Shown here: one piece after another, positions 1 to 64,000 of the stretch
How positions within the stretch are numbered: position 1 is the stretch's first letter
Layout of the letters: each line of letters opens with the position of its first letter
The notes under the pieces: model-generated
The model's database searches: none
Told to the model about the DNA's origin: nothing
The model's input: only the letters and a program-made list of their open reading frames with translations
Assembly (NCBI RefSeq): GCF_900156335.1
Contig: NZ_FTMZ01000021.1
Span: 1-64,000, forward strand
DNA from: Sphaerotilus natans
GTDB taxonomy: Bacteria; Pseudomonadota; Gammaproteobacteria; Burkholderiales; Burkholderiaceae_C
Direction: 5' to 3'
DNA: 64,000 nucleotides
Program-made: the position numbers and the translations under genes

Positions 1-19
1 TCGCACACGCGGTGGTGAC

Positions 20-95
20 GGGCTCTTAGCTCAGTTGGTAGAGCAGCGGACTCTTAATCCGTAGGTCGAGTGTTCGAGTCACTCAGGGCCCACCA
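20..95 (+). tRNA. tRNA-Lys (CTT anticodon)
   Basis: A full cloverleaf is readable: 7-bp acceptor stem (GGGCTCT with AGGGCCC, one T-G wobble), a D arm with AGTTGGTAGA, an anticodon loop CTCTTAA giving anticodon CTT, and a T arm GAGTG/CACTC around TTCGAGT. The 3' CCA is genome-encoded at 93-95. The anticodon reads the AAG lysine codon, which suits a high-GC genome. Confidence 0.96.
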
Positions 96-131
96 AAACA
101 AAAGACGCAGCAAGCGTTCAGCAACAAGGAT

Positions 132-157
132 TTGGCAGCAGTGCCAAGTCGTTTTTT
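132..157 (+). terminator. Possible terminator downstream of tRNA-Lys
   Basis: TTGGCA-GCAG-TGCCAA forms a 6-bp stem with a tetraloop, followed after GTCG by six T residues. It lies 37 bases after the tRNA and before the next gene, so it probably ends the tRNA transcript. The stem is short and four bases separate it from the T run, so the call is moderate. Confidence 0.5.
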
Positions 158-231
158 GCTTTGGCACCGGGTTTGCTGCCGTAACCCCACGCCGCATTCC
201 CCTTTCCCGTTTCTGCGACCATGCGCCGGCC

Positions 232-1107
232 ATGAAACGCCTGTCTGCGCTGAGTTTCCTGCTGATCCTGTCTTCCGCGCTGGCGCTGCTGTCGGCGGGC
301 TGCACCTCGCTGGACGAGCGTCAGCGGGCCTGGATCTTCCAGCCCTCGGACCGCAGCTGGGGGCGCGCCGAGGAGATCGCGCGGGGCATGGACGAGGTCT
401 GGATCGACTTCCATTCCGCCGAGACCGGTCGGCCGGTGCGGCTGCATGGCCTGTGGAGCGCGCACGAGCGCTTTGCCCGTGACCCGCAGGCGCCGGTGCT
501 GCTCTATCTGCACGGGGCGCGCTTCAATGTGGTGGGCTCGGCGGCGCGGGCGCAGCGGCTGCGGCAGCTCGGCTTCTCGGTGCTGGCGATCGACTACCGC
601 GGCTTTGGCCGCAGCAGCGACGAGCTGCCCTCGGAGACGCTGGCCCTGGAGGACGCCCGGGCGGCCTGGGACTGGCTGGCCCGCGAGCATCCCGGGCGGC
701 CGCGCTACATCTTCGGGCACTCGCTGGGCGGGGCGATCGCGATCGACCTGGCCACCCGGGTGGCGGACGAGGCCGGCACGCTGGTGGAGGGGACCTTCAC
801 CTCGATTCCGGAGGTGGTCGCCTCCTACCGCTGGGGCTGGCTGCCGCTGGAGCCGCTGATCACCCAGCGTTTCGCCTCGGTCGAGCGGGTCGCGCAGATC
901 GGCTCGCCGTTGCTGGTGGTGCATGGCAGCGAGGACCGCACCATCCGGCCGGAGCTGGGCCGGCGCCTGTTCGAGGCCGCGCGCGGCCCCAAGCGCTTCG
1001 AGCTGGTCGAGGGCGGCACCCACCACAACACCAATGCCATCGGTCTGGCGCAGTACCGGGTGGCGATGGCGGAGCTGTTCGGCCTGAGCGTGCCGGCGGC
1101 GCCCTGA
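232..1107 (+). CDS. Alpha/beta hydrolase lipoprotein
   Basis: A 291-residue serine hydrolase probably anchored to a membrane by lipid. The start at 232 is chosen because it begins a lipoprotein signal (MKRL, then a hydrophobic stretch) ending in the lipobox LSAGC near residue 23. The fold is of the S33/BEM46-like (YfhR) alpha/beta-hydrolase group: an HGARFN strand-turn near the oxyanion hole, the nucleophile elbow GHSLGG, a later VHGSEDRTI segment carrying the acid and GGTHHNT carrying the catalytic histidine. Substrate unknown; an esterase, lipase or peptidase role is possible. It is convergent with the synthetase gene to its right, so there is no operon evidence for function. Confidence 0.85.
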   Translation: MKRLSALSFLLILSSALALLSAGCTSLDERQRAWIFQPSDRSWGRAEEIARGMDEVWIDFHSAETGRPVRLHGLWSAHERFARDPQAPVLLYLHGARFNVVGSAARAQRLRQLGFSVLAIDYRGFGRSSDELPSETLALEDARAAWDWLAREHPGRPRYIFGHSLGGAIAIDLATRVADEAGTLVEGTFTSIPEVVASYRWGWLPLEPLITQRFASVERVAQIGSPLLVVHGSEDRTIRPELGRRLFEAARGPKRFELVEGGTHHNTNAIGLAQYRVAMAELFGLSVPAAP

Positions 1108-1138
1108 GCGCGTCCGGCCTGGCCGCCACACGGGCCGC

Positions 1139-4100
1139 TCAGCACGCCCCGCCGGTCGCCTGCGCCGGGTTGCCCTGCCAGCGGCTGCCGGCCTCGAGCT
1201 GCTCGCCCTTCATCACGAAGGATTCCGGCGCGATCCGCGCCTGCGGGCCGACCTGCACGCCGTAGTGCACGAAGGCACGCTCGCCCAGCGTGACCTGGTC
1301 GCCCAGCACGATGCGGCCGGACTTGAACAGGCCGTCCTCCAGCGAATGCCCCTGGATCAGCGACTGATCGCCCAGCGTGACGTGATCGCCCAGCGTGGTC
1401 ATCGTCTTCTCGACGATGGAGGCGCCGTCGTCGAAGAGCTGCCGCCCGACCCGCACACCCAGCATCCGCCACAGCAGGCCCATGAACGGCGTGCCGCGCA
1501 GCGCGGTCATCAGCACGCCGTCGCCGGCGAAGCCGAGCTTCCAGAAGCGCTCATGGCGCCAGAAGCCGGGCTCCAGGATCGAGCAGGTCAGCGGCTCGAG
1601 CCGGCGCCAGCCCAGGCTGGCGCGATCGACCAGCACGAACCACAGCAGTTCCAGCACGATCGCCACCAGCGTGCCTGCCGCCAGCGACAGCGCCGGCGGC
1701 AGGCCTGGCACACCGACATAGGCGCCATACAGCACCATCGCCACCAGCGCCGCGCCGACGCCGTGCGCGCCGACGAAGAGCAGCATCGTCAGCCGGTTGA
1801 CCCGGGTCTTGCGCCGCAGCGCCTGCGCCCGCCAGGCCGGATCGCTCCAGCGCGGATCGGGCCGGTCGCGCAGCACCGAGCGCGGGATCTCGAAGGCCGG
1901 CGAGCCGAGCAGGCCGATGTTCTCGCGCCGCGGCCCGTCCAGCGGCACCATCACCCGGGTGGCCAGCAGGCAGTTGTCGCCCAGCGGTGCGCCGGTGGGC
2001 AGCAGCACCGCATTGCCGGCGAAGCTGCGCGCGCCCAGCCGGGTCGGGCCGACGCGCCAGCCGCCCGGGCCCTGCTCGACCTGGGCCATCGTCAGCCCGT
2101 CGGAGACCATCGCGCCCGGGCCGAAGTGGCTCAGTCCGGGCAGGTTATGCTGCTGCGTCAGGCCGAAGTTCGAGCCGGTCTGCTCGATGCCGCCGACGAA
2201 GCGGTAGCCGACCACCGCGCGCAGCCAGACCACCACATCCGGACTGTCGCCGGCCAGCATGTTGTGCCAGCGCGAGTTGCTCCAGGCGGTGATCAGGCCG
2301 AGCAGCCAGTGGTGCAGACCGTAGAAGCGGTACAGCCGCCCCGGCACGATCGCCCGCGACAGCCACCGCGGCAGCGTGGCCATCAGCAGCGCCCACAGCG
2401 TCATGCCGCCCAGCAGCGCCAGCGCGCCGCCCAGCGCGACACCGCCCAGATCGGCCCAGTGCGCCGCATGGCCGTGGCCGAGCAGATGCAGGTCGAAGCG
2501 CTCCTCGAGGCGTCGTCCCGGCTCGCCCGACAGCAGCCACAGCCCCCACAGCGGCAGCGGCAGCGACACGCTGCCCAGCACCAGCAGCTGCCACAGCGCA
2601 TACAGCCGGCGGCGCAGCGCCGTCGGCCGCGGCTGCGCCGGCACCCGGCAGAAGTCGGTGGCGGTCGGCTGGGCGGGCACGCCGTGCGCATGCATGCCGG
2701 CGGCCAGCGTCTGACCGCGCAGCAGCGCCGAGGCATGGCCGAGCTGGCTGCCGTCCTGCATGCGGGTGTCGATGTCGAGCAGCGCATGGTCGCCGACATG
2801 GCAGCCGCGACCGACCTCGACCGGGCCGACGAGGATCCGGCCGGCCTCGGCCCGGCAGCCGGGCAGGCGCACCTGGCGGCCGATCAGGCTGTCGTCGCCG
2901 ATGCGGATCAGGTCGGTGCAGACCGGCAGCACCGGGGTGGCGATGTGCGCGTGCGCGCTGACCTGCGCGCCCAGCAGCCGCAGATAGCCGTTGAGCAGCG
3001 GCGAGCCCGCGAACATCACCATCGGGTTGAAGCGCATCAGCTGGCGCACCGCCCACCAGCGCAGATGGCGGCCGCTCCACAGCGGGAAGCTGCCGGCCTG
3101 CCAGCGGCCGACCAGCAGCCACTTCAGCGCCACCGGCAGCAGCACCGCCAGCGCCCACAGCGCCGAGCCGGCCAGCGCGGCCCGCAGATAGGCCTGCAGC
3201 GCATCGGTGGCGGTCAGCAGCCAGTCCATGCCGATCAGCAGGGCCTGGAAGTGGATCGTCAGCCAGGCCAGCGCCATCAGCACCTGGGCCAGGCCGCAGC
3301 CCAGATAGGCAGCGCGCGACGCGCAGGCGGGTGCCTCGGCCTGCGACTGAGGGACGGGATCGGCCGAGGTGGCGGTGGCCATGGTGGTGGCCGCGGTCTG
3401 CTCCAGATGCGCCGAGAGCGCCCGCAGGCTGGGATGCGCGTAGATCGCGCGCATCGTCACGTCGCTGCGCCCGAGCTGGCGGCGCAGCCGCGCGCCGAAT
3501 CCCGCCATCAGCAGCGAATTGGCGCCCAGGTCATCGAAGAAATGGGCGGTGGCCGACAGCTCGTGCGCCGCGCTGCCGAGCGTGGCCGCCAGCGCGGCCG
3601 CCAGCGTCTGCTCGGTGCCCGGGCGCGGCCGCTCGGCCGGATCCATCGCCTCGGCGCCGCCGGACAGCGCCGGCGCGCGCGGCGCGGGCAGCGCCTTGCG
3701 GTCGGCCTTGTCGCTGGCCAGCATCGGCATCTCGTCGAGCTGCTCGTACAGGCGCGGCACCATGTAGTCGGGCAGCTGCGTGCGCAGCGCCTCGCGCAGT
3801 CCGGCCGGGGAGGGCGGATCGGGCCAGCCGGGGCGCACCGTCCAGTAGGCCACCAGCTCGACCTGGCCGGGCGCGGCCGACCAGGTGTGCACCACCGCCT
3901 GGCGCACGCCGGGCTGGGCCATCAGCACCGACTCGATCTCGGTCAGCTCGATGCGGTAGCCGCGGATCTTGACCTGGGTGTCGATGCGGCCGAGGTACTC
4001 GATCCGCCCGTCCTCGCGCAGGCGGCCGAGGTCGCCGGTGCGGTAGAGCCGCCCCGACGGATTCGGGTCCACGCCGACGAAGTCGTCGAGAAAGACCCGG

Positions 4101-5281
4101 GCGGTCTGCTCCGGCCGGTTCAGGTAGCCGCGCGCCACGCCCGCGCCGGCGATGACGATCTCGCCGGTCTCGCCAGCCGGCAGCACCCGGGGCGCCTCCG
4201 GGTCGAGGATCAGCACGCTGTAGGTCGGCAGCGGCCGGCCGATGGTGACCGGCGCGGCCGGATCGAGCACCTCCAGCGTCGCGGTGACGGTGGTCTCGGT
4301 CGGGCCGTAGGCGTTGAGCATGCGCCGCGCCGGCGTGGCCCAGCGCTGCACCAGATCGCGCGGACAGGCCTCGCCCGAGACGATCAGCAGCCGCAGATCG
4401 GGCAGATCCTCCTCGAGCGTGGCCAGCGCGGTGGGCACGCAGCACAGCGCGGTGATGCGCCGCCGGCGCAGGAACTCGCCCAGATCGGCGCCGAGCAGGC
4501 TGGTGCCGCTCTGGTTCGGATGCAGCGTCGCGCCTACGCTCAGCGGCACCCAGGTCTCCTCGACCGCGAAGTCGAAGGCCATCGTCAGGCCCTGGTAGAC
4601 CTGGTCGTCGGCGCGGTAGCCGTAGGTCTCGGCGGCGACCCGCACGAAGTTGCAGATCTGCGAGTGATCGATCGGCACGCCTTTCGGGCGTCCGGTCGAG
4701 CCGGAGGTGTAGATGACGTAGCACAGCGCATCAGCCACGCCGGGCTCGGGATCGGGGTCGCGGGTGGGCAGGCGGGCGGTGTCGACACGCGCCAGCGCCG
4801 CCTCCAGCGCCGGGTCGTCCAGGCACAGCCCCGGCACGCCCAGCCCGGCCAGCCGGTCGGCATGGCGCTGCACCGACAGCACCCGGCCGACCTCGGCATC
4901 GGCGCAGATGAAGGCGCAGCGCTCGTCCGGAAAGCCCGGGTCGAGCGGCACATAGGCCGCGCCGGCCTTGAGCACCGCCAGCATCGCCACATGGCCGTGC
5001 ACCGTCTTGTCGAACAGCAGCGCGACCCGCTCGCCCGGGCGCAGGCCCAGCCCGTCGCGCAGATGCCGGGCCAGCCGGTTGGCGCGCCGGTCCAGGTCCG
5101 CGTAGCTGACCGGGCCGTCGTCGGTCTGCAGCGCGGCGGCGCGCTCGGCGCGGCCCTCGCGGGCCCAGGCATCGCAGCGGGCCTCGAACAGATGGTGCAG
5201 CCGCTCGTGCGGCCGCCAGCGCAGGCGGTGATCGGCATCGGCCTGCTGCAGCAGGGCCGGCGGCGGGGTCAGGCGGTCCAT
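1139..5281 (-). CDS. Pls/PosA-type single-module peptide synthetase
   Basis: A 1380-residue membrane-bound NRPS-like enzyme. Residues about 25-530 are an adenylation domain: YTSGSTGRPKG near residue 193, an A4-like segment AFDFAVEETW, the NAYGPTE motif and a GYRIE motif. A carrier domain follows, with the phosphopantetheine serine in GANSLL near residue 589. The remaining half is the Pls/PosA terminal architecture: about six membrane segments (near 665-725, 885-975 and 1165-1220) separating tandem hexapeptide-repeat acyltransferase-like domains. In epsilon-poly-lysine synthetase (Pls) this half condenses one amino acid repeatedly without a normal condensation or thioesterase domain. The A4 segment keeps the Asp that binds the alpha-amino group and has a Glu four residues later, which would suit a cationic side chain. 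It lies 28 bases downstream of a diaminobutyrate aminotransferase gene, so L-2,4-diaminobutyrate is the inferred substrate. Product unproven. Confidence 0.9.
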   Translation of the reverse strand: MDRLTPPPALLQQADADHRLRWRPHERLHHLFEARCDAWAREGRAERAAALQTDDGPVSYADLDRRANRLARHLRDGLGLRPGERVALLFDKTVHGHVAMLAVLKAGAAYVPLDPGFPDERCAFICADAEVGRVLSVQRHADRLAGLGVPGLCLDDPALEAALARVDTARLPTRDPDPEPGVADALCYVIYTSGSTGRPKGVPIDHSQICNFVRVAAETYGYRADDQVYQGLTMAFDFAVEETWVPLSVGATLHPNQSGTSLLGADLGEFLRRRRITALCCVPTALATLEEDLPDLRLLIVSGEACPRDLVQRWATPARRMLNAYGPTETTVTATLEVLDPAAPVTIGRPLPTYSVLILDPEAPRVLPAGETGEIVIAGAGVARGYLNRPEQTARVFLDDFVGVDPNPSGRLYRTGDLGRLREDGRIEYLGRIDTQVKIRGYRIELTEIESVLMAQPGVRQAVVHTWSAAPGQVELVAYWTVRPGWPDPPSPAGLREALRTQLPDYMVPRLYEQLDEMPMLASDKADRKALPAPRAPALSGGAEAMDPAERPRPGTEQTLAAALAATLGSAAHELSATAHFFDDLGANSLLMAGFGARLRRQLGRSDVTMRAIYAHPSLRALSAHLEQTAATTMATATSADPVPQSQAEAPACASRAAYLGCGLAQVLMALAWLTIHFQALLIGMDWLLTATDALQAYLRAALAGSALWALAVLLPVALKWLLVGRWQAGSFPLWSGRHLRWWAVRQLMRFNPMVMFAGSPLLNGYLRLLGAQVSAHAHIATPVLPVCTDLIRIGDDSLIGRQVRLPGCRAEAGRILVGPVEVGRGCHVGDHALLDIDTRMQDGSQLGHASALLRGQTLAAGMHAHGVPAQPTATDFCRVPAQPRPTALRRRLYALWQLLVLGSVSLPLPLWGLWLLSGEPGRRLEERFDLHLLGHGHAAHWADLGGVALGGALALLGGMTLWALLMATLPRWLSRAIVPGRLYRFYGLHHWLLGLITAWSNSRWHNMLAGDSPDVVVWLRAVVGYRFVGGIEQTGSNFGLTQQHNLPGLSHFGPGAMVSDGLTMAQVEQGPGGWRVGPTRLGARSFAGNAVLLPTGAPLGDNCLLATRVMVPLDGPRRENIGLLGSPAFEIPRSVLRDRPDPRWSDPAWRAQALRRKTRVNRLTMLLFVGAHGVGAALVAMVLYGAYVGVPGLPPALSLAAGTLVAIVLELLWFVLVDRASLGWRRLEPLTCSILEPGFWRHERFWKLGFAGDGVLMTALRGTPFMGLLWRMLGVRVGRQLFDDGASIVEKTMTTLGDHVTLGDQSLIQGHSLEDGLFKSGRIVLGDQVTLGERAFVHYGVQVGPQARIAPESFVMKGEQLEAGSRWQGNPAQATGGAC

Positions 5282-5309
5282 GACGGGCGCGATCCAGGCC
5301 TGGTCCGTG

Positions 5310-6611
5310 TCAGGCGGCGCGGCGCAGCGTGCCGGCCACCGCGTCGGCCACCGCGCCGTGCAGCAGCGCCAGACCCTGCTCGAGCAGCGGCAGCGGGGTG
5401 TTCAGCGGCGCGAGCACCTTGAGCACCTGGTCATGCGCGCCCGATGTCTCGATGATCAGGCCGCGCTCGAAGGCCAGCGTGCACACCCGCGCGGCCAGAT
5501 CGCCGCCGAGCACGTCCAGGCCCTGCATCATGCCGCGCCCCTTCAGCCGGGCGCCGGGCACCTCGCGGGCGATGCGCTCCAGATGCGCGTGCACCAGCGC
5601 GGCACGGCGGGCGATCTCGTCGGTGAAGCCGGGCTCGCGCCAGTAGGTGTCGAGCGCGGCGGCGGCGGTGACGAAGGCATGGGTGTTGCCTCGGAAGGTG
5701 CCGTTGTGCTCGGCGGGCTGCCAGCGATCGTGATCCGGATGCACCAGCACCAGCGCCATCGGCAGGCCGAAGCCCGACAGCGACTTCGACATCACCACCA
5801 GATCGGGCACCACGCCCATGCCGTCGAAGCTGAAGAACGGCCCGGTGCGGCCGCAGCCGGCCTGCACGTCATCGATGATCAGCAGCGCGCCGTGCTGCCG
5901 CGCCAGCAGCGCGATGCGCTGCACCCAGGCGGCGGAGGCCGCGTTGAGCCCCCCCTCGCCCTGGACCGTCTCCAGCAGGATGGCCGCCGGCGCATCGACG
6001 CCGCCGGACGGGTCCTCGAGCAGCTGCGCCAGCAGCGCGCTGGTGTCCAGCCCCTCGCCGTGGTAGCCGTCGAACGGCACCCGGGTGACGCCCGACAGCG
6101 GCAGCCCCATGCGGTTGTAGCGGTTGCCGGTGGTCGCCAGCGCGCCCATCGTCACGCCGTGATAGCCGTTGGTGAAGGCGATGACGTTGTGCCGGCCGGT
6201 GACCTTGCGGGCCAGCTTGAGCGCGGCCTCCACCGCATTGGTGCCGGTCGGGCCGGTGAACTGCACCCGGTGCGGCAGGCCGCGCGGCTGCAGGATCAGC
6301 GTCTCGAAGCGTTCCAGGAAATCGCGCTTGGCCGCCGAGTGCAGGTCCAGCCCCATCGCCAGGCCATCCGCGCCGATGTGGCGCAGCAGCGCCTCCTTCA
6401 TCGCCGGCTCGTTGTGGCCGTAGTTCAGCGCGGCGCAGCCGGCCAGGAAGTCGATGTACTCGCGGCCGCTCTCGTCGCGCATCAGGCTGCCGCGTGCGGA
6501 GGTGAACACCGTGTCGAAGCGGCGGCAGTAGCCGCGCACGGCGGACTCCCGGCGCGCGAAGACGGCGCGGTCCTGCGGTCCGGTCGGTGCGATGGCGGGA
6601 ATCGGATTCAT
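5310..6611 (-). CDS. ectB: Diaminobutyrate--2-oxoglutarate aminotransferase (EctB/PvdH type)
   Basis: A class-III PLP aminotransferase of 433 residues that should convert L-aspartate semialdehyde plus glutamate to L-2,4-diaminobutyrate. Family marks include FTGPTGTNAVEAALK for cofactor phosphate binding, IIDDVQAGCGRTG with the cofactor Asp, and MSKSLSGFGLPM with the Schiff-base lysine at about 276. The start at 6611 is preceded by AGGAGA at good spacing; a longer reading to 6659 has no such site. EctA and EctC are absent nearby, so ectoine synthesis is unlikely. The partner is the adjacent Pls-like synthetase, as PvdH supplies diaminobutyrate to pyoverdine synthesis. The exact name (EctB, Dat or PvdH) cannot be settled by eye. 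Confidence 0.9.
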   Translation of the reverse strand: MNPIPAIAPTGPQDRAVFARRESAVRGYCRRFDTVFTSARGSLMRDESGREYIDFLAGCAALNYGHNEPAMKEALLRHIGADGLAMGLDLHSAAKRDFLERFETLILQPRGLPHRVQFTGPTGTNAVEAALKLARKVTGRHNVIAFTNGYHGVTMGALATTGNRYNRMGLPLSGVTRVPFDGYHGEGLDTSALLAQLLEDPSGGVDAPAAILLETVQGEGGLNAASAAWVQRIALLARQHGALLIIDDVQAGCGRTGPFFSFDGMGVVPDLVVMSKSLSGFGLPMALVLVHPDHDRWQPAEHNGTFRGNTHAFVTAAAALDTYWREPGFTDEIARRAALVHAHLERIAREVPGARLKGRGMMQGLDVLGGDLAARVCTLAFERGLIIETSGAHDQVLKVLAPLNTPLPLLEQGLALLHGAVADAVAGTLRRAA

Positions 6612-6726
6612 GTCGAGTCTCCTGAGGCCGGGTGGGTTGGAGATGACAGTGTGAATCAATGAAACAATTGGTAAATTTTGTTTACATTATCACGATGGAA
6701 CCGATTTTCTGGGCGTTCTTCGGCGC
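6612..6726 (-). promoter_or_regulatory. AT-rich leader of ectB with inverted repeat
   Basis: This 115-base gap before the aminotransferase is markedly AT-rich compared with its surroundings. It contains the inverted repeat GTAAATTTTGTTTAC at 6671-6685. It probably carries a promoter and a regulator site for ectB and the synthetase gene, in addition to any read-through from the receptor promoter. No known operator consensus is matched with confidence. Confidence 0.4.
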
Positions 6727-8217
6727 TCAGCGCGGCACGCACCAGCCCTCGCGCGGCGGTGGCGCACCGAGGCGGCAGGGGCCGCCCGGGCGCGGTGCGG
6801 GCTCGGTCCGATCGGCCCCAGGGGGCAGGGGAGCCATGGCGGGTGCCGAGGCGGGCTCGATCGCTGGCCGCTGCGGCCGCTGGCCGGCGGCCAGCGCCAG
6901 GCGCCAGCGCGCCAGCTGAACCCGGCTGTCGGCGCGCTGCAGCGCGATGCGGGCTTCGGTCTCGTACAGCATCGCGTCGGCCAGATCGGTGGCCGAGGCG
7001 TCGCTGTCGCGGTGGCGGCCCAGTTCGGTGAAGAGCAGCGCGCGCCGGGTGCGCAGCACATCGGCATGGGCCTGCCGCAGCGCATCGGCGTGCCGCAGCA
7101 CCAGCAGGTGCTCCCAGGCGGTCAGGGTGGCGTCGCGCCGCACGCTGTCCAGCGCCGCCAGGGCCGCCTCATGCTCGGCGCGTGCCGCGCGGACCTGCGC
7201 GGCCTGCGCACCGCCGTCGAGCAGCGGCAGGCTCAGGGTCAGCGCGGCCTGCCGGGCGCCGCCGCTCAGGCGACCGCTCTCCAGCGTGGGATCGTCACGC
7301 CGACCCGCCCCGATCCGCGCCGACATCGACAGCGAGGGGCGTCCTGCCCGCTCGCTCTGGACGCGCGCGGCCTGCGCCGCGGCGGCGCGTGCCCGTGCGG
7401 CCCGCAGCTCGGGATGCTCGCGCTCGACCGCTTCCAGCCACTGCGGCATCTGCTGCGCCACCTCGCCGGGCGAACTGGCTGGAGAGGTTTCCGACGAAGG
7501 CGGCGGCAGCCGCCAGACGGTGCCGGCCGGCGCACCAAGCCGCCAGGCCAGACGCCCCTGGGCCAGCGCCACGGCTTCCTCGGCCTCCAGCCGGGCGAGC
7601 CGGGCCTGCTCCAGCGCCAGCCGGGCCTCGATCACGTCGGCATGATCGGGGCCGTCGGCGCGGCGGTTGCGCAGGCGTGATTGGCGCTGCAGCTCGGCCA
7701 GCCGCAGCTCCAGATCGCGCCACAGCCGCAGCCCCTCGCTGTCGTCGAGCGCGGTCCGGTGCGCCTCGGCCGTCTCGATCAGCACGGTCTGCACCGTCGC
7801 GTCATGGCTGGCGGCGGCCTCGATCAGCTGCTGCCGCGCCGCGTCCTGCGCCGCCTCGCGCTGGCCGCCGTCGAGCAGCAGCCAGTCCAGCTCCAGCGCG
7901 ATCGAGCGGCTGCGCCCGGTGGCATCGGCCCAGGCACCCGACTGCCGGCCCAGATCGAGCCGGGCGCCCAGCACCGGCGCGCGTGCGGCCTGCTGGAGCT
8001 GTTCGCGCGCGGCCTGGGCCTGCAGCAGCGCGCTGCTCTGGCGGGTGCGCGGGTCGTGGCAGAGCGCGCGGCTCATCGCCTCGGCCAGCGTGAGCAGGCT
8101 GCCCGGTGCAGGCAGCGTGCAGGCCTGCGCCGACGGCATCAGGCCCAAGGCCATCGCGGTCACCGCCAGGCCTGCGCGCACCGAAGCGGCAAGGCCCGAC
8201 GGGGGCCGGGAGAACAT
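6727..8217 (-). CDS. TolC-family outer-membrane efflux protein
   Basis: About 496 residues. The start at 8217 gives a normal signal peptide (MFSRPPSG, hydrophobic core, AQA before the mature Cys); a longer frame to 8262 exists and neither start has a strong ribosome site. The mature protein is Ala/Gln/Arg/Leu-rich with two similar halves of long helices, each with the TolC-type pattern of LxL barrel strands (ARLDLGRQSG; SMSARIGAGR, LTLSLPLLDGG). The C-terminal tail after about residue 450 is Pro-rich. It should form an outer-membrane exit duct. Its position between a TonB receptor and the diaminobutyrate genes suggests export of the product of that cluster. No inner-membrane pump or HlyD-type adaptor lies beside it, so it may pair with a pump encoded elsewhere. 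Confidence 0.82.
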   Translation of the reverse strand: MFSRPPSGLAASVRAGLAVTAMALGLMPSAQACTLPAPGSLLTLAEAMSRALCHDPRTRQSSALLQAQAAREQLQQAARAPVLGARLDLGRQSGAWADATGRSRSIALELDWLLLDGGQREAAQDAARQQLIEAAASHDATVQTVLIETAEAHRTALDDSEGLRLWRDLELRLAELQRQSRLRNRRADGPDHADVIEARLALEQARLARLEAEEAVALAQGRLAWRLGAPAGTVWRLPPPSSETSPASSPGEVAQQMPQWLEAVEREHPELRAARARAAAAQAARVQSERAGRPSLSMSARIGAGRRDDPTLESGRLSGGARQAALTLSLPLLDGGAQAAQVRAARAEHEAALAALDSVRRDATLTAWEHLLVLRHADALRQAHADVLRTRRALLFTELGRHRDSDASATDLADAMLYETEARIALQRADSRVQLARWRLALAAGQRPQRPAIEPASAPAMAPLPPGADRTEPAPRPGGPCRLGAPPPREGWCVPR

Positions 8218-8304
8218 CAGTGAGAAGGGCACGGCAGGACAGGCAAGTCGCAAAGGACACATCCTGTCACAAGTCGGTGACCTGGCGGCGAAGCCGCGAA
8301 GACC

Positions 8305-10395
8305 TCACATCTTCAGGTTGAGGGCCAGCGTCACCGAGCGGGGCGCGCCCGGCGAGCTCATCGGCTGCGCGCTGCCCGAGGGCCAGAAGAAGTTGTCGTA
8401 CCAAGTGTAGGCGTGCTGGCGGTCGGCCAGGTTGCGCACCTGCAGGTCCAGGCTGGCGCGGCTTGACAGCGCACGGCGCACGCTCAGGTCGAACAGCACA
8501 TGGGCGCCATGCTTGCCTTGTGCGTTCAGGTCATCGATGTAGTGGCTGCCCTGGGCGCGGCCCTGCAGCGTCAGGCGCCACTGGGCGTCCGGGCTGTACT
8601 CGATGCCTAGATTGGAGATGTGGCGCGGCGTCGAGAACACCTCCTTGCCCGCCAGCGACACGCCGCTGGCGGTGTAGGCCTGCACCACCCGCGCCTCCTG
8701 CAGCGAGTGCGAGGCCCACAGGCGCAGCTGCTCGCTGGCGCGCAGCGTCGCCTGCAGGTCCAGGCCCTGGCGGCGGGTGCGGCCCAGGCCGACGGTGGTG
8801 CCGGTGCTGGGCATGTTGGCGACCTCGTCGGTGGCGTCCTGCCGCCACAGCGCCACCCGCGTCTCCAGCCCGTCCAGCGGCGCGAGCTTCACGCCCAGCT
8901 CCTTGCCGGTGTTGATCGAGGCCCCGAAGGGCGCCTGCGAGGCCGAGGTCAGATAGGCCGGCGCCCGCGAGCCGGTCAGGATCTGGAAGGTACGGCCCCA
9001 GTTGGCATAGACGCTGGTCGAGGCCGAGGGGCTCCAGATCATGCTGAGCTTGGGCTGGTGGATGGGGCCGTAGTCCTGCAGGCTGCCGCGCAGGCCGCTG
9101 GTGTTGATCAGGGTGTCGCCCTGGAAGCGGTCGATGCGCCAGCCCGGCACCAGCCGCAGCGTCGGCGTGGCCTGGACCAGCGCCTGCACGAAGACCGCGC
9201 TGTTGTCGAGCGAATGGCTGTCGTCGTTGGAGGTGGTGGTCGGCTGGCTGAAATCGGTCGGCAGCGCGTAGGCGTAGCGCCAGCGCTGGTAGTGGTTGCG
9301 CTGACGCTCGAGCTGCACGCCACCGTCGAGCGTCAGCTGTGCGCCGGCGCGCCAGGTCAGCCGGCCGGACAGACCGTTCTGCTCCTCGTCCCAGACCCGG
9401 CGCTGGCGCGGGCTGTTGCTCAGGCCGCTGTTGCCGGTGAAGGTGACGCGGCGGTCGTCCTGGTAGATGTTGTTGTAGAGCCGGCCCGACAGGTGCAGAT
9501 CGGGGCGGATCTTCCAGTCCAGATGCACGCTGGCCTGGCGCATGTCGCGGGTGTCGCCGTCGTTGGCGTTGTGCGCGAAGCTCTGCCAGCGGTCCTCGGC
9601 CATCTGCGCCGCGGTCATGAAGCCCGGCTCCTCGGCCCGCTGCGCCGACATCCGCGCGATCAGGCCCAGCCGCAGGTCGCCGTTCGGCGAGGACAGGAAC
9701 CACTTGCCGCCGACCGCCTGCCGCTCCGACGCCGAGTGCGCCCGGTAGCCGTCGGAATGCTGGTGCCCGACAAAGTAGTTCTGCGCGAAGCCGCCAGCTT
9801 CCCTGCCGAACGCGAGCTGGACCTCACGGGTCGAGAAGCTGCCCGCGCTCAGCCGCGCCTCGCCGTAGTTGCCGCCCTGGCGGGTCACCACATCGATGCT
9901 GCCGCCGATGGCATGCAGGCCGTGACGCGGATCATTGGTGCCGCGCACCACCTCGATGCTGTCGATGTCCAGCGGGAACACCATGTCGATGAAGCGCTGG
10001 TTGCCGCTGTTGACATTGCTCGGGATGCCATCGATCAGCACCTTGATGCCGTTGATGTAGCCCTCGCCGTTGAAGGCGCGGAAGGTCGGCTTGCCCGACT
10101 CGGCGCCCATGCGGGTCTCGGTGAGCTGGATGCCGGGCAGCAGGCCGAGCAGTTCCCAGCTCTGCGCGACGTTGCGGTCCTCGATGCGGTCGGCCCCGAG
10201 AATGTCGACCGAGGTCAGCACCTGGCGGGTCTTGAGCACGCCGCCGCTGCGGCCGCTCACGGTCACGCCACCCAGCACGATCGCGGGATCGCTGGCCTCG
10301 GACTCGGCGCGGGCGGGCAGCATCGGGCTGGCCAAGGCGGCGACCACTGCCAGCGGCAGGATCTTCGGGACAAACGTCGGGGCGTGAACAGTCAT
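8305..10395 (-). CDS. TonB-dependent outer-membrane receptor
   Basis: A 696-residue receptor. The start at 10395 (MTVHAPTF) is followed by a signal peptide ending near ARAES and preceded by a GAGAG purine run. The plug domain follows (LGADRIEDRN, LLPGIQL, GYINGIKVLIDGIP, IEVVRGTNDPRHGLHAIGGSIDVVTRQGG), then a 22-strand barrel ending in the outer-membrane signature LALNLKM. This family imports ferric siderophores, other metal chelates or cobalamin using TonB energy. The Fur-box-like palindrome just upstream argues for an iron chelate. It heads the leftward set that includes the TolC-like protein, EctB and the Pls-like synthetase, 87 bases from the TolC gene. A plain TonB box is not obvious. 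Confidence 0.92.
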   Translation of the reverse strand: MTVHAPTFVPKILPLAVVAALASPMLPARAESEASDPAIVLGGVTVSGRSGGVLKTRQVLTSVDILGADRIEDRNVAQSWELLGLLPGIQLTETRMGAESGKPTFRAFNGEGYINGIKVLIDGIPSNVNSGNQRFIDMVFPLDIDSIEVVRGTNDPRHGLHAIGGSIDVVTRQGGNYGEARLSAGSFSTREVQLAFGREAGGFAQNYFVGHQHSDGYRAHSASERQAVGGKWFLSSPNGDLRLGLIARMSAQRAEEPGFMTAAQMAEDRWQSFAHNANDGDTRDMRQASVHLDWKIRPDLHLSGRLYNNIYQDDRRVTFTGNSGLSNSPRQRRVWDEEQNGLSGRLTWRAGAQLTLDGGVQLERQRNHYQRWRYAYALPTDFSQPTTTSNDDSHSLDNSAVFVQALVQATPTLRLVPGWRIDRFQGDTLINTSGLRGSLQDYGPIHQPKLSMIWSPSASTSVYANWGRTFQILTGSRAPAYLTSASQAPFGASINTGKELGVKLAPLDGLETRVALWRQDATDEVANMPSTGTTVGLGRTRRQGLDLQATLRASEQLRLWASHSLQEARVVQAYTASGVSLAGKEVFSTPRHISNLGIEYSPDAQWRLTLQGRAQGSHYIDDLNAQGKHGAHVLFDLSVRRALSSRASLDLQVRNLADRQHAYTWYDNFFWPSGSAQPMSSPGAPRSVTLALNLKM

Positions 10396-10411
10396 GCACC
10401 ATCTCTCTTTT

Positions 10412-10431
10412 GATAATGGAGTATCATTATC
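10412..10431 (-). promoter_or_regulatory. Fur-box-like operator of the TonB receptor
   Basis: The 20-base sequence GATAATGGAGTATCATTATC is an inverted repeat of GATAAT and ATTATC. Its right nine bases equal the Escherichia coli Fur consensus half, and the left half differs at two positions with one extra central base. It lies 16 bases upstream of the receptor start, where Fe-Fur would repress. Binding is inferred from sequence only. Confidence 0.75.
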
Positions 10432-10543
10432 TTTTTTGGGCGAGAGAATGTGAACATCTGTTGTGCAAGCGCTGCACAACACGGGCGGCAGGAAGTTGGG
10501 AAGCGAAGAGGTGGGGGCGGGTTGTGGCGCGAGGCCGGGGACG

Positions 10544-10567
10544 CTGCCGGCCCCGTGGGGCCGGCAG
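10544..10567 (-). terminator. GC-rich hairpin after lapE
   Basis: CTGCCGGCCC-CGTG-GGGCCGGCAG forms a perfect 10-bp stem 12 bases beyond the stop of the leftward lapE-like gene. It has no T tract, so it may only stall polymerase or protect the mRNA end. The rest of the 184-base gap holds the receptor promoter and Fur-like site. Confidence 0.4.
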
Positions 10568-10579
10568 GGGAGAGGCGCG

Positions 10580-12442
10580 TCAGCGCTTGGTGCTTTCCTT
10601 GACGATGTACCACTCGGCGCCACGGCGCTTCCAGGTCAGCACCTTCTGGGCCTTGTCGTTCAGGTCCTTGGAGGTGTAGATCTGGTCGAAGCGGGTCTCG
10701 ACCACATTGGCCGAGACGGTGCGGCGCTGCACATTGGCGATCTTCATCTCGACCGCGCCGCTCTTCTGCAGCAGCTTGGTGCGATTGGCGAACCAGGCGC
10801 TGCGCGAGGTGTTGCCCTCGGGCTTGAAGCTCGGGTCGTAGAAGCTGAGGTAGCGGGTCGCGTCCTTGCTGGTCCAGGTGGCCGCCCAGTCGAGCAGGCG
10901 CTGCGACACCGGAGTGCTGGGCGCCGGATCCGGTGCGGAGATGTCGACCGGGGCGGCCGGCGTGGCCGCGGCCGGTGCGGCGCCGCGTGCGCCCGGCAGC
11001 GGTGCCAGCGAGGCGCCAAGCTGACGCGCCCGGGCGTCCAGATCGGCCTTCGGGGTGACGGTCAGATCGGTGGCGCTGATGGGGCAGCGGGTGGCGGCAT
11101 CGTCGCCGGCCTGCCAGTAGCGGCCTTCCGCGGGCTCGTCTTCCGCGCTGCCGGCGCGCGTCAGGCCGAGCGAGGCGACCAGGCTGCTGGTGGCTGCGTG
11201 GGTGCGGGCCCGCGCGACCTGCAGGTCATGCTCGGCGTTGATGTAGGCGCGGCGGGCGCCGTAGAGCTCGTTCTCGGAGTTCAGCAGGTCCAGCAGCGTG
11301 CGCTGGCCGATGTCGAACTGCTGGCGATAGGCATCGCGCACCTTCTCGCTCGACAGCACATGGCGGTCGAGGTAGGCGAGCTGCTCGGCAAGCTTCTGGG
11401 TGTCCTGGTAGGCGATCGCGGCGGTCTGGCGGGCGTCGCGGCAGGCCTTGTCGCGGGTGTCGGTGGCCTGGCCCAGCAGGTTGGCGGCCTGACGCACGCG
11501 CGCCTTGTCAGCGCCGCCGTTGAACAGGTTCCAGTTCAGCGCCACGCCGGCGGTGGTGTCTCGTTTCTGGTCGAGCGTGCCGTCGAGGTTGCGGCCGGCG
11601 GCGGCACGCACCCGGGCCTCGACCCGCGGCTGGTAGAGATTGCCTTCACGCTCGCGCGAGACCGACTGCGCGGCGCGCAGGTTCTCGACCGCCGCTGCGA
11701 TCGCGGCATTGCGCTTGACCGACTGCTCCAGCGCCGCGCCGCTGGTGGCGGGCAGGCCGCGCTCCAGGCCGGTCACCGACGGCATCTCGACCGGCGGCAG
11801 GCCGCTGGTGAGCCGGCGGAAGCGCTCGGTCACGTCATGCAGGTTGGAGGTCTCGGTGGTCAGGTTCGACTCCGCCAGCGCCAGACGGGCTGCGGCCTGC
11901 TCCTGGTCGACGCCCCGGCCGACGCCGGCGCGCACCCGCGACTGGATCTGGTCATGCACATGGCGGTGCTGGACATAGTTGTCCTCGGCCATGCGCACCA
12001 GCTTGCGCTGGCGCTGCACGTCGATGTAGGCGCGCACGCTCTCGAGCGCGACCTGCTCGCTGGTGTCGATGAACTCGAAATAGCGCACCAGGCGGGCATG
12101 GTTCAGCCGGTCGACCTGGTTCATGGTCTGGAAGCCGTCCCACAGCAGCTGGGTGGCCGACAGCGCGACACCGGCGCTGTTCATGTTCTGGCTGACCGAG
12201 CCGATGCGCTCGTTGATCCGGTTGGCCTCGGCCGAGAGGTCGACGCGCGGGTAGTAGGCGCCGCGGGCCACGTCGATCTCGTCGGTGGAGGCCCGGAAGG
12301 CGTTGAGTCGCGCCGTGACCTCGGGGTTGGTGGTGATCGCGCGCTGGACCGCATCCTTGAGCGGGTCGGTGCTCTGGGCAACGGCGACCTGGCAGGCGAA
12401 GGCGATCAGGCCGATGACGAGATGAGAGGCTGCCTTGTTCAT
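10580..12442 (-). CDS. lapE: LapE-like TolC-family secretion channel with C-terminal Cds6-like domain
   Basis: A 620-residue protein; the start at 12442 follows AGGAAACA and opens a signal peptide (MNKAASHLVIG to VAVAQS). Residues about 25-450 are a TolC/type-I secretion outer-membrane duct (DAVQRAITTNPEV; GAYYPRVDLSAEANR; DGFQTMNQVDRL; LNWNLFNGGADKARVRQA; FDIGQRTLLDLLNSENELY). A Pro/Ala linker leads to about 120 residues (LDWAATWTSKDATRYLSFYD to the end) resembling the Cds6/NTF2-like domain seen at the C-terminus of some L,D-transpeptidase-family proteins. It diverges from lapG-lapD and accompanies a LapA-like adhesin and LapBC, so it should be the outer-membrane pore of that secretion system. 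The added domain is unusual: ordinary members end near 450-480 residues. Confidence 0.87.
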   Translation of the reverse strand: MNKAASHLVIGLIAFACQVAVAQSTDPLKDAVQRAITTNPEVTARLNAFRASTDEIDVARGAYYPRVDLSAEANRINERIGSVSQNMNSAGVALSATQLLWDGFQTMNQVDRLNHARLVRYFEFIDTSEQVALESVRAYIDVQRQRKLVRMAEDNYVQHRHVHDQIQSRVRAGVGRGVDQEQAAARLALAESNLTTETSNLHDVTERFRRLTSGLPPVEMPSVTGLERGLPATSGAALEQSVKRNAAIAAAVENLRAAQSVSREREGNLYQPRVEARVRAAAGRNLDGTLDQKRDTTAGVALNWNLFNGGADKARVRQAANLLGQATDTRDKACRDARQTAAIAYQDTQKLAEQLAYLDRHVLSSEKVRDAYRQQFDIGQRTLLDLLNSENELYGARRAYINAEHDLQVARARTHAATSSLVASLGLTRAGSAEDEPAEGRYWQAGDDAATRCPISATDLTVTPKADLDARARQLGASLAPLPGARGAAPAAATPAAPVDISAPDPAPSTPVSQRLLDWAATWTSKDATRYLSFYDPSFKPEGNTSRSAWFANRTKLLQKSGAVEMKIANVQRRTVSANVVETRFDQIYTSKDLNDKAQKVLTWKRRGAEWYIVKESTKR

Positions 12443-12712
12443 TGTTTCCTGGATCCTTGTGCTGGCCTTCGGACGGGACATTTGATGGAGAAACACATTG
12501 CCGGCGTGTCTCTCCCTTCGTGACACGCGGATGGAGGTTGGATTCCCGAGCGGAAATGTGAGAGCAACTCGCGAACAACCTTCAACGAGTATTCCACAGC
12601 GTGTTGCCTGCCTCCAAGTGGCCTGAGTACAAAATCGCATTGTTCACTTCCGGGCGCACAGTTTCGTGACCGATGCCTACGGTTCTGACAACTCCTTGCC
12701 GACAAGGCGGGC
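12443..12712. promoter_or_regulatory. Divergent lapE / lapG intergenic region
   Basis: This 270-base stretch between the leftward lapE-like gene and the rightward lapG-lapD pair has no convincing open frame. It must hold both divergent promoters and is less GC-rich than the genes around it. I see no clear -35/-10 pair or operator. Confidence 0.5.
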
Positions 12713-13462
12713 ATGGATGTTGTCGTGTCCGGTTCACCTTTGCTTGGATTCAGCCGCTGGCGAGGCCGGTCCCTGCGGGGGCGATCCTCGCCGGTGCTGC
12801 TGGCGCTGCTGCCGGTGGTGGCGGCGCTGGTGCTGGCGCTGGGGGGCGGCTTGTGGTCGGCCGGCGCGCGGGCCTGGGACACCCAGCAGATGCTGCGCCA
12901 GGCGCAGCGCCACGGCGCACGCAGCGTCGATCTGGCACAGGCCCTGATCGAGACGGTGCAGATGGGCCAGCGCATGGACGACGAGCGACGTCTGGAGCTT
13001 GTCAACCAGTTCTTCAACCGGCGCATCTATTTTCGTGACGACATCGAGGTCTGGGGCCAGATCGACTACTGGGCCACGCCGCTGGAGATGTTCGCCCAGG
13101 GTCAGGGCGACTGCGAGGACTACGCGATCGGCAAGTATTTCGCGCTGATGGCCGCGGGCGTGCCGCAGGCGAAGCTGCGTCTGGTCTATGTGCGCGCGAC
13201 GCTGGGCGGCGTCGGCGGGGTGCAGCAGGCGCACATGGTGCTGGCCTACTATCCGTCACCGACGGCCGAGCCGCTGATCCTCGACAACCTGATCGGCGAC
13301 ATCCGCCCGGCCTCGCGCCGGCCCGATCTGCAGCCGGTGTTCAGCTTCAATGCCGACGGACTGTGGCAGGGCACGCAGGGCCCCGGTGCCGGGGATCCCA
13401 CGGCGCGGCTGTCCCGCTGGCGCGAGGTGCTGATCAAGGCCCGCGAGCAGGGTCTTTTCTGA
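12713..13462 (+). CDS. lapG: LapG-type periplasmic cysteine protease (BTLCP family)
   Basis: A 249-residue transglutaminase-like cysteine peptidase with an N-terminal membrane/signal segment (about residues 27-50). The catalytic triad matches LapG: Cys134 in GDCEDYA, His174 in QAHMVLAYY and Asp191 in LILDNLIGD. LapG clips the N-terminus of the LapA adhesin at an Ala-Ala bond and so releases the cell from a surface. When c-di-GMP is high, LapD holds LapG and blocks this. The gene sits 89 bases before lapD on the same strand, and the adhesin to its right carries a fitting cleavage site. Confidence 0.93.
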   Translation: MDVVVSGSPLLGFSRWRGRSLRGRSSPVLLALLPVVAALVLALGGGLWSAGARAWDTQQMLRQAQRHGARSVDLAQALIETVQMGQRMDDERRLELVNQFFNRRIYFRDDIEVWGQIDYWATPLEMFAQGQGDCEDYAIGKYFALMAAGVPQAKLRLVYVRATLGGVGGVQQAHMVLAYYPSPTAEPLILDNLIGDIRPASRRPDLQPVFSFNADGLWQGTQGPGAGDPTARLSRWREVLIKAREQGLF

Positions 13463-13551
13463 GGCTTTGCATTGGTACCAGTTGGTGAAAAAACAACGAT
13501 GATTTTCGCAATGACGACAACCATGACGACACGCACTTCGAAGGAGCCGCC

Positions 13552-15453
13552 ATGTCCCTGATCCGGCAGGTGTGGATCCTCATCATGGGCACGATCGTGC
13601 TGGCCAGTGCGGGCAGCGTGCTGATGTCGGTCTGGACGGCACGAGGCTCGCTCGAGACGCAGCTGTCGATGAAGAACAACGACAACGCGCAGACGCTGGC
13701 GCTGTCGCTGTCGCAGCAGCGTGGGGACGCGGCGCTGCTGGAGCTGGCGATCGCCTCGCAGTTCGATACCGGGCACTACCAGTCGATCCGGCTGGTCGGC
13801 GCCGATGGCCGGGTTCTGGTCGAGCGCACCGCGCAGGTGGCGGTGCGCGACGTGCCGGCCTGGTTCGTCGATCAGGTGCCGGTGCATCCGCGTGCCGGGG
13901 TGGCCCAGGTCTCGAACGGCTGGAACCAGATCGGCACGCTGGAGCTGCGCAGCCAGTCGGCCTTCGCGCATGCCGACCTGTGGTGGTCGAGCGTGCGCAT
14001 GACGCTGTGGGCGCTGGGCGTGGGCGTGCTGGCGGCGCTGATCGGCCATCTGGCGGTGCGGCGCCTGCGCGGCCAGCTCGATGCGGTGGTGGATCAGGCC
14101 GAGGCGCTGACGCAGCGCCGCTTCGTCAGCATGGCCGAGCCGGCCACGCCGGAGCTGCGCCGGGTGGCGCAGGCGATGAACATGATGGTCGGGCGGGTCA
14201 ACCAGTTCTTCCAGGAACAGTCGCGCCAGGTCGACCAGCTGCGCCGCCAGGCCAGCTGCGACGCGCTGACCGGGCTGGCGCACCGCGGCCATTTCATGGC
14301 GGTGCTGGAGTCGGAGCTGGGCCGCGAGGACGGTGCCGGCGAGACGCAGATCGTGCTGGTGCGGCTGCTGGCGCTGGCCGATGTCAACCGCCGGCTCGGC
14401 CATCTGCGCACCGACGAGCTGCTGCGCTCGATCGCGGCGGTCCTGGCCGAGGCGGTGCCCGGACAGCCGGCGCCGCTGGTGGCGGGCCGCCTCAACGGCA
14501 GCGACTTCGCGGTGCTGCATCCACGCGCGCTGCCGGCGCGCGAGCTGACCGAGGCGCTGATGCAGCGGCTGCGCACGGTGGTCGAGGGGCTGGACGATGT
14601 CGCGGTGGTGATGTCGGCCACCGGCTGCCACCGCGATCGCCCGGTGGCCGAGCTGCTGGCCACCGCCGACCGGGCGCTGGCGGTGGCCGAGGCCGCCGGG
14701 CCGTTCCGCTGCCACCTCGACGGCATCGACGAGGCGCCGGTGCAGGGCGGCGAGGATGCCTGGCGCCGGGCGCTGCTCGACACGCTGATGGCCGCGCGCA
14801 TCCAGGTGCAGCCCTATCCGGTGCGCGACGCACGCGGTGTGCTGCTGCACCAGGAATGTCCGCTGCGCCTGCAGCTGGTCGAGGGCGGGCCGCTGGAGCC
14901 GGCCAGCCGCTGGCTGCCGATGGCGCTGCGCACCGGGCTGGGCAGCGATGTCGACATGGCCGCGGTCGCGCTGGTGCTGACCGCGATCGGTGCGGATCAC
15001 CAGCCACGCGGCGTCAACCTGTCGCCCCAGTCGCTGGCCGATCCGCATTTCCTGCCACGGCTGCGTGCGCGGGTGGCTGCGGCCGGCGAGGCGGCCCGGC
15101 TGCTGTGGCTCGAGGTGGACGAGATGGCGCTGCAGCGCCACCCGGAGTCGCTCGACGAGCTGTGCCGGCTGCTGCGGCCGCTGGGCGTGCGGGTCGGCCT
15201 GGAGCATGCCGGCGACCGGCTGGCCGCGATCGGCCGGCTGCTCGAGGCGGGTCTGGACTATGTGAAGCTGGCCTCGACCTGGACCGCCGGCCTGGCGGGC
15301 GACGAGACGCGCCGGCTCTGGCTGCGCAGCTCGGTCGGCATGCTGCACGGAGTGGGGCTGCAGGTCTTCGTCGAGGGGGTGCGCGATCCGGCCGATCTGC
15401 CCGCGCTGTGGGCGGCCGGGGTCGATGGCGTGACCGGGCCGGCGATCCGCTGA
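13552..15453 (+). CDS. lapD: LapD-type c-di-GMP receptor with degenerate GGDEF and EAL domains
   Basis: A 633-residue inner-membrane signalling protein starting 7 bases after AAGGAG. Order: membrane segment (10-30), periplasmic LapD/MoxY-type output domain (about 30-150), second membrane segment (151-170), HAMP (about 172-225), GGDEF-like domain (about 235-390) and EAL-like domain (about 400-633). The GGDEF motif is replaced by NGSDF. The EAL signature is replaced by IQVQPYPV, so catalytic Glu is missing. Both domains should therefore be inactive as enzymes, as in LapD, which binds c-di-GMP through the EAL domain and captures LapG in the periplasm. It follows lapG in an apparent two-gene operon. 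Confidence 0.93.
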   Translation: MSLIRQVWILIMGTIVLASAGSVLMSVWTARGSLETQLSMKNNDNAQTLALSLSQQRGDAALLELAIASQFDTGHYQSIRLVGADGRVLVERTAQVAVRDVPAWFVDQVPVHPRAGVAQVSNGWNQIGTLELRSQSAFAHADLWWSSVRMTLWALGVGVLAALIGHLAVRRLRGQLDAVVDQAEALTQRRFVSMAEPATPELRRVAQAMNMMVGRVNQFFQEQSRQVDQLRRQASCDALTGLAHRGHFMAVLESELGREDGAGETQIVLVRLLALADVNRRLGHLRTDELLRSIAAVLAEAVPGQPAPLVAGRLNGSDFAVLHPRALPARELTEALMQRLRTVVEGLDDVAVVMSATGCHRDRPVAELLATADRALAVAEAAGPFRCHLDGIDEAPVQGGEDAWRRALLDTLMAARIQVQPYPVRDARGVLLHQECPLRLQLVEGGPLEPASRWLPMALRTGLGSDVDMAAVALVLTAIGADHQPRGVNLSPQSLADPHFLPRLRARVAAAGEAARLLWLEVDEMALQRHPESLDELCRLLRPLGVRVGLEHAGDRLAAIGRLLEAGLDYVKLASTWTAGLAGDETRRLWLRSSVGMLHGVGLQVFVEGVRDPADLPALWAAGVDGVTGPAIR

Positions 15454-15483
15454 GCCGACGCGCGATCCGGCGCGCGATGCCAT

Positions 15484-15513
15484 GAAAGAAGGGGCTGCCA
15501 TCGCAGCCCCTTC
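15484..15513 (-). terminator. Terminator of the adhesin gene
   Basis: GAAGGGGCTGC-CATC-GCAGCCCCTTC is an 11-bp perfect stem with a tetraloop just beyond the leftward adhesin stop. On the minus strand it runs into TTTC. It is also placed to stop lapD from the other side, so it may work in both directions. Confidence 0.8.
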
Positions 15514-15526
15514 GTTCTGGTGCCGA

Positions 15527-18500
15527 TCAGGTCCCGGAGGCTGGATCCACCACCAGCTTGCCCTGGGTCAGCATCGCGCTGATGATCTGCGCGTCGGTCG
15601 CGCCGCTGGTCAGGCCCAGCGCCGAGGGCAGGTCGACGTTCTGCAGCACGATGGTCTGGTCCTCGGCGGCGGCGCTGTAGGTGCCGCCGGTGAAGGCGCC
15701 GGTGGTGCTGACATGGATCGTGGTGTTCGTGCCGCTGACCTCGAAGTCCAGATAGTTCGCCAGATTGCCGGCGGTGTTGCCGGCACCGAAGCCCTCGCCG
15801 ACCAGCAGGTCGCGCAGGTCCAGGATGTCGGCGCCGATCTCGAAGTCGGTGATGGTGTCGACCGCCGGTGCGCCCTTGCTGCCCTGGTCGTTGAGCGACC
15901 ACGCGAACACGTCGTTGCCCGCGCCGCCGGTCAGCCAGTCGCTGCCGGTGCCGCCCACCAGGGTGTCGTTGCCGCCCAGGCCGCTGAGGGTGTCGTTGCC
16001 GCCCAGGCCGCTGATGTAGTCGGCGGTGGTGGCGTCGCCGGTCAGGGTATCGGCATTGATCGTGCCGACGATGGACGGATCGTTGACCCGCACCGTCACG
16101 GTGGCCGAGGCGGTGTCGCCGTCCTTGTCCGACACCACGTAGCGCATCTCCTCGGTGGCCACCTTGGCCGCGACGCTGGCCGGCACCCGGTATTCGTAGG
16201 TGCCGTCGTCCATGTCGATGATGAACTTGCCGCCCTGCGCGGTGGTGACCGTCAGCAGCTTGTTGGTGGCATCGAATGTGGCCGCGCTGGTGCCGCCGCT
16301 GACGACGATGGTGCGGGCGCTGGCGCTGGCCAGCGCGTAGCTCACGCCATCGATGGTCACCGACTGCACGAAGCCGCCATCGGCGCCGATCTGGCCGCCG
16401 CTGCGGATCTCGCCGCCGGTCACCAGATCGCCGGTCGGGATCGGTACGGTGCTCTGCAGCACGCCGCTGAGCTGGTTGAGGTCGCTGACGATGATCGAGC
16501 TGGCCGCGGTGCCGCCGGTGGTGGTCCAGGCGATCGGATCAAGACGCGAGGCGCTCACATCCGAGGTCATGCCGATCGCGTAGGCGTTCATCTGCTGCGC
16601 GGCCAGGAAGCTGGCCCAGGCGGCTTCCTCGGTGGCATCCACGCCGATCGAGCCGCTCGGTGCGGTCGGGTTGCCGTCGGAGAAGAAGTAGGCGACGTTC
16701 TGGCCGGTCGTCAGCCGGCCGGAGGTCGAGAAGGCGGCCTGCGCGGCTGCCAGCGCGGCGTCGTAGTTGGTGTTGCCGCCGGTGGTCAGGTTCTCCAGCA
16801 GCACCTTGGCCGCGCTGACGCTCATCCAGGTGCTGCTGGGCGTGGTGGCCGTGTCAGAGAAGGTGACCAGCTGCACCGCGACATTGCCGAACTCGGCATA
16901 GCTGTCGAGCAGCTTCTTGATCGCCGCGATCGCGGCATCCAGCCGGGTCGTGCCGGCCAGCGCGCCGGTGGTCAGCGTCGACAGCATCGAGCCGGAGGTG
17001 TCGAGCGTGATCAGCAGATTGGTGTCCTGCAGCGTGACGCTGGTGGACTGGTCGGCGATCGTGGCCGGCGCATCGTCCTCGATGGTGAGGGTGGCCACGC
17101 CGCTGGCGCTGTAGCTGCCCTGGGTGGCGGTGAAGCCGAGGTTGAAGGACAGCGTGTCCTCGCCGCTGCCGGCATGGCGCACCGGGCCCGACAGCGTGAC
17201 GGTGTAGGCCCCGGTGTCGTTCAGCACCGCGGTCAGGATGGTGCTGCCGTCGGCCGAGCCGGTCAGGGTGCGGCCGTCGGTGCTGACCGTCCAGGTCAGC
17301 GCGGTGCCGGTGGCCGAGGACTGCAGCGAGGCCGCCTGGGTGGCGTTCCAGGCCAGCACCAGGCCGGCGCCGGTCAGCGTGCTCGACAGTGCCAGGTTGC
17401 CGGTGAACGTCGTGACATTGGTGGTGTCGGCGCCGGCCGTCGCGCCGGTGCTGTCGGCCAGGCCGCCGCTCAGGCCTTCTTCGGACAGCGTGCCGCTGAA
17501 GACCAGATCGCTGACGCTCTTGTTCGTGCCGTCGTCGTAGATCGTGCCGGTGCCGGTGACCGGCAGCGTGCCTGCGCTGGTGTCGGTCGAGGTGGCGGCC
17601 CGCAGCGTCAGCGTTTCCGGGCCTTCGAAGACGGTGTCGTCGGTGGTGGGCACGCGCACCAGGAAGCTGCTCACGCCGGCGGGCACCGAGATGCTCACGC
17701 TCGTGCCGCTGATGATGCCGGTCAGCGTGGTGAAGGTGGTGCCGCCGTCGAAGGACACCAGCAGTTGCTGCGCGGTGTCGGTGGCGATGCTGCCGCTGCC
17801 GTCGGTCAGCGTCAGCGTGACGCTCGTGGTGGTGGTCGAGGCGTTGCTGAGCGCGACGGTGAAGTCGAGCGGCGAGCCTTCGGCCGCGACGGCATTGCTG
17901 ATGGCCAGCACGCGCGGGCGGTCGTCATCGGGCGCCGGCGGCGGATCGGTCGGGGTGGGGTCGACGATGGTGCCGGTGCCGTCGTCCTTGATGGTGGCGG
18001 TGCCGGAGCCGTCGAGGATGACGGAATTGGTGGGGGCGGACAGCTCGACGGAGAAGGACTCGGGCCCTTCGTAGACCGCGTCGTCCAGGATGGTGACGGT
18101 GATGGTCTTGCTGGTCTCGCCGGGGGCGAAGGTCAGGGTGCCGTTCTGGGCGACATAGTCGGCGCCGGCCAGGGCGGTGCCGTTGGCGGTGGCGTAGGCG
18201 ACGGTGACCGGCAGGTCGCTGACGTTGCTGAGGGTGACGGTGAAGGTGACGGTGTTGGTGCCGTCGCCCTCGTTGACTTCGGCCGGATCGTTGATGGAGA
18301 TGCGCGGGCGGTCGTCATCGGGCGCCGGCGGTGGATCGGTCGGTGTGGGGTCGACGATGGTGCCGGTGCCGTCGTCCTTGATGGTGGCGGTGCCGGAGCC
18401 GTCGAGGATGACGGAGTTGGTGGGGACGGAGAGGTTGACCAGGAAGGACTCGGGCCCCTCGTAGACCGCGTCGTCCAGGATGGTGACGGTGATGGTCTTG

Positions 18501-21049
18501 GAGGTCTCGCCGGGGGCGAAGGTCAGGGTGCCGTTCTGGGCGACATAGTCGGCGCCAGCCAGGGCGGTGCCATCGACAGTGGTGTAGGCGACAGTGACCG
18601 GCAGATTGCTGGTGTTGCTGAGGGTGACGGTGAAGGTGACGGTGTTGGTGCCGTCGCCCTCGTTGACCTCGGCCGGATCGTTGATGGAGATCTTCGGGCG
18701 GTCGTCGTCCGGGGCCGGGGTGCTGCCGTCGGGGTTGGGGTTCACCGTGCCGGTGCCGTCGTCGACGATGGTGCCGGTGCCGCTGGGGTCGGTGATGCGG
18801 GCGTTGAGCGGCTGGCTGGCGTCGGCCGAGGCGGAGAGCTCGACGGTGAAGGCCTCAGCGCCTTCGTAGACGGCGGGGCTGTCGTTGACGATCGGGACGC
18901 GGATGGTCTTGGAGGTCTCGCCAGGCGCGAAGGTGAGCACGCCGGAGGTGGCGGTGTAGTCGGAGCCAGCCAGCGCGGTGCCGTCCCGGGTGGCGAAGGC
19001 GACGTTGACGGGCAGCGCGGTCGCGCCAGTCAGAGTGACGGTGAACTCGGCGTAGTTGCCGGCCTCGTTGACGACCACGTCGTTGATGGCGATCGTCGGG
19101 CGGTCGTCGGTCTCGCCCTGGGTGCCGTCGTCGCTGATGGTGGTGGTGACGCGTGCGGTGCCCAGCGCGGCGTTGCTCGGGCTGTCGAGCACCACCGAGA
19201 AGGTTTCCTTGCCCTCGAAGACGGCGTCGTCGATGACCGTGAGGGTCACGGTCTTGGTGGTCTCGCCGGGCGCGAAGGTCACGAACTGCTGGTCGACCGG
19301 AATCTGCGTGTAGTCGCTGCCGACGGTGGCGGTGCCGTCCTGGGCGGCGACCCGCACGGTGACCGTCTGGCTGCTCGGATTCGACAGCGTGATGGTGTAG
19401 GTGACGGTGCCGGCGTTCTCGCCGACCTCGGCCGGGCCGCTGATCGAGACGGTCGGCGTGCCGTCGTTGTCGGTGATGGTGCCGGTGCCGGTGGTCGGCG
19501 CGGTATCGGCCGGGGCGCGCACGTCGAGCTGCATCGTCTCAGGCAGCTCGCTGATGCTGTCGTCGATCGTCGGCACCCGGACGATGAAGCTGCTGCTGCC
19601 GGCCGGCACGGTCACGGTGGTGCCGGTGATCGGGCTGAAGGTGAGGCCGCCGTCGAAGGAGACCAGCGGCGCGCCGGTGTCGGTGCCCAGCGTGGCGGTG
19701 CCGGAGCTGGGCACGACCGAGATCACCTGCGGCGTGGCCGAGGCATTGCTCAGCACCACCTGGAAGTCGAGGTTGCCGCCCTCGGCGATGGTCGGGCTGG
19801 AGACGCTGCGCACATGCGGCGTGTCGTCGGTCGGGGTCACGCCCGGGGGCACGCTGCCGCTGCCGTCATCGACGATGGTCACCGTGGTGACCGGCTTGCT
19901 CACGCTGGTGTTGACCGGATTGCTCAGCTCGAGCGTGAAGGTCTCCGCGCCCTCGAAGACGGTGTCGTCGATGACCGGGACGGTGATGGTCCTGGAGGTC
20001 TCGCCGGGCGCGAAGGTCAGCGTGCCGGTGATGGGACTGTAGTCCTGGCCGGCCAGCGCGGTGCCGGGCACGGTGCGGTAGTCGACGCTGATCGTCTGCT
20101 CGGACGGACCCGACAGCGTGATGGTGAAGGTGACGGTGCCGGCGCCCTCGTTGACCGTCTGGTCGGGCAGGGGCTGGATGACCGGCGCGGCCTCGTCGTC
20201 GACGATGGTCGCGGTGCCGCTGGCCGGCACCGGGCTGACATCGCCCGCCACCGCGGTGGCCGTCAGCACGAAGGTCTCGTCGCCTTCGCGCAGCGCATCG
20301 TTGACCACCGGCGTGCGCACCAGGAAGCTGACCACGCCGGCCGGCAGCGTCACGCTGGCGCCATCGACCCAGGTCTGGCCGCCGTCGAGCGAGACCTGAA
20401 GATTGTTCGTGCCGGTGCTGCCGTAGTCGACACCGCCGCCCTGGGCGCTGCCGTTGCTCAGGGCCAGACTGATCGAGGTGGCGGTATCGGTGCTGCGGCT
20501 GAGGTTTACGGTGAAGACGGCATGCCCGGCATCCTCGCGCACCGAGGGTGCGCTGACCGACAGCGTCGGCAGCCCGATCGTGATGTCGCCAACCGCCCCG
20601 AAAGGCACGTAAGGATTGCTGCCGTCGAAGCCGTATTCATATTCGGCGGGCGAGACCACCTCGGCGATGCGCGCGATGCGCAGGCTGTCGCTGAGCGAGC
20701 CGTCCTCGCCGCCGCCCACACCGGCGGCGGGCGCTTCCATCATCTCGCGCGCAGGCAGTCGCGCGTAGCGGCTGCCGTCGACCTCGAGCTGCACGATGCC
20801 GTTCTGCGAGGTCAGGATCACATGGCCCTTGCGCACCATGTCGCCGATCTTGAGCTCGCGCACCTCGCCGTCGGGCATGCGCACGATGGCCTCGCCCCAG
20901 ATGCCGACCACCTTGCCCTCGGGCAGGCGCGCCGGCACGTAGTTCTGCTGCAGCGTCAGCTTCTGCAGGCTCTGCAGCAGGCTGGCCTGGGCGCTGAGCA
21001 GCGCGGACTTCGTGGACGCAGCGGCGGCGGGGACGGGGCTCGTTGCCAT
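15527..21049 (-). CDS. LapA-like RTX surface adhesin with Calx-beta repeats and vWA domain
   Basis: A 1840-residue type-I-secreted biofilm adhesin. Residues 1-110 form the LapA retention module (LLQSLQKLTLQQNYVPARL onwards) and end at PAAG, residues 107-110, the expected LapG cleavage site. Eight Calx-beta-like repeats follow (about 160-1130), most with LTFAPGET and EGPE/EGAE motifs and ending in DDG. Then come a T1SS/VCBS-like region (about 1130-1340), a von Willebrand A domain with MIDAS DTSGS near residue 1350, glycine-rich RTX calcium repeats (GGNDTLSGLGGNDTL, about 1680-1710) and a C-terminal secretion signal. There is no cysteine-rich or clearly enzymatic part. The protein is short beside Pseudomonas LapA, which is several thousand residues. 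Repeats 6 and 7 are almost identical, so assembly or phase-type length change should be considered. LapB, LapC and LapE nearby should export it. Confidence 0.93.
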   Translation of the reverse strand: MATSPVPAAAASTKSALLSAQASLLQSLQKLTLQQNYVPARLPEGKVVGIWGEAIVRMPDGEVRELKIGDMVRKGHVILTSQNGIVQLEVDGSRYARLPAREMMEAPAAGVGGGEDGSLSDSLRIARIAEVVSPAEYEYGFDGSNPYVPFGAVGDITIGLPTLSVSAPSVREDAGHAVFTVNLSRSTDTATSISLALSNGSAQGGGVDYGSTGTNNLQVSLDGGQTWVDGASVTLPAGVVSFLVRTPVVNDALREGDETFVLTATAVAGDVSPVPASGTATIVDDEAAPVIQPLPDQTVNEGAGTVTFTITLSGPSEQTISVDYRTVPGTALAGQDYSPITGTLTFAPGETSRTITVPVIDDTVFEGAETFTLELSNPVNTSVSKPVTTVTIVDDGSGSVPPGVTPTDDTPHVRSVSSPTIAEGGNLDFQVVLSNASATPQVISVVPSSGTATLGTDTGAPLVSFDGGLTFSPITGTTVTVPAGSSSFIVRVPTIDDSISELPETMQLDVRAPADTAPTTGTGTITDNDGTPTVSISGPAEVGENAGTVTYTITLSNPSSQTVTVRVAAQDGTATVGSDYTQIPVDQQFVTFAPGETTKTVTLTVIDDAVFEGKETFSVVLDSPSNAALGTARVTTTISDDGTQGETDDRPTIAINDVVVNEAGNYAEFTVTLTGATALPVNVAFATRDGTALAGSDYTATSGVLTFAPGETSKTIRVPIVNDSPAVYEGAEAFTVELSASADASQPLNARITDPSGTGTIVDDGTGTVNPNPDGSTPAPDDDRPKISINDPAEVNEGDGTNTVTFTVTLSNTSNLPVTVAYTTVDGTALAGADYVAQNGTLTFAPGETSKTITVTILDDAVYEGPESFLVNLSVPTNSVILDGSGTATIKDDGTGTIVDPTPTDPPPAPDDDRPRISINDPAEVNEGDGTNTVTFTVTLSNVSDLPVTVAYATANGTALAGADYVAQNGTLTFAPGETSKTITVTILDDAVYEGPESFSVELSAPTNSVILDGSGTATIKDDGTGTIVDPTPTDPPPAPDDDRPRVLAISNAVAAEGSPLDFTVALSNASTTTTSVTLTLTDGSGSIATDTAQQLLVSFDGGTTFTTLTGIISGTSVSISVPAGVSSFLVRVPTTDDTVFEGPETLTLRAATSTDTSAGTLPVTGTGTIYDDGTNKSVSDLVFSGTLSEEGLSGGLADSTGATAGADTTNVTTFTGNLALSSTLTGAGLVLAWNATQAASLQSSATGTALTWTVSTDGRTLTGSADGSTILTAVLNDTGAYTVTLSGPVRHAGSGEDTLSFNLGFTATQGSYSASGVATLTIEDDAPATIADQSTSVTLQDTNLLITLDTSGSMLSTLTTGALAGTTRLDAAIAAIKKLLDSYAEFGNVAVQLVTFSDTATTPSSTWMSVSAAKVLLENLTTGGNTNYDAALAAAQAAFSTSGRLTTGQNVAYFFSDGNPTAPSGSIGVDATEEAAWASFLAAQQMNAYAIGMTSDVSASRLDPIAWTTTGGTAASSIIVSDLNQLSGVLQSTVPIPTGDLVTGGEIRSGGQIGADGGFVQSVTIDGVSYALASASARTIVVSGGTSAATFDATNKLLTVTTAQGGKFIIDMDDGTYEYRVPASVAAKVATEEMRYVVSDKDGDTASATVTVRVNDPSIVGTINADTLTGDATTADYISGLGGNDTLSGLGGNDTLVGGTGSDWLTGGAGNDVFAWSLNDQGSKGAPAVDTITDFEIGADILDLRDLLVGEGFGAGNTAGNLANYLDFEVSGTNTTIHVSTTGAFTGGTYSAAAEDQTIVLQNVDLPSALGLTSGATDAQIISAMLTQGKLVVDPASGT
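17921..18700 (-). repeat. Two near-identical 390-bp tandem repeats inside the adhesin
   Basis: Positions 17921-18310 and 18311-18700 are direct repeats with a 390-base period (130 codons), differing at scattered positions. Each encodes one Calx-beta domain plus a PTPTDPPPAPDDDRP linker. The period keeps the reading frame, so unequal crossing-over would add or remove a whole domain. Confidence 0.9.
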
Positions 21050-21235
21050 GAGGGACCTCTCTGTTCGTCTTGGCGATCTCGCCAGAATAGTTCATTTCCG
21101 GTGGGCGCTAATGCGTGAAAAGCGCCTTCATCCGTGATCGGCTTCACCGGAACAGGGTTCGTGAACAGGATAACGATTTGCGCGATCGCCGGGCAGGGGG
21201 CGCCGTGGTCTGCAGGGGAATCTTGTGTTGCAGGC

Positions 21236-21263
21236 AGAAAAAAGCCCCTCGGTCGAGGGGCTT
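21236..21263 (-). terminator. Terminator after the lapBC genes
   Basis: On the minus strand AAGCCCCTC-GACC-GAGGGGCTT is followed by a run of T residues, a classic intrinsic terminator 40 bases beyond the lapC stop. It separates lapBC from the adhesin gene. The remainder of the 254-base gap up to 21049 should contain the adhesin promoter; the minus-strand TATTCT near 21090 is a possible -10, without a clear -35. Confidence 0.85.
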
Positions 21264-21303
21264 CGGACGATGGCACGCAGGCCGGGCAGGCGTGTGGCGA
21301 CGT

Positions 21304-22731
21304 TCAGCGCTCGCGCAGCGCGTAGGCCTTGGCCTTGAGCACCGGCTTGAGCAGGTAGGACAGCACCGTCTTCTTGCCCGTCAGGATGTCGACCTCGGCG
21401 GTCATGCCGGGAATGATGGGCTTGTCGTCGCCGAAGTTGGGCTGGCCGGTGCGTACCCGCACCACATAGAAGGCGTTGCCCTTCTCGTCGACCTGGGTGT
21501 CGGGGCTGATGTTCTCGACCTTGGCCTCCAGGCCGCCGTAGATCGAGAAGTCGTAGGCGGTGAACTTGACGGTGGCCGGCTGGTTGGGGGTGATGAAGGC
21601 GATGTCCTTGGGCAGCACCTTGGCCTCGAGCACCAGCGCGTCGTCCAGCGGCACGATCTCGACGATGTCCTTGCCCGGCTGCACCACGCCGCCGATGGTG
21701 TTGGCCAGCAGGCGCTGCACCCGCCCGCGCACCGGCGACTTGACCTGCGCCTTGTCGACCTTGTCGGCCAGCGCGACCGCGCCCTGGTTGAGCGCGTTGA
21801 GCTTGCCCAGCACGTCGGAGAGCTCGCGCCGGGCCTCGTTGCGGAAGGTCAGCTCGGTCTCACGGGCCTTGCGCTGGGCCTCGCCGATGGCGGCCTGAGC
21901 GCGGCCGATCTGTGCTGCGGCCTGCTCGGCATCGCCCCGGAAGCGACTGATGTCGCGCTCCAGCCGCAGCACCTCGACCTCGGAGACCGCGCCGGAGGCC
22001 AGCAGCGGCCGGGTGCGCTTGAGCTCCTGGGTGGAGATGTCGATCGAGCGCTGCGCCGACGAGCGCCGCGCCTGAGCCTCCGAGACCTCCTGCTGGCGCT
22101 GCGCCGCCTGCTGCTGCACCACCGAGAGCATCGACTCCAGCTCGTAGACCTTGGACTGGTAGAGGTTGCGCTCCTCATCGACGATGCGGTTCTCGTCGGG
22201 CGTGCCGCTGCCGGCGGGCGGGCGGAAGGCGATGCCCTCGGCCAGCGCCTTCAGCCGCGCCTGCTTGACCTGCAGCGCGAAGGCCTGCGCGGCGCTCTCG
22301 TTGACCCCGGAGGTCGCGCGGGTCTCGTCAATCTTCAGCAGCAGCTGGCCGGCCTCGACCTGCTGGCCCTCCCGGACCAGGATCTCGGAGACCACGCCGC
22401 CGTCGAGCGACTGCACCACCTGCAGCTGGCGCGACGGGATGACCCGGCCGTCGCCCTTGGTGACCTCGTCGATCTCGGCGAAGGCGGCCCAGACGATCAG
22501 GCCGCAGACCACCACCACCGCCGAGCGCACGATGCGCTGGGCCCGCGCGGTGCGCTGGCGCGACATCAGCTCGTCGGCCTCGCGCTCGAAGTCGGCCAGG
22601 CCGTCGGGCTGGCGGCCTTCGTCGGCCACCGTGCGGCCGAGCAGGCGGCGCGTCAGCGGGTCCAGGGCCACGCGGGTCTTCTCGAGCACGCCGATCAGGC
22701 CGCTGCCGCTCTTCATCAGTTTCTCGTTCAT
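21304..22731 (-). CDS. lapC: LapC-type periplasmic adaptor (HlyD family) of type I secretion
   Basis: A 475-residue membrane-fusion protein. One membrane segment lies near residues 75-95 (VRSAVVVVCGLIVWAAFAEI), followed by a biotinyl-lipoyl half motif (VIPSRQLQVVQSLDGGVVSEI), a long coiled-coil hairpin (about 150-320, rich in Q/E/A/R), a second lipoyl half (KSPVRGRVQRLLANTIGGVV) and a beta-barrel end with GMTAEVDILTGKKTVLSYL. It bridges the LapB ATPase and the LapE pore. The start lies 19 bases downstream of the lapB stop, consistent with one transcript. Confidence 0.93.
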   Translation of the reverse strand: MNEKLMKSGSGLIGVLEKTRVALDPLTRRLLGRTVADEGRQPDGLADFEREADELMSRQRTARAQRIVRSAVVVVCGLIVWAAFAEIDEVTKGDGRVIPSRQLQVVQSLDGGVVSEILVREGQQVEAGQLLLKIDETRATSGVNESAAQAFALQVKQARLKALAEGIAFRPPAGSGTPDENRIVDEERNLYQSKVYELESMLSVVQQQAAQRQQEVSEAQARRSSAQRSIDISTQELKRTRPLLASGAVSEVEVLRLERDISRFRGDAEQAAAQIGRAQAAIGEAQRKARETELTFRNEARRELSDVLGKLNALNQGAVALADKVDKAQVKSPVRGRVQRLLANTIGGVVQPGKDIVEIVPLDDALVLEAKVLPKDIAFITPNQPATVKFTAYDFSIYGGLEAKVENISPDTQVDEKGNAFYVVRVRTGQPNFGDDKPIIPGMTAEVDILTGKKTVLSYLLKPVLKAKAYALRER

Positions 22732-22750
22732 CTGCTGTGTCCGCCCGCGC

Positions 22751-24970
22751 TCAGGCGGCCCTCGCGATGCGGCCCGACTGCAGGGCCTCCAGGATGCGGT
22801 CGCGCGGACCGTCGGCGACGATGCGGCCCTGGTCGACGACGACCACGCGATCGACCAGCGCCAGCATCGAGGTGCGGTGGGTCACCAGGACCACGGTGCG
22901 CCCCTGCGCGAACTCGGTCACCCGCTTCGTCACCTGTGCCTCGGTCGAGAAGTCCATCGCGCTGGTGGGCTCGTCGAGCAGCAGCAGCGGCGCGTTGTGC
23001 AGCACCGCGCGCGCCAGGCCCACGCTCTGGCGCTGGCCGCCCGAGAGCAGCTCGCCGCGCTCGCCCACCGGCATGTCGAAGCCCTTGGGGTGGCGGTTGA
23101 CGAAATCGAGCAGGCAGGCGGTCTCGGCCGCGGCCAGCACCGCGTTCTCGTCGGCGTAGGGCAGGCCCATCGTGATGTTCTCGCGCAGCGAGCCGTAGAA
23201 CAGCGTCACGTCCTGCGAGACATAGCCCAGGTTGCGGCGCACGTCGGCCGGGTCGAGCTGGCGCAGGTCGATGCCGTCGAGCAGCACCGCGCCGCTGGTG
23301 GGCTGGTACAGGCCCAGCATCAGCTTCTGGATCGTGGTCTTGCCCGAGCCGACCCGCCCGATCAGCGCCACCCGCTCGCCGCGCGCGATCTTCAGGCTGA
23401 TGCCGTCGAGCACCGGATCGTCGCGGCCGGGATAGGCGAAGCGCACGTCGCGCAGCTCGATGTCGCCGCGGATCTCGCGCCGGTGCAGGAAGGCCGCGCC
23501 CGGCTCGCGCTCGACCGGCTGGGCCATGATGCGGTCGAGCGACTCCAGCGCGGTGCGCGCGCCCTGGTACTGCATCAGGAGGCCGACGATCTGGCCGGCC
23601 GGCGCCAGCGCGCGGCTGGCCAGCGTGGTGCAGGCGATCAGCGCGCCCATCGTCAGCTCGCGCTGCGAGATCAGGTGCACGCCGATCAGGATCACGCTGA
23701 GCGAGACGATCTGGCTCAGCCACTGCGTGCCGTAGCTGGCGTGGCTGGAGAGTGCGCGCATGCGCACGTTGGTGCGCGCCAGGAAGAGATTGACCCGCTC
23801 CCAGCGCGCCTGGATCACGCCCTCGGCGGCCTGGGTCTTGATCGTCTCGATGCCGGTCAGCGCCTCCACCAGCGTGGCGTTGCGCTGCGCGCTGGCCTGG
23901 TAGGTCGACTCCGACAGCTCGTGCAGCCGGTGCTGCAGGATGAAGCCGATCACCAGGATCAGCACGAAGGCCGCCACCACCGGCAGCACCATCCACGGCG
24001 AGATCCAGGCCATGACCGCCAGGAAGATCAGCGCGAAGGGCAGGTCGATCATCGCGGTGACGGTCGAGGAGGCGATGAAGTCGCGCACCGTCTCGAAGCC
24101 GCGCAGGTTGGCCGCGAAGGAGCCGACCGACTGCGGCCGGTGCTCCAGCCGCATGCCCAGCACCCGCTCCATCAGCGAGGACGAGAGCTGAACGTCGATG
24201 CGCGCGCTGGCCTCGTCGACGAAGTGGCTGCGCAGCGAGCGCATGTAGAGATCGGCCAGCAGCACCAGCAGCAGGCCCAGCGCCAGCACCCACAGCGTCT
24301 CGACCGCATGGTTGGGCACCACCCGGTCGTAGACGTTCATCGTGAAGATGGGGAAGGCCAGCGCGAACAGGTTGATCAGCAGCGCCGCCCACAGCACGTC
24401 GCGGTAGACGCCGCGCTGGCTGGCGATCGCGCTCCAGAACCAGTGGCCGGAGCGGGTGCGGCGCACCTCGGGCGTGCGCTCGTCGAAGCGGAAGTGCGGG
24501 CGCACGAACAGCACCACGCCGCCATGGCGCCGCGCCAGGTCCTTGCGCGGCATCACCACCGCGCCCTGGCCGGTCTCGGGCAGCAGCACCCGGGCGTCAC
24601 CCTCCTCGGTCCAGCCCAGCAGCACGCAGGCGCTGCTGCCGCGCAGGATCAGGATCGCCGGCAGCGTGGCGGTGTCGATGCGGTCGGCGCGCAGGCGCTG
24701 CAGCTTGGTCGACAGGCCGGCGCGCTGCGCGGCCCGCTCGGCCAGAGCCAGCGTCAGCCGGCCGTTCTCCAGCGGCAGCCCGGCCGACAGGGCCGCGCGC
24801 GAGCTGGCCACGCCGTGCAGCCGGCAGACCTCGAGCAGGCAGTCGAGCAGCGGGTCGGGGTGGATCAGGTCCTCGCGCAGGCGCTCGGTGGCGGGATCAC
24901 GGGGCACGGACGGCGGCACAGGGGCCGCCGCCGCAGGCGCGCCAGGCGCGCCGGGTCGGTTCGGATTCAT
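22751..24970 (-). CDS. lapB: LapB-type type I secretion ABC transporter
   Basis: A 739-residue half-transporter with an N-terminal domain of the C39-peptidase fold (about 20-160) that lacks a recognisable catalytic Cys, as in RTX exporters. Six membrane helices follow (about 185-450), then an ATPase domain with Walker A GRVGSGKTT, signature LSGGQRQ and Walker B LLLLDEPTSAMD followed by the H-loop VTHR. ATG at 24970 is chosen; a TTG two codons earlier is possible. It should drive export of the neighbouring adhesin with LapC and LapE. It belongs to the LapB/LssB exporter group, which recognises C-terminal RTX signals. Confidence 0.93.
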   Translation of the reverse strand: MNPNRPGAPGAPAAAAPVPPSVPRDPATERLREDLIHPDPLLDCLLEVCRLHGVASSRAALSAGLPLENGRLTLALAERAAQRAGLSTKLQRLRADRIDTATLPAILILRGSSACVLLGWTEEGDARVLLPETGQGAVVMPRKDLARRHGGVVLFVRPHFRFDERTPEVRRTRSGHWFWSAIASQRGVYRDVLWAALLINLFALAFPIFTMNVYDRVVPNHAVETLWVLALGLLLVLLADLYMRSLRSHFVDEASARIDVQLSSSLMERVLGMRLEHRPQSVGSFAANLRGFETVRDFIASSTVTAMIDLPFALIFLAVMAWISPWMVLPVVAAFVLILVIGFILQHRLHELSESTYQASAQRNATLVEALTGIETIKTQAAEGVIQARWERVNLFLARTNVRMRALSSHASYGTQWLSQIVSLSVILIGVHLISQRELTMGALIACTTLASRALAPAGQIVGLLMQYQGARTALESLDRIMAQPVEREPGAAFLHRREIRGDIELRDVRFAYPGRDDPVLDGISLKIARGERVALIGRVGSGKTTIQKLMLGLYQPTSGAVLLDGIDLRQLDPADVRRNLGYVSQDVTLFYGSLRENITMGLPYADENAVLAAAETACLLDFVNRHPKGFDMPVGERGELLSGGQRQSVGLARAVLHNAPLLLLDEPTSAMDFSTEAQVTKRVTEFAQGRTVVLVTHRTSMLALVDRVVVVDQGRIVADGPRDRILEALQSGRIARAA

Positions 24971-24990
24971 GGGCAAGGGTCAGTCCGGGC

Positions 24991-25536
24991 TCAGGCGATA
25001 TCGGCGCAGTGCAGGCCGTATTGACCGCGCGCCTGGTCGGCGAAGAAGCGCTCCAGCGTCAGGCGCACCGTGCGGAAGGCGAGTTCGTCCCAGGGGATCT
25101 CGTCGTGGCGGAACAGCCGGGCCTCGATCGTTTCCGGGCCGGGGTCGAAGCGGGTGTCGAGCAGCCGGGCGCGGTAGAAGAAATGCACCTGGCCGACCCG
25201 CACCACGTTCAGCAGCGAGAACAGCTCCAGCAGCTCGATGCGGGCGCCGGCCTCCTCGTGCGTCTCGCGCAGCGCGCCCTCGGCGGCCGTCTCGCCCAGC
25301 TCCATGAAGCCGGCGGGCAGCGTCCAGAAGCCATGCCGGGGCTCGATGTTGCGTCGGCACAGCAGCACGCTGTCCTGCCAGAACGGCACGGTGCCGACGA
25401 CATTGAGTGGGTTCTCGTAGTGGATGGTCGCGCAGGCGGGGCAGGTGGCGCGTTCGCGGTTGTCGTCCGCAGGAATGCGGTAGTCGACCGGGGAGCCGCA
25501 TTCGCGGCAGTGCTTGATACGGCGCGGCAGGAGCAT
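24991..25536 (-). CDS. NUDIX hydrolase with N-terminal zinc ribbon
   Basis: About 181 residues. The N-terminus has a zinc ribbon (HCRECGSPV and CPACATIHYENP). The Nudix box GFMELGETAAEGALRETHEE followed by AGA is complete, with the GX5EX7REUXEEXG pattern for metal and pyrophosphate binding. Members hydrolyse nucleoside-diphosphate-linked compounds such as NAD(H), ADP-ribose or FAD; the substrate cannot be read here. The start at 25536 puts the zinc ribbon close to the N-terminus as in homologues; frames to 25566 and 25578 are open upstream without a good ribosome site. The gene diverges from maiA. Confidence 0.85.
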   Translation of the reverse strand: MLLPRRIKHCRECGSPVDYRIPADDNRERATCPACATIHYENPLNVVGTVPFWQDSVLLCRRNIEPRHGFWTLPAGFMELGETAAEGALRETHEEAGARIELLELFSLLNVVRVGQVHFFYRARLLDTRFDPGPETIEARLFRHDEIPWDELAFRTVRLTLERFFADQARGQYGLHCADIA

Positions 25537-25653
25537 CCGGCCAGTGTAGTGCGCCGTGCATGGCATGATCTGAAACAATGAACACGAACAACGAGGAGTC
25601 GTTCATGCCGCGGCGTGCCGCGCCGCTTCGCTGACCGAGGAGACCTGCAAGCC

Positions 25654-26295
25654 ATGGACCTGTACAGCTACTTCCGTTCCTCCGCATCCTTTCGCGTGCG
25701 CATCGCGCTGGCGCTCAAGGGCCTGCCCCACGACTATCACGGCGTGCATCTGGTGCGCAACGAGCAGCTCGACGCCCCCTATGCCGAGATCTCGCCGCAG
25801 CGCCTGGTGCCGCTGCTGAAGGACGGCGACGCGACGCTGTCGCAGTCGCTGGCCATCATCGAGTACCTCGACGAGGTCCATCCCGAGCCGGCGCTGCTGC
25901 CGCGCGATCCGCTCGGCCGCGCGCGGGTGCGCTCGCTGGCGCTGGACATCGCCTGCGAGATCCATCCGCTCAACAACCTGCGCGTGCTGCGCTACCTGGT
26001 CAAGGAGCTCGGCGCCAGCGAGGACGCCAAGAACGCCTGGTATCGCCACTGGGTCGAGAGCGGGCTGGAGGTGGTCGAGCGTCGTCTGGCGGCCGACGCC
26101 GCCACCGGCACCTTCTGCCATGGCGACACGCCGACGCTGGCCGACTGCGTGCTGGTGCCGCAGATCTTCAACGCGCAGCGCTTTCACTGCCGCCTCGATC
26201 ATGTGCCGACGGTGATGCGCGTCTTCGAGGCCTGCATGGCGCGGCCGGCCTTCCAGGCCGCCCAGCCCTCGTCCTGCCCCGATGCCGAGGCCTGA
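25654..26295 (+). CDS. maiA: Maleylacetoacetate isomerase (zeta-class GST)
   Basis: A 213-residue glutathione S-transferase-fold enzyme of the zeta class, expected to isomerise maleylacetoacetate (or maleylpyruvate) to the fumaryl form with glutathione. The signature SSASFRVRIALALKG at residues 7-21 has Ser10-type catalytic serines, though the usual SSCS cysteine is Ala. LVPLLKDGD and SQSLAIIEYLDE follow, with a GST C-terminal helical domain (TLADCVLVPQIFNAQRF). The ATG at 25654 follows GAGGAGA. Other tyrosine or gentisate catabolism genes are absent, so the physiological pathway is not shown. It overlaps pgeF by 14 bases. Confidence 0.88.
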   Translation: MDLYSYFRSSASFRVRIALALKGLPHDYHGVHLVRNEQLDAPYAEISPQRLVPLLKDGDATLSQSLAIIEYLDEVHPEPALLPRDPLGRARVRSLALDIACEIHPLNNLRVLRYLVKELGASEDAKNAWYRHWVESGLEVVERRLAADAATGTFCHGDTPTLADCVLVPQIFNAQRFHCRLDHVPTVMRVFEACMARPAFQAAQPSSCPDAEA

Positions 26296-27133
26296 GCCGG
26301 TGCTGCCTCGCGATGCGGCCTGGCCGGCCGACTGGCTGCGGCCGGTCTTCTCCAGCGCGCGGGTCGGCGCGGTGATGACCACCCGCGCCGGCGGCGTGAG
26401 CCAGGCGCCCTGGGACAGCCTGAACCTGCGCGACGAGGTGGGCGACGACCCGGCTGCGGTGCGCGAGAACCGCGCGCGGCTGCATGCGGCCATCGGCCGA
26501 TCGAGCGTGCTGCTGGCGCAGGTCCACGGCGCGGACGTCTGCACGCTGGAGGATCTGCCCCCTGGGGCCGAGCAGGCGCAGCCGGCCGAGCGCGTGCGCG
26601 CCGACGGCTGCGTGACCGCCACGTCGGCGCGCGCCTGCGAGATCCAGGTCGCCGACTGCCTGCCGGTGCTGTTCGCCGACCGGCAGGGGCGGGCGGTCGG
26701 CGCGGCCCATGCCGGCTGGCGCGGGCTGGCGGCGGGCGTGCTGGAGGCCACGCTGGCGCGGGTGTGCGCGCTGGCGGGCGCCGCGCCGGACGAGATCGAG
26801 TGCTGGCTCGGCCCCTGCATCGGCCCGACGCATTTCGAGGTCGGCCCGGAAGTGGTGGCGGCCTTTCTCGGCACGGGAGCGGGCGAGCGCAGTGCCTTCC
26901 ACCAGCCTTCGCCGGGCGGCCAGGGCCGCTCGATGCTGGATCTGGCCGCGCTGGGGCGGGCGCGTCTGCATCGCGCCGGGGTGGTGGCGCTGAGTGGCAA
27001 CGACAGCAGCCTGTCGTGGTGCACGCGCAACGATCCGACGCGTTATTTCTCCTATCGCCACCGTGCCTGCACCGGGCGCATGGCCGCGCTGGTCTGGATC
27101 GATCCGACGATCGCGCCCCAATCTGGGTGCTGA
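26282..27133 (+). CDS. pgeF: Peptidoglycan editing factor PgeF / purine nucleoside phosphorylase (YfiH family)
   Basis: A 283-residue member of the YfiH/laccase-domain (Cu-oxidase_4) family. Zinc-site residues are in QVHGADV, GRAVGAAHAGWRGLAAGV and WLGPCIGPTHFEVG, and the end holds GNDSSLSWCTRND with FSYRRHRACTG-like residues. Family members act on adenosine and inosine, and in E. coli also prevent misuse of L-Ser in peptidoglycan precursors. The start lies inside the end of maiA (14-base overlap), so translation is probably coupled. Confidence 0.88.
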   Translation: MPRPEPVLPRDAAWPADWLRPVFSSARVGAVMTTRAGGVSQAPWDSLNLRDEVGDDPAAVRENRARLHAAIGRSSVLLAQVHGADVCTLEDLPPGAEQAQPAERVRADGCVTATSARACEIQVADCLPVLFADRQGRAVGAAHAGWRGLAAGVLEATLARVCALAGAAPDEIECWLGPCIGPTHFEVGPEVVAAFLGTGAGERSAFHQPSPGGQGRSMLDLAALGRARLHRAGVVALSGNDSSLSWCTRNDPTRYFSYRHRACTGRMAALVWIDPTIAPQSGC

Positions 27134-27205
27134 TCCGATCATTCGTGTGGAATTGCCGTCTGGATGTTGCTGCAATCCGACTAAAAAAAGGTACGCCGCC
27201 GTGTC

Positions 27206-27502
27206 TTACGATTCTTTGCGCAGTGAATCGTTAGAACTTGTTTCGGGTTTTCCCGCGGTGCCGCGGGTTTCCATTTGATCTGCATCAAGCTCTTGGGCCT
27301 GTGCACGTTCGGCCTGTTCCTGCAGGTGGCGTGCCCGGCGCCGCATCGGTGTGCCCATCAGATACATGACGATCGACAGCGGCAGCGCGCCATAGAGCAG
27401 GAAGGTGAAGATCGCACCGAGTATGGTGCCCTGCGGGTGCATCGCCTCGGCGGCGGCCATCATCAAGCTGACATAAAGCCACGCGATCGCAATCAGGTAC
27501 AT
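27206..27502 (-). CDS. Small two-helix membrane protein, divergent from phaC
   Basis: A 98-residue protein of unknown function. ATG at 27502 follows AGGAAACCCCC. Two membrane segments are visible (MYLIAIAWLYVSLMMAAAEA, and about residues 28-49), then a basic turn TPMRRRARH and a charged, Gln/Glu-rich cytoplasmic tail. Products of this shape occur beside phaC in other Burkholderiales, but no role is known to me. It shares a 93-base divergent region with phaC and so may respond to the same signals. Confidence 0.75.
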   Translation of the reverse strand: MYLIAIAWLYVSLMMAAAEAMHPQGTILGAIFTFLLYGALPLSIVMYLMGTPMRRRARHLQEQAERAQAQELDADQMETRGTAGKPETSSNDSLRKES

Positions 27503-27595
27503 GGGGGTTTCCTGTGGTCCCGGAGAAAGGGTTCTGTATGAAATGGCCGTGCATAATGCCTCTGAACGCAGATACCGTGCCTTCGGAGGAGATGA

Positions 27596-29302
27596 ATGAA
27601 CCCTTTCGACCCGTCGACGTTCAACCTGCCTGACCTGTCCGCCTTCGGCCGGACCGGCGAGAAGCTGCAGGGCATGGGCCAGAGTGTCGGCGAGAACCTG
27701 CTCACGCTCTCGCGCATGCAGATCCCGCCGCAGGAGCTGGCGCGCATCCAGGGTGAATACCTGAAGGAAGCCGCCGAGCTCTGGAATGCCGGGCTGCAGT
27801 CCGGCGGCAAGGTCAGCCTGCCCAAGGACCGCCGCTTTTCCACCGCCGAGTGGACCGACAATCCGGCCTCCGGTTTTGCGGCCGCCAGCTATCTGCTCAA
27901 CGCCCGCACGCTGATGCAATTGGCCGAGGCGGTGCAGGGGGACGAGAAAACCCGTACCCGCATCCGCTTCGCGGTCCAGCAATGGATCGACGCCAGCGCC
28001 CCGTCCAATTATCTGGCGCTCAATCCCGAGGCGCAGAAGAAGGCGCTGGAAACCCGCGGCGAGAGCATCGCCCAGGGCGTGCAGCAGCTGGTCAACGACA
28101 TCCGCCAGGGCCATGTCTCGCAGACCGACGAGTCGGTCTTCGAGGTCGGCCGCAACGTCGCCACCAGCGAGGGTGCGGTCGTGTTCGAGAACGAGCTGTT
28201 CCAGCTCATCGAGTACAAGCCGCTGACCGCGCAGGTGCACGAGCGCCCGATGCTGTTCGTGCCGCCGTGCATCAACAAGTACTACATCCTCGACCTGCAG
28301 CCGGACAACTCCGTCATCCGCTACACCGTCGAGCAGGGCCACCGCCTCTTTGTCGTCAGCTGGCGCAACCCCGGCGACGACATGGCCGCGTTCACCTGGG
28401 ACGACTACATCGAGAAGGCGGTCATCCAGGCCATCCGCGTGGTCCAGGAGATCGGCGGCAGCGACACGATCGACACGCTGGGCTTCTGCGTCGGCGGCAC
28501 CATCCTGACGACCGCGCTGGCGGTGCTGGCCGCGCGCGGCGAGCAGCCGGCGGCCAGCGTCACGCTGCTGACCACGCTGCTGGACTTCAGCAACACCGGC
28601 ATTCTCGACATCTTCGTCGACGAGACCTCGGTGCGGCTGCGCGAGATGACCATCGGCACGGACGCGCCGCAGGGCCCGGGCATGCTGCGCGGCAAGGAGC
28701 TGGCGGCCACCTTCAGCTTCCTGCGCCCGAATGATCTGGTCTGGAACTATGTGGTCGGCAACTACCTGAAGGGCGAGACGCCGCCGCCGTTCGACCTGCT
28801 GTACTGGAACTCCGACAGCACCAACCTGCCGGGCAACATGTACTGCTGGTACCTGCGCCACACCTACCTCGAGGACAAGCTCAAGGTGCCGGGCGCGCTG
28901 ACCGTCTGCGGCGAGAAGGTCGACATCGGCAAGATCGAGGCGCCGGTCTATCTCTACGCCTCGCGCGAGGACCACATCGTGCCGTGGGACGCTGCCTACC
29001 AGAGCACGAAGCTGTTCAAGGGCCCGCGGCGCTTCGTGCTGGGTGCTTCCGGTCACATCGCCGGCGTGGTCAATCCGCCGGCCAAGAAGAAGCGCAACTT
29101 CTGGACGAACGACGAACTGCCGGCCTCGGCCGACGACTGGCTGACCGGCGCCACCTCGGTGCCGGGCAGCTGGTGGCCGGACTGGGCCGACTGGCTGGCG
29201 CAGCACGCCGGCAAGAAGAAGGCCGCGCCGAAGGCCTATGGCAACCGCCAGCACAAGGTCATCGAGCCGGCTCCGGGGCGCTACGTCAAGCAGAAGGTCT
29301 GA
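27596..29302 (+). CDS. phaC: Class I poly(3-hydroxyalkanoate) synthase
   Basis: A 568-residue polymerase that joins (R)-3-hydroxybutyryl-CoA units into polyhydroxybutyrate at the granule surface. The lipase-like box GFCVGGT places the nucleophile at Cys298. The acid is in [11 protein letters not shown] and the general base in [14 protein letters not shown]. The N-terminal helical region and length fit class I enzymes such as Cupriavidus PhaC. A strong GGAGGAG ribosome site precedes ATG 27596, and CATAAT at 27552 is a possible -10. It is first in phaC-phaA-phaB, a complete short-chain PHB pathway. Confidence 0.97.
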
Positions 29303-29373
29303 CGACGCGGCGTGCCCGTCTTTCAACCGCGGTCCGCAAAGGACCCACTGGACACTGAATCAGGAGAAAACGC

Positions 29374-30552
29374 ATGACCGACATCGTGATCGTTGCAGCG
29401 GCACGTACCGCCGTGGGCAAGTTCGGAGGCACGCTGGCCAAGACCGCGGCGCCCGAGCTGGGCGCCACGGTCATCCGCTCGCTGCTGCAGCGCACGGGCC
29501 TGTCCGGCGAGCAGATCGGCGAAGTCATTCTTGGCCAGGTGCTGACCGCCGGCTCGGGCCAGAACCCGGCCCGCCAGTCCGTCATCAAGTCCGGTCTGCC
29601 GCAGGGCGTTCCGGCGATGACCATCAACAAGGTCTGCGGCTCGGGCCTGAAGGCGGTGATGCTGGGCGCCCAGGCCATCCGTGACGGCGACTCCGAGATC
29701 ATCATCGCCGGCGGCCAGGAGAACATGAGCGCCAGCCCGCACGTGCTGCCCGCCTCGCGCGACGGCCAGCGCATGGGCGACTGGAAGCTGGTCGACACCA
29801 TGATCAACGACGGCCTGTGGGACGTGTACAACCAGTACCACATGGGCATCACCGCCGAGAACGTCGCCAAGAAGTACGGCATCACCCGCGAGATGCAGGA
29901 CGCGCTGGCGCTGGCCTCGCAGCAGAAGGCTGCGGCCGCCCAGGACGCCGGCCGCTTCGACGACGAGATCGTGCCGGTCTCGATCCCGCAGAAGAAGGGC
30001 GACCCGGTCGTCTTCTCGAAGGACGAGTTCATCAACCGCAAGACCAGTCTGGACGTGCTGGCGGGTCTGCGTCCGGCCTTCGACAAGGCCGGCTCGGTCA
30101 CCGCGGGCAACGCCTCGGGCATCAACGACGGCGCCGCTGCCGTGATGCTGATGTCGGCCGCCAAGGCCGAGGCGCTGGGCCTGAAGCCGATGGCGCGCAT
30201 CGCCTCCTACGCCAGCGCCGGCCTGGATCCGGCCTTCATGGGCATGGGCCCGGTGCCGGCGGCTCGCCGCGCCCTGGAGCGCGCGGGCTGGTCCGCCGCC
30301 GACCTCGACCTGCTCGAGATCAACGAGGCCTTCGCGGCCCAGGCCTGCGCGGTCCACCAGGAAATGGGCTGGGACCTGTCGAAGGTCAACGTCAACGGCG
30401 GCGCGATCGCCATCGGTCACCCGATCGGCGCCTCCGGCTGCCGCATCCTGGTCACGCTGCTGCACGAGATGCAGCGCCGTGACGCGAAGAAGGGCATCGC
30501 CTCGCTGTGCATCGGCGGCGGCATGGGTGTCGCGCTGACGGTCGAGCGCTGA
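29374..30552 (+). CDS. phaA: Acetyl-CoA acetyltransferase (beta-ketothiolase)
   Basis: A 392-residue biosynthetic thiolase that condenses two acetyl-CoA to acetoacetyl-CoA. The acyl-carrying cysteine is Cys88 in [11 protein letters not shown]; the NEAFAAQA motif, the base histidine in [14 protein letters not shown] and the second cysteine in CIGGGMG are all intact. CAGGAGAAA precedes the start. It lies between phaC and phaB and supplies the PHB pathway, though it can also serve in the reverse direction. Confidence 0.97.
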
Positions 30553-30632
30553 TTTCCCTTTCGGTCCCTTTCGCGAGCCTTCACTCGTCTGCGCTCGCTG
30601 TGAGCGCAGACCCATCACAAGGAGAGACAGAC

Positions 30633-31370
30633 ATGGCACAGAAAATCGCATACGTCACCGGCGGCATGGGTGGCATCGGCACCTCGATCTGCCGTCGTCT
30701 GCACAAGGACGGCTTCAAGGTCATCGCCGGCTGCGGCCCGACCCGTGACTTCCAGAAGTGGCTCGACGAGCAGGCTGCGGCCGGCTACACCTTCTACGCC
30801 TCGGTCGGCAACGTCGCCGAGTGGGACTCGACCGTCGAGGCCTTCGCCAAGGCCAAGGCCGAGCACGGCCCGATCGACGTGCTGGTCAACAACGCCGGCA
30901 TCACCAAGGACCGCATGTTCCTGAAGATGACCCGCGAGGACTGGGACGCGGTCATCAGCACCAACCTGACCTCGATGTTCAACGTCACCAAGCAGGTGGT
31001 CGGCGACATGGTCGAGCGCGGTTTCGGTCGCATCATCCAGATCTCGTCGGTCAACGGCGAGAAGGGCCAGGCCGGTCAGACCAACTACTCGGCCGCCAAG
31101 GCCGGCATGCACGGCTTCACGATGGCGCTGGCGCAGGAACTCGCCGCCAAGGGCGTGACCGTCAACACCGTCAGCCCGGGCTACATCGGCACCGACATGG
31201 TCCGCGCGATCCGTCCGGACGTGCTCGACAAGATCATCGCCACCATTCCGGTCAAGCGTCTGGGCACGCCGGAGGAGATCGGCTCGATCGTCGCCTGGCT
31301 GGCAGGCGAGGATTCCGGCTTCACCACCGGCGCGGACTTCTCGTGCAACGGCGGCCTGCACATGGGCTGA
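30633..31370 (+). CDS. phaB: Acetoacetyl-CoA reductase
   Basis: A 245-residue short-chain dehydrogenase that reduces acetoacetyl-CoA to (R)-3-hydroxybutyryl-CoA with NADPH. It shows the cofactor motif TGGMGGIG at residues 9-16, NNAG, the catalytic Ser in QISSVNGEKGQ and YSAAK, and ends in CNGGLHMG as PhaB proteins do. ATG 30633 follows AAGGAGAGACA. A strong terminator lies just after it, so it closes the phaCAB operon. Confidence 0.97.
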   Translation: MAQKIAYVTGGMGGIGTSICRRLHKDGFKVIAGCGPTRDFQKWLDEQAAAGYTFYASVGNVAEWDSTVEAFAKAKAEHGPIDVLVNNAGITKDRMFLKMTREDWDAVISTNLTSMFNVTKQVVGDMVERGFGRIIQISSVNGEKGQAGQTNYSAAKAGMHGFTMALAQELAAKGVTVNTVSPGYIGTDMVRAIRPDVLDKIIATIPVKRLGTPEEIGSIVAWLAGEDSGFTTGADFSCNGGLHMG

Positions 31371-31401
31371 TGCCTCGCTGGCGGTGACGCCTGCGACTCC
31401 G

Positions 31402-31430
31402 AGGGCCGGCCTTGCCGGCCCTTTTGCTTT
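31402..31430 (+). terminator. Terminator of phaCAB
   Basis: AGGGCCGGC-CTT-GCCGGCCCT makes a 9-bp GC-rich stem with a 3-base loop followed by a T-rich run (TTTGCTTTT). It lies 31 bases beyond the phaB stop. Confidence 0.9.
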
Positions 31431-31450
31431 TCCTCCGGGCCGTGCCTGGG

Positions 31451-31837
31451 TCACTGCACCGCGATCAGCGCGTCCAGCGCGGCGCAGACCTCGCGCATGC
31501 TGCCGCTGATGCGCACCCGACGCGGGTCCTGGGGATCGATCTGAAGATGGAGGCGTTCGTCTGCGGCATCGGGAAGCCGGCGGGGGAAGGCCTGGCGCGC
31601 CGAGGTCGGCATGCTGCGCGAGAGCACGATACCCGGCGCAGACGCGGGCCGCCGCGGCACGATGGGCGATGCCGGCGAGAGGGGTGAGAGGGGTGAGAGC
31701 GAGGGCCGGGGCAGTGGCCGGTCGGACATCGCCGCGACTGCGGCCAGATCGAGATCGGGTGCGAAGTCCGCTGCGAGATTCGGCGACAGTATCGGGCGCG
31801 GAGCGCGGCGCAGCCAGCGGGCGAGCATCGGAAACAT
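31451..31837 (-). CDS. Hypothetical protein with Ser/Pro-rich centre
   Basis: A 128-residue protein that I do not recognise. ATG 31837 follows GGGAGGTTCC, a good ribosome site. The N-terminus is short and basic (MFPMLARWLRRAP). A low-complexity centre contains SLSPLSPLSP, encoded by a short tandem DNA repeat near 31680-31705. The C-terminal 40 residues look folded and regular (LHLQIDPQDPRRVRISGSMREV), possibly a small beta-alpha unit. There is no signal peptide or membrane segment. It lies 152 bases downstream of lexA on the same strand and ends near the pha terminator. Confidence 0.6.
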   Translation of the reverse strand: MFPMLARWLRRAPRPILSPNLAADFAPDLDLAAVAAMSDRPLPRPSLSPLSPLSPASPIVPRRPASAPGIVLSRSMPTSARQAFPRRLPDAADERLHLQIDPQDPRRVRISGSMREVCAALDALIAVQ

Positions 31838-31989
31838 CGGAACCTCCCGGATCTTGAGGGTACCGGTGCAGGCGAGCATCAGCCCGCCCGGCCGGAGGGG
31901 CCGCATGGCGCGACAGGCGACCCGCGAGTCCGGGTCGGGACGAGAGGCAAGGGCGGCCGACGCTCCGCGAGCGGTGTGGCCGCCGGCCG

Positions 31990-32664
31990 CTACAGCATCG
32001 GGCTGTTGCGGATCAGGCCGACGGCCAGGCCTTCGATGCAGAAGTCCGGATCATCCGGCTGCACATGAATGACGGGAAAGTCCGGGTTTTCCGGATGCAG
32101 TTCGATGCCGCCGGTCGGGCTGTGGCGCAGTCGCTTGACGGTGACCTCGTCCCCCAGCCGAGCGACGACGATCTGCCCGACCTGCGCCCGGGCACCGCGC
32201 TGCACCGCCAGCAGGTCGCCGTCGAGAATGCCGGCGTCACGCATGCTCATGCCGCGCACCTTCAGCAGGTAGTCGGGGCGGCGGGTGAAAAGATGCGGCT
32301 CGATCGCGTAGCTGCGTTCGATGTGTTCCTGCGCCAGGATCGGGCTGCCGGCGGCGACCCGGCCGACCAGCGGCACGCTCATCGTGTCGGGCGAAGGGGG
32401 TTCGGCGCTGTCGGCCGTGCCCGACCTCAGGCTGCGCAATATGTCAGACTTCAGCCGGATGCCTCGCGAGGTGCCGCCGACCAGCTCGATCACGCCCTTG
32501 CGGGCCAGCGCACGCAAGTGCTCCTCGGCGGCGTTGTGCGAGCGGAAGCCGAATTCGGTGGCGATCTCGGCCCGCGTGGGCGGCGCGCCGGTCGTCTCGA
32601 TCGTGCGCAGGATCAGCGCCATGATGTCCTGCTGGCGCGGGGTGAGTTTCGGGCTCGCATCCAT
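31990..32664 (-). CDS. lexA: LexA SOS repressor
   Basis: A 224-residue repressor-protease. The N-terminal winged helix ([35 protein letters not shown]) binds SOS boxes. The C-terminal S24 domain has the self-cleavage bond Ala105-Gly106 (GRVAAGSPI), catalytic Ser140 in GMSM and Lys177 in VTVKRL. RecA filaments trigger cleavage after DNA damage. ATG 32664 follows AAGGACA. Two CTGT-N8-CCAG elements lie just upstream and probably mediate autoregulation. The gene diverges from the asparaginase gene, sharing a 61-base promoter region. Confidence 0.97.
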
Positions 32665-32679
32665 CGGGTGTCCTTGGGG

Positions 32680-32695
32680 CTGTTCAGATATCCAG
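32680..32695 (-). promoter_or_regulatory. SOS-like box 1
   Basis: CTGTTCAGATATCCAG matches the LexA pattern CTGT-N8-ACAG except for one base in the right half. It lies 15 bases upstream of the lexA start codon, inside the expected 5' untranslated or core promoter region. Confidence 0.6.
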
Positions 32696-32705
32696 TATCC
32701 AGTGA

Positions 32706-32721
32706 CTGTATTTTTATCCAG
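32706..32721 (-). promoter_or_regulatory. SOS-like box 2
   Basis: CTGTATTTTTATCCAG matches CTGT-N8-ACAG with the same single deviation as box 1 and an AT-rich centre typical of strong boxes. The two boxes start 26 bases apart. It ends 4 bases before the asparaginase start codon, so LexA bound here could affect both genes. Confidence 0.7.
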
Positions 32722-32725
32722 TTCA

Positions 32726-33718
<993 letters not shown>

Positions 33719-33760
33719 GGTCCGGCCGCCGCCTCGGATCAGATCGGGATCAGACCGGGA

Positions 33761-34186
33761 TCAGACCAGGTTCAGCGTCACGTCGATGTTGCCGCGGGTC
33801 GCGTTCGAGTAGGGGCAGACGATGTGGGCGGCCTGCACCACCTCGTCGGCGAGCGCGCGCTCGACGCCGGGCACATGGATGTTGAGCGTCACCTGGATGC
33901 CGAAGCCGTTCGGGATCGGGCCGATGCCGACGGCCGAGTCGATCTTCAGGCCGGCCGGCAGCGCGATCTTCTTCTGGCCGGCGACGAACTTCATCGCGCC
34001 CATGAAGCAGGCGGCGTAGCCGGCGGCGAAGAGCTGCTCGGGATTGGTGCCGGCGCCGTCGTCGCCGCCCAGGCCCTTGGGCACCGAGAGCTTGACGTTC
34101 AGGCGGCCGTCGTCGCTGGTGGCGGCGCCGTCGCGGCCGCCGGTGGCGGTGGCATGGGCGGTGTAGAGGACGTGCTGCAGGGACAT
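33761..34186 (-). CDS. ohr: Organic hydroperoxide resistance protein Ohr
   Basis: A 141-residue OsmC/Ohr thiol peroxidase that reduces organic hydroperoxides. The reactive pair is Cys60 (AAGYAACFMGA) and Cys124 (HIVCPYSNATRGN). The N-terminal YTAHATATGGRDG and GTNPEQLFAAGY motifs are also conserved. AAAGGAAAG precedes ATG 34186. It lies 11 bases after the ohrR stop, so the two form an operon with repressor first. Confidence 0.95.
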   Translation of the reverse strand: MSLQHVLYTAHATATGGRDGAATSDDGRLNVKLSVPKGLGGDDGAGTNPEQLFAAGYAACFMGAMKFVAGQKKIALPAGLKIDSAVGIGPIPNGFGIQVTLNIHVPGVERALADEVVQAAHIVCPYSNATRGNIDVTLNLV

Positions 34187-34197
34187 GGTCTTTCCTT

Positions 34198-34674
34198 TCA
34201 GGGGGTGGGGGGAGAATCGATGAGGGCGGCACGCAGCCGGGCGAGCTCGCCGCGCAGCGCGGCCAGTTCGTCGAGCGAGCAGCCGGTGGAGGCGGCGATC
34301 TGGCGCGGAATCTCGCCCGCGCGGACCTTCAGCGCCTGGCCGGCGGCGCTCAGCACGACCGTGACCCGGCGCTCGTCGTCGCGGCTGCGGCGGCGTTCGA
34401 GCAGGCCGGCGTCCTCGAGCCGGCGCAGCAGCGGCGTCAGCGTGCCGGAGTCGAGCGAAAGCCGCTCGCCGAGTTCGCCGACACCCTGGCCGTCGCGCTC
34501 CCACAGCACCAGCATCACCAGGTACTGCGGATAGGTCAGGCCGAGCGCGTCGAGCAGCGGGCGATAGCGCTTCGTCATCGCCAGCGAGGCCGAATACAGC
34601 GCAAAGCACAGCTGCTGGTCCAGGGCCAGCCAGGCGTCTGTCGGGAGGGGGGCGTCTGCGGAGCCGGAATTCAT
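34198..34674 (-). CDS. ohrR: OhrR peroxide-sensing MarR repressor
   Basis: A 158-residue winged-helix repressor. The peroxide-sensing cysteine is Cys23 in DQQLCFALYSAS. The DNA-binding region follows (LTYPQYLVMLVLWE; LGERLSLDSGTLTPLLRRLE; RSRDDERRVTVVLS). Oxidation of Cys23 by organic peroxides should release ohrR-ohr. ATG 34674 is chosen; a GTG three codons earlier is in frame. A perfect palindrome lies 17 bases upstream. Confidence 0.93.
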   Translation of the reverse strand: MNSGSADAPLPTDAWLALDQQLCFALYSASLAMTKRYRPLLDALGLTYPQYLVMLVLWERDGQGVGELGERLSLDSGTLTPLLRRLEDAGLLERRRSRDDERRVTVVLSAAGQALKVRAGEIPRQIAASTGCSLDELAALRGELARLRAALIDSPPTP

Positions 34675-34690
34675 GATGCACACAGTCTAG

Positions 34691-34700
34691 TTGTGCACAA
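34691..34700 (-). promoter_or_regulatory. Candidate OhrR operator
   Basis: TTGTGCACAA is a perfect 10-base palindrome immediately upstream of ohrR, flanked by TAG and TTGAAT. MarR/OhrR proteins bind such AT-flanked palindromes over their own promoter. Inferred from position and symmetry. Confidence 0.55.
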
Positions 34701-34766
34701 TTGAATGGGTGGCCCAAGCGCAACAGCCCCTGTGTCCGACAGGGTCGGAGCCGGCCCGGCCGGCGA

Positions 34767-35723
34767 TCAGTGCGCGGATGTGCTTGTGCCCGAAGGGCCG
34801 CGTCCGGGCCAGGTCGCCAGCACCACGCCCAGCAGAGCCAGCGCGAAGGCGCCGGCCTGCGCCGCGCTGAAGGGCTCGCCCAGCAGCAGCACGCCGACCG
34901 CGGCGGCCGACACCGGCAGCATCACGGTGAACACGCCCGCCTGCGAGGCCGGCACATGGCGCAGCCCGGTCATCCACAGCCAGACGGTGATCATGCTGGC
35001 GGCCAGCGCGTAGAACACCAGCAGGCCCCAGGTCGGCAGTGCCACCTGCGAGAAGTCGAACTGCCGCGCCTGCCACAGCGCCAGTGGTGCCACCAGCGCC
35101 AGGCCCCAGAGGTTGACCAGCGCGCTGATGCGCTTGGGGCCCAGGCGGCCCGAGAGCTTCTTGCCGATCACCACATAGCTGGCCTCGCAGACCACCGCCG
35201 CCAGCAGCAGCAGGTTGCCCAGCAGCGGCGAGGTGCCGGCCTCGGTGGCGGCCCCCGTCTTGCTCAGCGTCACCAGCGCGATGCCGCTGACCGCGCAGGC
35301 GATGCCCGCCAGCACCTGGCGCGACAGCCGTTCGCCCAGGAAGACGCGCGAGAGCAGCGCCACCACGCCGGGCAGCGCCGCCATGATCACCCCGGCGGCC
35401 AGCGCGGTGCTGAGCTGCACGCCGAAGAGCATGCAGATCGAGAACAGGAAATTGCCCAGCAGGCTCAGCAGGAAGAGCAGCCCGCGGTCCTGCCGGGTCT
35501 GCACCGGCTCGTCGGCGGGGCGGCGGGTCCAGCCGCCCATGGCCAGCGCGGCGATGCCGAAGCGCAAGCCCGCCAGCAGGAAGACCGGAAAGACCGCGAC
35601 CAGCCATTTCGACAGGCCGACATAGCTGCCGACCAGCGCCATGCTGGCGGCCAGGCAGATCCACGATCGCCAGGGCGCGCGCAGGGGGGCGGCCATCGCC
35701 CCACCGGCCGGGGTCGCGCTCAT
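34767..35723 (-). CDS. DMT/EamA-family transporter
   Basis: A 318-residue integral membrane protein with about ten hydrophobic helices arranged as two EamA repeats (SWICLAASMALVGSYVGLSK at the start; LLLLAAVVCEASYVVIGKKL beginning the second). Such drug/metabolite transporters usually export amino acids or other small metabolites. Its ATG overlaps the stop of the upstream potI-like gene by 4 bases, so it is translationally coupled to the polyamine ABC transporter. An export role for a polyamine or amino-acid product of the puu pathway is possible but not shown. Confidence 0.87.
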   Translation of the reverse strand: MSATPAGGAMAAPLRAPWRSWICLAASMALVGSYVGLSKWLVAVFPVFLLAGLRFGIAALAMGGWTRRPADEPVQTRQDRGLLFLLSLLGNFLFSICMLFGVQLSTALAAGVIMAALPGVVALLSRVFLGERLSRQVLAGIACAVSGIALVTLSKTGAATEAGTSPLLGNLLLLAAVVCEASYVVIGKKLSGRLGPKRISALVNLWGLALVAPLALWQARQFDFSQVALPTWGLLVFYALAASMITVWLWMTGLRHVPASQAGVFTVMLPVSAAAVGVLLLGEPFSAAQAGAFALALLGVVLATWPGRGPSGTSTSAH

Positions 35724-36565
35724 CCCGCCGCCTTCGTCGCCGCCTTCTGCTCCTGCTGCAGACGCTTTTCGCGCAGCGCGATCATGTAGCTCGAGACCAC
35801 CACGAAGACCGCCACCACCACGATGACCACCGTGGCCAGCGCATTGACCGTCGGATCCAGCCCCAGGCGGGCGCGGCTGAAGATGACCAGCGGCAGCGTC
35901 GTCGAGCCCGGCCCCGACAGGAAGGCCGACATCACCACGTCGTCGAGCGAGAGCGTGAAGGTCAGCAGCCAGGCGGCCAGGAGCGACTGCGCGATCATCG
36001 GCAGCGTCACCAGGAAGAAGACCTGCAGCGGGCGTGCGCCCAGGTCCTGCGCGGCCTCCTCGAACTGCGGATTGAGGTCGCGCAGCCGCGCGGCGATCAC
36101 CACCGTCGCGTAGGCCATGCCGACCAGCATGTGACCGAGCCAGATGGTGGTCAGGCCGCGCTCGGGCACGCCGAACAGGCGCTGCATCGACACCAGCATC
36201 AGCAGCAGCGACAGGCCGACGATCACCTCGGGCATCACCAGCGGCGCGTTGATCATGCCGGAGAAGAGGGTGCGGCCCCGGAAGCGCGGATGGCGCTCCA
36301 GCGTCAGCGCCGCCAGCGTGCCCAGCACCACCGAGCCGGTGGCGCTGGCCGCGGCGATCTGCAGCGACAGGAACAGCGCGTGGCGGATGTCCTCGTCGCC
36401 GACGAGCTTGTCGTACCAGCGCAGCGAGAAGCCGGCCCAGACATTGGGCACCGGCGAGTCGGTGAAGCTGTAGACCACCAGCGCGATGATCGGCAGGTAG
36501 AGGAACAGGAAGCCGGCAGCCAGCCAGAGGCGGCTGGTCCAGCGGGCGGCCGGGGTGATGATCAC
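35720..36565 (-). CDS. potI: Putrescine/spermidine ABC transporter permease (PotI-like)
   Basis: A 281-residue inner-membrane permease with six helices (first at about 12-35) and the EAA loop EEAAQDLGARPLQVFFLVTLP that docks with the ATPase. It overlaps potH (upstream) and the DMT gene (downstream) by 4 bases each. It belongs to the PotFGHI system that imports putrescine. Confidence 0.93.
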   Translation of the reverse strand: MIITPAARWTSRLWLAAGFLFLYLPIIALVVYSFTDSPVPNVWAGFSLRWYDKLVGDEDIRHALFLSLQIAAASATGSVVLGTLAALTLERHPRFRGRTLFSGMINAPLVMPEVIVGLSLLLMLVSMQRLFGVPERGLTTIWLGHMLVGMAYATVVIAARLRDLNPQFEEAAQDLGARPLQVFFLVTLPMIAQSLLAAWLLTFTLSLDDVVMSAFLSGPGSTTLPLVIFSRARLGLDPTVNALATVVIVVVAVFVVVSSYMIALREKRLQQEQKAATKAAG

Positions 36566-37500
36566 TTGCGCGCCTCCTGGGCCTGGTTGCGGTTGAAGAT
36601 CGCCAGCGGCACGATGATCAGCAGCACCATGGTGACGGCCACGCTCGAGGCCATCGGCCAGTCGTTGTTGGAGAAGAACTCGTCCCAGAGCACCCGGCCG
36701 ATCATCAGCGTCTCCGGGCCGCCGAGCAGCTCAGGAATGACGTACTCGCCCACGCACGGGATGAACACCAGCATGGCGCCGGCGATGATGCCGCCCTTCG
36801 ACAGCGGCACGGTGATGCGCCAGAAGGCCTGCCAGGGCGTGGCGCCCAGGTCCTGCGCGGCCTCGAGCAGGCGCAGGTCCAGCTTGGACAGCGTGCCGTA
36901 CAGCGGCAGGATCATGAAGGGCAGGTAGGTGTAGACCATGCCCAGGATCAGCGAGAAGGGCGTGTACATGTACTGCCCCTCGGCCGAGATCAGCCCGAGC
37001 GGCAGCAGCAGCGCATCGGCATGGATCGCGTTCAGGAAGGTGCCTACCCAGCCGGTGTCGGCGTCGAGCAGGCCCTTCCAGGCGTAGACGCGCAGCAGGA
37101 AGCTGGTCCAGAACGGCAGCATCACGCCCATCAGCAGCAGCGGCTGCACGGTGGAGGGCGAGCGCGCCATGAAATAGGCGAAGGGGTAGCCGATGGCCAG
37201 GCAGACCGCGGTGGTGATGCCGGCGTACTTCAGCGACTGCGCGTAGGTGCTGAGGTAGAGGTCATCCTCCAGGATAGTCAGGTAGTTCTGCAGCTTGAGC
37301 TTCATGAAAAGCTCGTTGTTCGCGTAGGTGAACAGGTCGCTCACCATCGCGCCGTCCATTTCGGCCAGGCTGATGCGCAGCACGATCAGGAAGGGCAGCA
37401 GGAAGAACACCAGCAGCCACAGGAAGGGCGTGCCGATCAGCAGCGTGCGGCCGCTGAACAGCGAGCGCAGCCGGGTCGCGGCGGAAGAGGGTCGGGCCAT
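36562..37500 (-). CDS. potH: Putrescine/spermidine ABC transporter permease (PotH-like)
   Basis: A 312-residue permease with a first helix near residues 20-42 (TPFLWLLVFFLLPFLIVLRI) and the ATPase-docking loop LEAAQDLGATPWQAFWRITVP. PYLPFMILPLY-like sequence and the LMGVMLPFWTSFLLR segment are typical of PotH. It sits 12 bases after potG. Confidence 0.93.
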   Translation of the reverse strand: MARPSSAATRLRSLFSGRTLLIGTPFLWLLVFFLLPFLIVLRISLAEMDGAMVSDLFTYANNELFMKLKLQNYLTILEDDLYLSTYAQSLKYAGITTAVCLAIGYPFAYFMARSPSTVQPLLLMGVMLPFWTSFLLRVYAWKGLLDADTGWVGTFLNAIHADALLLPLGLISAEGQYMYTPFSLILGMVYTYLPFMILPLYGTLSKLDLRLLEAAQDLGATPWQAFWRITVPLSKGGIIAGAMLVFIPCVGEYVIPELLGGPETLMIGRVLWDEFFSNNDWPMASSVAVTMVLLIIVPLAIFNRNQAQEARK

Positions 37501-37512
37501 GCCTTCAGCTCC

Positions 37513-38613
37513 TCACTGCGTCAGCACGACCTGGGCATTGGGCTGCCAGTGCGCCCAGACCCGGTCGCCCCAGGTGGGCGCGTTGCTGCGGTCGCGGCTG
37601 TCGTTCTCGACCGTCACCTTCAGCCGCGCGCCGCTGGCCAGCTCCAGGTGGTAGAGCGTGGTGTCGCCGAAGTAGGACATTTCCTTGACCGTGCCGGGCA
37701 CCTGGTTGAAGCGGCCTGCGGGCTGCTCGGCGCTCAGCGAGATCTTCTCCGGGCGCACCGCCACCGTGACCTGCTGGCCGAGGTAGCCGGTGATGCCGTG
37801 GCCGATGTGGTGCATGAAGTCGGCGCACTCGATCTGCACATGGTCGGCCTCGTCGACGACGATGCGGCCGTCGGTCAGGTTGACGTTGCCGATGAAGTCG
37901 GCGACGAAGCGCGTCGTCGGTGTCTCGTAGATGTCGGCCGGGCTGCCGACCTGCAGGAAGCGGCCCTCGCTCATCACCGCGATGCGCGAGGCCATGGTCA
38001 TCGCCTCTTCCTGGTCGTGCGTCACCATCACGCAGGTCACGCCGACCTGCTCGATGATGTTGACCAGCTCGATCTGGGTGGCCTCGCGCAGCTTCTTGTC
38101 GAGCGCGCCCAGCGGCTCGTCGAGCAGCAGCAGCTGCGGGCGCTTGGCCAGACTGCGCGCCAGCGCCACGCGCTGCTGCTGGCCGCCGGAGAGCTGGTGC
38201 GGCTTGCGCGCGGCCAGCTTCGTCAGCTGCACCAGGCGCAGCATCTCCTCGACCCGCTGCGCGATCTCGGCCTTGGGCAGGCCGTCGCGGCGCAGGCCGA
38301 AGGCGATGTTGTCGGCCACCGTCATGTGAGGAAACAGCGCATAGGACTGGAACATCATGTTGACCGGACGCTCGTAGGGCGGCTTGCCCGCGAGGTCCTG
38401 GCCATTGAGGATGATCCGCCCCGAGGTCGGCGTCTCGAAGCCGGCGAGCATGCGCAGCAGGGTCGACTTGCCGCAGCCCGACGAGCCGAGCAGCGCGAAG
38501 ATCTCTCCCTTGGCGATGTCCAGGCTGACCTGGTCGACCGCGCGAAAGTCGCCGAACTCCTTCACCACGGAGTCGATCCGCAGGAAGGCGCCGTCCGCCT
38601 GGGGCTTGGCCAT
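37513..38613 (-). CDS. potG: Polyamine ABC transporter ATP-binding protein (PotG-like)
   Basis: A 366-residue ATPase of the PotA/PotG group. Walker A is GSSGCGKST, the Q-loop [10 protein letters not shown], signature [15 protein letters not shown], Walker [13 protein letters not shown] and the switch His VTHDQEEA. The C-terminal third is the TOBE regulatory domain ([11 protein letters not shown]). It energises uptake through PotH and PotI. Confidence 0.95.
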
Positions 38614-38644
38614 GAGTCTGTGTCCTCTTCTCTGGGAGCCCGGG

Positions 38645-39772
38645 TCAGCGACCGGCCTTGAAGTTGGTGAAGGTGCGGGTGATGAGCTTGCGGGTGGCCT
38701 GGTCCGGCACGCCCGGGGCGATCATCTTGGCCAGCGCCGCCTCGTCCGGGAACACGGCCGGGTTCTTGGCCAGCTCCGGCTTGACGAACTTCAGCGAGGC
38801 CTTGTTCGGGTTGGCGTAGAAGACCGCATTGGTCAGCGACGCGTGCACCTCGGGCTTCAGGATGTAGTTGATGAACTTGTGGGCGTTGTCGACGTTCTTG
38901 GCGTCCTTCGGGATCGCCATGGTGTCGAAGAACAGCAGGCCGCCGTTCTTGGGCAGCAGCACCTCGAGGTTCTGCGGCTTCTTGGCCTTGGCCGACTTGT
39001 CCTTGGCGATCATGATGTCGCCCGACCAGCCCACCACCGCGCAGAGCTGGCCCTTGGCCATCTGGTCGATGTAGTCCGAGCCCGAGCCCACGAAGCGTGT
39101 CACCGACGGGCGCACCTTCTTCAGCATTTCGGCCACGGCCTTGTAGTCGTCGGCGTTCTTGCTGTGCGGATCCTTGCCGATGTAGTTCAGCGCCAGCGGC
39201 ATGATTTCCGACGGGGTGTCGAGCACCGCCACGCCGCAGCCCTTGAGCTTGCTCACATAGTCCGGGTTGAAGACCAGGTCCCAGGCGTTGTCGGGCAGCG
39301 GCTGGCCGCCCAGCGCGGCCTTGACCTTGTCGACGTTGATGCCGACCGTGGTGTAGCCCCACAGCCAGTCGACGATGTGCTCGTTGCCCGGGTCCATCTT
39401 GGCCAGCTGGGCCTGGATGGCGGGGTCGAGGTTGGCCAGATTCGGGATCTTGCTCTTGTCGAGCTTCATCAGCAGGCCGGCCTCGATCTGCTGCTTGGCC
39501 CAGTTCGAGCCCGGCACGACGATGTCGTAGCCGGTCTTGCCGGCGATCAGCTTGGCGTGCAGCGCCTCGTTCGAGTCGAAGTTGTCGTACCGGACCTTGA
39601 TGCCGGTCTCCTTCTCGAAGTTCTTGATCGTGTCCTCGGCGATGTAGTCGGCCCAGTTGTAGATGTTCAGGACCTTGGACTCCTGCGCCTGGACGCCGGC
39701 CGAGCACAGCGCCGCGACGGCGGCGACCACGACGTTGAGGGCCTGGGCGGGCCGCGACGAGAACAGCTTCAT
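38645..39772 (-). CDS. potF: Putrescine-binding periplasmic protein (PotF-like)
   Basis: A 375-residue solute-binding protein. ATG 39772 opens a Sec signal ending in VQAQESK. The mature start KVLNIYNWADYIAEDTI is characteristic of PotD/PotF, and the Asp/Trp-containing segments GYDIVVPGSNW and AVVGWSGDIMIA line the polyamine site in this family. It is first among the pot genes and follows puuC. Confidence 0.95.
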   Translation of the reverse strand: MKLFSSRPAQALNVVVAAVAALCSAGVQAQESKVLNIYNWADYIAEDTIKNFEKETGIKVRYDNFDSNEALHAKLIAGKTGYDIVVPGSNWAKQQIEAGLLMKLDKSKIPNLANLDPAIQAQLAKMDPGNEHIVDWLWGYTTVGINVDKVKAALGGQPLPDNAWDLVFNPDYVSKLKGCGVAVLDTPSEIMPLALNYIGKDPHSKNADDYKAVAEMLKKVRPSVTRFVGSGSDYIDQMAKGQLCAVVGWSGDIMIAKDKSAKAKKPQNLEVLLPKNGGLLFFDTMAIPKDAKNVDNAHKFINYILKPEVHASLTNAVFYANPNKASLKFVKPELAKNPAVFPDEAALAKMIAPGVPDQATRKLITRTFTNFKAGR

Positions 39773-39913
39773 GAACACTCCAGTCAGGACAGTCGGATGG
39801 ATGATCGGATGGACAAATAGGGCCGCGAACCGGTGCGCTGGCGTGACAGGCTGCATGGCCCCCGGCGCGCGGCCGCGATTATGGCGTGAGCGCACGTCAT
39901 TTCATCACGCCGC

Positions 39914-41407
39914 TCAGGCCCCGTCGATGCGCAGCCAGGTGGTCTTCAGCTCGGTGTACTTCTCCAGCGCGTGCAGCGACTTGTCGCGCCCGTTGCCGCT
40001 CTGGCGGTAGCCGCCGAAGGGCACGGTGATGTCGTCCTCGTCGTACTGGTTCACATGCACCGTGCCGGCTCGCAAGGCGCGTGCCACCCGGTGCGCGCGG
40101 TCCAGGTCATGCGACCAGACGCTGGCCTGCAGGCCGTAGGGCGAGTCGTTGGCGATGCGCACGGCGTCCTCCTCGGTCCCGAAGCGTATCACTGCCATCA
40201 CCGGGCCGAAGATCTCCTCGCGGGCGATGCGCATGGCGTTCGTCGCGTGGTCGAAGACGGTCGGCTCGACGTAGAAGCCGCCGGTCTCGCCGCGGGCCTG
40301 CGCGCCGCCGTGGCAGGTGGCGCCCTCGGCGCGGCCGGCGTCGATGTAGCCCAGCACGGTGCGCAGCTGGCCCTCGTCGACCAGCGCGCCCATCGTGGTG
40401 CGCTCGTCCAGCGGATCGGCCGGCTGCCAGGCGGGCATCTGCGCGCGCACCTCGGCGACGAAGTCGTCGGCGATGGATTCGTGCACCAGCACGCGCGAGG
40501 GCGCGTTGCACGACTCGCCCTGGTTGAAGAACAGGCTGCCCGCGACGGTGCGCGCCGCCCGTGCCGGGTCCTTGTGATCGGGAAACACCAGGAAGGCCGA
40601 CTTGCCGCCGAGCTCGTTGTAGACGCGCTTGAGGTTGGAGCGCCCGGCGTAGTCCAGCATGCGCCGGCCGGTGCGGGTCGAGCCGGTGAAGCCGATCGCG
40701 TCGACCTCCCTGTGCAGCGCCAGCGCCTCGCCGGCCTCGTGGCCGAAGCCGGGCACGACGTTGAACACGCCGGCGGGCAGCCCTGCCTCCACCGCGATCT
40801 CGGCCAGGCGCAGCGCTGTCAGCGGCGACTTTTCGCTGGGCTTCATCACCACCGAGTTGCCGGTGGCCAGCGCGGGCCCGAGCTTCCAGGCCGCCATGAT
40901 CATCGGGTAGTTCCACGGCACGATGCAGCCGATCACGCCCATGGGCTCGCGGGTGATCATCGCCAGCGCGTTCGGGCCGGTGGGGGCAATCTCGTCGTAG
41001 ACCTTGTCGATCGCCTCGGCATACCAGGCAATGGTGCGCGCGGTGGCCGGCACGTCGACCGTGCGGGCGAAGCGGATCGGCTTGCCCATGTCGAGGGTCT
41101 CGAGCAGCGCGAGCTCGTCGCGGTGCGCCAGGATCGCCTCGGCGAAGCGCTGCAGCACCTTCTTGCGCGCGGCCGGCGGCTGACGCGCCCAGCGCCCGTC
41201 GTCGAAGGCCGCGCGGGCCGAGGCCACCGCCGCATCGACATCCGCCGTCTGCCCGCGCGAAATCGCGCCCAGCCGCCGCCCGTCGATCGGCGAATGCTTG
41301 TCGAAGGTCTCGCCGCTGGCGCTGGCCACGCGCTGGCCATTGATGAAGGCGCGCCCATCCAGCGTGAGCGCGGCGGCACGGTCGTGCCAGGTGGGGGTGG
41401 GGGTCAT
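39914..41407 (-). CDS. puuC: Gamma-glutamyl-gamma-aminobutyraldehyde dehydrogenase (PuuC-type)
   Basis: A 497-residue NAD(P)-dependent aldehyde dehydrogenase. Catalytic Glu lies in YNELGGKSAF and the nucleophilic Cys in FNQGESCNAPSRVLV; the PWNYP and GFTGSTRTGR cofactor segments are present. In context it should oxidise gamma-glutamyl-gamma-aminobutyraldehyde to gamma-glutamyl-GABA, or gamma-aminobutyraldehyde if the transaminase route is used. It lies between the pot genes and the inserted toxin-antitoxin pair, with spuC beyond. Confidence 0.92.
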   Translation of the reverse strand: MTPTPTWHDRAAALTLDGRAFINGQRVASASGETFDKHSPIDGRRLGAISRGQTADVDAAVASARAAFDDGRWARQPPAARKKVLQRFAEAILAHRDELALLETLDMGKPIRFARTVDVPATARTIAWYAEAIDKVYDEIAPTGPNALAMITREPMGVIGCIVPWNYPMIMAAWKLGPALATGNSVVMKPSEKSPLTALRLAEIAVEAGLPAGVFNVVPGFGHEAGEALALHREVDAIGFTGSTRTGRRMLDYAGRSNLKRVYNELGGKSAFLVFPDHKDPARAARTVAGSLFFNQGESCNAPSRVLVHESIADDFVAEVRAQMPAWQPADPLDERTTMGALVDEGQLRTVLGYIDAGRAEGATCHGGAQARGETGGFYVEPTVFDHATNAMRIAREEIFGPVMAVIRFGTEEDAVRIANDSPYGLQASVWSHDLDRAHRVARALRAGTVHVNQYDEDDITVPFGGYRQSGNGRDKSLHALEKYTELKTTWLRIDGA

Positions 41408-41499
41408 GAAGGTTTCCGTGCGCCTGGGGGGGATGAGGGGATTGGAAGGACGGCATGCAGCCTGGCATCACCTTGCCGCAGTGATGCCAGGACGCTAGC

Positions 41500-41529
41500 A
41501 TGTGTATGCTTTGCATCAACGGTACACAT
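41500..41529 (+). promoter_or_regulatory. Candidate VapBC operator with nested inverted repeats
   Basis: ATGTGTA at 41500-41506 and TACACAT at 41523-41529 form an inverted repeat 1 base before the vapB start. Inside it, ATGC-TTT-GCAT at 41506-41516 is a second palindrome. Antitoxin-toxin complexes normally bind such repeats to repress their own operon. Inferred. Confidence 0.55.
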
Positions 41530-41530
41530 C

Positions 41531-41725
41531 ATGCGCACCAATATTGAAATCGACGACAAGCTGATGAGCGATGCCCTGCGTTTGACCGGCTTGAAGACCA
41601 AGAAGGAAGCCGTCGAGCTGGGACTGCGCACCTTGCTGAGGTTGCGGCAACAGGAGGAGCTTCGCCGCTTGCGAGGCAAGCTGCGGTGGGAAGGTGACCT
41701 GAACGCCATGAGAGCCGACAAATGA
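41531..41725 (+). CDS. vapB: VapB-type antitoxin
   Basis: A 64-residue ribbon-helix-helix protein (MRTNIEIDDKLMSDALRLTG, then KTKKEAVELGLRTLLRLRQQ). This is the common VapB2/Rv-type antitoxin form: beta strand, two helices, then a toxin-binding tail. Its stop overlaps the vapC start (ATGA). The gene is on the opposite strand to the polyamine genes and its codons are less GC-rich than theirs. Confidence 0.92.
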   Translation: MRTNIEIDDKLMSDALRLTGLKTKKEAVELGLRTLLRLRQQEELRRLRGKLRWEGDLNAMRADK

Positions 41726-42123
41726 TCGTCGTGGACTCCAGCGTGTGGATCGATTTCTTCCGTGGCGCGGTGACGCCGCAGACCGAGCGGCTGGACTCGC
41801 TGCTGGGCACCGAGCTGATCGCCGTGGGTGACTTGATCCTGGCTGAAGTGCTGCAGGGATTCAGTACGGAGAAGGATTTCAATCAAGCCAGACGGCTGAT
41901 GACCGCCCTGGAGGTGATCACGCTTGGCGGGCCAGAGATGGCCCTGCAGGCTGCAAGGAACTACCGCGCCCTGCGAGCGCAAGGCGTGACCATCCGCAAG
42001 ACCATCGACACGGTGATCGCAACTCGCTGCATCGAGGACGATCTGCCCCTGCTTTACAGCGACAGGGATTTTGATCCGTTCGTCGAGCATCTCGGGTTGC
42101 GTTCAGCGATGGTGGAAAACTAG
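41722..42123 (+). CDS. vapC: VapC-type PIN-domain ribonuclease toxin
   Basis: A 133-residue PIN-domain RNase. Metal-binding acids are in MIVVDSSVWIDFFRG (Asp5), LILAEVLQG, TIDTVIATRC and YSDRDFDPF. VapC toxins cleave initiator tRNA or rRNA when free of VapB. It is complete and paired with vapB. It sits convergent with spuC, 9 bases from that gene's stop. Confidence 0.94.
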   Translation: MIVVDSSVWIDFFRGAVTPQTERLDSLLGTELIAVGDLILAEVLQGFSTEKDFNQARRLMTALEVITLGGPEMALQAARNYRALRAQGVTIRKTIDTVIATRCIEDDLPLLYSDRDFDPFVEHLGLRSAMVEN

Positions 42124-42132
42124 GCGGCCCAA

Positions 42133-43542
42133 TTACACCCAGCCCCGTGCCCGCACATCTTCCAGCGTCAGATCCAGGCATTTGCGGATCAGCCCGGCGA
42201 GCTCGTCGACCTGGGCGACGGTCATCACCAGCGGCGGGGCGATGATCATGCGGTCGCCGACCGCGCGCATGATCAGGCCGTTGCCGAAGCAGTGGCCGCG
42301 GCAGACCATGCCGACCTCCAGCGCCGGGTCGAAGGGCGTGCCGCGGCCGTCCGCACCGTCCTTGGCGCGCACGAGTTGCAGCGCCGCCATCAGGCCGCAG
42401 CTCTGCGTCTCGCCGACCAGCGGGTGATCGCGCAGCGACTCGAAGACGGCGGCCAGGCGCGGGCCGGTTTCGTCGCGCACCCGCTCGACCAGGTGCTGCT
42501 CGCGCATCAGGCGGATGTTGGCCAGCGCCACCGCGCAGGCCACCGGGTGGCCCGAGTAGGTGTAGCCGTGCTCGAACTCGCCGCCTTGCTCGATCAGCAC
42601 CTTGGCGACGCGCTCGCCCACCATCACGCCGCCCAGCGGCACATAGCCCGAGGTCACGCCCTTGGCAAACGTCATCAGGTCGGGCTGGGTGCCCATCGTC
42701 TCGCAGCCGAACCAGTTGCCCGTGCGCCCGAAGCCGGTGATCACCTCGTCGCTGACCAGCAGAATGCCGTACCGGTCGCAGATGCGCTGGATCTCCGGCC
42801 AGTAGGTCGCGGGCGGCACGATCACGCCGCCGGCGCCCTGCACCGGCTCGCCGATGAAGGCGGCCACCTTGTCCGGGCCGACCTCCAGGATCTTCTGCTC
42901 CAGCCAGCCCGCCGCCTTCAGGCCGAACTCGTCGCGGCTCAGGCCGGCGCCGTGCTCCAGCCAGTGCGGCTGGTCGATGTGGGTGATGCCGGGAATCGGC
43001 AGGCCGCCCTGCGCGTGCATGTACTTCATGCCGCCCAGCGACGCGCCCGCCATCGTCGAGCCGTGGTAGCCGTTCCAGCGGCTGATGATGACCTGGCGCT
43101 CGGGCTGGCCCTTCAGGTCCCAGTAGCGGCGCACCATGCGCACCACGGTGTCGTTGCCCTCCGAGCCCGAGCCGGCGAAGAAGACGTGCCTGAACTGCGG
43201 CGGCGTCACCTCGGCGAGCAGCTCGGCCAGCTCGACGGCCGGCGGCGTCGTGGTCTGGAAGAAGCTGTTGTAGAAGGGCAGCTTCGTCATCTGCGCGGTG
43301 GCGGCGTCGATCAGCGCCTGCTGGCCGTAGCCGACGTTGACGCACCACAGGCCGCTCATCGCGTCGAAGAGCCTGTGGCCGTCGGAATCCCAGAGGTAGA
43401 CGTTCTCGCCGCGCTCGATGATGCGCGAGCCCTTCTTCGCCAGGGCCTGGAAGTCGGTGAAGGGGTGCAGGAAATGGGCGGCGTCAGCGGCCTGCCAGTC
43501 GGCGGTGGTGCGGGCGGTGGTGCGGGTGGGGGTGGTGGTCAT
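42133..43542 (-). CDS. spuC: Putrescine--pyruvate (or related) aminotransferase, SpuC type
   Basis: A 469-residue class-III aminotransferase. The PLP lysine is in MTFAKGVTSGYVPLGG and the cofactor Asp in LLVSDEVITGFGRTG; YSGHPVACAVA and the N-terminal HPFTDF segment match SpuC-like enzymes. It probably transfers the amino group of putrescine, or another omega-amine, to pyruvate. It lies downstream of puuA and upstream of the inserted vapBC pair. Confidence 0.9.
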   Translation of the reverse strand: MTTTPTRTTARTTADWQAADAAHFLHPFTDFQALAKKGSRIIERGENVYLWDSDGHRLFDAMSGLWCVNVGYGQQALIDAATAQMTKLPFYNSFFQTTTPPAVELAELLAEVTPPQFRHVFFAGSGSEGNDTVVRMVRRYWDLKGQPERQVIISRWNGYHGSTMAGASLGGMKYMHAQGGLPIPGITHIDQPHWLEHGAGLSRDEFGLKAAGWLEQKILEVGPDKVAAFIGEPVQGAGGVIVPPATYWPEIQRICDRYGILLVSDEVITGFGRTGNWFGCETMGTQPDLMTFAKGVTSGYVPLGGVMVGERVAKVLIEQGGEFEHGYTYSGHPVACAVALANIRLMREQHLVERVRDETGPRLAAVFESLRDHPLVGETQSCGLMAALQLVRAKDGADGRGTPFDPALEVGMVCRGHCFGNGLIMRAVGDRMIIAPPLVMTVAQVDELAGLIRKCLDLTLEDVRARGWV

Positions 43543-43572
43543 GGTCGATGTCCTGAATGTTTTGGGGTATCT

Positions 43573-43654
43573 CCGTCATCCCCGCGAAGGCGGGGAGCCA
43601 CGCCGGGCGCGGTGTGGGGGCCTGCGTGGGTGCCCGCCTTCGCGGGCATGACGG
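43573..43654. repeat. Palindromic REP-like element between puuA and spuC
   Basis: An 82-base element bounded by inverted arms: CCGTCATCCCCGCGAAGGCG at the left and its near complement ending GCGGGCATGACGG at the right. Each arm can itself fold (TCCCCGC-GAAG-GCGGGGA). Elements with this core occur in many copies in proteobacterial genomes. Here it may act on the puuA-spuC mRNA. A diverged single arm occurs at 52002. Confidence 0.8.
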
Positions 43655-43702
43655 TGAAGAACAGCGGTCGATGTTCGAGGGGATCGGTCGTTCCGCGGGC
43701 GT

Positions 43703-45070
43703 TCAGACATGCAGCAGCAGGTGCTCGCGCTCCCACGGCGAGATCACCTTCATGAACTCGGCGTATTCGGTCTCCTTCACCTCGGTGTAGACGGTGACGA
43801 AGGCCTCGCCCAGCACGGCGGCCAGATCACGCTCGGCGCGCAGCTTCTCCAGCGCCTCGCCCAGGCTGCGCGGCAGCTGGTAGTCGCCGAGGTAGGCGTC
43901 GCCCTTGCATTCCGGCGTGGGCTCGACGCGGTTCTTCATGCCCAGGTAGCCGCAGGCCAGCGTCGCCGCCAGCGCCACATAGGGGTTGGCGTCGGCGCCG
44001 ATGACGCGGTTCTCGATGCGCCGCGCCGCCGGCGAGGCCACGGGCGAGCGGATGCCCACCGTGCGGTTGTCGGTGCCCCACTGGATGTTGATCGGCGCGG
44101 CGGTGAAGCGGGCAAGGCGGCGGTAGCTGTTGACGTAGGGCGCGAACAGCGCCATCGCCGCCGGGATGTACTTCTGCAGCCCGCCGATGTACCAGCGGAA
44201 CATGTCGCTGGCGCTGCCGTCGGCGTTGCTGAAGATGTTGCGGCCCTGCGTGTCGGTGATGCTCTGGTGGATGTGCATCGCGCTGCCCGGCTCGCCGGCG
44301 ATCGGCTTGGCCATGAAGGTGGCGAACATGTTGTGGCGCATCGCCGCCTCGCGCACCGTGCGCTTGAAGAAGAACACCTCGTCGGCCAGTCCCAGCGGGT
44401 GGTCGTGGAAGAAGTTGATCTCCATCTGCCCGGCGCCGATCTCGTGGATCAGCGTGTCGACGTTGAGCTCCATCTGCTCGCAGTAGGAGTAGACGTCCTC
44501 GAACAGCGGGTCGAACTCGTTGACCGCGTCGATCGAGTAGGCCTGGCGGCTGGTCTCGGCGCGGCCCGAGCGGCCGATCGGGGGCTTGAGCGGCATGTCC
44601 GGGTCGGTGTTGCGCGCCACCAGATAGAACTCCAGCTCGGGCGCGACGATCGGGTTCCAGCCCTCGGCCTCGTACAGATCGCAGACCCGACGCAGCACCG
44701 AGCGCGGCGCGAAGGGCACGATGTTGCCCGCCTTGTCGTAGCAGTCGTGCACCACCTGCGCGGTCGGGTCGCTGGCCCACGGCACGATGCGCACGGTGCG
44801 CGGGTCCGGGCGCAGGTGCATGTCGTGGTCGGTCGGGCTGATGACGTCGTAGTAGGGGCCCTCGGCCGGGAATTCGCCGGTCACGCCCATGGCCACCACC
44901 GCCTCGGGCAGGCGCATGCCGCGGTCTTCGGTGAACTTCTTGCGCGGCAGGATCTTGCCGCGCGCCACGCCGGTCAGGTCGGGCACCAGGCACTCGATCT
45001 CGGTGACGCGGTGCTGGTCGAGCCACTGCTCGAGGTCGTTGAAGTTGAAGTGTTTCCTGTCGCTGTTCAT
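43703..45070 (-). CDS. puuA: Gamma-glutamylputrescine synthetase (glutamine synthetase family)
   Basis: A 455-residue glutamine-synthetase-like ligase, expected to join glutamate to putrescine with ATP. The beta-grasp N-terminus (ECLVPDLTGVARGKILPRKK) leads into the catalytic domain with ELEFYLV, EIGAGQMEINF, GSAMHIHQS (metal and ammonia-site area) and the NRTVGIRSP arginine loop. The clear adenylylation tyrosine loop of true GlnA is not seen. Neighbours puuD, puuB and puuC support the assignment; SpuI is the equivalent name in Pseudomonas. Confidence 0.92.
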   Translation of the reverse strand: MNSDRKHFNFNDLEQWLDQHRVTEIECLVPDLTGVARGKILPRKKFTEDRGMRLPEAVVAMGVTGEFPAEGPYYDVISPTDHDMHLRPDPRTVRIVPWASDPTAQVVHDCYDKAGNIVPFAPRSVLRRVCDLYEAEGWNPIVAPELEFYLVARNTDPDMPLKPPIGRSGRAETSRQAYSIDAVNEFDPLFEDVYSYCEQMELNVDTLIHEIGAGQMEINFFHDHPLGLADEVFFFKRTVREAAMRHNMFATFMAKPIAGEPGSAMHIHQSITDTQGRNIFSNADGSASDMFRWYIGGLQKYIPAAMALFAPYVNSYRRLARFTAAPINIQWGTDNRTVGIRSPVASPAARRIENRVIGADANPYVALAATLACGYLGMKNRVEPTPECKGDAYLGDYQLPRSLGEALEKLRAERDLAAVLGEAFVTVYTEVKETEYAEFMKVISPWEREHLLLHV

Positions 45071-45169
45071 GGGGAGTCTCGGTCACATGCGGGCGAGCTG
45101 AGCCGGCACGAGGCTCCAGCGCTGGAACTCATGCGGTCTTCATGCTCGTTCGGGGCAGGGCGCGCGGAC

Positions 45170-45970
45170 TCAGCGACTGGGTGGGCGGTGCAGGTCCCGG
45201 TAGTCCTGACAGGCCAGACCGAAGGCGCGCAGCAGCGCCATCGACACCGGGTTGGAGGCGGCCTGCCATTCGGGATGCCACTGCACCGCGAGCTGGAAGA
45301 CCGGACCCTGCGGGTGGCCACCGATCGAGAAGGCCTCGACCAGGCCGTCGGGCGCGCGGGCCTCGACGTTCAGGCCCTCGGCCAGACGGCTCACGCCCTG
45401 GCCATGCACGCTGTTGACGACGATGTCTGCCGGTCGGCCCAGGGAGGCCAGCGCACGCGCCATCAGGCCCTCGGGCACCAGATGGACCGGATGGGCCGGG
45501 CCGTACTGCACCTCGACCGGATCGTCGCTGCGCGAGCGGTGGTCGGCCAGGCCGTCGACCTCCTGCACCGCCTGGTGCAGCGTGCCGCCCAGCGCGACAT
45601 TGACCTCCTGGAAGCCGCGGCAGATGGCCAGCAGCGGCATGCCGCGTGCGACCAGCTTCGGGATCAGCGGCAGGGTCCAGTCGTCGCGCGCCGGATCGAG
45701 CGGCAGGGTGGTGTCATGCACTGGCTGGCCGAAATGGCTCGGGTGCACGTTCGAGGGCGAGCCGGTCAGCAGCACGCCGTCGGCCAGGTCGAGCAGGGCG
45801 TCGAGCTCCTCGCGCGAGGCGGAGGGCACCACCAGCGGCAGCGCGCCGGCCAGGCGCACCGCATCGACATATTTCTGGCCTGCGACATGGAAGGGATGCT
45901 GTCCGAGCATCCGGTTGCAGGCCGGGACCAGCACCACGGGGGGCCGGCGGGACGGGATCGAGCTGTTCAT
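45170..45970 (-). CDS. puuD: Gamma-glutamyl-GABA hydrolase (class I amidotransferase fold)
   Basis: A 266-residue peptidase-C26 protein. The nucleophile Cys lies in LLAICRGFQEVNVALGGTLHQ and the base His in QLAVQWHPEW; LLTGSPSNVHPSHFG is the usual oxyanion region. It should release GABA and glutamate from gamma-glutamyl-GABA, the last step of the glutamylated route. It lies between puuB and puuA on the same strand. Confidence 0.93.
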   Translation of the reverse strand: MNSSIPSRRPPVVLVPACNRMLGQHPFHVAGQKYVDAVRLAGALPLVVPSASREELDALLDLADGVLLTGSPSNVHPSHFGQPVHDTTLPLDPARDDWTLPLIPKLVARGMPLLAICRGFQEVNVALGGTLHQAVQEVDGLADHRSRSDDPVEVQYGPAHPVHLVPEGLMARALASLGRPADIVVNSVHGQGVSRLAEGLNVEARAPDGLVEAFSIGGHPQGPVFQLAVQWHPEWQAASNPVSMALLRAFGLACQDYRDLHRPPSR

Positions 45971-46136
45971 TGGGCTTGCCGCGACCAGGTTATTGGCCTG
46001 GAGGCGCTGGGCTTACTGACCTCACTGCGGGTCGGACAAGGGGCACCGAGGTGTTGCACGGAGTGTGCCAGCACCAATCGGGTGCGTCCACCGGGTTCCC
46101 CCGATGGCACGGTCCGGGCTGCGGTCTTCCCCAGCT

Positions 46137-47468
46137 TCATCCCGTGACGTCGCGCAGCCGGTGCCACAGCATGCCCAGCACCAGCGTCGGGGTGCGCAGG
46201 CGCTCGCCGCCGGGAAAGGGGCGGTGCCGCAGCCGCGCGAACAGGTCGAAGCGGCTGGCGTCCTCGCAGATGGCCTCGGCCACCAGCTTGCCGGCCAGGC
46301 CCGTCAGCGCCAGGCCGTGGCCGGAGAAGCCCTGCAGCAGATAGATCGGTGCACCGGCCGCCCCATCCGGGGGCAGGCGGCTGAAATCGGGTGCACGGTT
46401 CATCGTGATGTCGACGAAGCCGCCCCAGACATGGGTCAGCGGCCGCCAGGCCAGACGCGGGAAGACCCGGGCGAGGCGGGCCTGCAGGCTGCCGGCCAGG
46501 TTCGGCGGGGTCAGGGTGCTGTAGCTGACCTTGCCGCCGAAGAGCAGGCGCTGGTCGGCGGTCGGGCGGAAATAGTCGAGCACGAAGTTGCTGTCGCACA
46601 CCGCCGCGCGGGTGGGCAGCAGGCCATCCATCTCGCTGGGGTCGAGCGGCTCGGTCACGCCGACATAGGTGCCCACCGGCATGATGCGCGCGCCGGTGCC
46701 CGGTGGCAGCGCGCCGGCGTCGGCCACGGCCGGCAGGTGCACATTGCCGGCCAGCAGCACCTGGTCGGCGACGACCTGGCCCTGCGCAGTGCGCAGCAGC
46801 GTGACGCTGCGGTGGCGCTCGATGCGCTGCACCGGGCTGTGCTCATGCAGCCGCGCGCCCTCGCGCCAGGCGGCGTCGGCCAGGCCGAGCGCGTACTTGA
46901 GCGGATGCAGATGGCCGCCGCGGCGGTCGTAGCAGCCGCCGTGATAGCGCGGGCTGCGGATGTGCAGGCCCAGCGCCGCGCGGTCCAGCCACTGGGTCGG
47001 ATGCTCGTAGACGCTGGCCATGCGCTCGGCCTCGCGGCGCAGCGCGGCGGCCTTGCGCGCGCTGGTGGCCACCGTCAGCGCGCCCGACTGCCAGTCGCAG
47101 GCGATGCGGTAGCGGTCGCGCCGGGCATGGATCAGCGTCAGCGCCTCCAGCGTCATCGCCCACAGGCGACGCGCATCGGCCAGACCGAGCTGGGCCTCGA
47201 TCTCGTCCATGCCGCAGGCCAGGCCGCCCAGCGCCTGACCGCCGTTGCGCCCCGAGGCCGCCCAGCCGAGCTGCTGCGCCTCCAGCAGCACCACCTGCCG
47301 GCCACGCTGCGCCAGCTCCAGCGCGGCCGACAGCCCGGCCAGCCCGCCGCCGACGATCGCCACCTCCGCGCGCACCTCGCCCTGCAGCGCAGGATGGTCC
47401 TGACGGCGTGATGCCGTCTCGGCGTACCAGGAATGGCGGGCCAGCGATCGGTCGGTCTGCAGCAGCAT
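46137..47468 (-). CDS. puuB: Gamma-glutamylputrescine oxidase (FAD, PuuB-type)
   Basis: A 443-residue DAO-family flavoenzyme. The start at 47468 follows GGGAGAGA. Residues about 35-65 form the FAD Rossmann motif EVAIVGGGLAGLSAALELA; the WAASGRNGGQALGG segment and C-terminal LLQGFSGHGLALTGLAGKL complete the flavin site. It should oxidise gamma-glutamyl-putrescine to the aminobutyraldehyde with O2. It is the first gene of the leftward puu set, divergent from the P-loop kinase gene. Confidence 0.92.
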   Translation of the reverse strand: MLLQTDRSLARHSWYAETASRRQDHPALQGEVRAEVAIVGGGLAGLSAALELAQRGRQVVLLEAQQLGWAASGRNGGQALGGLACGMDEIEAQLGLADARRLWAMTLEALTLIHARRDRYRIACDWQSGALTVATSARKAAALRREAERMASVYEHPTQWLDRAALGLHIRSPRYHGGCYDRRGGHLHPLKYALGLADAAWREGARLHEHSPVQRIERHRSVTLLRTAQGQVVADQVLLAGNVHLPAVADAGALPPGTGARIMPVGTYVGVTEPLDPSEMDGLLPTRAAVCDSNFVLDYFRPTADQRLLFGGKVSYSTLTPPNLAGSLQARLARVFPRLAWRPLTHVWGGFVDITMNRAPDFSRLPPDGAAGAPIYLLQGFSGHGLALTGLAGKLVAEAICEDASRFDLFARLRHRPFPGGERLRTPTLVLGMLWHRLRDVTG

Positions 47469-47668
47469 GCGCGCGTCGTCTCTCCCTGTCCGGCGGTTGC
47501 CGGGTTCGCGCTGATTGTGCGGCAGGCGCTGCGGCGCGTGAAGCCTGTCACGGCATGGAACCGATCCCGTCCTGCCATGCGTCCAGGTATGCGTCCAGGT
47601 GCGCAGTGGAACAATCGCGGCTCCGATCCCTGGATTCCTTGACCGATTCGATCGCACGGAGCTTGTCC

Positions 47669-48361
47669 ATGTCCTCTCTCTGCCTGCCCTCTGGGTCGTC
47701 CTCTGGCGTGCCGTCGCCTGTCCTGCCCGCCGGAGCCCTCGAGCGGCTCGAGGCGCTGCTGTCCTGCCCGAGCGGCACCGGCGGGCGGCGTGTACTCGGC
47801 CTGGTCGGGGCGCCGGGCGCGGGCAAGTCGACGCTGGCCGAGGCGCTGCTGCAGCACTGCGAGCGCCTGCAGCCCGGCCTGGCCTGCCTGGTGCCGATGG
47901 ACGGTTTCCATCTCGCACAGGCCGAGCTCGAGCGCCTGGGCCGCGCCGCGCGCAAGGGCGCGCCCGACACCTTCGACAGCGCCGGCTTCGTGGCGCTGCT
48001 GCGCCGGCTGCGTTCGCCCGTCGCGGGCGAGACGGTCTACGCGCCGGTCTTCCGCCGCGAGATCGAGGAGCCGGTGGCCGGCGCGATCGGCGTGCCCGAC
48101 ACCGTGCGGCTGGTCATCACCGAGGGCAACTATCTGCTGCTGGACGAGCACGGCTGGGCGCCGGTGCGCGGGCTGCTGGACGCGTCCTGGTATGTCGGCG
48201 TCGACGACGCGCTGCGCCGGCGCCGGCTGGTCGAGCGCCACATCCGCTTCGGCCGCACCCCCGCCGAGGCCGAGGCCTGGGCCGAGTCGACCGACGAGCC
48301 CAATGCCCGGCGCATCGCCGCCACCCGCGAGCGCGCCGACTGGACCGTCATGATCGGCTGA
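47669..48361 (+). CDS. P-loop nucleoside/sugar kinase-like protein (YggC/uridine kinase group)
   Basis: A 230-residue kinase. ATG 47669 follows GGAG; the long frame upstream has no support. Walker A is GLVGAPGAGKST near residue 50, with the VPMDGFHLAQ substrate segment and VITEGNYLLLD (Walker B-like) that mark the phosphoribulokinase/uridine kinase superfamily and its FrcK/YggC branch. The phosphate acceptor is unknown; fructose or a nucleoside are candidates. No sugar transporter is adjacent. Confidence 0.85.
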   Translation: MSSLCLPSGSSSGVPSPVLPAGALERLEALLSCPSGTGGRRVLGLVGAPGAGKSTLAEALLQHCERLQPGLACLVPMDGFHLAQAELERLGRAARKGAPDTFDSAGFVALLRRLRSPVAGETVYAPVFRREIEEPVAGAIGVPDTVRLVITEGNYLLLDEHGWAPVRGLLDASWYVGVDDALRRRRLVERHIRFGRTPAEAEAWAESTDEPNARRIAATRERADWTVMIG

Positions 48362-48377
48362 GTTCCGTCAAATCCAT

Positions 48378-48396
48378 TGTCAAACGGTTGTCACGG
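48378..48396 (+). promoter_or_regulatory. Pho-box-like direct repeats upstream of response regulator
   Basis: TTGTCAAACGGTTGTCACG contains two TTGTCA units 11 bases apart, and a third GTCA lies 12 bases further upstream at 48367. PhoB-type regulators bind tandem 11-base repeats of this kind (consensus CTGTCATA). It lies about 58 bases before the regulator start, so autoregulation or phosphate control is possible. Inferred. Confidence 0.45.
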
Positions 48397-48453
48397 GAGG
48401 GCGACAGCATCGCGGGTCAGATCACGTTTCACATTTGCCGGAGTCCGCCTGCC

Positions 48454-49158
48454 ATGTCCGATGTCGCCCGATCCGCTGCCGGAGCCGTCCGCCGTACGGT
48501 GCTGACCGTCGTGGCCGACCCGGTGATCCGCGAGCTGCTGGCGCTGCATCTGCGCGAGGCCGGCTTCTTTGCGGTCACCGCCGCCACCTCGGCCGAGGCC
48601 TGTCGCCTGGCCGGCGAGGTGCTGCCCGATGTGCTGCTGATCGATCCCGATGCGCCCGACTGCGCCGATCTGGCCTTCTGCGCCCGCCTGTCGGAGACGG
48701 TGCGCATCGTGGTGCTGTCGGGCTCGCCGGCCTGCTGCAGCCGGGTGCCCCGGGTCGCGCTGTGCCTGCACAAGCCCTATGCGCCCCGGGATCTGGTCGA
48801 GCGGCTGCAGGGCCTGCCGGACCGCGTCGATGCGCCCGACCTGAACCGGCAGGGCGGCATCGACATCGATCTGGACCGCCACCTGATCACCGTGCGGCGC
48901 CAGGGCCGGCGGGTCGAGCTCGACCTGTCGCCGGTGGAGCTGCGGCTGCTGCGCTGTCTGGTCGAGCAGCCCGGCCGGGTGCTGACCCGCGAGATGCTGC
49001 GCAACCAGGTCTGGGGCGAGGGCGCGGCGGTCGACCTGCGCACCGTCGACCAGAACATCCGCCGGCTGCGCCGCGAGCTGGGTGCGGCCGATGCGGGCGA
49101 GCTGATCCGCACGGTGCGCGGCATCGGCTACCGCTTCAGCGAGGGCGCCGCGGCCTGA
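48454..49158 (+). CDS. OmpR/PhoB-family response regulator (orphan)
   Basis: A 234-residue two-domain regulator. The receiver (about 15-125) has the likely phospho-Asp in VLLIDPDAPD, a Ser in VVLSG and Lys in LHKPY, but only one Asp in the N-terminal acidic pocket (VVADPV) and an atypical loop before the Lys. The C-terminal winged helix (about 135-232) is canonical: LSPVELRLLRCLVEQPGRVL, VDLRTVDQNIRRLRREL, IRTVRGIGYRF. No histidine kinase gene is adjacent. The diguanylate cyclase that follows is 90 bases downstream and may be its target or partner. Confidence 0.9.
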   Translation: MSDVARSAAGAVRRTVLTVVADPVIRELLALHLREAGFFAVTAATSAEACRLAGEVLPDVLLIDPDAPDCADLAFCARLSETVRIVVLSGSPACCSRVPRVALCLHKPYAPRDLVERLQGLPDRVDAPDLNRQGGIDIDLDRHLITVRRQGRRVELDLSPVELRLLRCLVEQPGRVLTREMLRNQVWGEGAAVDLRTVDQNIRRLRRELGAADAGELIRTVRGIGYRFSEGAAA

Positions 49159-49248
49159 AGCCGCCCCCAGGTATCCCTGTCGTCCACAAACCCTGCTTGC
49201 ATCCGCAGCGAGGAGTGCGAAAATGAAATAAACGCACTCCATTGCCGC

Positions 49249-50385
49249 ATGTCATTGCAGATATCCGAAACGGTCCAGCCCGGCGTGCCGACCGGTCGGG
49301 TTCACTGGCTGGTGGCGATGAACCGTCGCAACCGGTCGATGGCCTTCGTGCTGCTGTGGCCGGCGATGGCGGCGCAGATGCGCGGTCTCGAGGCGGTCGG
49401 ACCGCTGGCTTGGACGCTGCTGACGCTGCACCTGCTGCTGCTGCCGCAGCTGATGTACTGGCGTGCCTGCCGGTCGGCCCAGCCCCGGGAGACCGAGGTC
49501 GGCCACATGCTGCTGGATGCGCTGTGCTTCGGCCTGTGGTCGGGCTGGCTGGGGCATCCGCTGTGGATCACCGCCGCCACCTCGGTCTGCATCACCGCCA
49601 ACCTGATGGCCTTTCGCGGGCCGCGCGGCGCGCTGCAGGCGCTCGGGCTCTATCTGGCGGGCGCGGTGCTGATGACCTTCGGCCTGGGCATCACGCCGGT
49701 GCTCGAGACCGACCGGATCGCCGCGCTGCTGAGCCTGCTGACGCTCGAGGTCTATCTGCTCGGCTTTGCCTATGGCGCCTATCAGCGCTCGATGCTGCTG
49801 CACCGCACCCGCGGCGAGCTGCAGCAGCGGCTCGACCAGATCGCGGCGCTGCAGGAGCGGCTGACCGAGCAGGCGCGGCGTGATCCGCTCACCGGCCTGC
49901 ACAACCGGCATTTCCTGACCGAGCGGGTGCACGAGCTGACGCACAACGGCAGCGGGGCCGGCATGTCGATCGGCGTGATGCTGGTCGACATCGACCATTT
50001 CAAGCAGGTCAACGACCGGCATGGCCATCAGGCCGGCGACCGGGTGCTGCAGGCGGTGGCGCGGCTGCTGGTGCTGGCGCACGAGGAGGGCGCCGAGGTG
50101 GTCTGCCGCTACGGCGGCGAGGAGTTCCTGCTGCTGCTGCCCGACCGGGGCGCCGCACGCATGCGGGCGCTGGCCGAGCGGCTGCGCGGCGGGGTGGAGG
50201 CGCTGCGCATCGAGACCGGCCGCGACGCGTCCGATTCGTCCGACGCGCAGATCGCGGTCACGCTGTCGATCGGCTGGGCCTGCGGGCACGGGGAGCCGAT
50301 CGAGCGGCTGATCGATCGCGCCGACCGGGCGCTCTACCGCGCCAAGCAGGCCGGGCGCAACCGGGTCGAGTCCGCCCTGGGCTGA
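49249..50385 (+). CDS. MASE2-GGDEF diguanylate cyclase
   Basis: A 378-residue membrane cyclase that makes c-di-GMP from GTP. The N-terminus is a MASE2 sensor region with about five helices (from NRRNRSMAFVLLWPAMAA, about 25-190). A short coiled coil leads into the GGDEF domain (about 205-378), with RDPLTGLHNR, DIDHFKQVND and the active-site motif YGGEEF, which is functional. The usual RxxD product-inhibition site before GGEEF is not visible (HEEGAEVVC instead). Its product could feed the LapD receptor encoded in this window. Confidence 0.93.
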   Translation: MSLQISETVQPGVPTGRVHWLVAMNRRNRSMAFVLLWPAMAAQMRGLEAVGPLAWTLLTLHLLLLPQLMYWRACRSAQPRETEVGHMLLDALCFGLWSGWLGHPLWITAATSVCITANLMAFRGPRGALQALGLYLAGAVLMTFGLGITPVLETDRIAALLSLLTLEVYLLGFAYGAYQRSMLLHRTRGELQQRLDQIAALQERLTEQARRDPLTGLHNRHFLTERVHELTHNGSGAGMSIGVMLVDIDHFKQVNDRHGHQAGDRVLQAVARLLVLAHEEGAEVVCRYGGEEFLLLLPDRGAARMRALAERLRGGVEALRIETGRDASDSSDAQIAVTLSIGWACGHGEPIERLIDRADRALYRAKQAGRNRVESALG

Positions 50386-50416
50386 GGCCTTCACGCCGCT
50401 TCCTTATGATCGGCGC

Positions 50417-51040
50417 ATGTCCGATTTCCTTTTCACGCCTACCGACGAGCGCGCGATGCGCCTGGCGCTCGACCAGGCGCTCAATGCCGCGCTGATCGGC
50501 GAGGTGCCGGTGGGCGCCGTGATCCTGCGCGACGGCCAGGTCCTCGCCACCGGCTACAACCGCCCGATCACCACCCACGACCCGACCGCGCATGCCGAGA
50601 TGGTGGCGCTGCGCCACGCCGCCGAGCTGATCGAGAACTACCGCCTGCCCGACTGCGAGCTGTTCGTGACGCTCGAGCCCTGCGCGATGTGCGCGATGGC
50701 GCTGATGCACGCGCGCTTCAAGCGCGTGGTCTTCGGCGCCTGGGATCCGAAGACCGGCTCGGCCGGCTCGGTGGTCGATCTGTTCGCGCAGCCGCAGCTC
50801 AATCACCACACCACGGTGCAGGGCGGGCTGCTGGCCGGGCCCTGCGGCGACCTGCTGCGCGAGTTCTTCGCCCGGCGCCGCGCCGAGCAGAAGGCGCAGC
50901 GCCAGCGCGAGCGCGAGGCGCAGGCCTGCCTGCAGGCGCCGCCGGCCGCGCTGCCCGCCATCCCGGCCGGCGAGGTGCTGGAGCTGGACCTGAACGATCT
51001 GAATCTGAACGATCTGAACAACCTGGGATTCAAGCCATGA
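50417..51040 (+). CDS. tadA: tRNA adenosine(34) deaminase TadA
   Basis: A 207-residue zinc deaminase that converts A34 to inosine in tRNA-Arg(ACG). The zinc/catalytic motifs are HAEMVAL with the proton-shuttle Glu and EPCAMCAMAL with two Cys ligands; GAWDPKTGSAGSV is also typical. The C-terminus is about 40 residues longer than common forms and ends in an Asp/Asn/Leu repeat (LDLNDLNLNDLNNL) of unknown role. It overlaps ldcA by 4 bases. Confidence 0.95.
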   Translation: MSDFLFTPTDERAMRLALDQALNAALIGEVPVGAVILRDGQVLATGYNRPITTHDPTAHAEMVALRHAAELIENYRLPDCELFVTLEPCAMCAMALMHARFKRVVFGAWDPKTGSAGSVVDLFAQPQLNHHTTVQGGLLAGPCGDLLREFFARRRAEQKAQRQREREAQACLQAPPAALPAIPAGEVLELDLNDLNLNDLNNLGFKP

Positions 51041-51999
51041 GCCTGACCGAACCTGTCGACGCGGCCCGGCCGACGCTGACCCTCTACAGCCCGTCCGGCG
51101 TGGTGATGCGCGCGCCCGACCTGCGCCGCGCCGCCGCCCGCCTGGCGCGGCTGGGCTTCGCGGTGACGGTCGACGCCAGCGCGACCGCGAAGTTCCAGCG
51201 CTTCGCCGGCGACGACGACACCCGGCTGGCGGCGCTGCACCGCGTGGCCGACGCCGCGCCCTCGATCGCGCTGGCCACCCGCGGCGGCTATGGGCTGACG
51301 CGGCTGCTTGACCGCATCGAGTGGGACCGGCTGGCGGCGGCGGTCGATCGCGGCACCCGCTGGGTCGGCTACAGCGACCAGACCGCGCTGCAGCTGGCGC
51401 TGCTGGCGCACACCGGGCGCAGCAGCTGGCACGGCCCGCTGGGCATCGAGGACTTCGGTCGCACCGACGGCGACGGCCCCGGCGGCCTGGACGACCTCAC
51501 GCCCGACTGCTTCATCGAGGCGATGAGCGGCGAGCTGGAGGCGGTGGGCTTTCGCACCGAGGCCGGCTTCGACGGCCTGCACGCCCACGGCGTGCTGTGG
51601 GGCGGCAACCTGACGGTGCTGTGCTCGCTGCTGGGCACGCCGCACTGGCCGCGCATCGAGGGCGGCATCCTCTTTCTCGAGGACATCAACGAGCACCCCT
51701 ACCGGGTCGAGCGCATGCTGCTGCAGCTGCACCAGGCCGGGGTGCTGGCCGCGCAGAAGGCGGTGGTGCTGGGCGACTTCAGCGGCTGGCGCAAGTCGCC
51801 GCTGGACCGCGGCTACACGCTCAAGACCATGGTGGCGCAGCTGCGTGCGGTCTGCCCGGTGCCGATCCTGACCGGGCTGCCCTTCGGCCATGTGCCCACC
51901 AAGGTGACGCTGCCGGTGGGCCGCTGCGTCGAGCTGCAGGTGCTGCGCCGCGACGTGCTGCTGTCCTGGGCCTGCGACCACGACCACGACCACGACTGA
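51037..51999 (+). CDS. ldcA: LD-carboxypeptidase (muramoyltetrapeptide carboxypeptidase, S66)
   Basis: A 320-residue cytoplasmic serine peptidase that removes D-Ala from the L-Lys/DAP-D-Ala bond of recycled murein tetrapeptides. The nucleophile Ser is in WVGYSDQTALQLAL, a Glu in ILFLEDINEHPYRVER and the His in FGHVPTKVTLP. The start overlaps the tadA stop (ATGA). The extreme C-terminus is DHDHDHD, from a repeated GACCAC codon pair, a possible metal-binding or slippage-prone tail. A hairpin lies just after the stop. Confidence 0.92.
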   Translation: MSLTEPVDAARPTLTLYSPSGVVMRAPDLRRAAARLARLGFAVTVDASATAKFQRFAGDDDTRLAALHRVADAAPSIALATRGGYGLTRLLDRIEWDRLAAAVDRGTRWVGYSDQTALQLALLAHTGRSSWHGPLGIEDFGRTDGDGPGGLDDLTPDCFIEAMSGELEAVGFRTEAGFDGLHAHGVLWGGNLTVLCSLLGTPHWPRIEGGILFLEDINEHPYRVERMLLQLHQAGVLAAQKAVVLGDFSGWRKSPLDRGYTLKTMVAQLRAVCPVPILTGLPFGHVPTKVTLPVGRCVELQVLRRDVLLSWACDHDHDHD

Positions 52000-52001
52000 C
52001 A

Positions 52002-52028
52002 CCGTCATCCTCGCGCAGGCGAGGATCT
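52002..52028. repeat. Single REP-like arm and hairpin between ldcA and paaY
   Basis: CCGTCATCCTCGCGCAGGCG and its continuation are a diverged arm of the element at 43573. ATCCTCGC-GCAG-GCGAGGAT is a perfect 8-bp hairpin lying 7 bases after the ldcA stop. It reaches the paaY stop codon from the other side. It may serve as a convergent terminator; there is no T run. Confidence 0.6.
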
Positions 52029-52629
52029 AGGCCCGCCGCGTCGCGATCAGCGACTTCACCGGCGGCGCCTGCAGCACCGGGCGCACCGCCTCGGCCTCGG
52101 TCAGCGGCTGCACCTCGACCAGCGTGGCCAGGCAGCGCCGCGTCAGGTCGTGGTAGGTGCGGGTGCCTTCGAGCTTCCAGGCCACCTCGGCCTCGCTCAG
52201 GTCGCGCAGCTTGCGGGCCGGCGTGCCCGCCACCAGCGTGCGCGGCGCCACCTGCGCGCCTGCCGGCACGAAGGCGCAGGCCGCGACGATCGCCTCCGCG
52301 CCGATCTCCGCCTCGTCCATCACCACCGCGTTCATGCCGACCAGCGCGTCGCGGCGCACGGTGCAGCCGTGCAGCACCGCGCCGTGGCCGATGTGGCCGT
52401 TGCGCTCGATCCGCGTGACCTGCTCGGGAAATCCGTGCACCACGCAGGTGTCCTGCAGGTTGGCGCCTTCCTCCAGCACGATGCGGCCGAAGTCGCCGCG
52501 CAGGCTCGCGCACGGGCCCACATAGCAATTCGGGCCGACATGCACGTCGCCGATCAGCACCGCGGTCGGATGCACATGCGCGCTCGGGTGCACGACCGGG
52601 ATGACGCCTTCGAGGCTGTAGCAGGGCAT
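52027..52629 (-). CDS. paaY: PaaY hexapeptide-repeat thioesterase / gamma-carbonic anhydrase family
   Basis: A 200-residue left-handed beta-helix protein (VHPSAHVHPTAVLIGDVHVG; IGHGAVLHGCTV; GMNAVVMDEAEIGAEAIVAA). Metal ligands are suggested by VVHGFPEQ, HIGHGAVLHG. PaaY in other bacteria is a thioesterase that helps clear dead-end CoA thioesters in phenylacetate breakdown. It diverges from the main paa operon across a TetR-type operator, which supports the paa assignment over a general carbonic anhydrase. Confidence 0.9.
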   Translation of the reverse strand: MPCYSLEGVIPVVHPSAHVHPTAVLIGDVHVGPNCYVGPCASLRGDFGRIVLEEGANLQDTCVVHGFPEQVTRIERNGHIGHGAVLHGCTVRRDALVGMNAVVMDEAEIGAEAIVAACAFVPAGAQVAPRTLVAGTPARKLRDLSEAEVAWKLEGTRTYHDLTRRCLATLVEVQPLTEAEAVRPVLQAPPVKSLIATRRA

Positions 52630-52676
52630 CGGGTTTCTCCTTGATTGTCCGGGATCAAGTTGGGAGACTAATATCT

Positions 52677-52690
52677 ACCGAACGGTCGGT
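52677..52690 (+). promoter_or_regulatory. Candidate PaaR (TetR-family) operator
   Basis: ACCGAACGGTCGGT is an inverted repeat (ACCGA and TCGGT around ACGG) in the 90-base divergent region of paaY and paaG. TetR-family PaaR repressors bind similar palindromes in Burkholderia paa promoters, and release them when phenylacetyl-CoA forms. The regulator gene is at 59247. Assignment is by sequence and context. Confidence 0.7.
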
Positions 52691-52719
52691 CAATTGACGA
52701 GACCCCAGGAGACACCCTG

Positions 52720-53532
52720 ATGCCTGACGTGACGCCTGAACATCCCGGACACCCTGAATCTCCGCTGCGCCAGGAGCGCGCTGGCGCGGTGCTGACGCTG
52801 ACGCTGGACCGCCCGGCGGTGCTCAACAGCTTCACCACCGATCTGCTGCGCGCGCTGTTCCTGGCGCTGGACGCGGCGGCCGAAGACGCCAGCGTGCGCT
52901 GCGTGGTGCTGACCGGTGCGGGCCGCGCCTTCTGCGCCGGGCAGGATCTGGCCGATCCGGCGGTGGCGCCGCAGAGCGACATCGGCCACCTGCTGGCGCA
53001 TTTCTACCGGCCGATGCTGCTGCGGCTGCGCTCGATGCCGGTGCCGGTGATCGCGGCGGTCAACGGCGTGGCCGCCGGCGCGGGCGCCAACCTGGCGCTG
53101 GCCTGCGATCTGGTGGTGGCGGCGCGCTCGGCCAGCTTCATCCAGGCCTTCTCGAAGATCGGCCTGGTGCCGGACTGCGGCGGCACCTGGCTGCTGCCGC
53201 GGGCGGTCGGCCGGGCGAAGGCGCTGGGCCTGGCGATGCTGGGCGATCGCCTGCCCGCCCAGGAGGCCGAGCGCATCGGCCTGATCTGGCGCTGCGTCGA
53301 CGACGCCGAGCTGGCTGGCGAGGTCGGCGCGCTGGCCGCGCGGCTGGCCGCGATGCCGACGCGTGCGCTGGTCGAGACCCGCCGTGCCTTCGACGCGGCG
53401 CAGCAGACCGACCTGGCCGGCGCGCTCGACCACGAGCAGGCGCTGCAGCGCGAGCTGGGCTTCGCGCATGACTATCAGGAAGGTGTCGCCGCCTTCATGG
53501 CCCGGCGCGCGCCGAGCTTTTCCGACCGCTGA
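52720..53532 (+). CDS. paaG: PaaG ring-1,2-epoxyphenylacetyl-CoA isomerase
   Basis: A 270-residue crotonase-fold enzyme expected to convert the 1,2-epoxide of phenylacetyl-CoA to oxepin-CoA. Oxyanion-hole segments AGRAFCAGQDLADP and VNGVAAGAGANLALACDLV, and the catalytic Asp region VPDCGGTWLLPR match PaaG. It follows the TetR-type operator and begins the rightward operon. The double-bond isomerase activity reported for PaaG would also apply. Confidence 0.93.
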   Translation: MPDVTPEHPGHPESPLRQERAGAVLTLTLDRPAVLNSFTTDLLRALFLALDAAAEDASVRCVVLTGAGRAFCAGQDLADPAVAPQSDIGHLLAHFYRPMLLRLRSMPVPVIAAVNGVAAGAGANLALACDLVVAARSASFIQAFSKIGLVPDCGGTWLLPRAVGRAKALGLAMLGDRLPAQEAERIGLIWRCVDDAELAGEVGALAARLAAMPTRALVETRRAFDAAQQTDLAGALDHEQALQRELGFAHDYQEGVAAFMARRAPSFSDR

Positions 53533-53541
53533 GCGCCCGCC

Positions 53542-53991
53542 ATGAACGCACACGACCTGAACCCCCAGGCCACCGCCGACCATGTGGCCGTCGCGATGAT
53601 GCGCGAGGACCGCGCCTGCCAGGCGCTGGGCATCGCGGTGGCGTCGATCGCGCCGGGTCGCGCGGTGATGACGATGACGGTGCGCCCCGACATGCTCAAC
53701 GGCTTCGGCATCTGCCACGGCGGGCTGATCACCACGCTGGCGGACTCGGCCTTCGCCTATGCCTGCAACGCGTACAACGCGCTGACGGTCGCCTCCGGCC
53801 TGTCGGTGGACTTCCTGGCGCCGGGCCGCGAGGGCGACCAGCTCAGCGCCGCCGCCGAGGAAGTCTCGCTGGCCGGGCGCACCGGCGTGTACGACGTGAC
53901 CGTCACCAACCAGCGCGGCGAGCGCATCGCGGTCTTCCGCGGGCGCTCCCACCGCATGAAGGGCCGGCCGACCGTGCCGCCCGCCGTCTGA
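53542..53991 (+). CDS. paaI: PaaI acyl-CoA thioesterase (hotdog fold)
   Basis: A 149-residue hotdog thioesterase. The HGGLITTLADSAFAYACN segment carries the catalytic Asp and the surrounding fold matches PaaI (NGFGICHGG). It hydrolyses ring-hydroxylated phenylacetyl-CoA compounds, freeing CoA from dead-end products. It lies 9 bases after paaG. Confidence 0.94.
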   Translation: MNAHDLNPQATADHVAVAMMREDRACQALGIAVASIAPGRAVMTMTVRPDMLNGFGICHGGLITTLADSAFAYACNAYNALTVASGLSVDFLAPGREGDQLSAAAEEVSLAGRTGVYDVTVTNQRGERIAVFRGRSHRMKGRPTVPPAV

Positions 53992-54005
53992 GGAGATTTC
54001 GCCCC

Positions 54006-55319
54006 ATGCCTGTGCGCCAACCCGCCCCCGGCGACCTGGAGCCGATCGAGACCGCCAGCCGCGACGAGATCGCCGCGCTGCAGCTCCAGCGCCTGCGCCA
54101 GACGCTGCGCCATGCCTATGACAACGTGCCGCACTACCGCCAGGCGTTCGACGCGCGCGGCGTGCATCCCGACGACCTGAAGACGCTCGCCGATCTGGCG
54201 AAGTTTCCGTTCACCACCAAGAAGGACCTGCGAGACCACTATCCCTTCGGGCTGTTCGCGGTGCCGCGCACGCAGGTGGCGCGCATCCATGCGTCTTCGG
54301 GCACGACCGGCAAGCCCACGGTGGTCGGCTACACGGCCGGCGACATCGACCGCTGGGCCGATCTGGTGGCGCGCTCGATCCGCGCCGCCGGCGGGCGCGC
54401 CGGCGACATCGTGCACATCGCCTACGGCTACGGCCTGTTCACCGGCGGCCTCGGGGCGCACTACGGCGCCGAGCGCCTGGGCTGCACCGTCATCCCGATG
54501 AGCGGCGGCCAGACCGAGAAGCAGGTGCAGCTGATCCGCGACTTCCAGCCCGACCTCATCATGGTCACGCCGAGCTACATGCAGGTGATCGTCGAGGAGT
54601 TCGCGCGCCAGGGGCTGGACCCGCGCGAGATGTCGGTGAAGGTCGGCATCTTCGGCGCCGAGCCCTGGACCGAGGCGATGCGCCGCGAGATCGAGGAGAA
54701 GGCCGCGATCGACGCGGTCGACATCTACGGCCTGTCGGAGGTGATGGGCCCGGGCGTGGCCAGCGAGTGCGTCGAGAGCAAGGACGGCCCGGTGATCTGG
54801 GAGGACCATTTCTACCCCGAGATCATCGACCCGGAGACCGGCGAGGTGCTGCCCGACGGCTCGGAAGGCGAGCTGGTCTTCACCACGCTGACCAAGGAGG
54901 CGCTGCCGGTGATCCGCTACCGCACCCGCGACCTCACCCGGCTGCTGCCGCCGACCTCGCGCGCCTTCCGGCGCATCGGCAAGATCGTCGGCCGCAGCGA
55001 CGACATGCTGATCATCCGCGGCGTCAACGTCTTCCCGACGCAGATCGAGGAGATCGTGCTGGCGCATGCGCAGCTCTCGGGCCAGTACCAGATCCATGTC
55101 GGGCGCGAGGGGCACCTCGACGAGGTGCGGGTGTGCTGCGAGAGCCAGCCGGGGCTGGCGCTGTCGCCGGCCGATGCCCGCGCCGCGGCCGACTGGGTGG
55201 CGCAGCGCATCAAGACGCTGGTGGGCATCTCGACCCGGGTCGAGGTGCTGCCCAGCGATTCGCTCGAGCGCACGCTGGTCGGCAAGGCCCGGCGGGTGTT
55301 CGACCGCCGCCCGCGCTGA
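54006..55319 (+). CDS. paaK: Phenylacetate--CoA ligase
   Basis: A 437-residue AMP-forming ligase that makes phenylacetyl-CoA. ATP-binding motif [14 protein letters not shown], the GAEPWTE and [11 protein letters not shown] region, and the late Lys/Arg hinge (YRTRDL) are typical of PaaK. Its product is the pathway inducer and the substrate of the PaaABCE epoxidase encoded next. A GAGGAGA site lies upstream of ATG 54006. Confidence 0.95.
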
Positions 55320-55369
55320 GGCGGCCCCCGGGATCCACGAGCCCATTCAGGAGCCAAGCAGGAGCCAAG

Positions 55370-56401
55370 ATGTACACGCAAGCCATGGACACGATGGGCC
55401 GCGACGGCCCCGGCGAGGGCGCCGCACGCCCGGTGCGCAGCCTCGACGAGATGCAGCGCGAACGTCATCTGCAGGAACGCTTCGACGCGCGCATCGACGA
55501 CGGCGGCTTCATCGAGGCCAAGGACTGGATGCCCGACAACTACCGCCGCACGCTGCTGCGCCAGATCAGCCAGCACGCGCATTCGGAGATCGTCGGCATG
55601 CTGCCCGAGGGCAACTGGATCACCCGCGCGCCCACGCTCAAGCGCAAGGCCATCCTGATGGCCAAGGTGCAGGACGAGGGCGGCCACGGCCTCTATCTCT
55701 ACGCCGCGGCCGAGACGCTGGGCTCCAGCCGCGACGAGATGCTGGGCGCGCTGCATTCGGGCCGGGCCAAGTACAGCTCGATCTTCAACTACCCCACGCT
55801 GACGTGGGCCGACATCGGCGTGATCGGCTGGCTGGTCGACGGCGCGGCGATCATGAACCAGGTGCCGATCTGCCGCTGCTCGTACGCGCCCTACGCGCGG
55901 GCGATGGTGCGCATCTGCCGCGAGGAGAGCTTCCACCAGCGCCAGGGCTACGACAGCCTGCTGGTGATGATGAAGCAGGGCACCGAGGCGCAGCGCGCGA
56001 TGGTGCAGGACGCGGTCGACCGCTGGTGGTGGCCCTGCCTGATGATGTTCGGCCCGACCGACGACCAGAGCCCGAACTCGGCGCAGTCGATGCGCTGGGG
56101 CATCAAGCGCATCTCCAACGACGACCTGCGCCAGAAGTTCGTCGACGCCACCGTGCCGCAGGCGGCGGAGCTCGGCGTCACGCTGCCCGACCCGGACCTG
56201 ACATGGAACGACGCGCGCCAGCACTGGGACTTCGGCCCGATCGACTGGGCGGAGTTCTGGCGCGTCGTCGGCGGCGACGGGCCCTGCAACCGCGAGCGGC
56301 TGCAGATGCGCGTCGATGCCTGGGAAGACGGCGCCTGGGTGCGCGAGGCCGCACTCGCCCACGCCCGCAAGCATACCGAACCGAAGAAGGTTTCCGCATG
56401 A
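55370..56401 (+). CDS. paaA: 1,2-phenylacetyl-CoA epoxidase subunit PaaA
   Basis: A 343-residue catalytic di-iron subunit of the multicomponent monooxygenase. ATG 55370 follows GCAGGAGCC. Helix motifs with di-iron Glu/His ligands are visible, such as [28 protein letters not shown] and [14 protein letters not shown]. With PaaC it forms the core that inserts one oxygen atom of O2 into the aromatic ring. It overlaps paaB by 4 bases. Confidence 0.97.
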
Positions 56402-56718
56402 GCACCCCGAACGCATCCACGGGCCACGACGCTGCCCGCCACGAATGGCCGCTGTGGGAGGTCTTCGTCCGCCCGAAGGCCGGCCTGGACCACAAGCACT
56501 GCGGCAGCCTGCATGCGCCGGACGCGGCGATGGCCATCCAGCTGGCCCGCGAGGTCTACGCCCGGCGCCAGGAAGGCATCAGCCTCTGGGTCGTGCCCTC
56601 CAGCCAGATCACCGCGAGCGATCCCGGCGACAAGGACATCTACTTCGATCCGATGGAGGACAAGGTGTACCGCCACCCGACCTTCTACACCTTGCCCGAG
56701 TCCGTGAACCACATGTGA
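56398..56718 (+). CDS. paaB: Phenylacetyl-CoA epoxidase subunit PaaB
   Basis: A 106-residue small subunit ([43 protein letters not shown]). PaaB joins PaaAC and the PaaE reductase in the epoxidase complex. Its start overlaps the paaA stop by 4 bases (ATGA). Length and sequence fit the family well. Confidence 0.96.
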
Positions 56719-56734
56719 GCGGAGCGACCGACCG

Positions 56735-57526
56735 ATGAGCACACCCTCCATCCAGCCCGGCCGCGATCCGGCGGTGCAGTACCTGCTGCGCCTGGGCGAC
56801 TTCTGCCTGATCCATGCCCAGCGCCTGGGCGAGTGGTGCGGCCACGCGCCCATCCTGGAAGAAGACATCGCGCTGACCAATCTCGCGCTCGACCTGATCG
56901 GCCAGGCGCGCGCGCTGCTGACCCGCGCCGGCCAGGTCGGCCACGCGCGGGGCGCGCCAGCGGCCTTCGACGAGGACCAGCTCGCCTTCCTGCGCGAGGA
57001 GCGCGACTACCTGAACCCGACGCTGGTGGAGCTGCCGCGCGGCGACTTCGCCTTCACCGTGCTGCGCAATGCGGCGGTCGCCACCTGGATGCGGCTGATG
57101 TGGACGCGGCTGCAGACCTCCAGCGACGCCGAGCTGGCCGCCATCGCCGCCAAGGCGCTGAAGGAATCGCGCTACCACGAGCAGCACGCCGCCGACTGGG
57201 TGGTGCGCCTGGGCGACGGCACGCCCGAGTCGCACCGCCGGCTGCAGGACGCGCTCGACCGGCTCTGGCGCTACACGCCCGAGCTGTTCGAGGCCGATGC
57301 GGTCGACGAGGCGGCGGCCGCCTGCGGCCTGGGCCCGCGCTGGGCCGACCTGCGCGAGGACTGGCACGCGGCGATGCAGGCGCTGCTGGACGAGGCCGGC
57401 GTGCGTGTGCCCACGCTGGGCGCCTACGTCACCACCGGCCGGCGCGGCGTGCACAGCGAGCACATGGGCCGGCTGCTGGCCGAGATGCAGCACCTGCAGC
57501 GCGCCTATCCGGGCGGAGCCTGGTGA
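56735..57526 (+). CDS. paaC: Phenylacetyl-CoA epoxidase structural subunit PaaC
   Basis: A 263-residue ferritin-like subunit (QYLLRLGDFCLIHAQRLGEW; NLALDLIGQARALLTRAG; ALKESRYHEQHAADWVVRLG). It pairs with PaaA but lacks a full di-iron site in known complexes. Its stop overlaps the paaD start by 1 base (TGATG). Confidence 0.96.
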   Translation: MSTPSIQPGRDPAVQYLLRLGDFCLIHAQRLGEWCGHAPILEEDIALTNLALDLIGQARALLTRAGQVGHARGAPAAFDEDQLAFLREERDYLNPTLVELPRGDFAFTVLRNAAVATWMRLMWTRLQTSSDAELAAIAAKALKESRYHEQHAADWVVRLGDGTPESHRRLQDALDRLWRYTPELFEADAVDEAAAACGLGPRWADLREDWHAAMQALLDEAGVRVPTLGAYVTTGRRGVHSEHMGRLLAEMQHLQRAYPGGAW

Positions 57527-58050
57527 TGTGCGGCGCGCAGGTGCTCGGCCGCATCGAGGCGGCGTGGCAGGCGATCGACCCGGTGCCCGATCCCGAGATC
57601 CCGGTGCTGACGCTGCGCGATCTCGGCATCGTGCGCGAGGTGCGGCTGGACGACGAGGGCGCGCTGGAGGTGGTGCTCACGCCCACCTACAGCGGCTGCC
57701 CGGCCACCGAGGTCATCTCGGCCAGCGTCGCCGAGGCGCTGGAGGCCGCGGGCCTGGCGCCCTTTGCGGTCACGCTGCGCCGCGCGCCGGCCTGGACCAC
57801 CGACTGGATCAGCGAACAGGGCCGCCAGCGCCTGCGCGAGTACGGCATCGCGCCGCCAGGGCCGGTGGCGGCCGGCGAGGGCGTGCCGGTGCGGCTGCAC
57901 CGCCGCGCGGCCGCGCCCGCCGATCCGTCCTGCCCGCGCTGCGATAGTCCGCGCACCGAGCGGCTCTCGGCCTTTGGCTCGACCGCCTGCAAGTCGCTGT
58001 GGCGCTGCCTGGCCTGCCGCGAGCCCTTCGAGCATTTCAAGCCGATCTGA
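57526..58050 (+). CDS. paaD: PaaD iron-sulfur maturation protein of the epoxidase
   Basis: A 174-residue protein of the MIP18/DUF59 group (PEIPVLTLRDLGIVREV; TPTYSGCPATEVIS), with a C-terminal zinc/iron ribbon CPRCDS and CLACRE. PaaD is needed for assembly or repair of the Fe-S or di-iron parts of PaaABCE. It overlaps paaC by 1 base. Confidence 0.93.
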   Translation: MCGAQVLGRIEAAWQAIDPVPDPEIPVLTLRDLGIVREVRLDDEGALEVVLTPTYSGCPATEVISASVAEALEAAGLAPFAVTLRRAPAWTTDWISEQGRQRLREYGIAPPGPVAAGEGVPVRLHRRAAAPADPSCPRCDSPRTERLSAFGSTACKSLWRCLACREPFEHFKPI

Positions 58051-58072
58051 ATCCGAACCGGATCCCGACACC

Positions 58073-59182
58073 ATGAGCCTGCATTTCCACGAACTCACCG
58101 TCCGCGAGGTCCGCCCCGACACCGAAGAGGCGGTGCTGCTGAGCTTCGACGTGCCGCCTGCGCTGGCCGAGACCTTCCGCTTCCGCGCCGGCCAGTACCT
58201 GACGCTGCGCGCCGCGGTGGAGGGCGAGGACCTGCGCCGCTCCTATTCCATCTGCGCCGCGCCGCAGGACGGCGTGCTGCGGGTGGGTGTGCGCCGGGTG
58301 CCCGGCGGGCGCTTCTCGAACTGGCTGGGCGGCGCGCTGAAGGCCGGCGACACGCTGCAGGTCTTTCCGCCACAGGGCCATTTCACCCTGCCGGAGCTGC
58401 CCGCGCCGCAGGTGGGGCAGGGCGGGCAGGGCGGGCGCCATGTCGTCGGCTTCGCGGCGGGCAGCGGCATCACGCCGATCCTGTCGATCCTGAAGACGGT
58501 GCTGGAGACCGAACCGGCCAGCCGCTTCACGCTGGTCTATGCGAATCGCTCGCTGCGCTCGACGATGTTCCGCGAGGAACTCGAGGACCTGAAGAACCGC
58601 TTCCTGACCCGGCTGGCGCTGCACCCGGTGTTCTCGGCCGAGCCGGTGGACACGCCGCTCAACGCCGGCCGGCTCGACGAGGCCAAGCTGGCGCTGCTGC
58701 TGCGCACCGTGCTGCGGCCCGAGGCGATCGACCAGGCCTTCGTCTGCGGCCCGCACGGCTTCAACGACACCGTCGAGGCCGGGCTGAAGGCGGCCGGCGT
58801 GGCGCCCGAGCGCCTGCATGTCGAGCGCTTCGGCGTGCCCGACGCCCAGCGCGGTCAGTCGCCGGCCCAGCTGCATCCGGTGCTGCCGGGCGACGCGCCG
58901 CAGGCGACGGTGAGCATCGTGCGCGACGGCCTGCGCCGCGAGATCGAGTTCCGCGCCGGCGACGCCAGCCTGCTGGACGCGGCCGCGCGTGCCGGGCTGG
59001 ACGTGCCGTTCTCCTGCAAGTCCGGGGTATGCTGCACCTGCCGGGCCCGCGTGCTCGAGGGGCAGGTGCGCATGGATCGCAACTTCTCCCTTGAGGCCCA
59101 CGAGGTGGCCGCCGGCTTCGTGCTGACCTGCCAGTCGCATCCGCTGACCCCCCGGGTCGTGCTGTCCTTCGACGAGCGCTGA
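58073..59182 (+). CDS. paaE: Phenylacetyl-CoA epoxidase reductase subunit PaaE
   Basis: A 369-residue electron-transfer subunit. The N-terminal FAD/NADPH reductase part has FRAGQYLTLRA and YSICAAP plus GFAAGSGITPILSIL for the nicotinamide. The C-terminal plant-type [2Fe-2S] ferredoxin has Cys ligands in FSCKSGVCCTCRARV and VLTCQSHP. It passes NADPH electrons to PaaA. The ribosome site is weak, so coupling to the gene before is possible. Confidence 0.96.
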   Translation: MSLHFHELTVREVRPDTEEAVLLSFDVPPALAETFRFRAGQYLTLRAAVEGEDLRRSYSICAAPQDGVLRVGVRRVPGGRFSNWLGGALKAGDTLQVFPPQGHFTLPELPAPQVGQGGQGGRHVVGFAAGSGITPILSILKTVLETEPASRFTLVYANRSLRSTMFREELEDLKNRFLTRLALHPVFSAEPVDTPLNAGRLDEAKLALLLRTVLRPEAIDQAFVCGPHGFNDTVEAGLKAAGVAPERLHVERFGVPDAQRGQSPAQLHPVLPGDAPQATVSIVRDGLRREIEFRAGDASLLDAAARAGLDVPFSCKSGVCCTCRARVLEGQVRMDRNFSLEAHEVAAGFVLTCQSHPLTPRVVLSFDER

Positions 59183-59246
59183 GCGAGCCCCGCCGCGACG
59201 CGCGCCACCCCGACCGACGCCCGACCCCTCGACGCTTCCTGACCCC

Positions 59247-59873
59247 GTGGCCCGTACCCGCTCCCCCGCCTATGACGACCAGCGCGAGATGATCCTCGCC
59301 CATGCCGCCGACCTGTTCGCGCGGCGCGGCTATCCCGCCACCTCGATGAACCAGCTGGCCGAGGCCTGCGGCCTGTCCAAGCCGACGCTCTATCACTACT
59401 ACCGCGACAAGTACGCGCTGCTGGTGCAGATCGCCGAGGGCCATGTCGGCCGGCTGGCCGAGCTGGTGGCCGAGATCGAGGCCGAGGGCCTGCCTGCGCG
59501 CCCGCGCCTGCACCGGCTGATCATCCGCTTCGTGCAGGAATATGCCGGCGCGCAGAACGCGCACCGGGTGCTGACCGAGGACGTGCGCTTCCTGGGGGAC
59601 GTCGACCGCGAGCGCATCCTGGTGACCGAGCGCCGGGTGGTCGACGGCTTTGCGCGCGCGCTGGGCGAGCTGCGCCCGGACCTGGACGCGGCGCGGCTGG
59701 CGGTGCCGGTGTCGATGCTGCTGTTCGGGATGATCAACTGGATGTTCACCTGGCTGCGGCCCGACGGCTCGCTCGACCACGAGACCATGGCCCCGATCGT
59801 CGCCGACCTCTTTCTTGGCGGGCTGCCGCATGTGGGCGTGCCCGCCCCACCCCCCAGAGGAGACACCCCGTGA
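59247..59873 (+). CDS. paaR: TetR-family regulator (PaaR-like)
   Basis: A 208-residue repressor starting at GTG 59247. The N-terminal helix-turn-helix is clear (MNQLAEACGLSKPTLYHYYR). The C-terminal ligand domain (about 80-195) should bind phenylacetyl-CoA in this context. It lies within the paa operon, and the palindrome at 52677 is a likely target. Its stop overlaps the next start (GTGA) by 4 bases. Confidence 0.88.
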   Translation: MARTRSPAYDDQREMILAHAADLFARRGYPATSMNQLAEACGLSKPTLYHYYRDKYALLVQIAEGHVGRLAELVAEIEAEGLPARPRLHRLIIRFVQEYAGAQNAHRVLTEDVRFLGDVDRERILVTERRVVDGFARALGELRPDLDAARLAVPVSMLLFGMINWMFTWLRPDGSLDHETMAPIVADLFLGGLPHVGVPAPPPRGDTP

Positions 59874-61024
59874 AGAAAAACCCCACCCCCCGCACCCTGC
59901 TGGCGCTGGCTGCTGCGCTGCTCAGCACCGCCGCGCTGGCCGACATCAACGTCGGCGTGACGGTCTCGGCCACCGGCCCGGCCGCCTCGCTGGGCATTCC
60001 GGAGAAGAACACCATCGCGCTGATGCCCAAGACGATCGGCGGCGAGAAGGTGAACTACATCGTGCTCGACGATGCCTCCGACACCACCACCGCGGTGGCC
60101 AACACCCGCAAGCTCCTGACCGAGCACAAGGTCGACATCGTCATCGGCTCGACTACCACGCCCAACTCGCTGGCGATGATCGACGCGGTGGCCGAGGCGC
60201 AGACGCCGATGATCTCGATGGCCGCCTCGGCGCGCATCGTCGAGCCGCAGGACGCCAAGAAGCGCTGGGTCTTCAAGACGCCGCAGAACGACATCCAGAT
60301 GTCGCTGGCGATCGCCGAGCACATGGCCGCCGCCGGCGTGCGCACGGTGGGCTTCATCGGCTTTGCCGACGCCTATGGCGAGGGCTGGTTCCAGGAGTTC
60401 ACCAAGGCGGTCGAGCTGAAGAAGCTGCGCGTGGTGGCCAGCGAGCGCTATGCGCGCAACGACACCTCGGTCACCGGCCAGATCCTGAAGCTGATGTCGG
60501 CCCAGCCCGACGCCATCCTGGTCGCCGGCTCGGGCACGCCGGCGGTGCTGCCGCAGCGCACCCTGAAGGAGCGCGGCTATGCCGGCAAGCTCTACCAGAC
60601 GCACGGCGTGGCCAACGCCGACTTCCTGCGCGTGGGCGGCAAGGACGTCGAGGGCACCTTCCTGCCGGCCGGTCCGGTGCTGGTGGCCGATCAGCTGCCC
60701 GCCAGCCATCCGGTGCGCAAGTCGGCGCTGGCCTATGTCGCGGCCTACGAGGCGGCCCACGGCAAGGGCAGCGTCTCGACCTTCGGCGGCCACGCCTGGG
60801 ATGCCGGCCTGCTGATGAGCGCCGCCGCGCCGGTGGCGCTGAAGAAGGCCAAGCCCGGCACGCCGGAATTCCGCGCCGCGCTGCGCGACGCGATCGAGCA
60901 GGTGCGCGAGCTGCCCGGCGCGCACGGCATCTTCAGCCTGTCGGCGGCCGATCACCTGGGCCTGGACCAGCGCGCGCGCGTGATGGTCAAGATCGACAAG
61001 GGCACCTGGAAGTACGCACCGTGA
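59870..61024 (+). CDS. Branched-chain-type ABC transporter substrate-binding protein
   Basis: A 384-residue type-1 periplasmic binding protein with a Sec signal (MKKNPTPRTLLALAAALLS, cut near ALAD). The mature part follows the LivJ/HmgD plan (VGVTVSATGPAASLGIPEKN; DIVIGSTTTPNSLAMIDAVA; VRTVGFIGFADAYGEGW). It starts at GTG overlapping the paaR stop, and paaZ follows closely. No permease or ATPase genes are beside it. Phenylacetate or a related aromatic acid is the likely ligand from context, not from sequence. Confidence 0.88.
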   Translation: MKKNPTPRTLLALAAALLSTAALADINVGVTVSATGPAASLGIPEKNTIALMPKTIGGEKVNYIVLDDASDTTTAVANTRKLLTEHKVDIVIGSTTTPNSLAMIDAVAEAQTPMISMAASARIVEPQDAKKRWVFKTPQNDIQMSLAIAEHMAAAGVRTVGFIGFADAYGEGWFQEFTKAVELKKLRVVASERYARNDTSVTGQILKLMSAQPDAILVAGSGTPAVLPQRTLKERGYAGKLYQTHGVANADFLRVGGKDVEGTFLPAGPVLVADQLPASHPVRKSALAYVAAYEAAHGKGSVSTFGGHAWDAGLLMSAAAPVALKKAKPGTPEFRAALRDAIEQVRELPGAHGIFSLSAADHLGLDQRARVMVKIDKGTWKYAP

Positions 61025-61038
61025 GCGGGGATCAAAGC

Positions 61039-63090
61039 ATGAGCACCGTGATGCATCTGCAGAGCTTCATTGCCGGGCGCTGGCTCGGCGCCGAGCCGGC
61101 GGCGGCGCTGCGCAGCGCGGTCGACGGCCGCGTCGTCGCCCACACCCACGCCGAGGCGATCGACTTCGCCGAGGCGGTCGATTTCGCCCGTGTCGCCGGC
61201 CTGCGCGGCCTGCTGGCGCTGGACTTCCAGCAGCGCGCGCAGCGGCTCAAGGCGCTGGCGAAATACCTGCTCGAGCACAAGGAGACGCTCTACGCGGCCT
61301 CCGCGCCCACCGGTGCGACCCGGCAGGACGCCTGGATCGACATCGAGGGCGGCATCGGCACGCTGTTCGCGTACGCCAGCCTGGGCTCGGGCGAGCTGCC
61401 CTCAGGCAATGTGCTGCACGAGGGCCCGGCGATGCCGCTGGGCAAGGGCGGCGGCTTTGCCGGCACGCACATCCTGGTGCCGCGCCGTGGCCTGGCGGTC
61501 CACATCAACGCCTTCAACTTTCCCGTGTGGGGCCTGCTGGAGAAGTTCGCGCCGAGCTTCCTGGCCGGCATGCCCTGCATCGGCAAGCCGGCGACGGCGA
61601 CCAGCTTCCTGACCGAGGCGCTGGTGCGGCTGATCGATGCCAGCGGCCTGCTGCCGGCCGGCAGCCTGCAGCTGGTGATCGGCGGCACCGGGGACCTGCT
61701 CGACCGGCTCGACGGCTGCGACGTGGTCACCTTCACCGGCTCGGCCGACACCGCGGCCAAGCTGCGGGTGCACCCGAACCTGATCCGCCAGTCGGTGCCC
61801 TTCAACGCCGAGGCCGATTCGCTCAACTGCGCGGTGCTGGCCGATGACGTGACGCCGGACGACGAGGAGTTCGAGCTGTTCGTGCGCGAGGTCGCGCGCG
61901 AGATGACGGTCAAGGCCGGGCAGAAGTGCACCGCGATCCGCCGCGCACTGGTGCCCCGGCGCCATCTCGACGCGGTGGCCGAGCGGCTGCGCGCACGCCT
62001 GGCCCGGGTGGTGGTGGGCGATCCGGCGCAGGAGGGCGTGAAGATGGGCCCGCTGGCCTCGCACGCGCAGCAGGCCGATGTGGCCGAGCGGGTGGCGCGC
62101 CTGCGCGAGCACGCCGAGCTGGTCTGCGGCGGCGGCACCGACGTGATTCCGCTCGGCGCCGGCACCGATCACGGCGCCTTCTTCGCGCCGACGCTGCTGC
62201 TCAGCCGCGACCCGTGGCGCGACGCGGCGGTGCACGACGTCGAGGCCTTCGGCCCGGTCAGCACGCTGATGCCGTTTGATTCGATGGACGAGGCGGTCGA
62301 GCTGGCCGCGCGCGGGCGCGGCTCGCTGGTGGCCTCGCTGGTGACGCACTCGCCCCGGGTGGCCGCGCAGGTGGTGCCGGCGATGGCGGCGCTGCATGGG
62401 CGGGTGCATGTGCTCGACCGCGTCTCGGCCAAGGAATCGACCGGCCACGGCTCGCCGCTGCCGGCGCTCAAGCATGGCGGGCCGGGGCGCGCGGGCGGCG
62501 GCGAGGAGCTGGGCGGCATCCGCGCCGTCAAGCACCTGCTGCAGCGCACCGCGGTGCAGGGCTCGCCGACGATGCTGGCGGCCATCACCGGCGAGCATGT
62601 GCGCGGCGCCGAGGTCATCGAGACCGAGGTGCACCCCTTCCGGCGCCATTTCGAGGATCTGCAGGTCGGCGAGTCGCTGCTGACGCACCGGCGCACCGTG
62701 ACCGAGGCCGACATCGTCGCCTTCGGCGGCATCTCGGGCGACTTCTTCTACATGCACTTCGACGAGGTTGCTGCCCGGCAGACGCAGTTCGGCCAGCGCA
62801 TCGCGCACGGCTATTTTGTGCTGTCGGCGGCCGCGGGCCTGTTCGTGTCGCCGGCGCCGGGGCCGGTGCTGGCCAACTACGGGCTGGACACGCTGCGCTT
62901 CGTCAAGCCGGTGGGCATCGGCGACACCATTCGCGCGCGGCTGACCTGCAAGCGCAAGATCGACCGCAACCGGGTCGATCCGAGTGGCGTCGGCCAGGGC
63001 GTGGTGGCCTGGGATGTCGAGGTCAGCAACCAGCACGGCGAGCTGGTGGCCAGCTACGACATCCTGACGCTGGTGGCCAAGCGAGGGTGA
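61039..63090 (+). CDS. paaZ: PaaZ bifunctional oxepin-CoA hydrolase / semialdehyde dehydrogenase
   Basis: A 683-residue fusion, close to the 681 of E. coli PaaZ. The N-terminal aldehyde dehydrogenase (about 1-520) has the nucleophile Cys in [12 protein letters not shown] and cofactor motifs [10 protein letters not shown] and FTGSADTA. The C-terminal MaoC (R)-hydratase part (about 540-683) has [13 protein letters not shown] and [16 protein letters not shown] and opens the oxepin ring. ATG 61039 follows GGGGA; a GTG at 61021 overlapping the previous stop is an alternative. Confidence 0.95.
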
Positions 63091-63213
63091 GGGCGAGGAG
63101 GCGGGGAACGATTGCTTCCCATCTCCTTCGTTCCGAGGATGCGCCTGTCATGCCCGCGGTGGATACTGCGCGCCTGAGACACTCCGTGTCATCTCCGGGG
63201 GGAGAAACAGGCC

Positions 63214-64000
63214 ATGGACATCGATGCACTGATCCGTCATCCGTCGCTGCAGGCGCTGATGCCGCGCCTGGAGCGCTTGCGCGACAAGCGCTTCAGCGAC
63301 CTGGTCGACCAGCAGGGCCACCAGTATGTGGATCTGGTGATGGAGGGCGGCGGCATGCTCGGCATCGCGCTGGTGGGCTACACCTGGGCGCTGGAGCAGG
63401 CGGGGCTGCGCTTCCTGGGGGTGGGCGGCACGTCGGCGGGCTCGATCAATGCGCTGCTGCTGGCGGCGCTGGGGCCGCCCGCCCAGGCCAAGGGGCCGCA
63501 GCTGTTGCAGGATCTGGCGGCGCTGGACTTTCGCGGCTTCGTCGACGGCGGGCGCCGCAGCCGCCGGCTGATCGATGCGGCGCTGGCGCCCGATCCCAGC
63601 CCCTGGCGGCTGGCCTGGCGGGCCTGGCGGGTGCGCGGCCTGCTGAAGACGCGGCTCGGGCTCAATCCGGGCGCGGTCTTCCAGGACTGGATCCACGGCG
63701 TGCTGGCGCGCGAGGGCGTGAGCACGCTCGAGGCGCTGCAGGCGCGCCTGGCCGAGCCCCCGCCGGGGCTGTGGAACTGGCGTCAGAACCGGCTGCTCGA
63801 GCCGCAGGAGGCGCGCGGGCGGCTGGCGATCGTCGCCGCCGATGTGGCCTCCGAGAGCAAGGTGGTCTTTCCCGACCATGCGGCGCTGTATTTCGCCGAC
63901 CCGGCGCGGGCCGATCCGGCGCTGTTCGCGCGGGCGTCGATGTCGATTCCCTTCTTCTTCGAGCCGCTGCGCCTGAGCGTGCCGCAGGACGACGGTGCGG
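63214..64000 (+). CDS. Patatin-like phospholipase, partial (runs off window)
   Basis: The first 262 residues of a patatin-family lipid acyl hydrolase; the 3' end lies beyond the window. ATG 63214 follows GGGGGGAGAAA. The oxyanion loop VMEGGGMLGIAL and the nucleophile elbow GVGGTSAGSINALL are present. The Asp of the Ser-Asp dyad would lie downstream, where DGA/DGG is expected near the edge. No signal peptide is seen, so it is cytosolic or a secreted-effector type; function unknown. Confidence 0.87.
   Translation, partial: MDIDALIRHPSLQALMPRLERLRDKRFSDLVDQQGHQYVDLVMEGGGMLGIALVGYTWALEQAGLRFLGVGGTSAGSINALLLAALGPPAQAKGPQLLQDLAALDFRGFVDGGRRSRRLIDAALAPDPSPWRLAWRAWRVRGLLKTRLGLNPGAVFQDWIHGVLAREGVSTLEALQARLAEPPPGLWNWRQNRLLEPQEARGRLAIVAADVASESKVVFPDHAALYFADPARADPALFARASMSIPFFFEPLRLSVPQDDGA

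Follow-up and report, generated by a model that had tools for sequence, protein, structure and literature searches.

In the freshwater bacterium Sphaerotilus natans, a gene cassette predicted to produce poly-diaminobutyrate (poly-Dab) has probably been placed under an operator of the kind associated with metal import, which we consider the best explanation of the locus described here. Within the window, the 64,000-nucleotide stretch of contig NZ_FTMZ01000021.1 that was analyzed, four consecutive genes on the minus strand encode a TonB-dependent receptor (8305..10395), a TolC-like outer-membrane channel and probable polymer exit (6727..8262), a diaminobutyrate--2-oxoglutarate aminotransferase of the EctB/PddC type (5310..6659), and a Pls/PosA-family homopolymer synthetase (1139..5281). 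This leftward run had been described in an earlier note on the DNA, and domain and family models confirmed both the genes and their positions. An Rfam scan of positions 1-16000 of the window returned tRNA only.

The 1,380-amino-acid synthetase combines adenylation and carrier domains with a C-terminal part that matches the membrane-bound Pls/PosA terminal domain (TIGR02353, 541 bits versus a cut-off of 423.1), the domain set characteristic of Pls/PosA enzymes. Seven hydrophobic stretches lie beyond residue 650 (simple window). As there is a single adenylation and a single carrier domain, with no condensation domain reported, an ordinary siderophore nonribosomal peptide synthetase (NRPS) was rejected. 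The pocket code, whose prediction the earlier note had proposed, is DFECISAVT. It has the Asp and Glu at positions 1 and 3 that mark Pls/PosA enzymes and, at position 2, the Phe of a PDAP/PDAB-type pocket, which alone does not separate Dap from Dab. Indeed, Phe at this length-setting position is a feature of PDAP and PDAB synthetases (PMC10522769), and the DFE start of the code is common to poly-Dap and poly-Dab enzymes. Codes of this type are carried by many genera, with Proteobacteria among the clusters (PMC10522769), and the survey table of that study may already include relatives of the present synthetase.

The aminotransferase, for which an ATG near position 6611 is the likelier start, exceeded the cut-off of the EctB model TIGR02407 (570.7 versus 552.2 bits) and fell slightly short of that of the broader TIGR00709 (393.8 versus 401.6 bits). 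Among 79 related synthetase loci, a Dab-type aminotransferase was present in the fetched flanks of 24 of the 30 with a DFEC code and of none of the 49 others, and all 10 of the aminotransferase neighbors of DFEC loci that were scanned passed the Dab-transaminase family model. An aspartokinase-like gene (gene type named by eye) was found near 11/30 DFEC loci and 0/49 others and is therefore not universal there. Of the genes that make up a poly-Dab cluster, the Dab transaminase (PddC) adjoins the synthetase at this locus, while neither the pathway aspartokinase (PddD) nor the racemase of a D polymer (PddB) was among the genes at 70-12640. Because DFEC codes associate with Dab-transaminase neighbors, poly-Dab is a well-supported prediction for the product, and the Dab homopolymer suggested earlier gains from this association as well as from the Phe in the pocket. 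Synthesis of poly-diaminopropionate or another diamino-acid chain, with the aminotransferase serving something else, is highly improbable: Phe occupies position 2 in both PDAP and PDAB enzymes (PMC10522769), and the available portion of PMC4668381 reports weak activation of Dab by a PDAP synthetase, but DFEC codes accompany Dab transaminases, five DFEA-type codes do not, and a second EctB-like gene elsewhere in the genome lies near a large NRPS/PKS cluster.

The synthetase was present in 5 of the 13 genus genomes. The aminotransferase adjoined it in all four synthetase-bearing relatives (G058, G248, G303, and G304), and an OEP protein, the family of the channel encoded here (101.8 bits), stood beside it in three of these (G058, G248, and G303) and in Methylibium (G250); tblastn found no OEP channel in G304. 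In Donghicola, the aminotransferase and synthetase occur together without channel or receptor. The channel-aminotransferase-synthetase cassette is the conserved unit. An order-wide search (E <= 1e-100) matched 1 of 399 genomes, namely the window's own. Because the search could not have missed G058, G248, and G250 had they been included, these evidently lie outside the 399 sampled genomes, and this result shows rarity rather than absence. In the sister genome G306, most of the cassette is missing, as are the receptor promoter and part of the receptor coding sequence, although these losses could be an assembly error.

Conservation of the four-gene neighborhood thus holds for the channel, aminotransferase, and synthetase but fails for the receptor. 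This protein (696 amino acids from the ATG at 10395) matched the Plug (63.7 bits) and beta-barrel (120 bits) models, scored 141 bits against the siderophore-receptor model TIGR01783 (cut-off, 223.5), and had as its nearest solved structure 9rvq, an uninformative, weak match (60.7 bits) confined to the last third of the receptor. Adjacency to the cassette was seen in this species alone, apart from a damaged remnant in G306; in G058, G248, G303, and G304 the cassette has no receptor next to it. Across the 13 genus genomes, the receptor occurred in four, the synthetase in five, and both in two (G000, the genome studied here, and G058), with intact adjacency in G000 only, so that the receptor is not conserved along with the biosynthesis genes as in a siderophore system. 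Its membership in the conserved unit was consequently rejected, and its proposed role in a common system was not supported. As both receptor and operator are missing from the cassette in other relatives, any metal control would be lineage specific.

The candidate operator, GATAATGATACTCCATTATC (10412..10431, minus strand), is a 20-bp palindrome with an even dyad; none of 100 dinucleotide-shuffled versions of the window contained a match at 3 or fewer mismatches. The palindrome lies over the -10 hexamer (10431-10426) belonging to the sole promoter-like site found in 5200-10700, a sigma-70-like TTCACA-17-GATAAT on the minus strand (10426..10454). This site has 10/12 consensus bases, and 0.1 such sites would be expected in shuffles of the region. 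The gap between receptor and channel contains short inverted repeats (by eye), which weigh against taking co-transcription for granted. A real though minority possibility is that the receptor is a mere neighbor, the cassette having its own promoter and the operator governing the receptor alone. In relatives the cassette must have its own promoter, because it stands there without the receptor, and the gap before the aminotransferase is AT-rich and could house one. However, receptor and channel lie on the same strand only 42 bp apart, no promoter was called between receptor and synthetase in the scanned region, and the arrangement was common to G306 before its losses.

A consensus built from the window site, a site on contig C33, and a weaker site in G305 matched the genome, with up to 3 mismatches, at two places, here and at G000:C33:43703-43722. 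Both matches follow by construction, as the consensus was written from these sites, and the informative part of the scan is only the lack of further matches. The C33 copy precedes a NikA/CntA-like importer and adjoins a separate Fur-family gene. The importer's binding protein is of the SBP_bac_5 type and remained under the cut-off of every specific model (NF045468, 187.9 of 600; TIGR02294, 157 of 393; CntA, 92 of 800).

Action of the main iron regulator Fur at a variant box with one extra base appears unlikely. With one base dropped, GATAATGATACTCCATTATC agrees with 18/19 Fur consensus bases, and a Fur-family gene of canonical appearance (148.7 bits), taken as the main Fur, is also present in the genome. 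However, the window contained no site for the 19-bp Fur consensus even when 3 mismatches were allowed, and the C33 site, with the same extra base, adjoins a different Fur-family gene. A palindrome ahead of the first gene is present, as the earlier note had it, but the promoter carries a 20-bp even palindrome instead of a 19-bp Fur box, and a canonical box is not favored on spacing. Given this spacing, and because the one further copy found in the genome is at the NikA/CntA-like importer locus with its separate Fur-family gene, iron control was not supported as stated.

It is very unlikely that poly-gamma-Dab, a cationic isopeptide homopolymer, is secreted to carry metal, with its production and export governed by a dedicated Fur-family regulator. 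In such a system, a short chain or capped derivative would bind metal outside the cell and be recovered by the TonB receptor and the NikA/CntA-like importer that share the operator. Receptor and cassette do form one same-strand run, the operator is common to receptor and importer, these two co-occur in the same 4/13 genus genomes, and receptor and cassette were damaged together in G306. However, G303, G304, and G248 have the cassette and neither receptor nor importer, while G305 has receptor and importer with no synthetase found (genome 68% complete). In G058 both sets are present but 0.6 Mb apart, and no relative of the receptor, the C33 receptor, or the importer binding protein was found near the synthetase in 84 fetched loci. 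An antimicrobial or envelope polymer is a more likely role than a metal carrier.

For the poly-Dab cassette under a metal-import-type operator, we propose that the aminotransferase would convert aspartate semialdehyde to L-2,4-diaminobutyrate. The membrane-bound synthetase would activate Dab, load its own carrier domain, and link the units via the side-chain amine into poly-gamma-Dab. The polymer would probably be in the L form, as the operon has no racemase gene. The chain would cross the inner membrane via the synthetase's own membrane domain and leave through the TolC-like channel. In this lineage the cassette is probably read from the receptor promoter, whose operator is shared by an importer locus with its own Fur-family gene; polymer synthesis would thus probably begin when that regulator releases the operator, the likeliest trigger being scarcity of some metal.

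For the synthetase-transaminase pair, the new kind of system that the earlier note had anticipated is not supported, since the available portion of PMC8225329 already describes it as PddA (Yamanaka et al. 2020, as cited there) and PddC, in the actinobacterial poly-D-Dab cluster pddA-pddD of Streptoalloteichus hindustanus. Both loci have a membrane-bound single-module synthetase and a pathway Dab transaminase. However, the present operon lacks PddB and PddD, its host is Gram negative, and a TolC-like channel is encoded alongside, joined in this species by a TonB receptor. The delta-poly-L-ornithine synthetase PosA of Acinetobacter baumannii, also Gram negative, belongs to the same family (TIGR02353) but has the pocket DMEHNGTVS (PMC10522769); the two are far apart in the tree, and the enzyme described here has a Dab transaminase neighbor. 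Similarly, the importer sharing the operator resembles NikA/CntA-type metal or metallophore importers in its binding protein but lies at another locus than the cassette. New here are a proteobacterial clade with the pair and a TolC-type channel beside it; the literature searched contained no report of a Gram-negative poly-Dab system, this neighborhood, or a poly-Dab metallophore.

As the cassette sits behind an operator common to a metal-type importer, the relation between polymer and metal is directly testable in this species; were the metallophore reading true, a metallophore would be made by iterative homopolymerization. The DFEC code combined with a Dab aminotransferase offers a simple marker for finding more such loci. 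If the prediction is correct, poly-Dab synthesis, published for actinobacteria, would also occur in a proteobacterial clade (Sphaerotilus, Methylibium, and Donghicola), and the channel would be a plausible form of the outer-membrane exit that a Gram-negative producer needs.

The window is the beginning of contig C7 in a 4.63-Mb genome of 57 contigs. Curated family models recovered, on the minus strand, all four leftward genes that the earlier note had claimed: a TonB receptor (8305-10395), a TolC-like OEP channel (6727-8262), an aminotransferase (5310-6659), and a Pls/PosA synthetase (1139-5281). A profile search found a single Pls/PosA terminal domain above the model cut-off in this genome. 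A tRNA-Lys gene (20-95) lies beyond the synthetase end, and three tandem tRNA-Lys copies occupy the corresponding place in the sister genome G306 (L056 11559-11889). A LapA-like adhesin set spans 10580-21049 and comprises a TolC-family protein carrying a Cds6_C domain (10580-12640), a LapG-type BTLCP/C93 protease (12713-13462), a LapD-type GGDEF-EAL protein (13552-15453), and a Calx-beta/RTX adhesin of 1840 aa (15527-21049).

The nine code positions of the synthetase adenylation pocket, placed by eye on what we take to be the Stachelhaus positions, read D-F-E-C-I-S-A-V-T. The published PosA pocket code is DMEHNGTVS (PMC10522769). As a control on code reading, this code, or the same code with S for T, was recovered in 19 of 30 loci of the GTDB family; the other 11 were four DFECISAVT enzymes (window included) and seven ordinary NRPS modules.

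A scan of named genomes covered 79 loci, with 30 pocket codes beginning D-F-E-C (DFEC), 8 other readable codes, and 41 loci whose Pls-terminal-domain frame contains no readable adenylation code. Many of the code-less frames (among L079-L155) were only about 700-1150 aa long, and the short ones may be free-standing terminal domains. Within the fetched flanks, an aminotransferase of the 2,4-diaminobutyrate (Dab) type was found at 24/30 DFEC loci and at none of the 49 others (8 other-code, 41 code-less), an association with Fisher values, relatedness ignored, of 5e-15 overall and 6e-5 against readable codes only. Four loci (L077, L078, L130, and L144) are contigs of relatives already encountered, and their removal leaves 21/26. 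Among the DFEC loci lacking this neighbour, L098 and L149 are contigs of <6 kb and L144 starts at a contig end, while L115, L119, and L137 are exceptions or carry the gene further away. The neighbours were 36-81% identical to the window's enzyme, 11/24 at only 36-38%, and all ten that were scanned, seven of them from this 36-38% group, passed the Dab-transaminase family model. An aspartokinase-like gene, named by eye, was near 11/30 DFEC loci versus 0/49 others.

In a synthetase tree of 47 rows, built by a quick method and containing long branches (Donghicola's among them), the window's enzyme grouped with those of four genus relatives, Methylibium, and Donghicola (SH-aLRT 98). Around this group are DFEC enzymes of mainly actinobacterial origin, and the PosA-code enzymes are distant from it; Geminicoccus, another proteobacterium, is placed elsewhere within the DFEC part.

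A full synthetase was present in 5/13 genus genomes, including the window's own. The four-gene neighbourhood of the earlier note persisted in part: in the four other genomes (G058, G303, G304, and G248) the aminotransferase always adjoins the synthetase and the OEP channel does so in all except G304, where it was sought and not found, but no TonB receptor relative was detected in any of the four 20-kb loci. G058, G303, and G304 seemingly share one cassette site, between chemotaxis-type and nitronate monooxygenase-type genes (named by eye, the G058 monooxygenase excepted), while the cassettes of G248 and the window are located elsewhere. Methylibium G250 has the synthetase and OEP channel, with a 4'-phosphopantetheinyl transferase gene (L038 4788-5453) between them; its aminotransferase cannot be judged because the contig stops just before the synthetase.

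The receptor follows a different distribution. Homologues with at least 60% identity occur in the window's genome (G000), G305, G306, and G058, the same four genomes that encode a NikA/CntA-like binding protein (E <= 1e-30). The chance of this overlap is 1 in 715 under independence of the genomes, an assumption that does not apply here, with completeness of just 68% in G305 and 83% in G303. More distant homologues (40-43%) occur in G170, G305, and a second place in the own genome. In G058 the receptor adjoins the importer, 0.6 Mb away from the synthetase, and is preceded by a different inverted repeat, AACGCAAATGC-AAAC-GCATTTGCGTT (L068, about 5240-5280), which suggests a separate regulator. 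In G305 a receptor tail is followed by a Fur-family gene and the importer. On contig C33 of the own genome, a Fur-family gene and a TonB receptor other than the window's precede the importer, and after it come an ExbB-type gene and one that looks TonB-like by eye but has no Pfam match. About 10 kb from this importer is a large NRPS/PKS cluster (C33:55399-90000; L071-L073), which encodes another EctB-like aminotransferase that shares 56% identity with the one in the window.

The 20-bp palindrome over the receptor's -10 element (10412-10431) also directly precedes the C33 importer, the two copies agreeing by eye at 16/20 positions. The operator consensus was built from both sites and a weaker one upstream of the G305 receptor, so these two match by construction. 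Within 3 mismatches the own genome held no third site (reversed control, 0; expected from base composition alone, 0.0006). Sites occurred in 3/13 genus genomes, namely both in G000 and the importer-preceding ones in G305 and G306, with none in G058 or the other cassette-bearing genomes. The receptor is likely to be controlled through the shared operator, and the cassette probably is too. Iron, the metal proposed earlier, is unproven. The C33 regulator best matches PerR models with every score below cut-off, which does not point to a particular metal, and the genome has three further Fur-family genes.

That the cassette product is a metal carrier tied to the receptor and importer would accord with this common operator and with G306. 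In G306 the flanks and the receptor pieces share about 95-98% identity with the window; the G306 receptor lacks a 211-bp stretch and 141 bp containing the operator and start codon, and its cassette is reduced to a synthetase tail, short synthetase and aminotransferase pieces, and a weak channel piece. The pattern is consistent with the receptor and cassette having decayed together, though misassembly might also produce such losses, and shows that their arrangement predates the split of the two lineages. Elsewhere, however, the cassette is independent of receptor and importer, which tells against the metal-carrier role, an improbable reading overall. Across 84 synthetase loci, neither the receptor, the C33 receptor, nor the importer's binding protein had any relative, and a search with the C33 regulator returned a single distant Fur-family gene, in Micromonospora.

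The Streptoalloteichus poly-D-Dab study describes a synthetase (PddA), racemase (PddB), Dab transaminase (PddC), and aspartokinase (PddD) (PMC8225329). The window's synthetase and aminotransferase match PddA and PddC in kind, so the cassette is a variant of a known system and does not represent the new kind proposed earlier. It likely synthesizes poly-Dab, and from the conserved neighbourhood we infer that the synthetase and TolC-type channel would together export the polymer.
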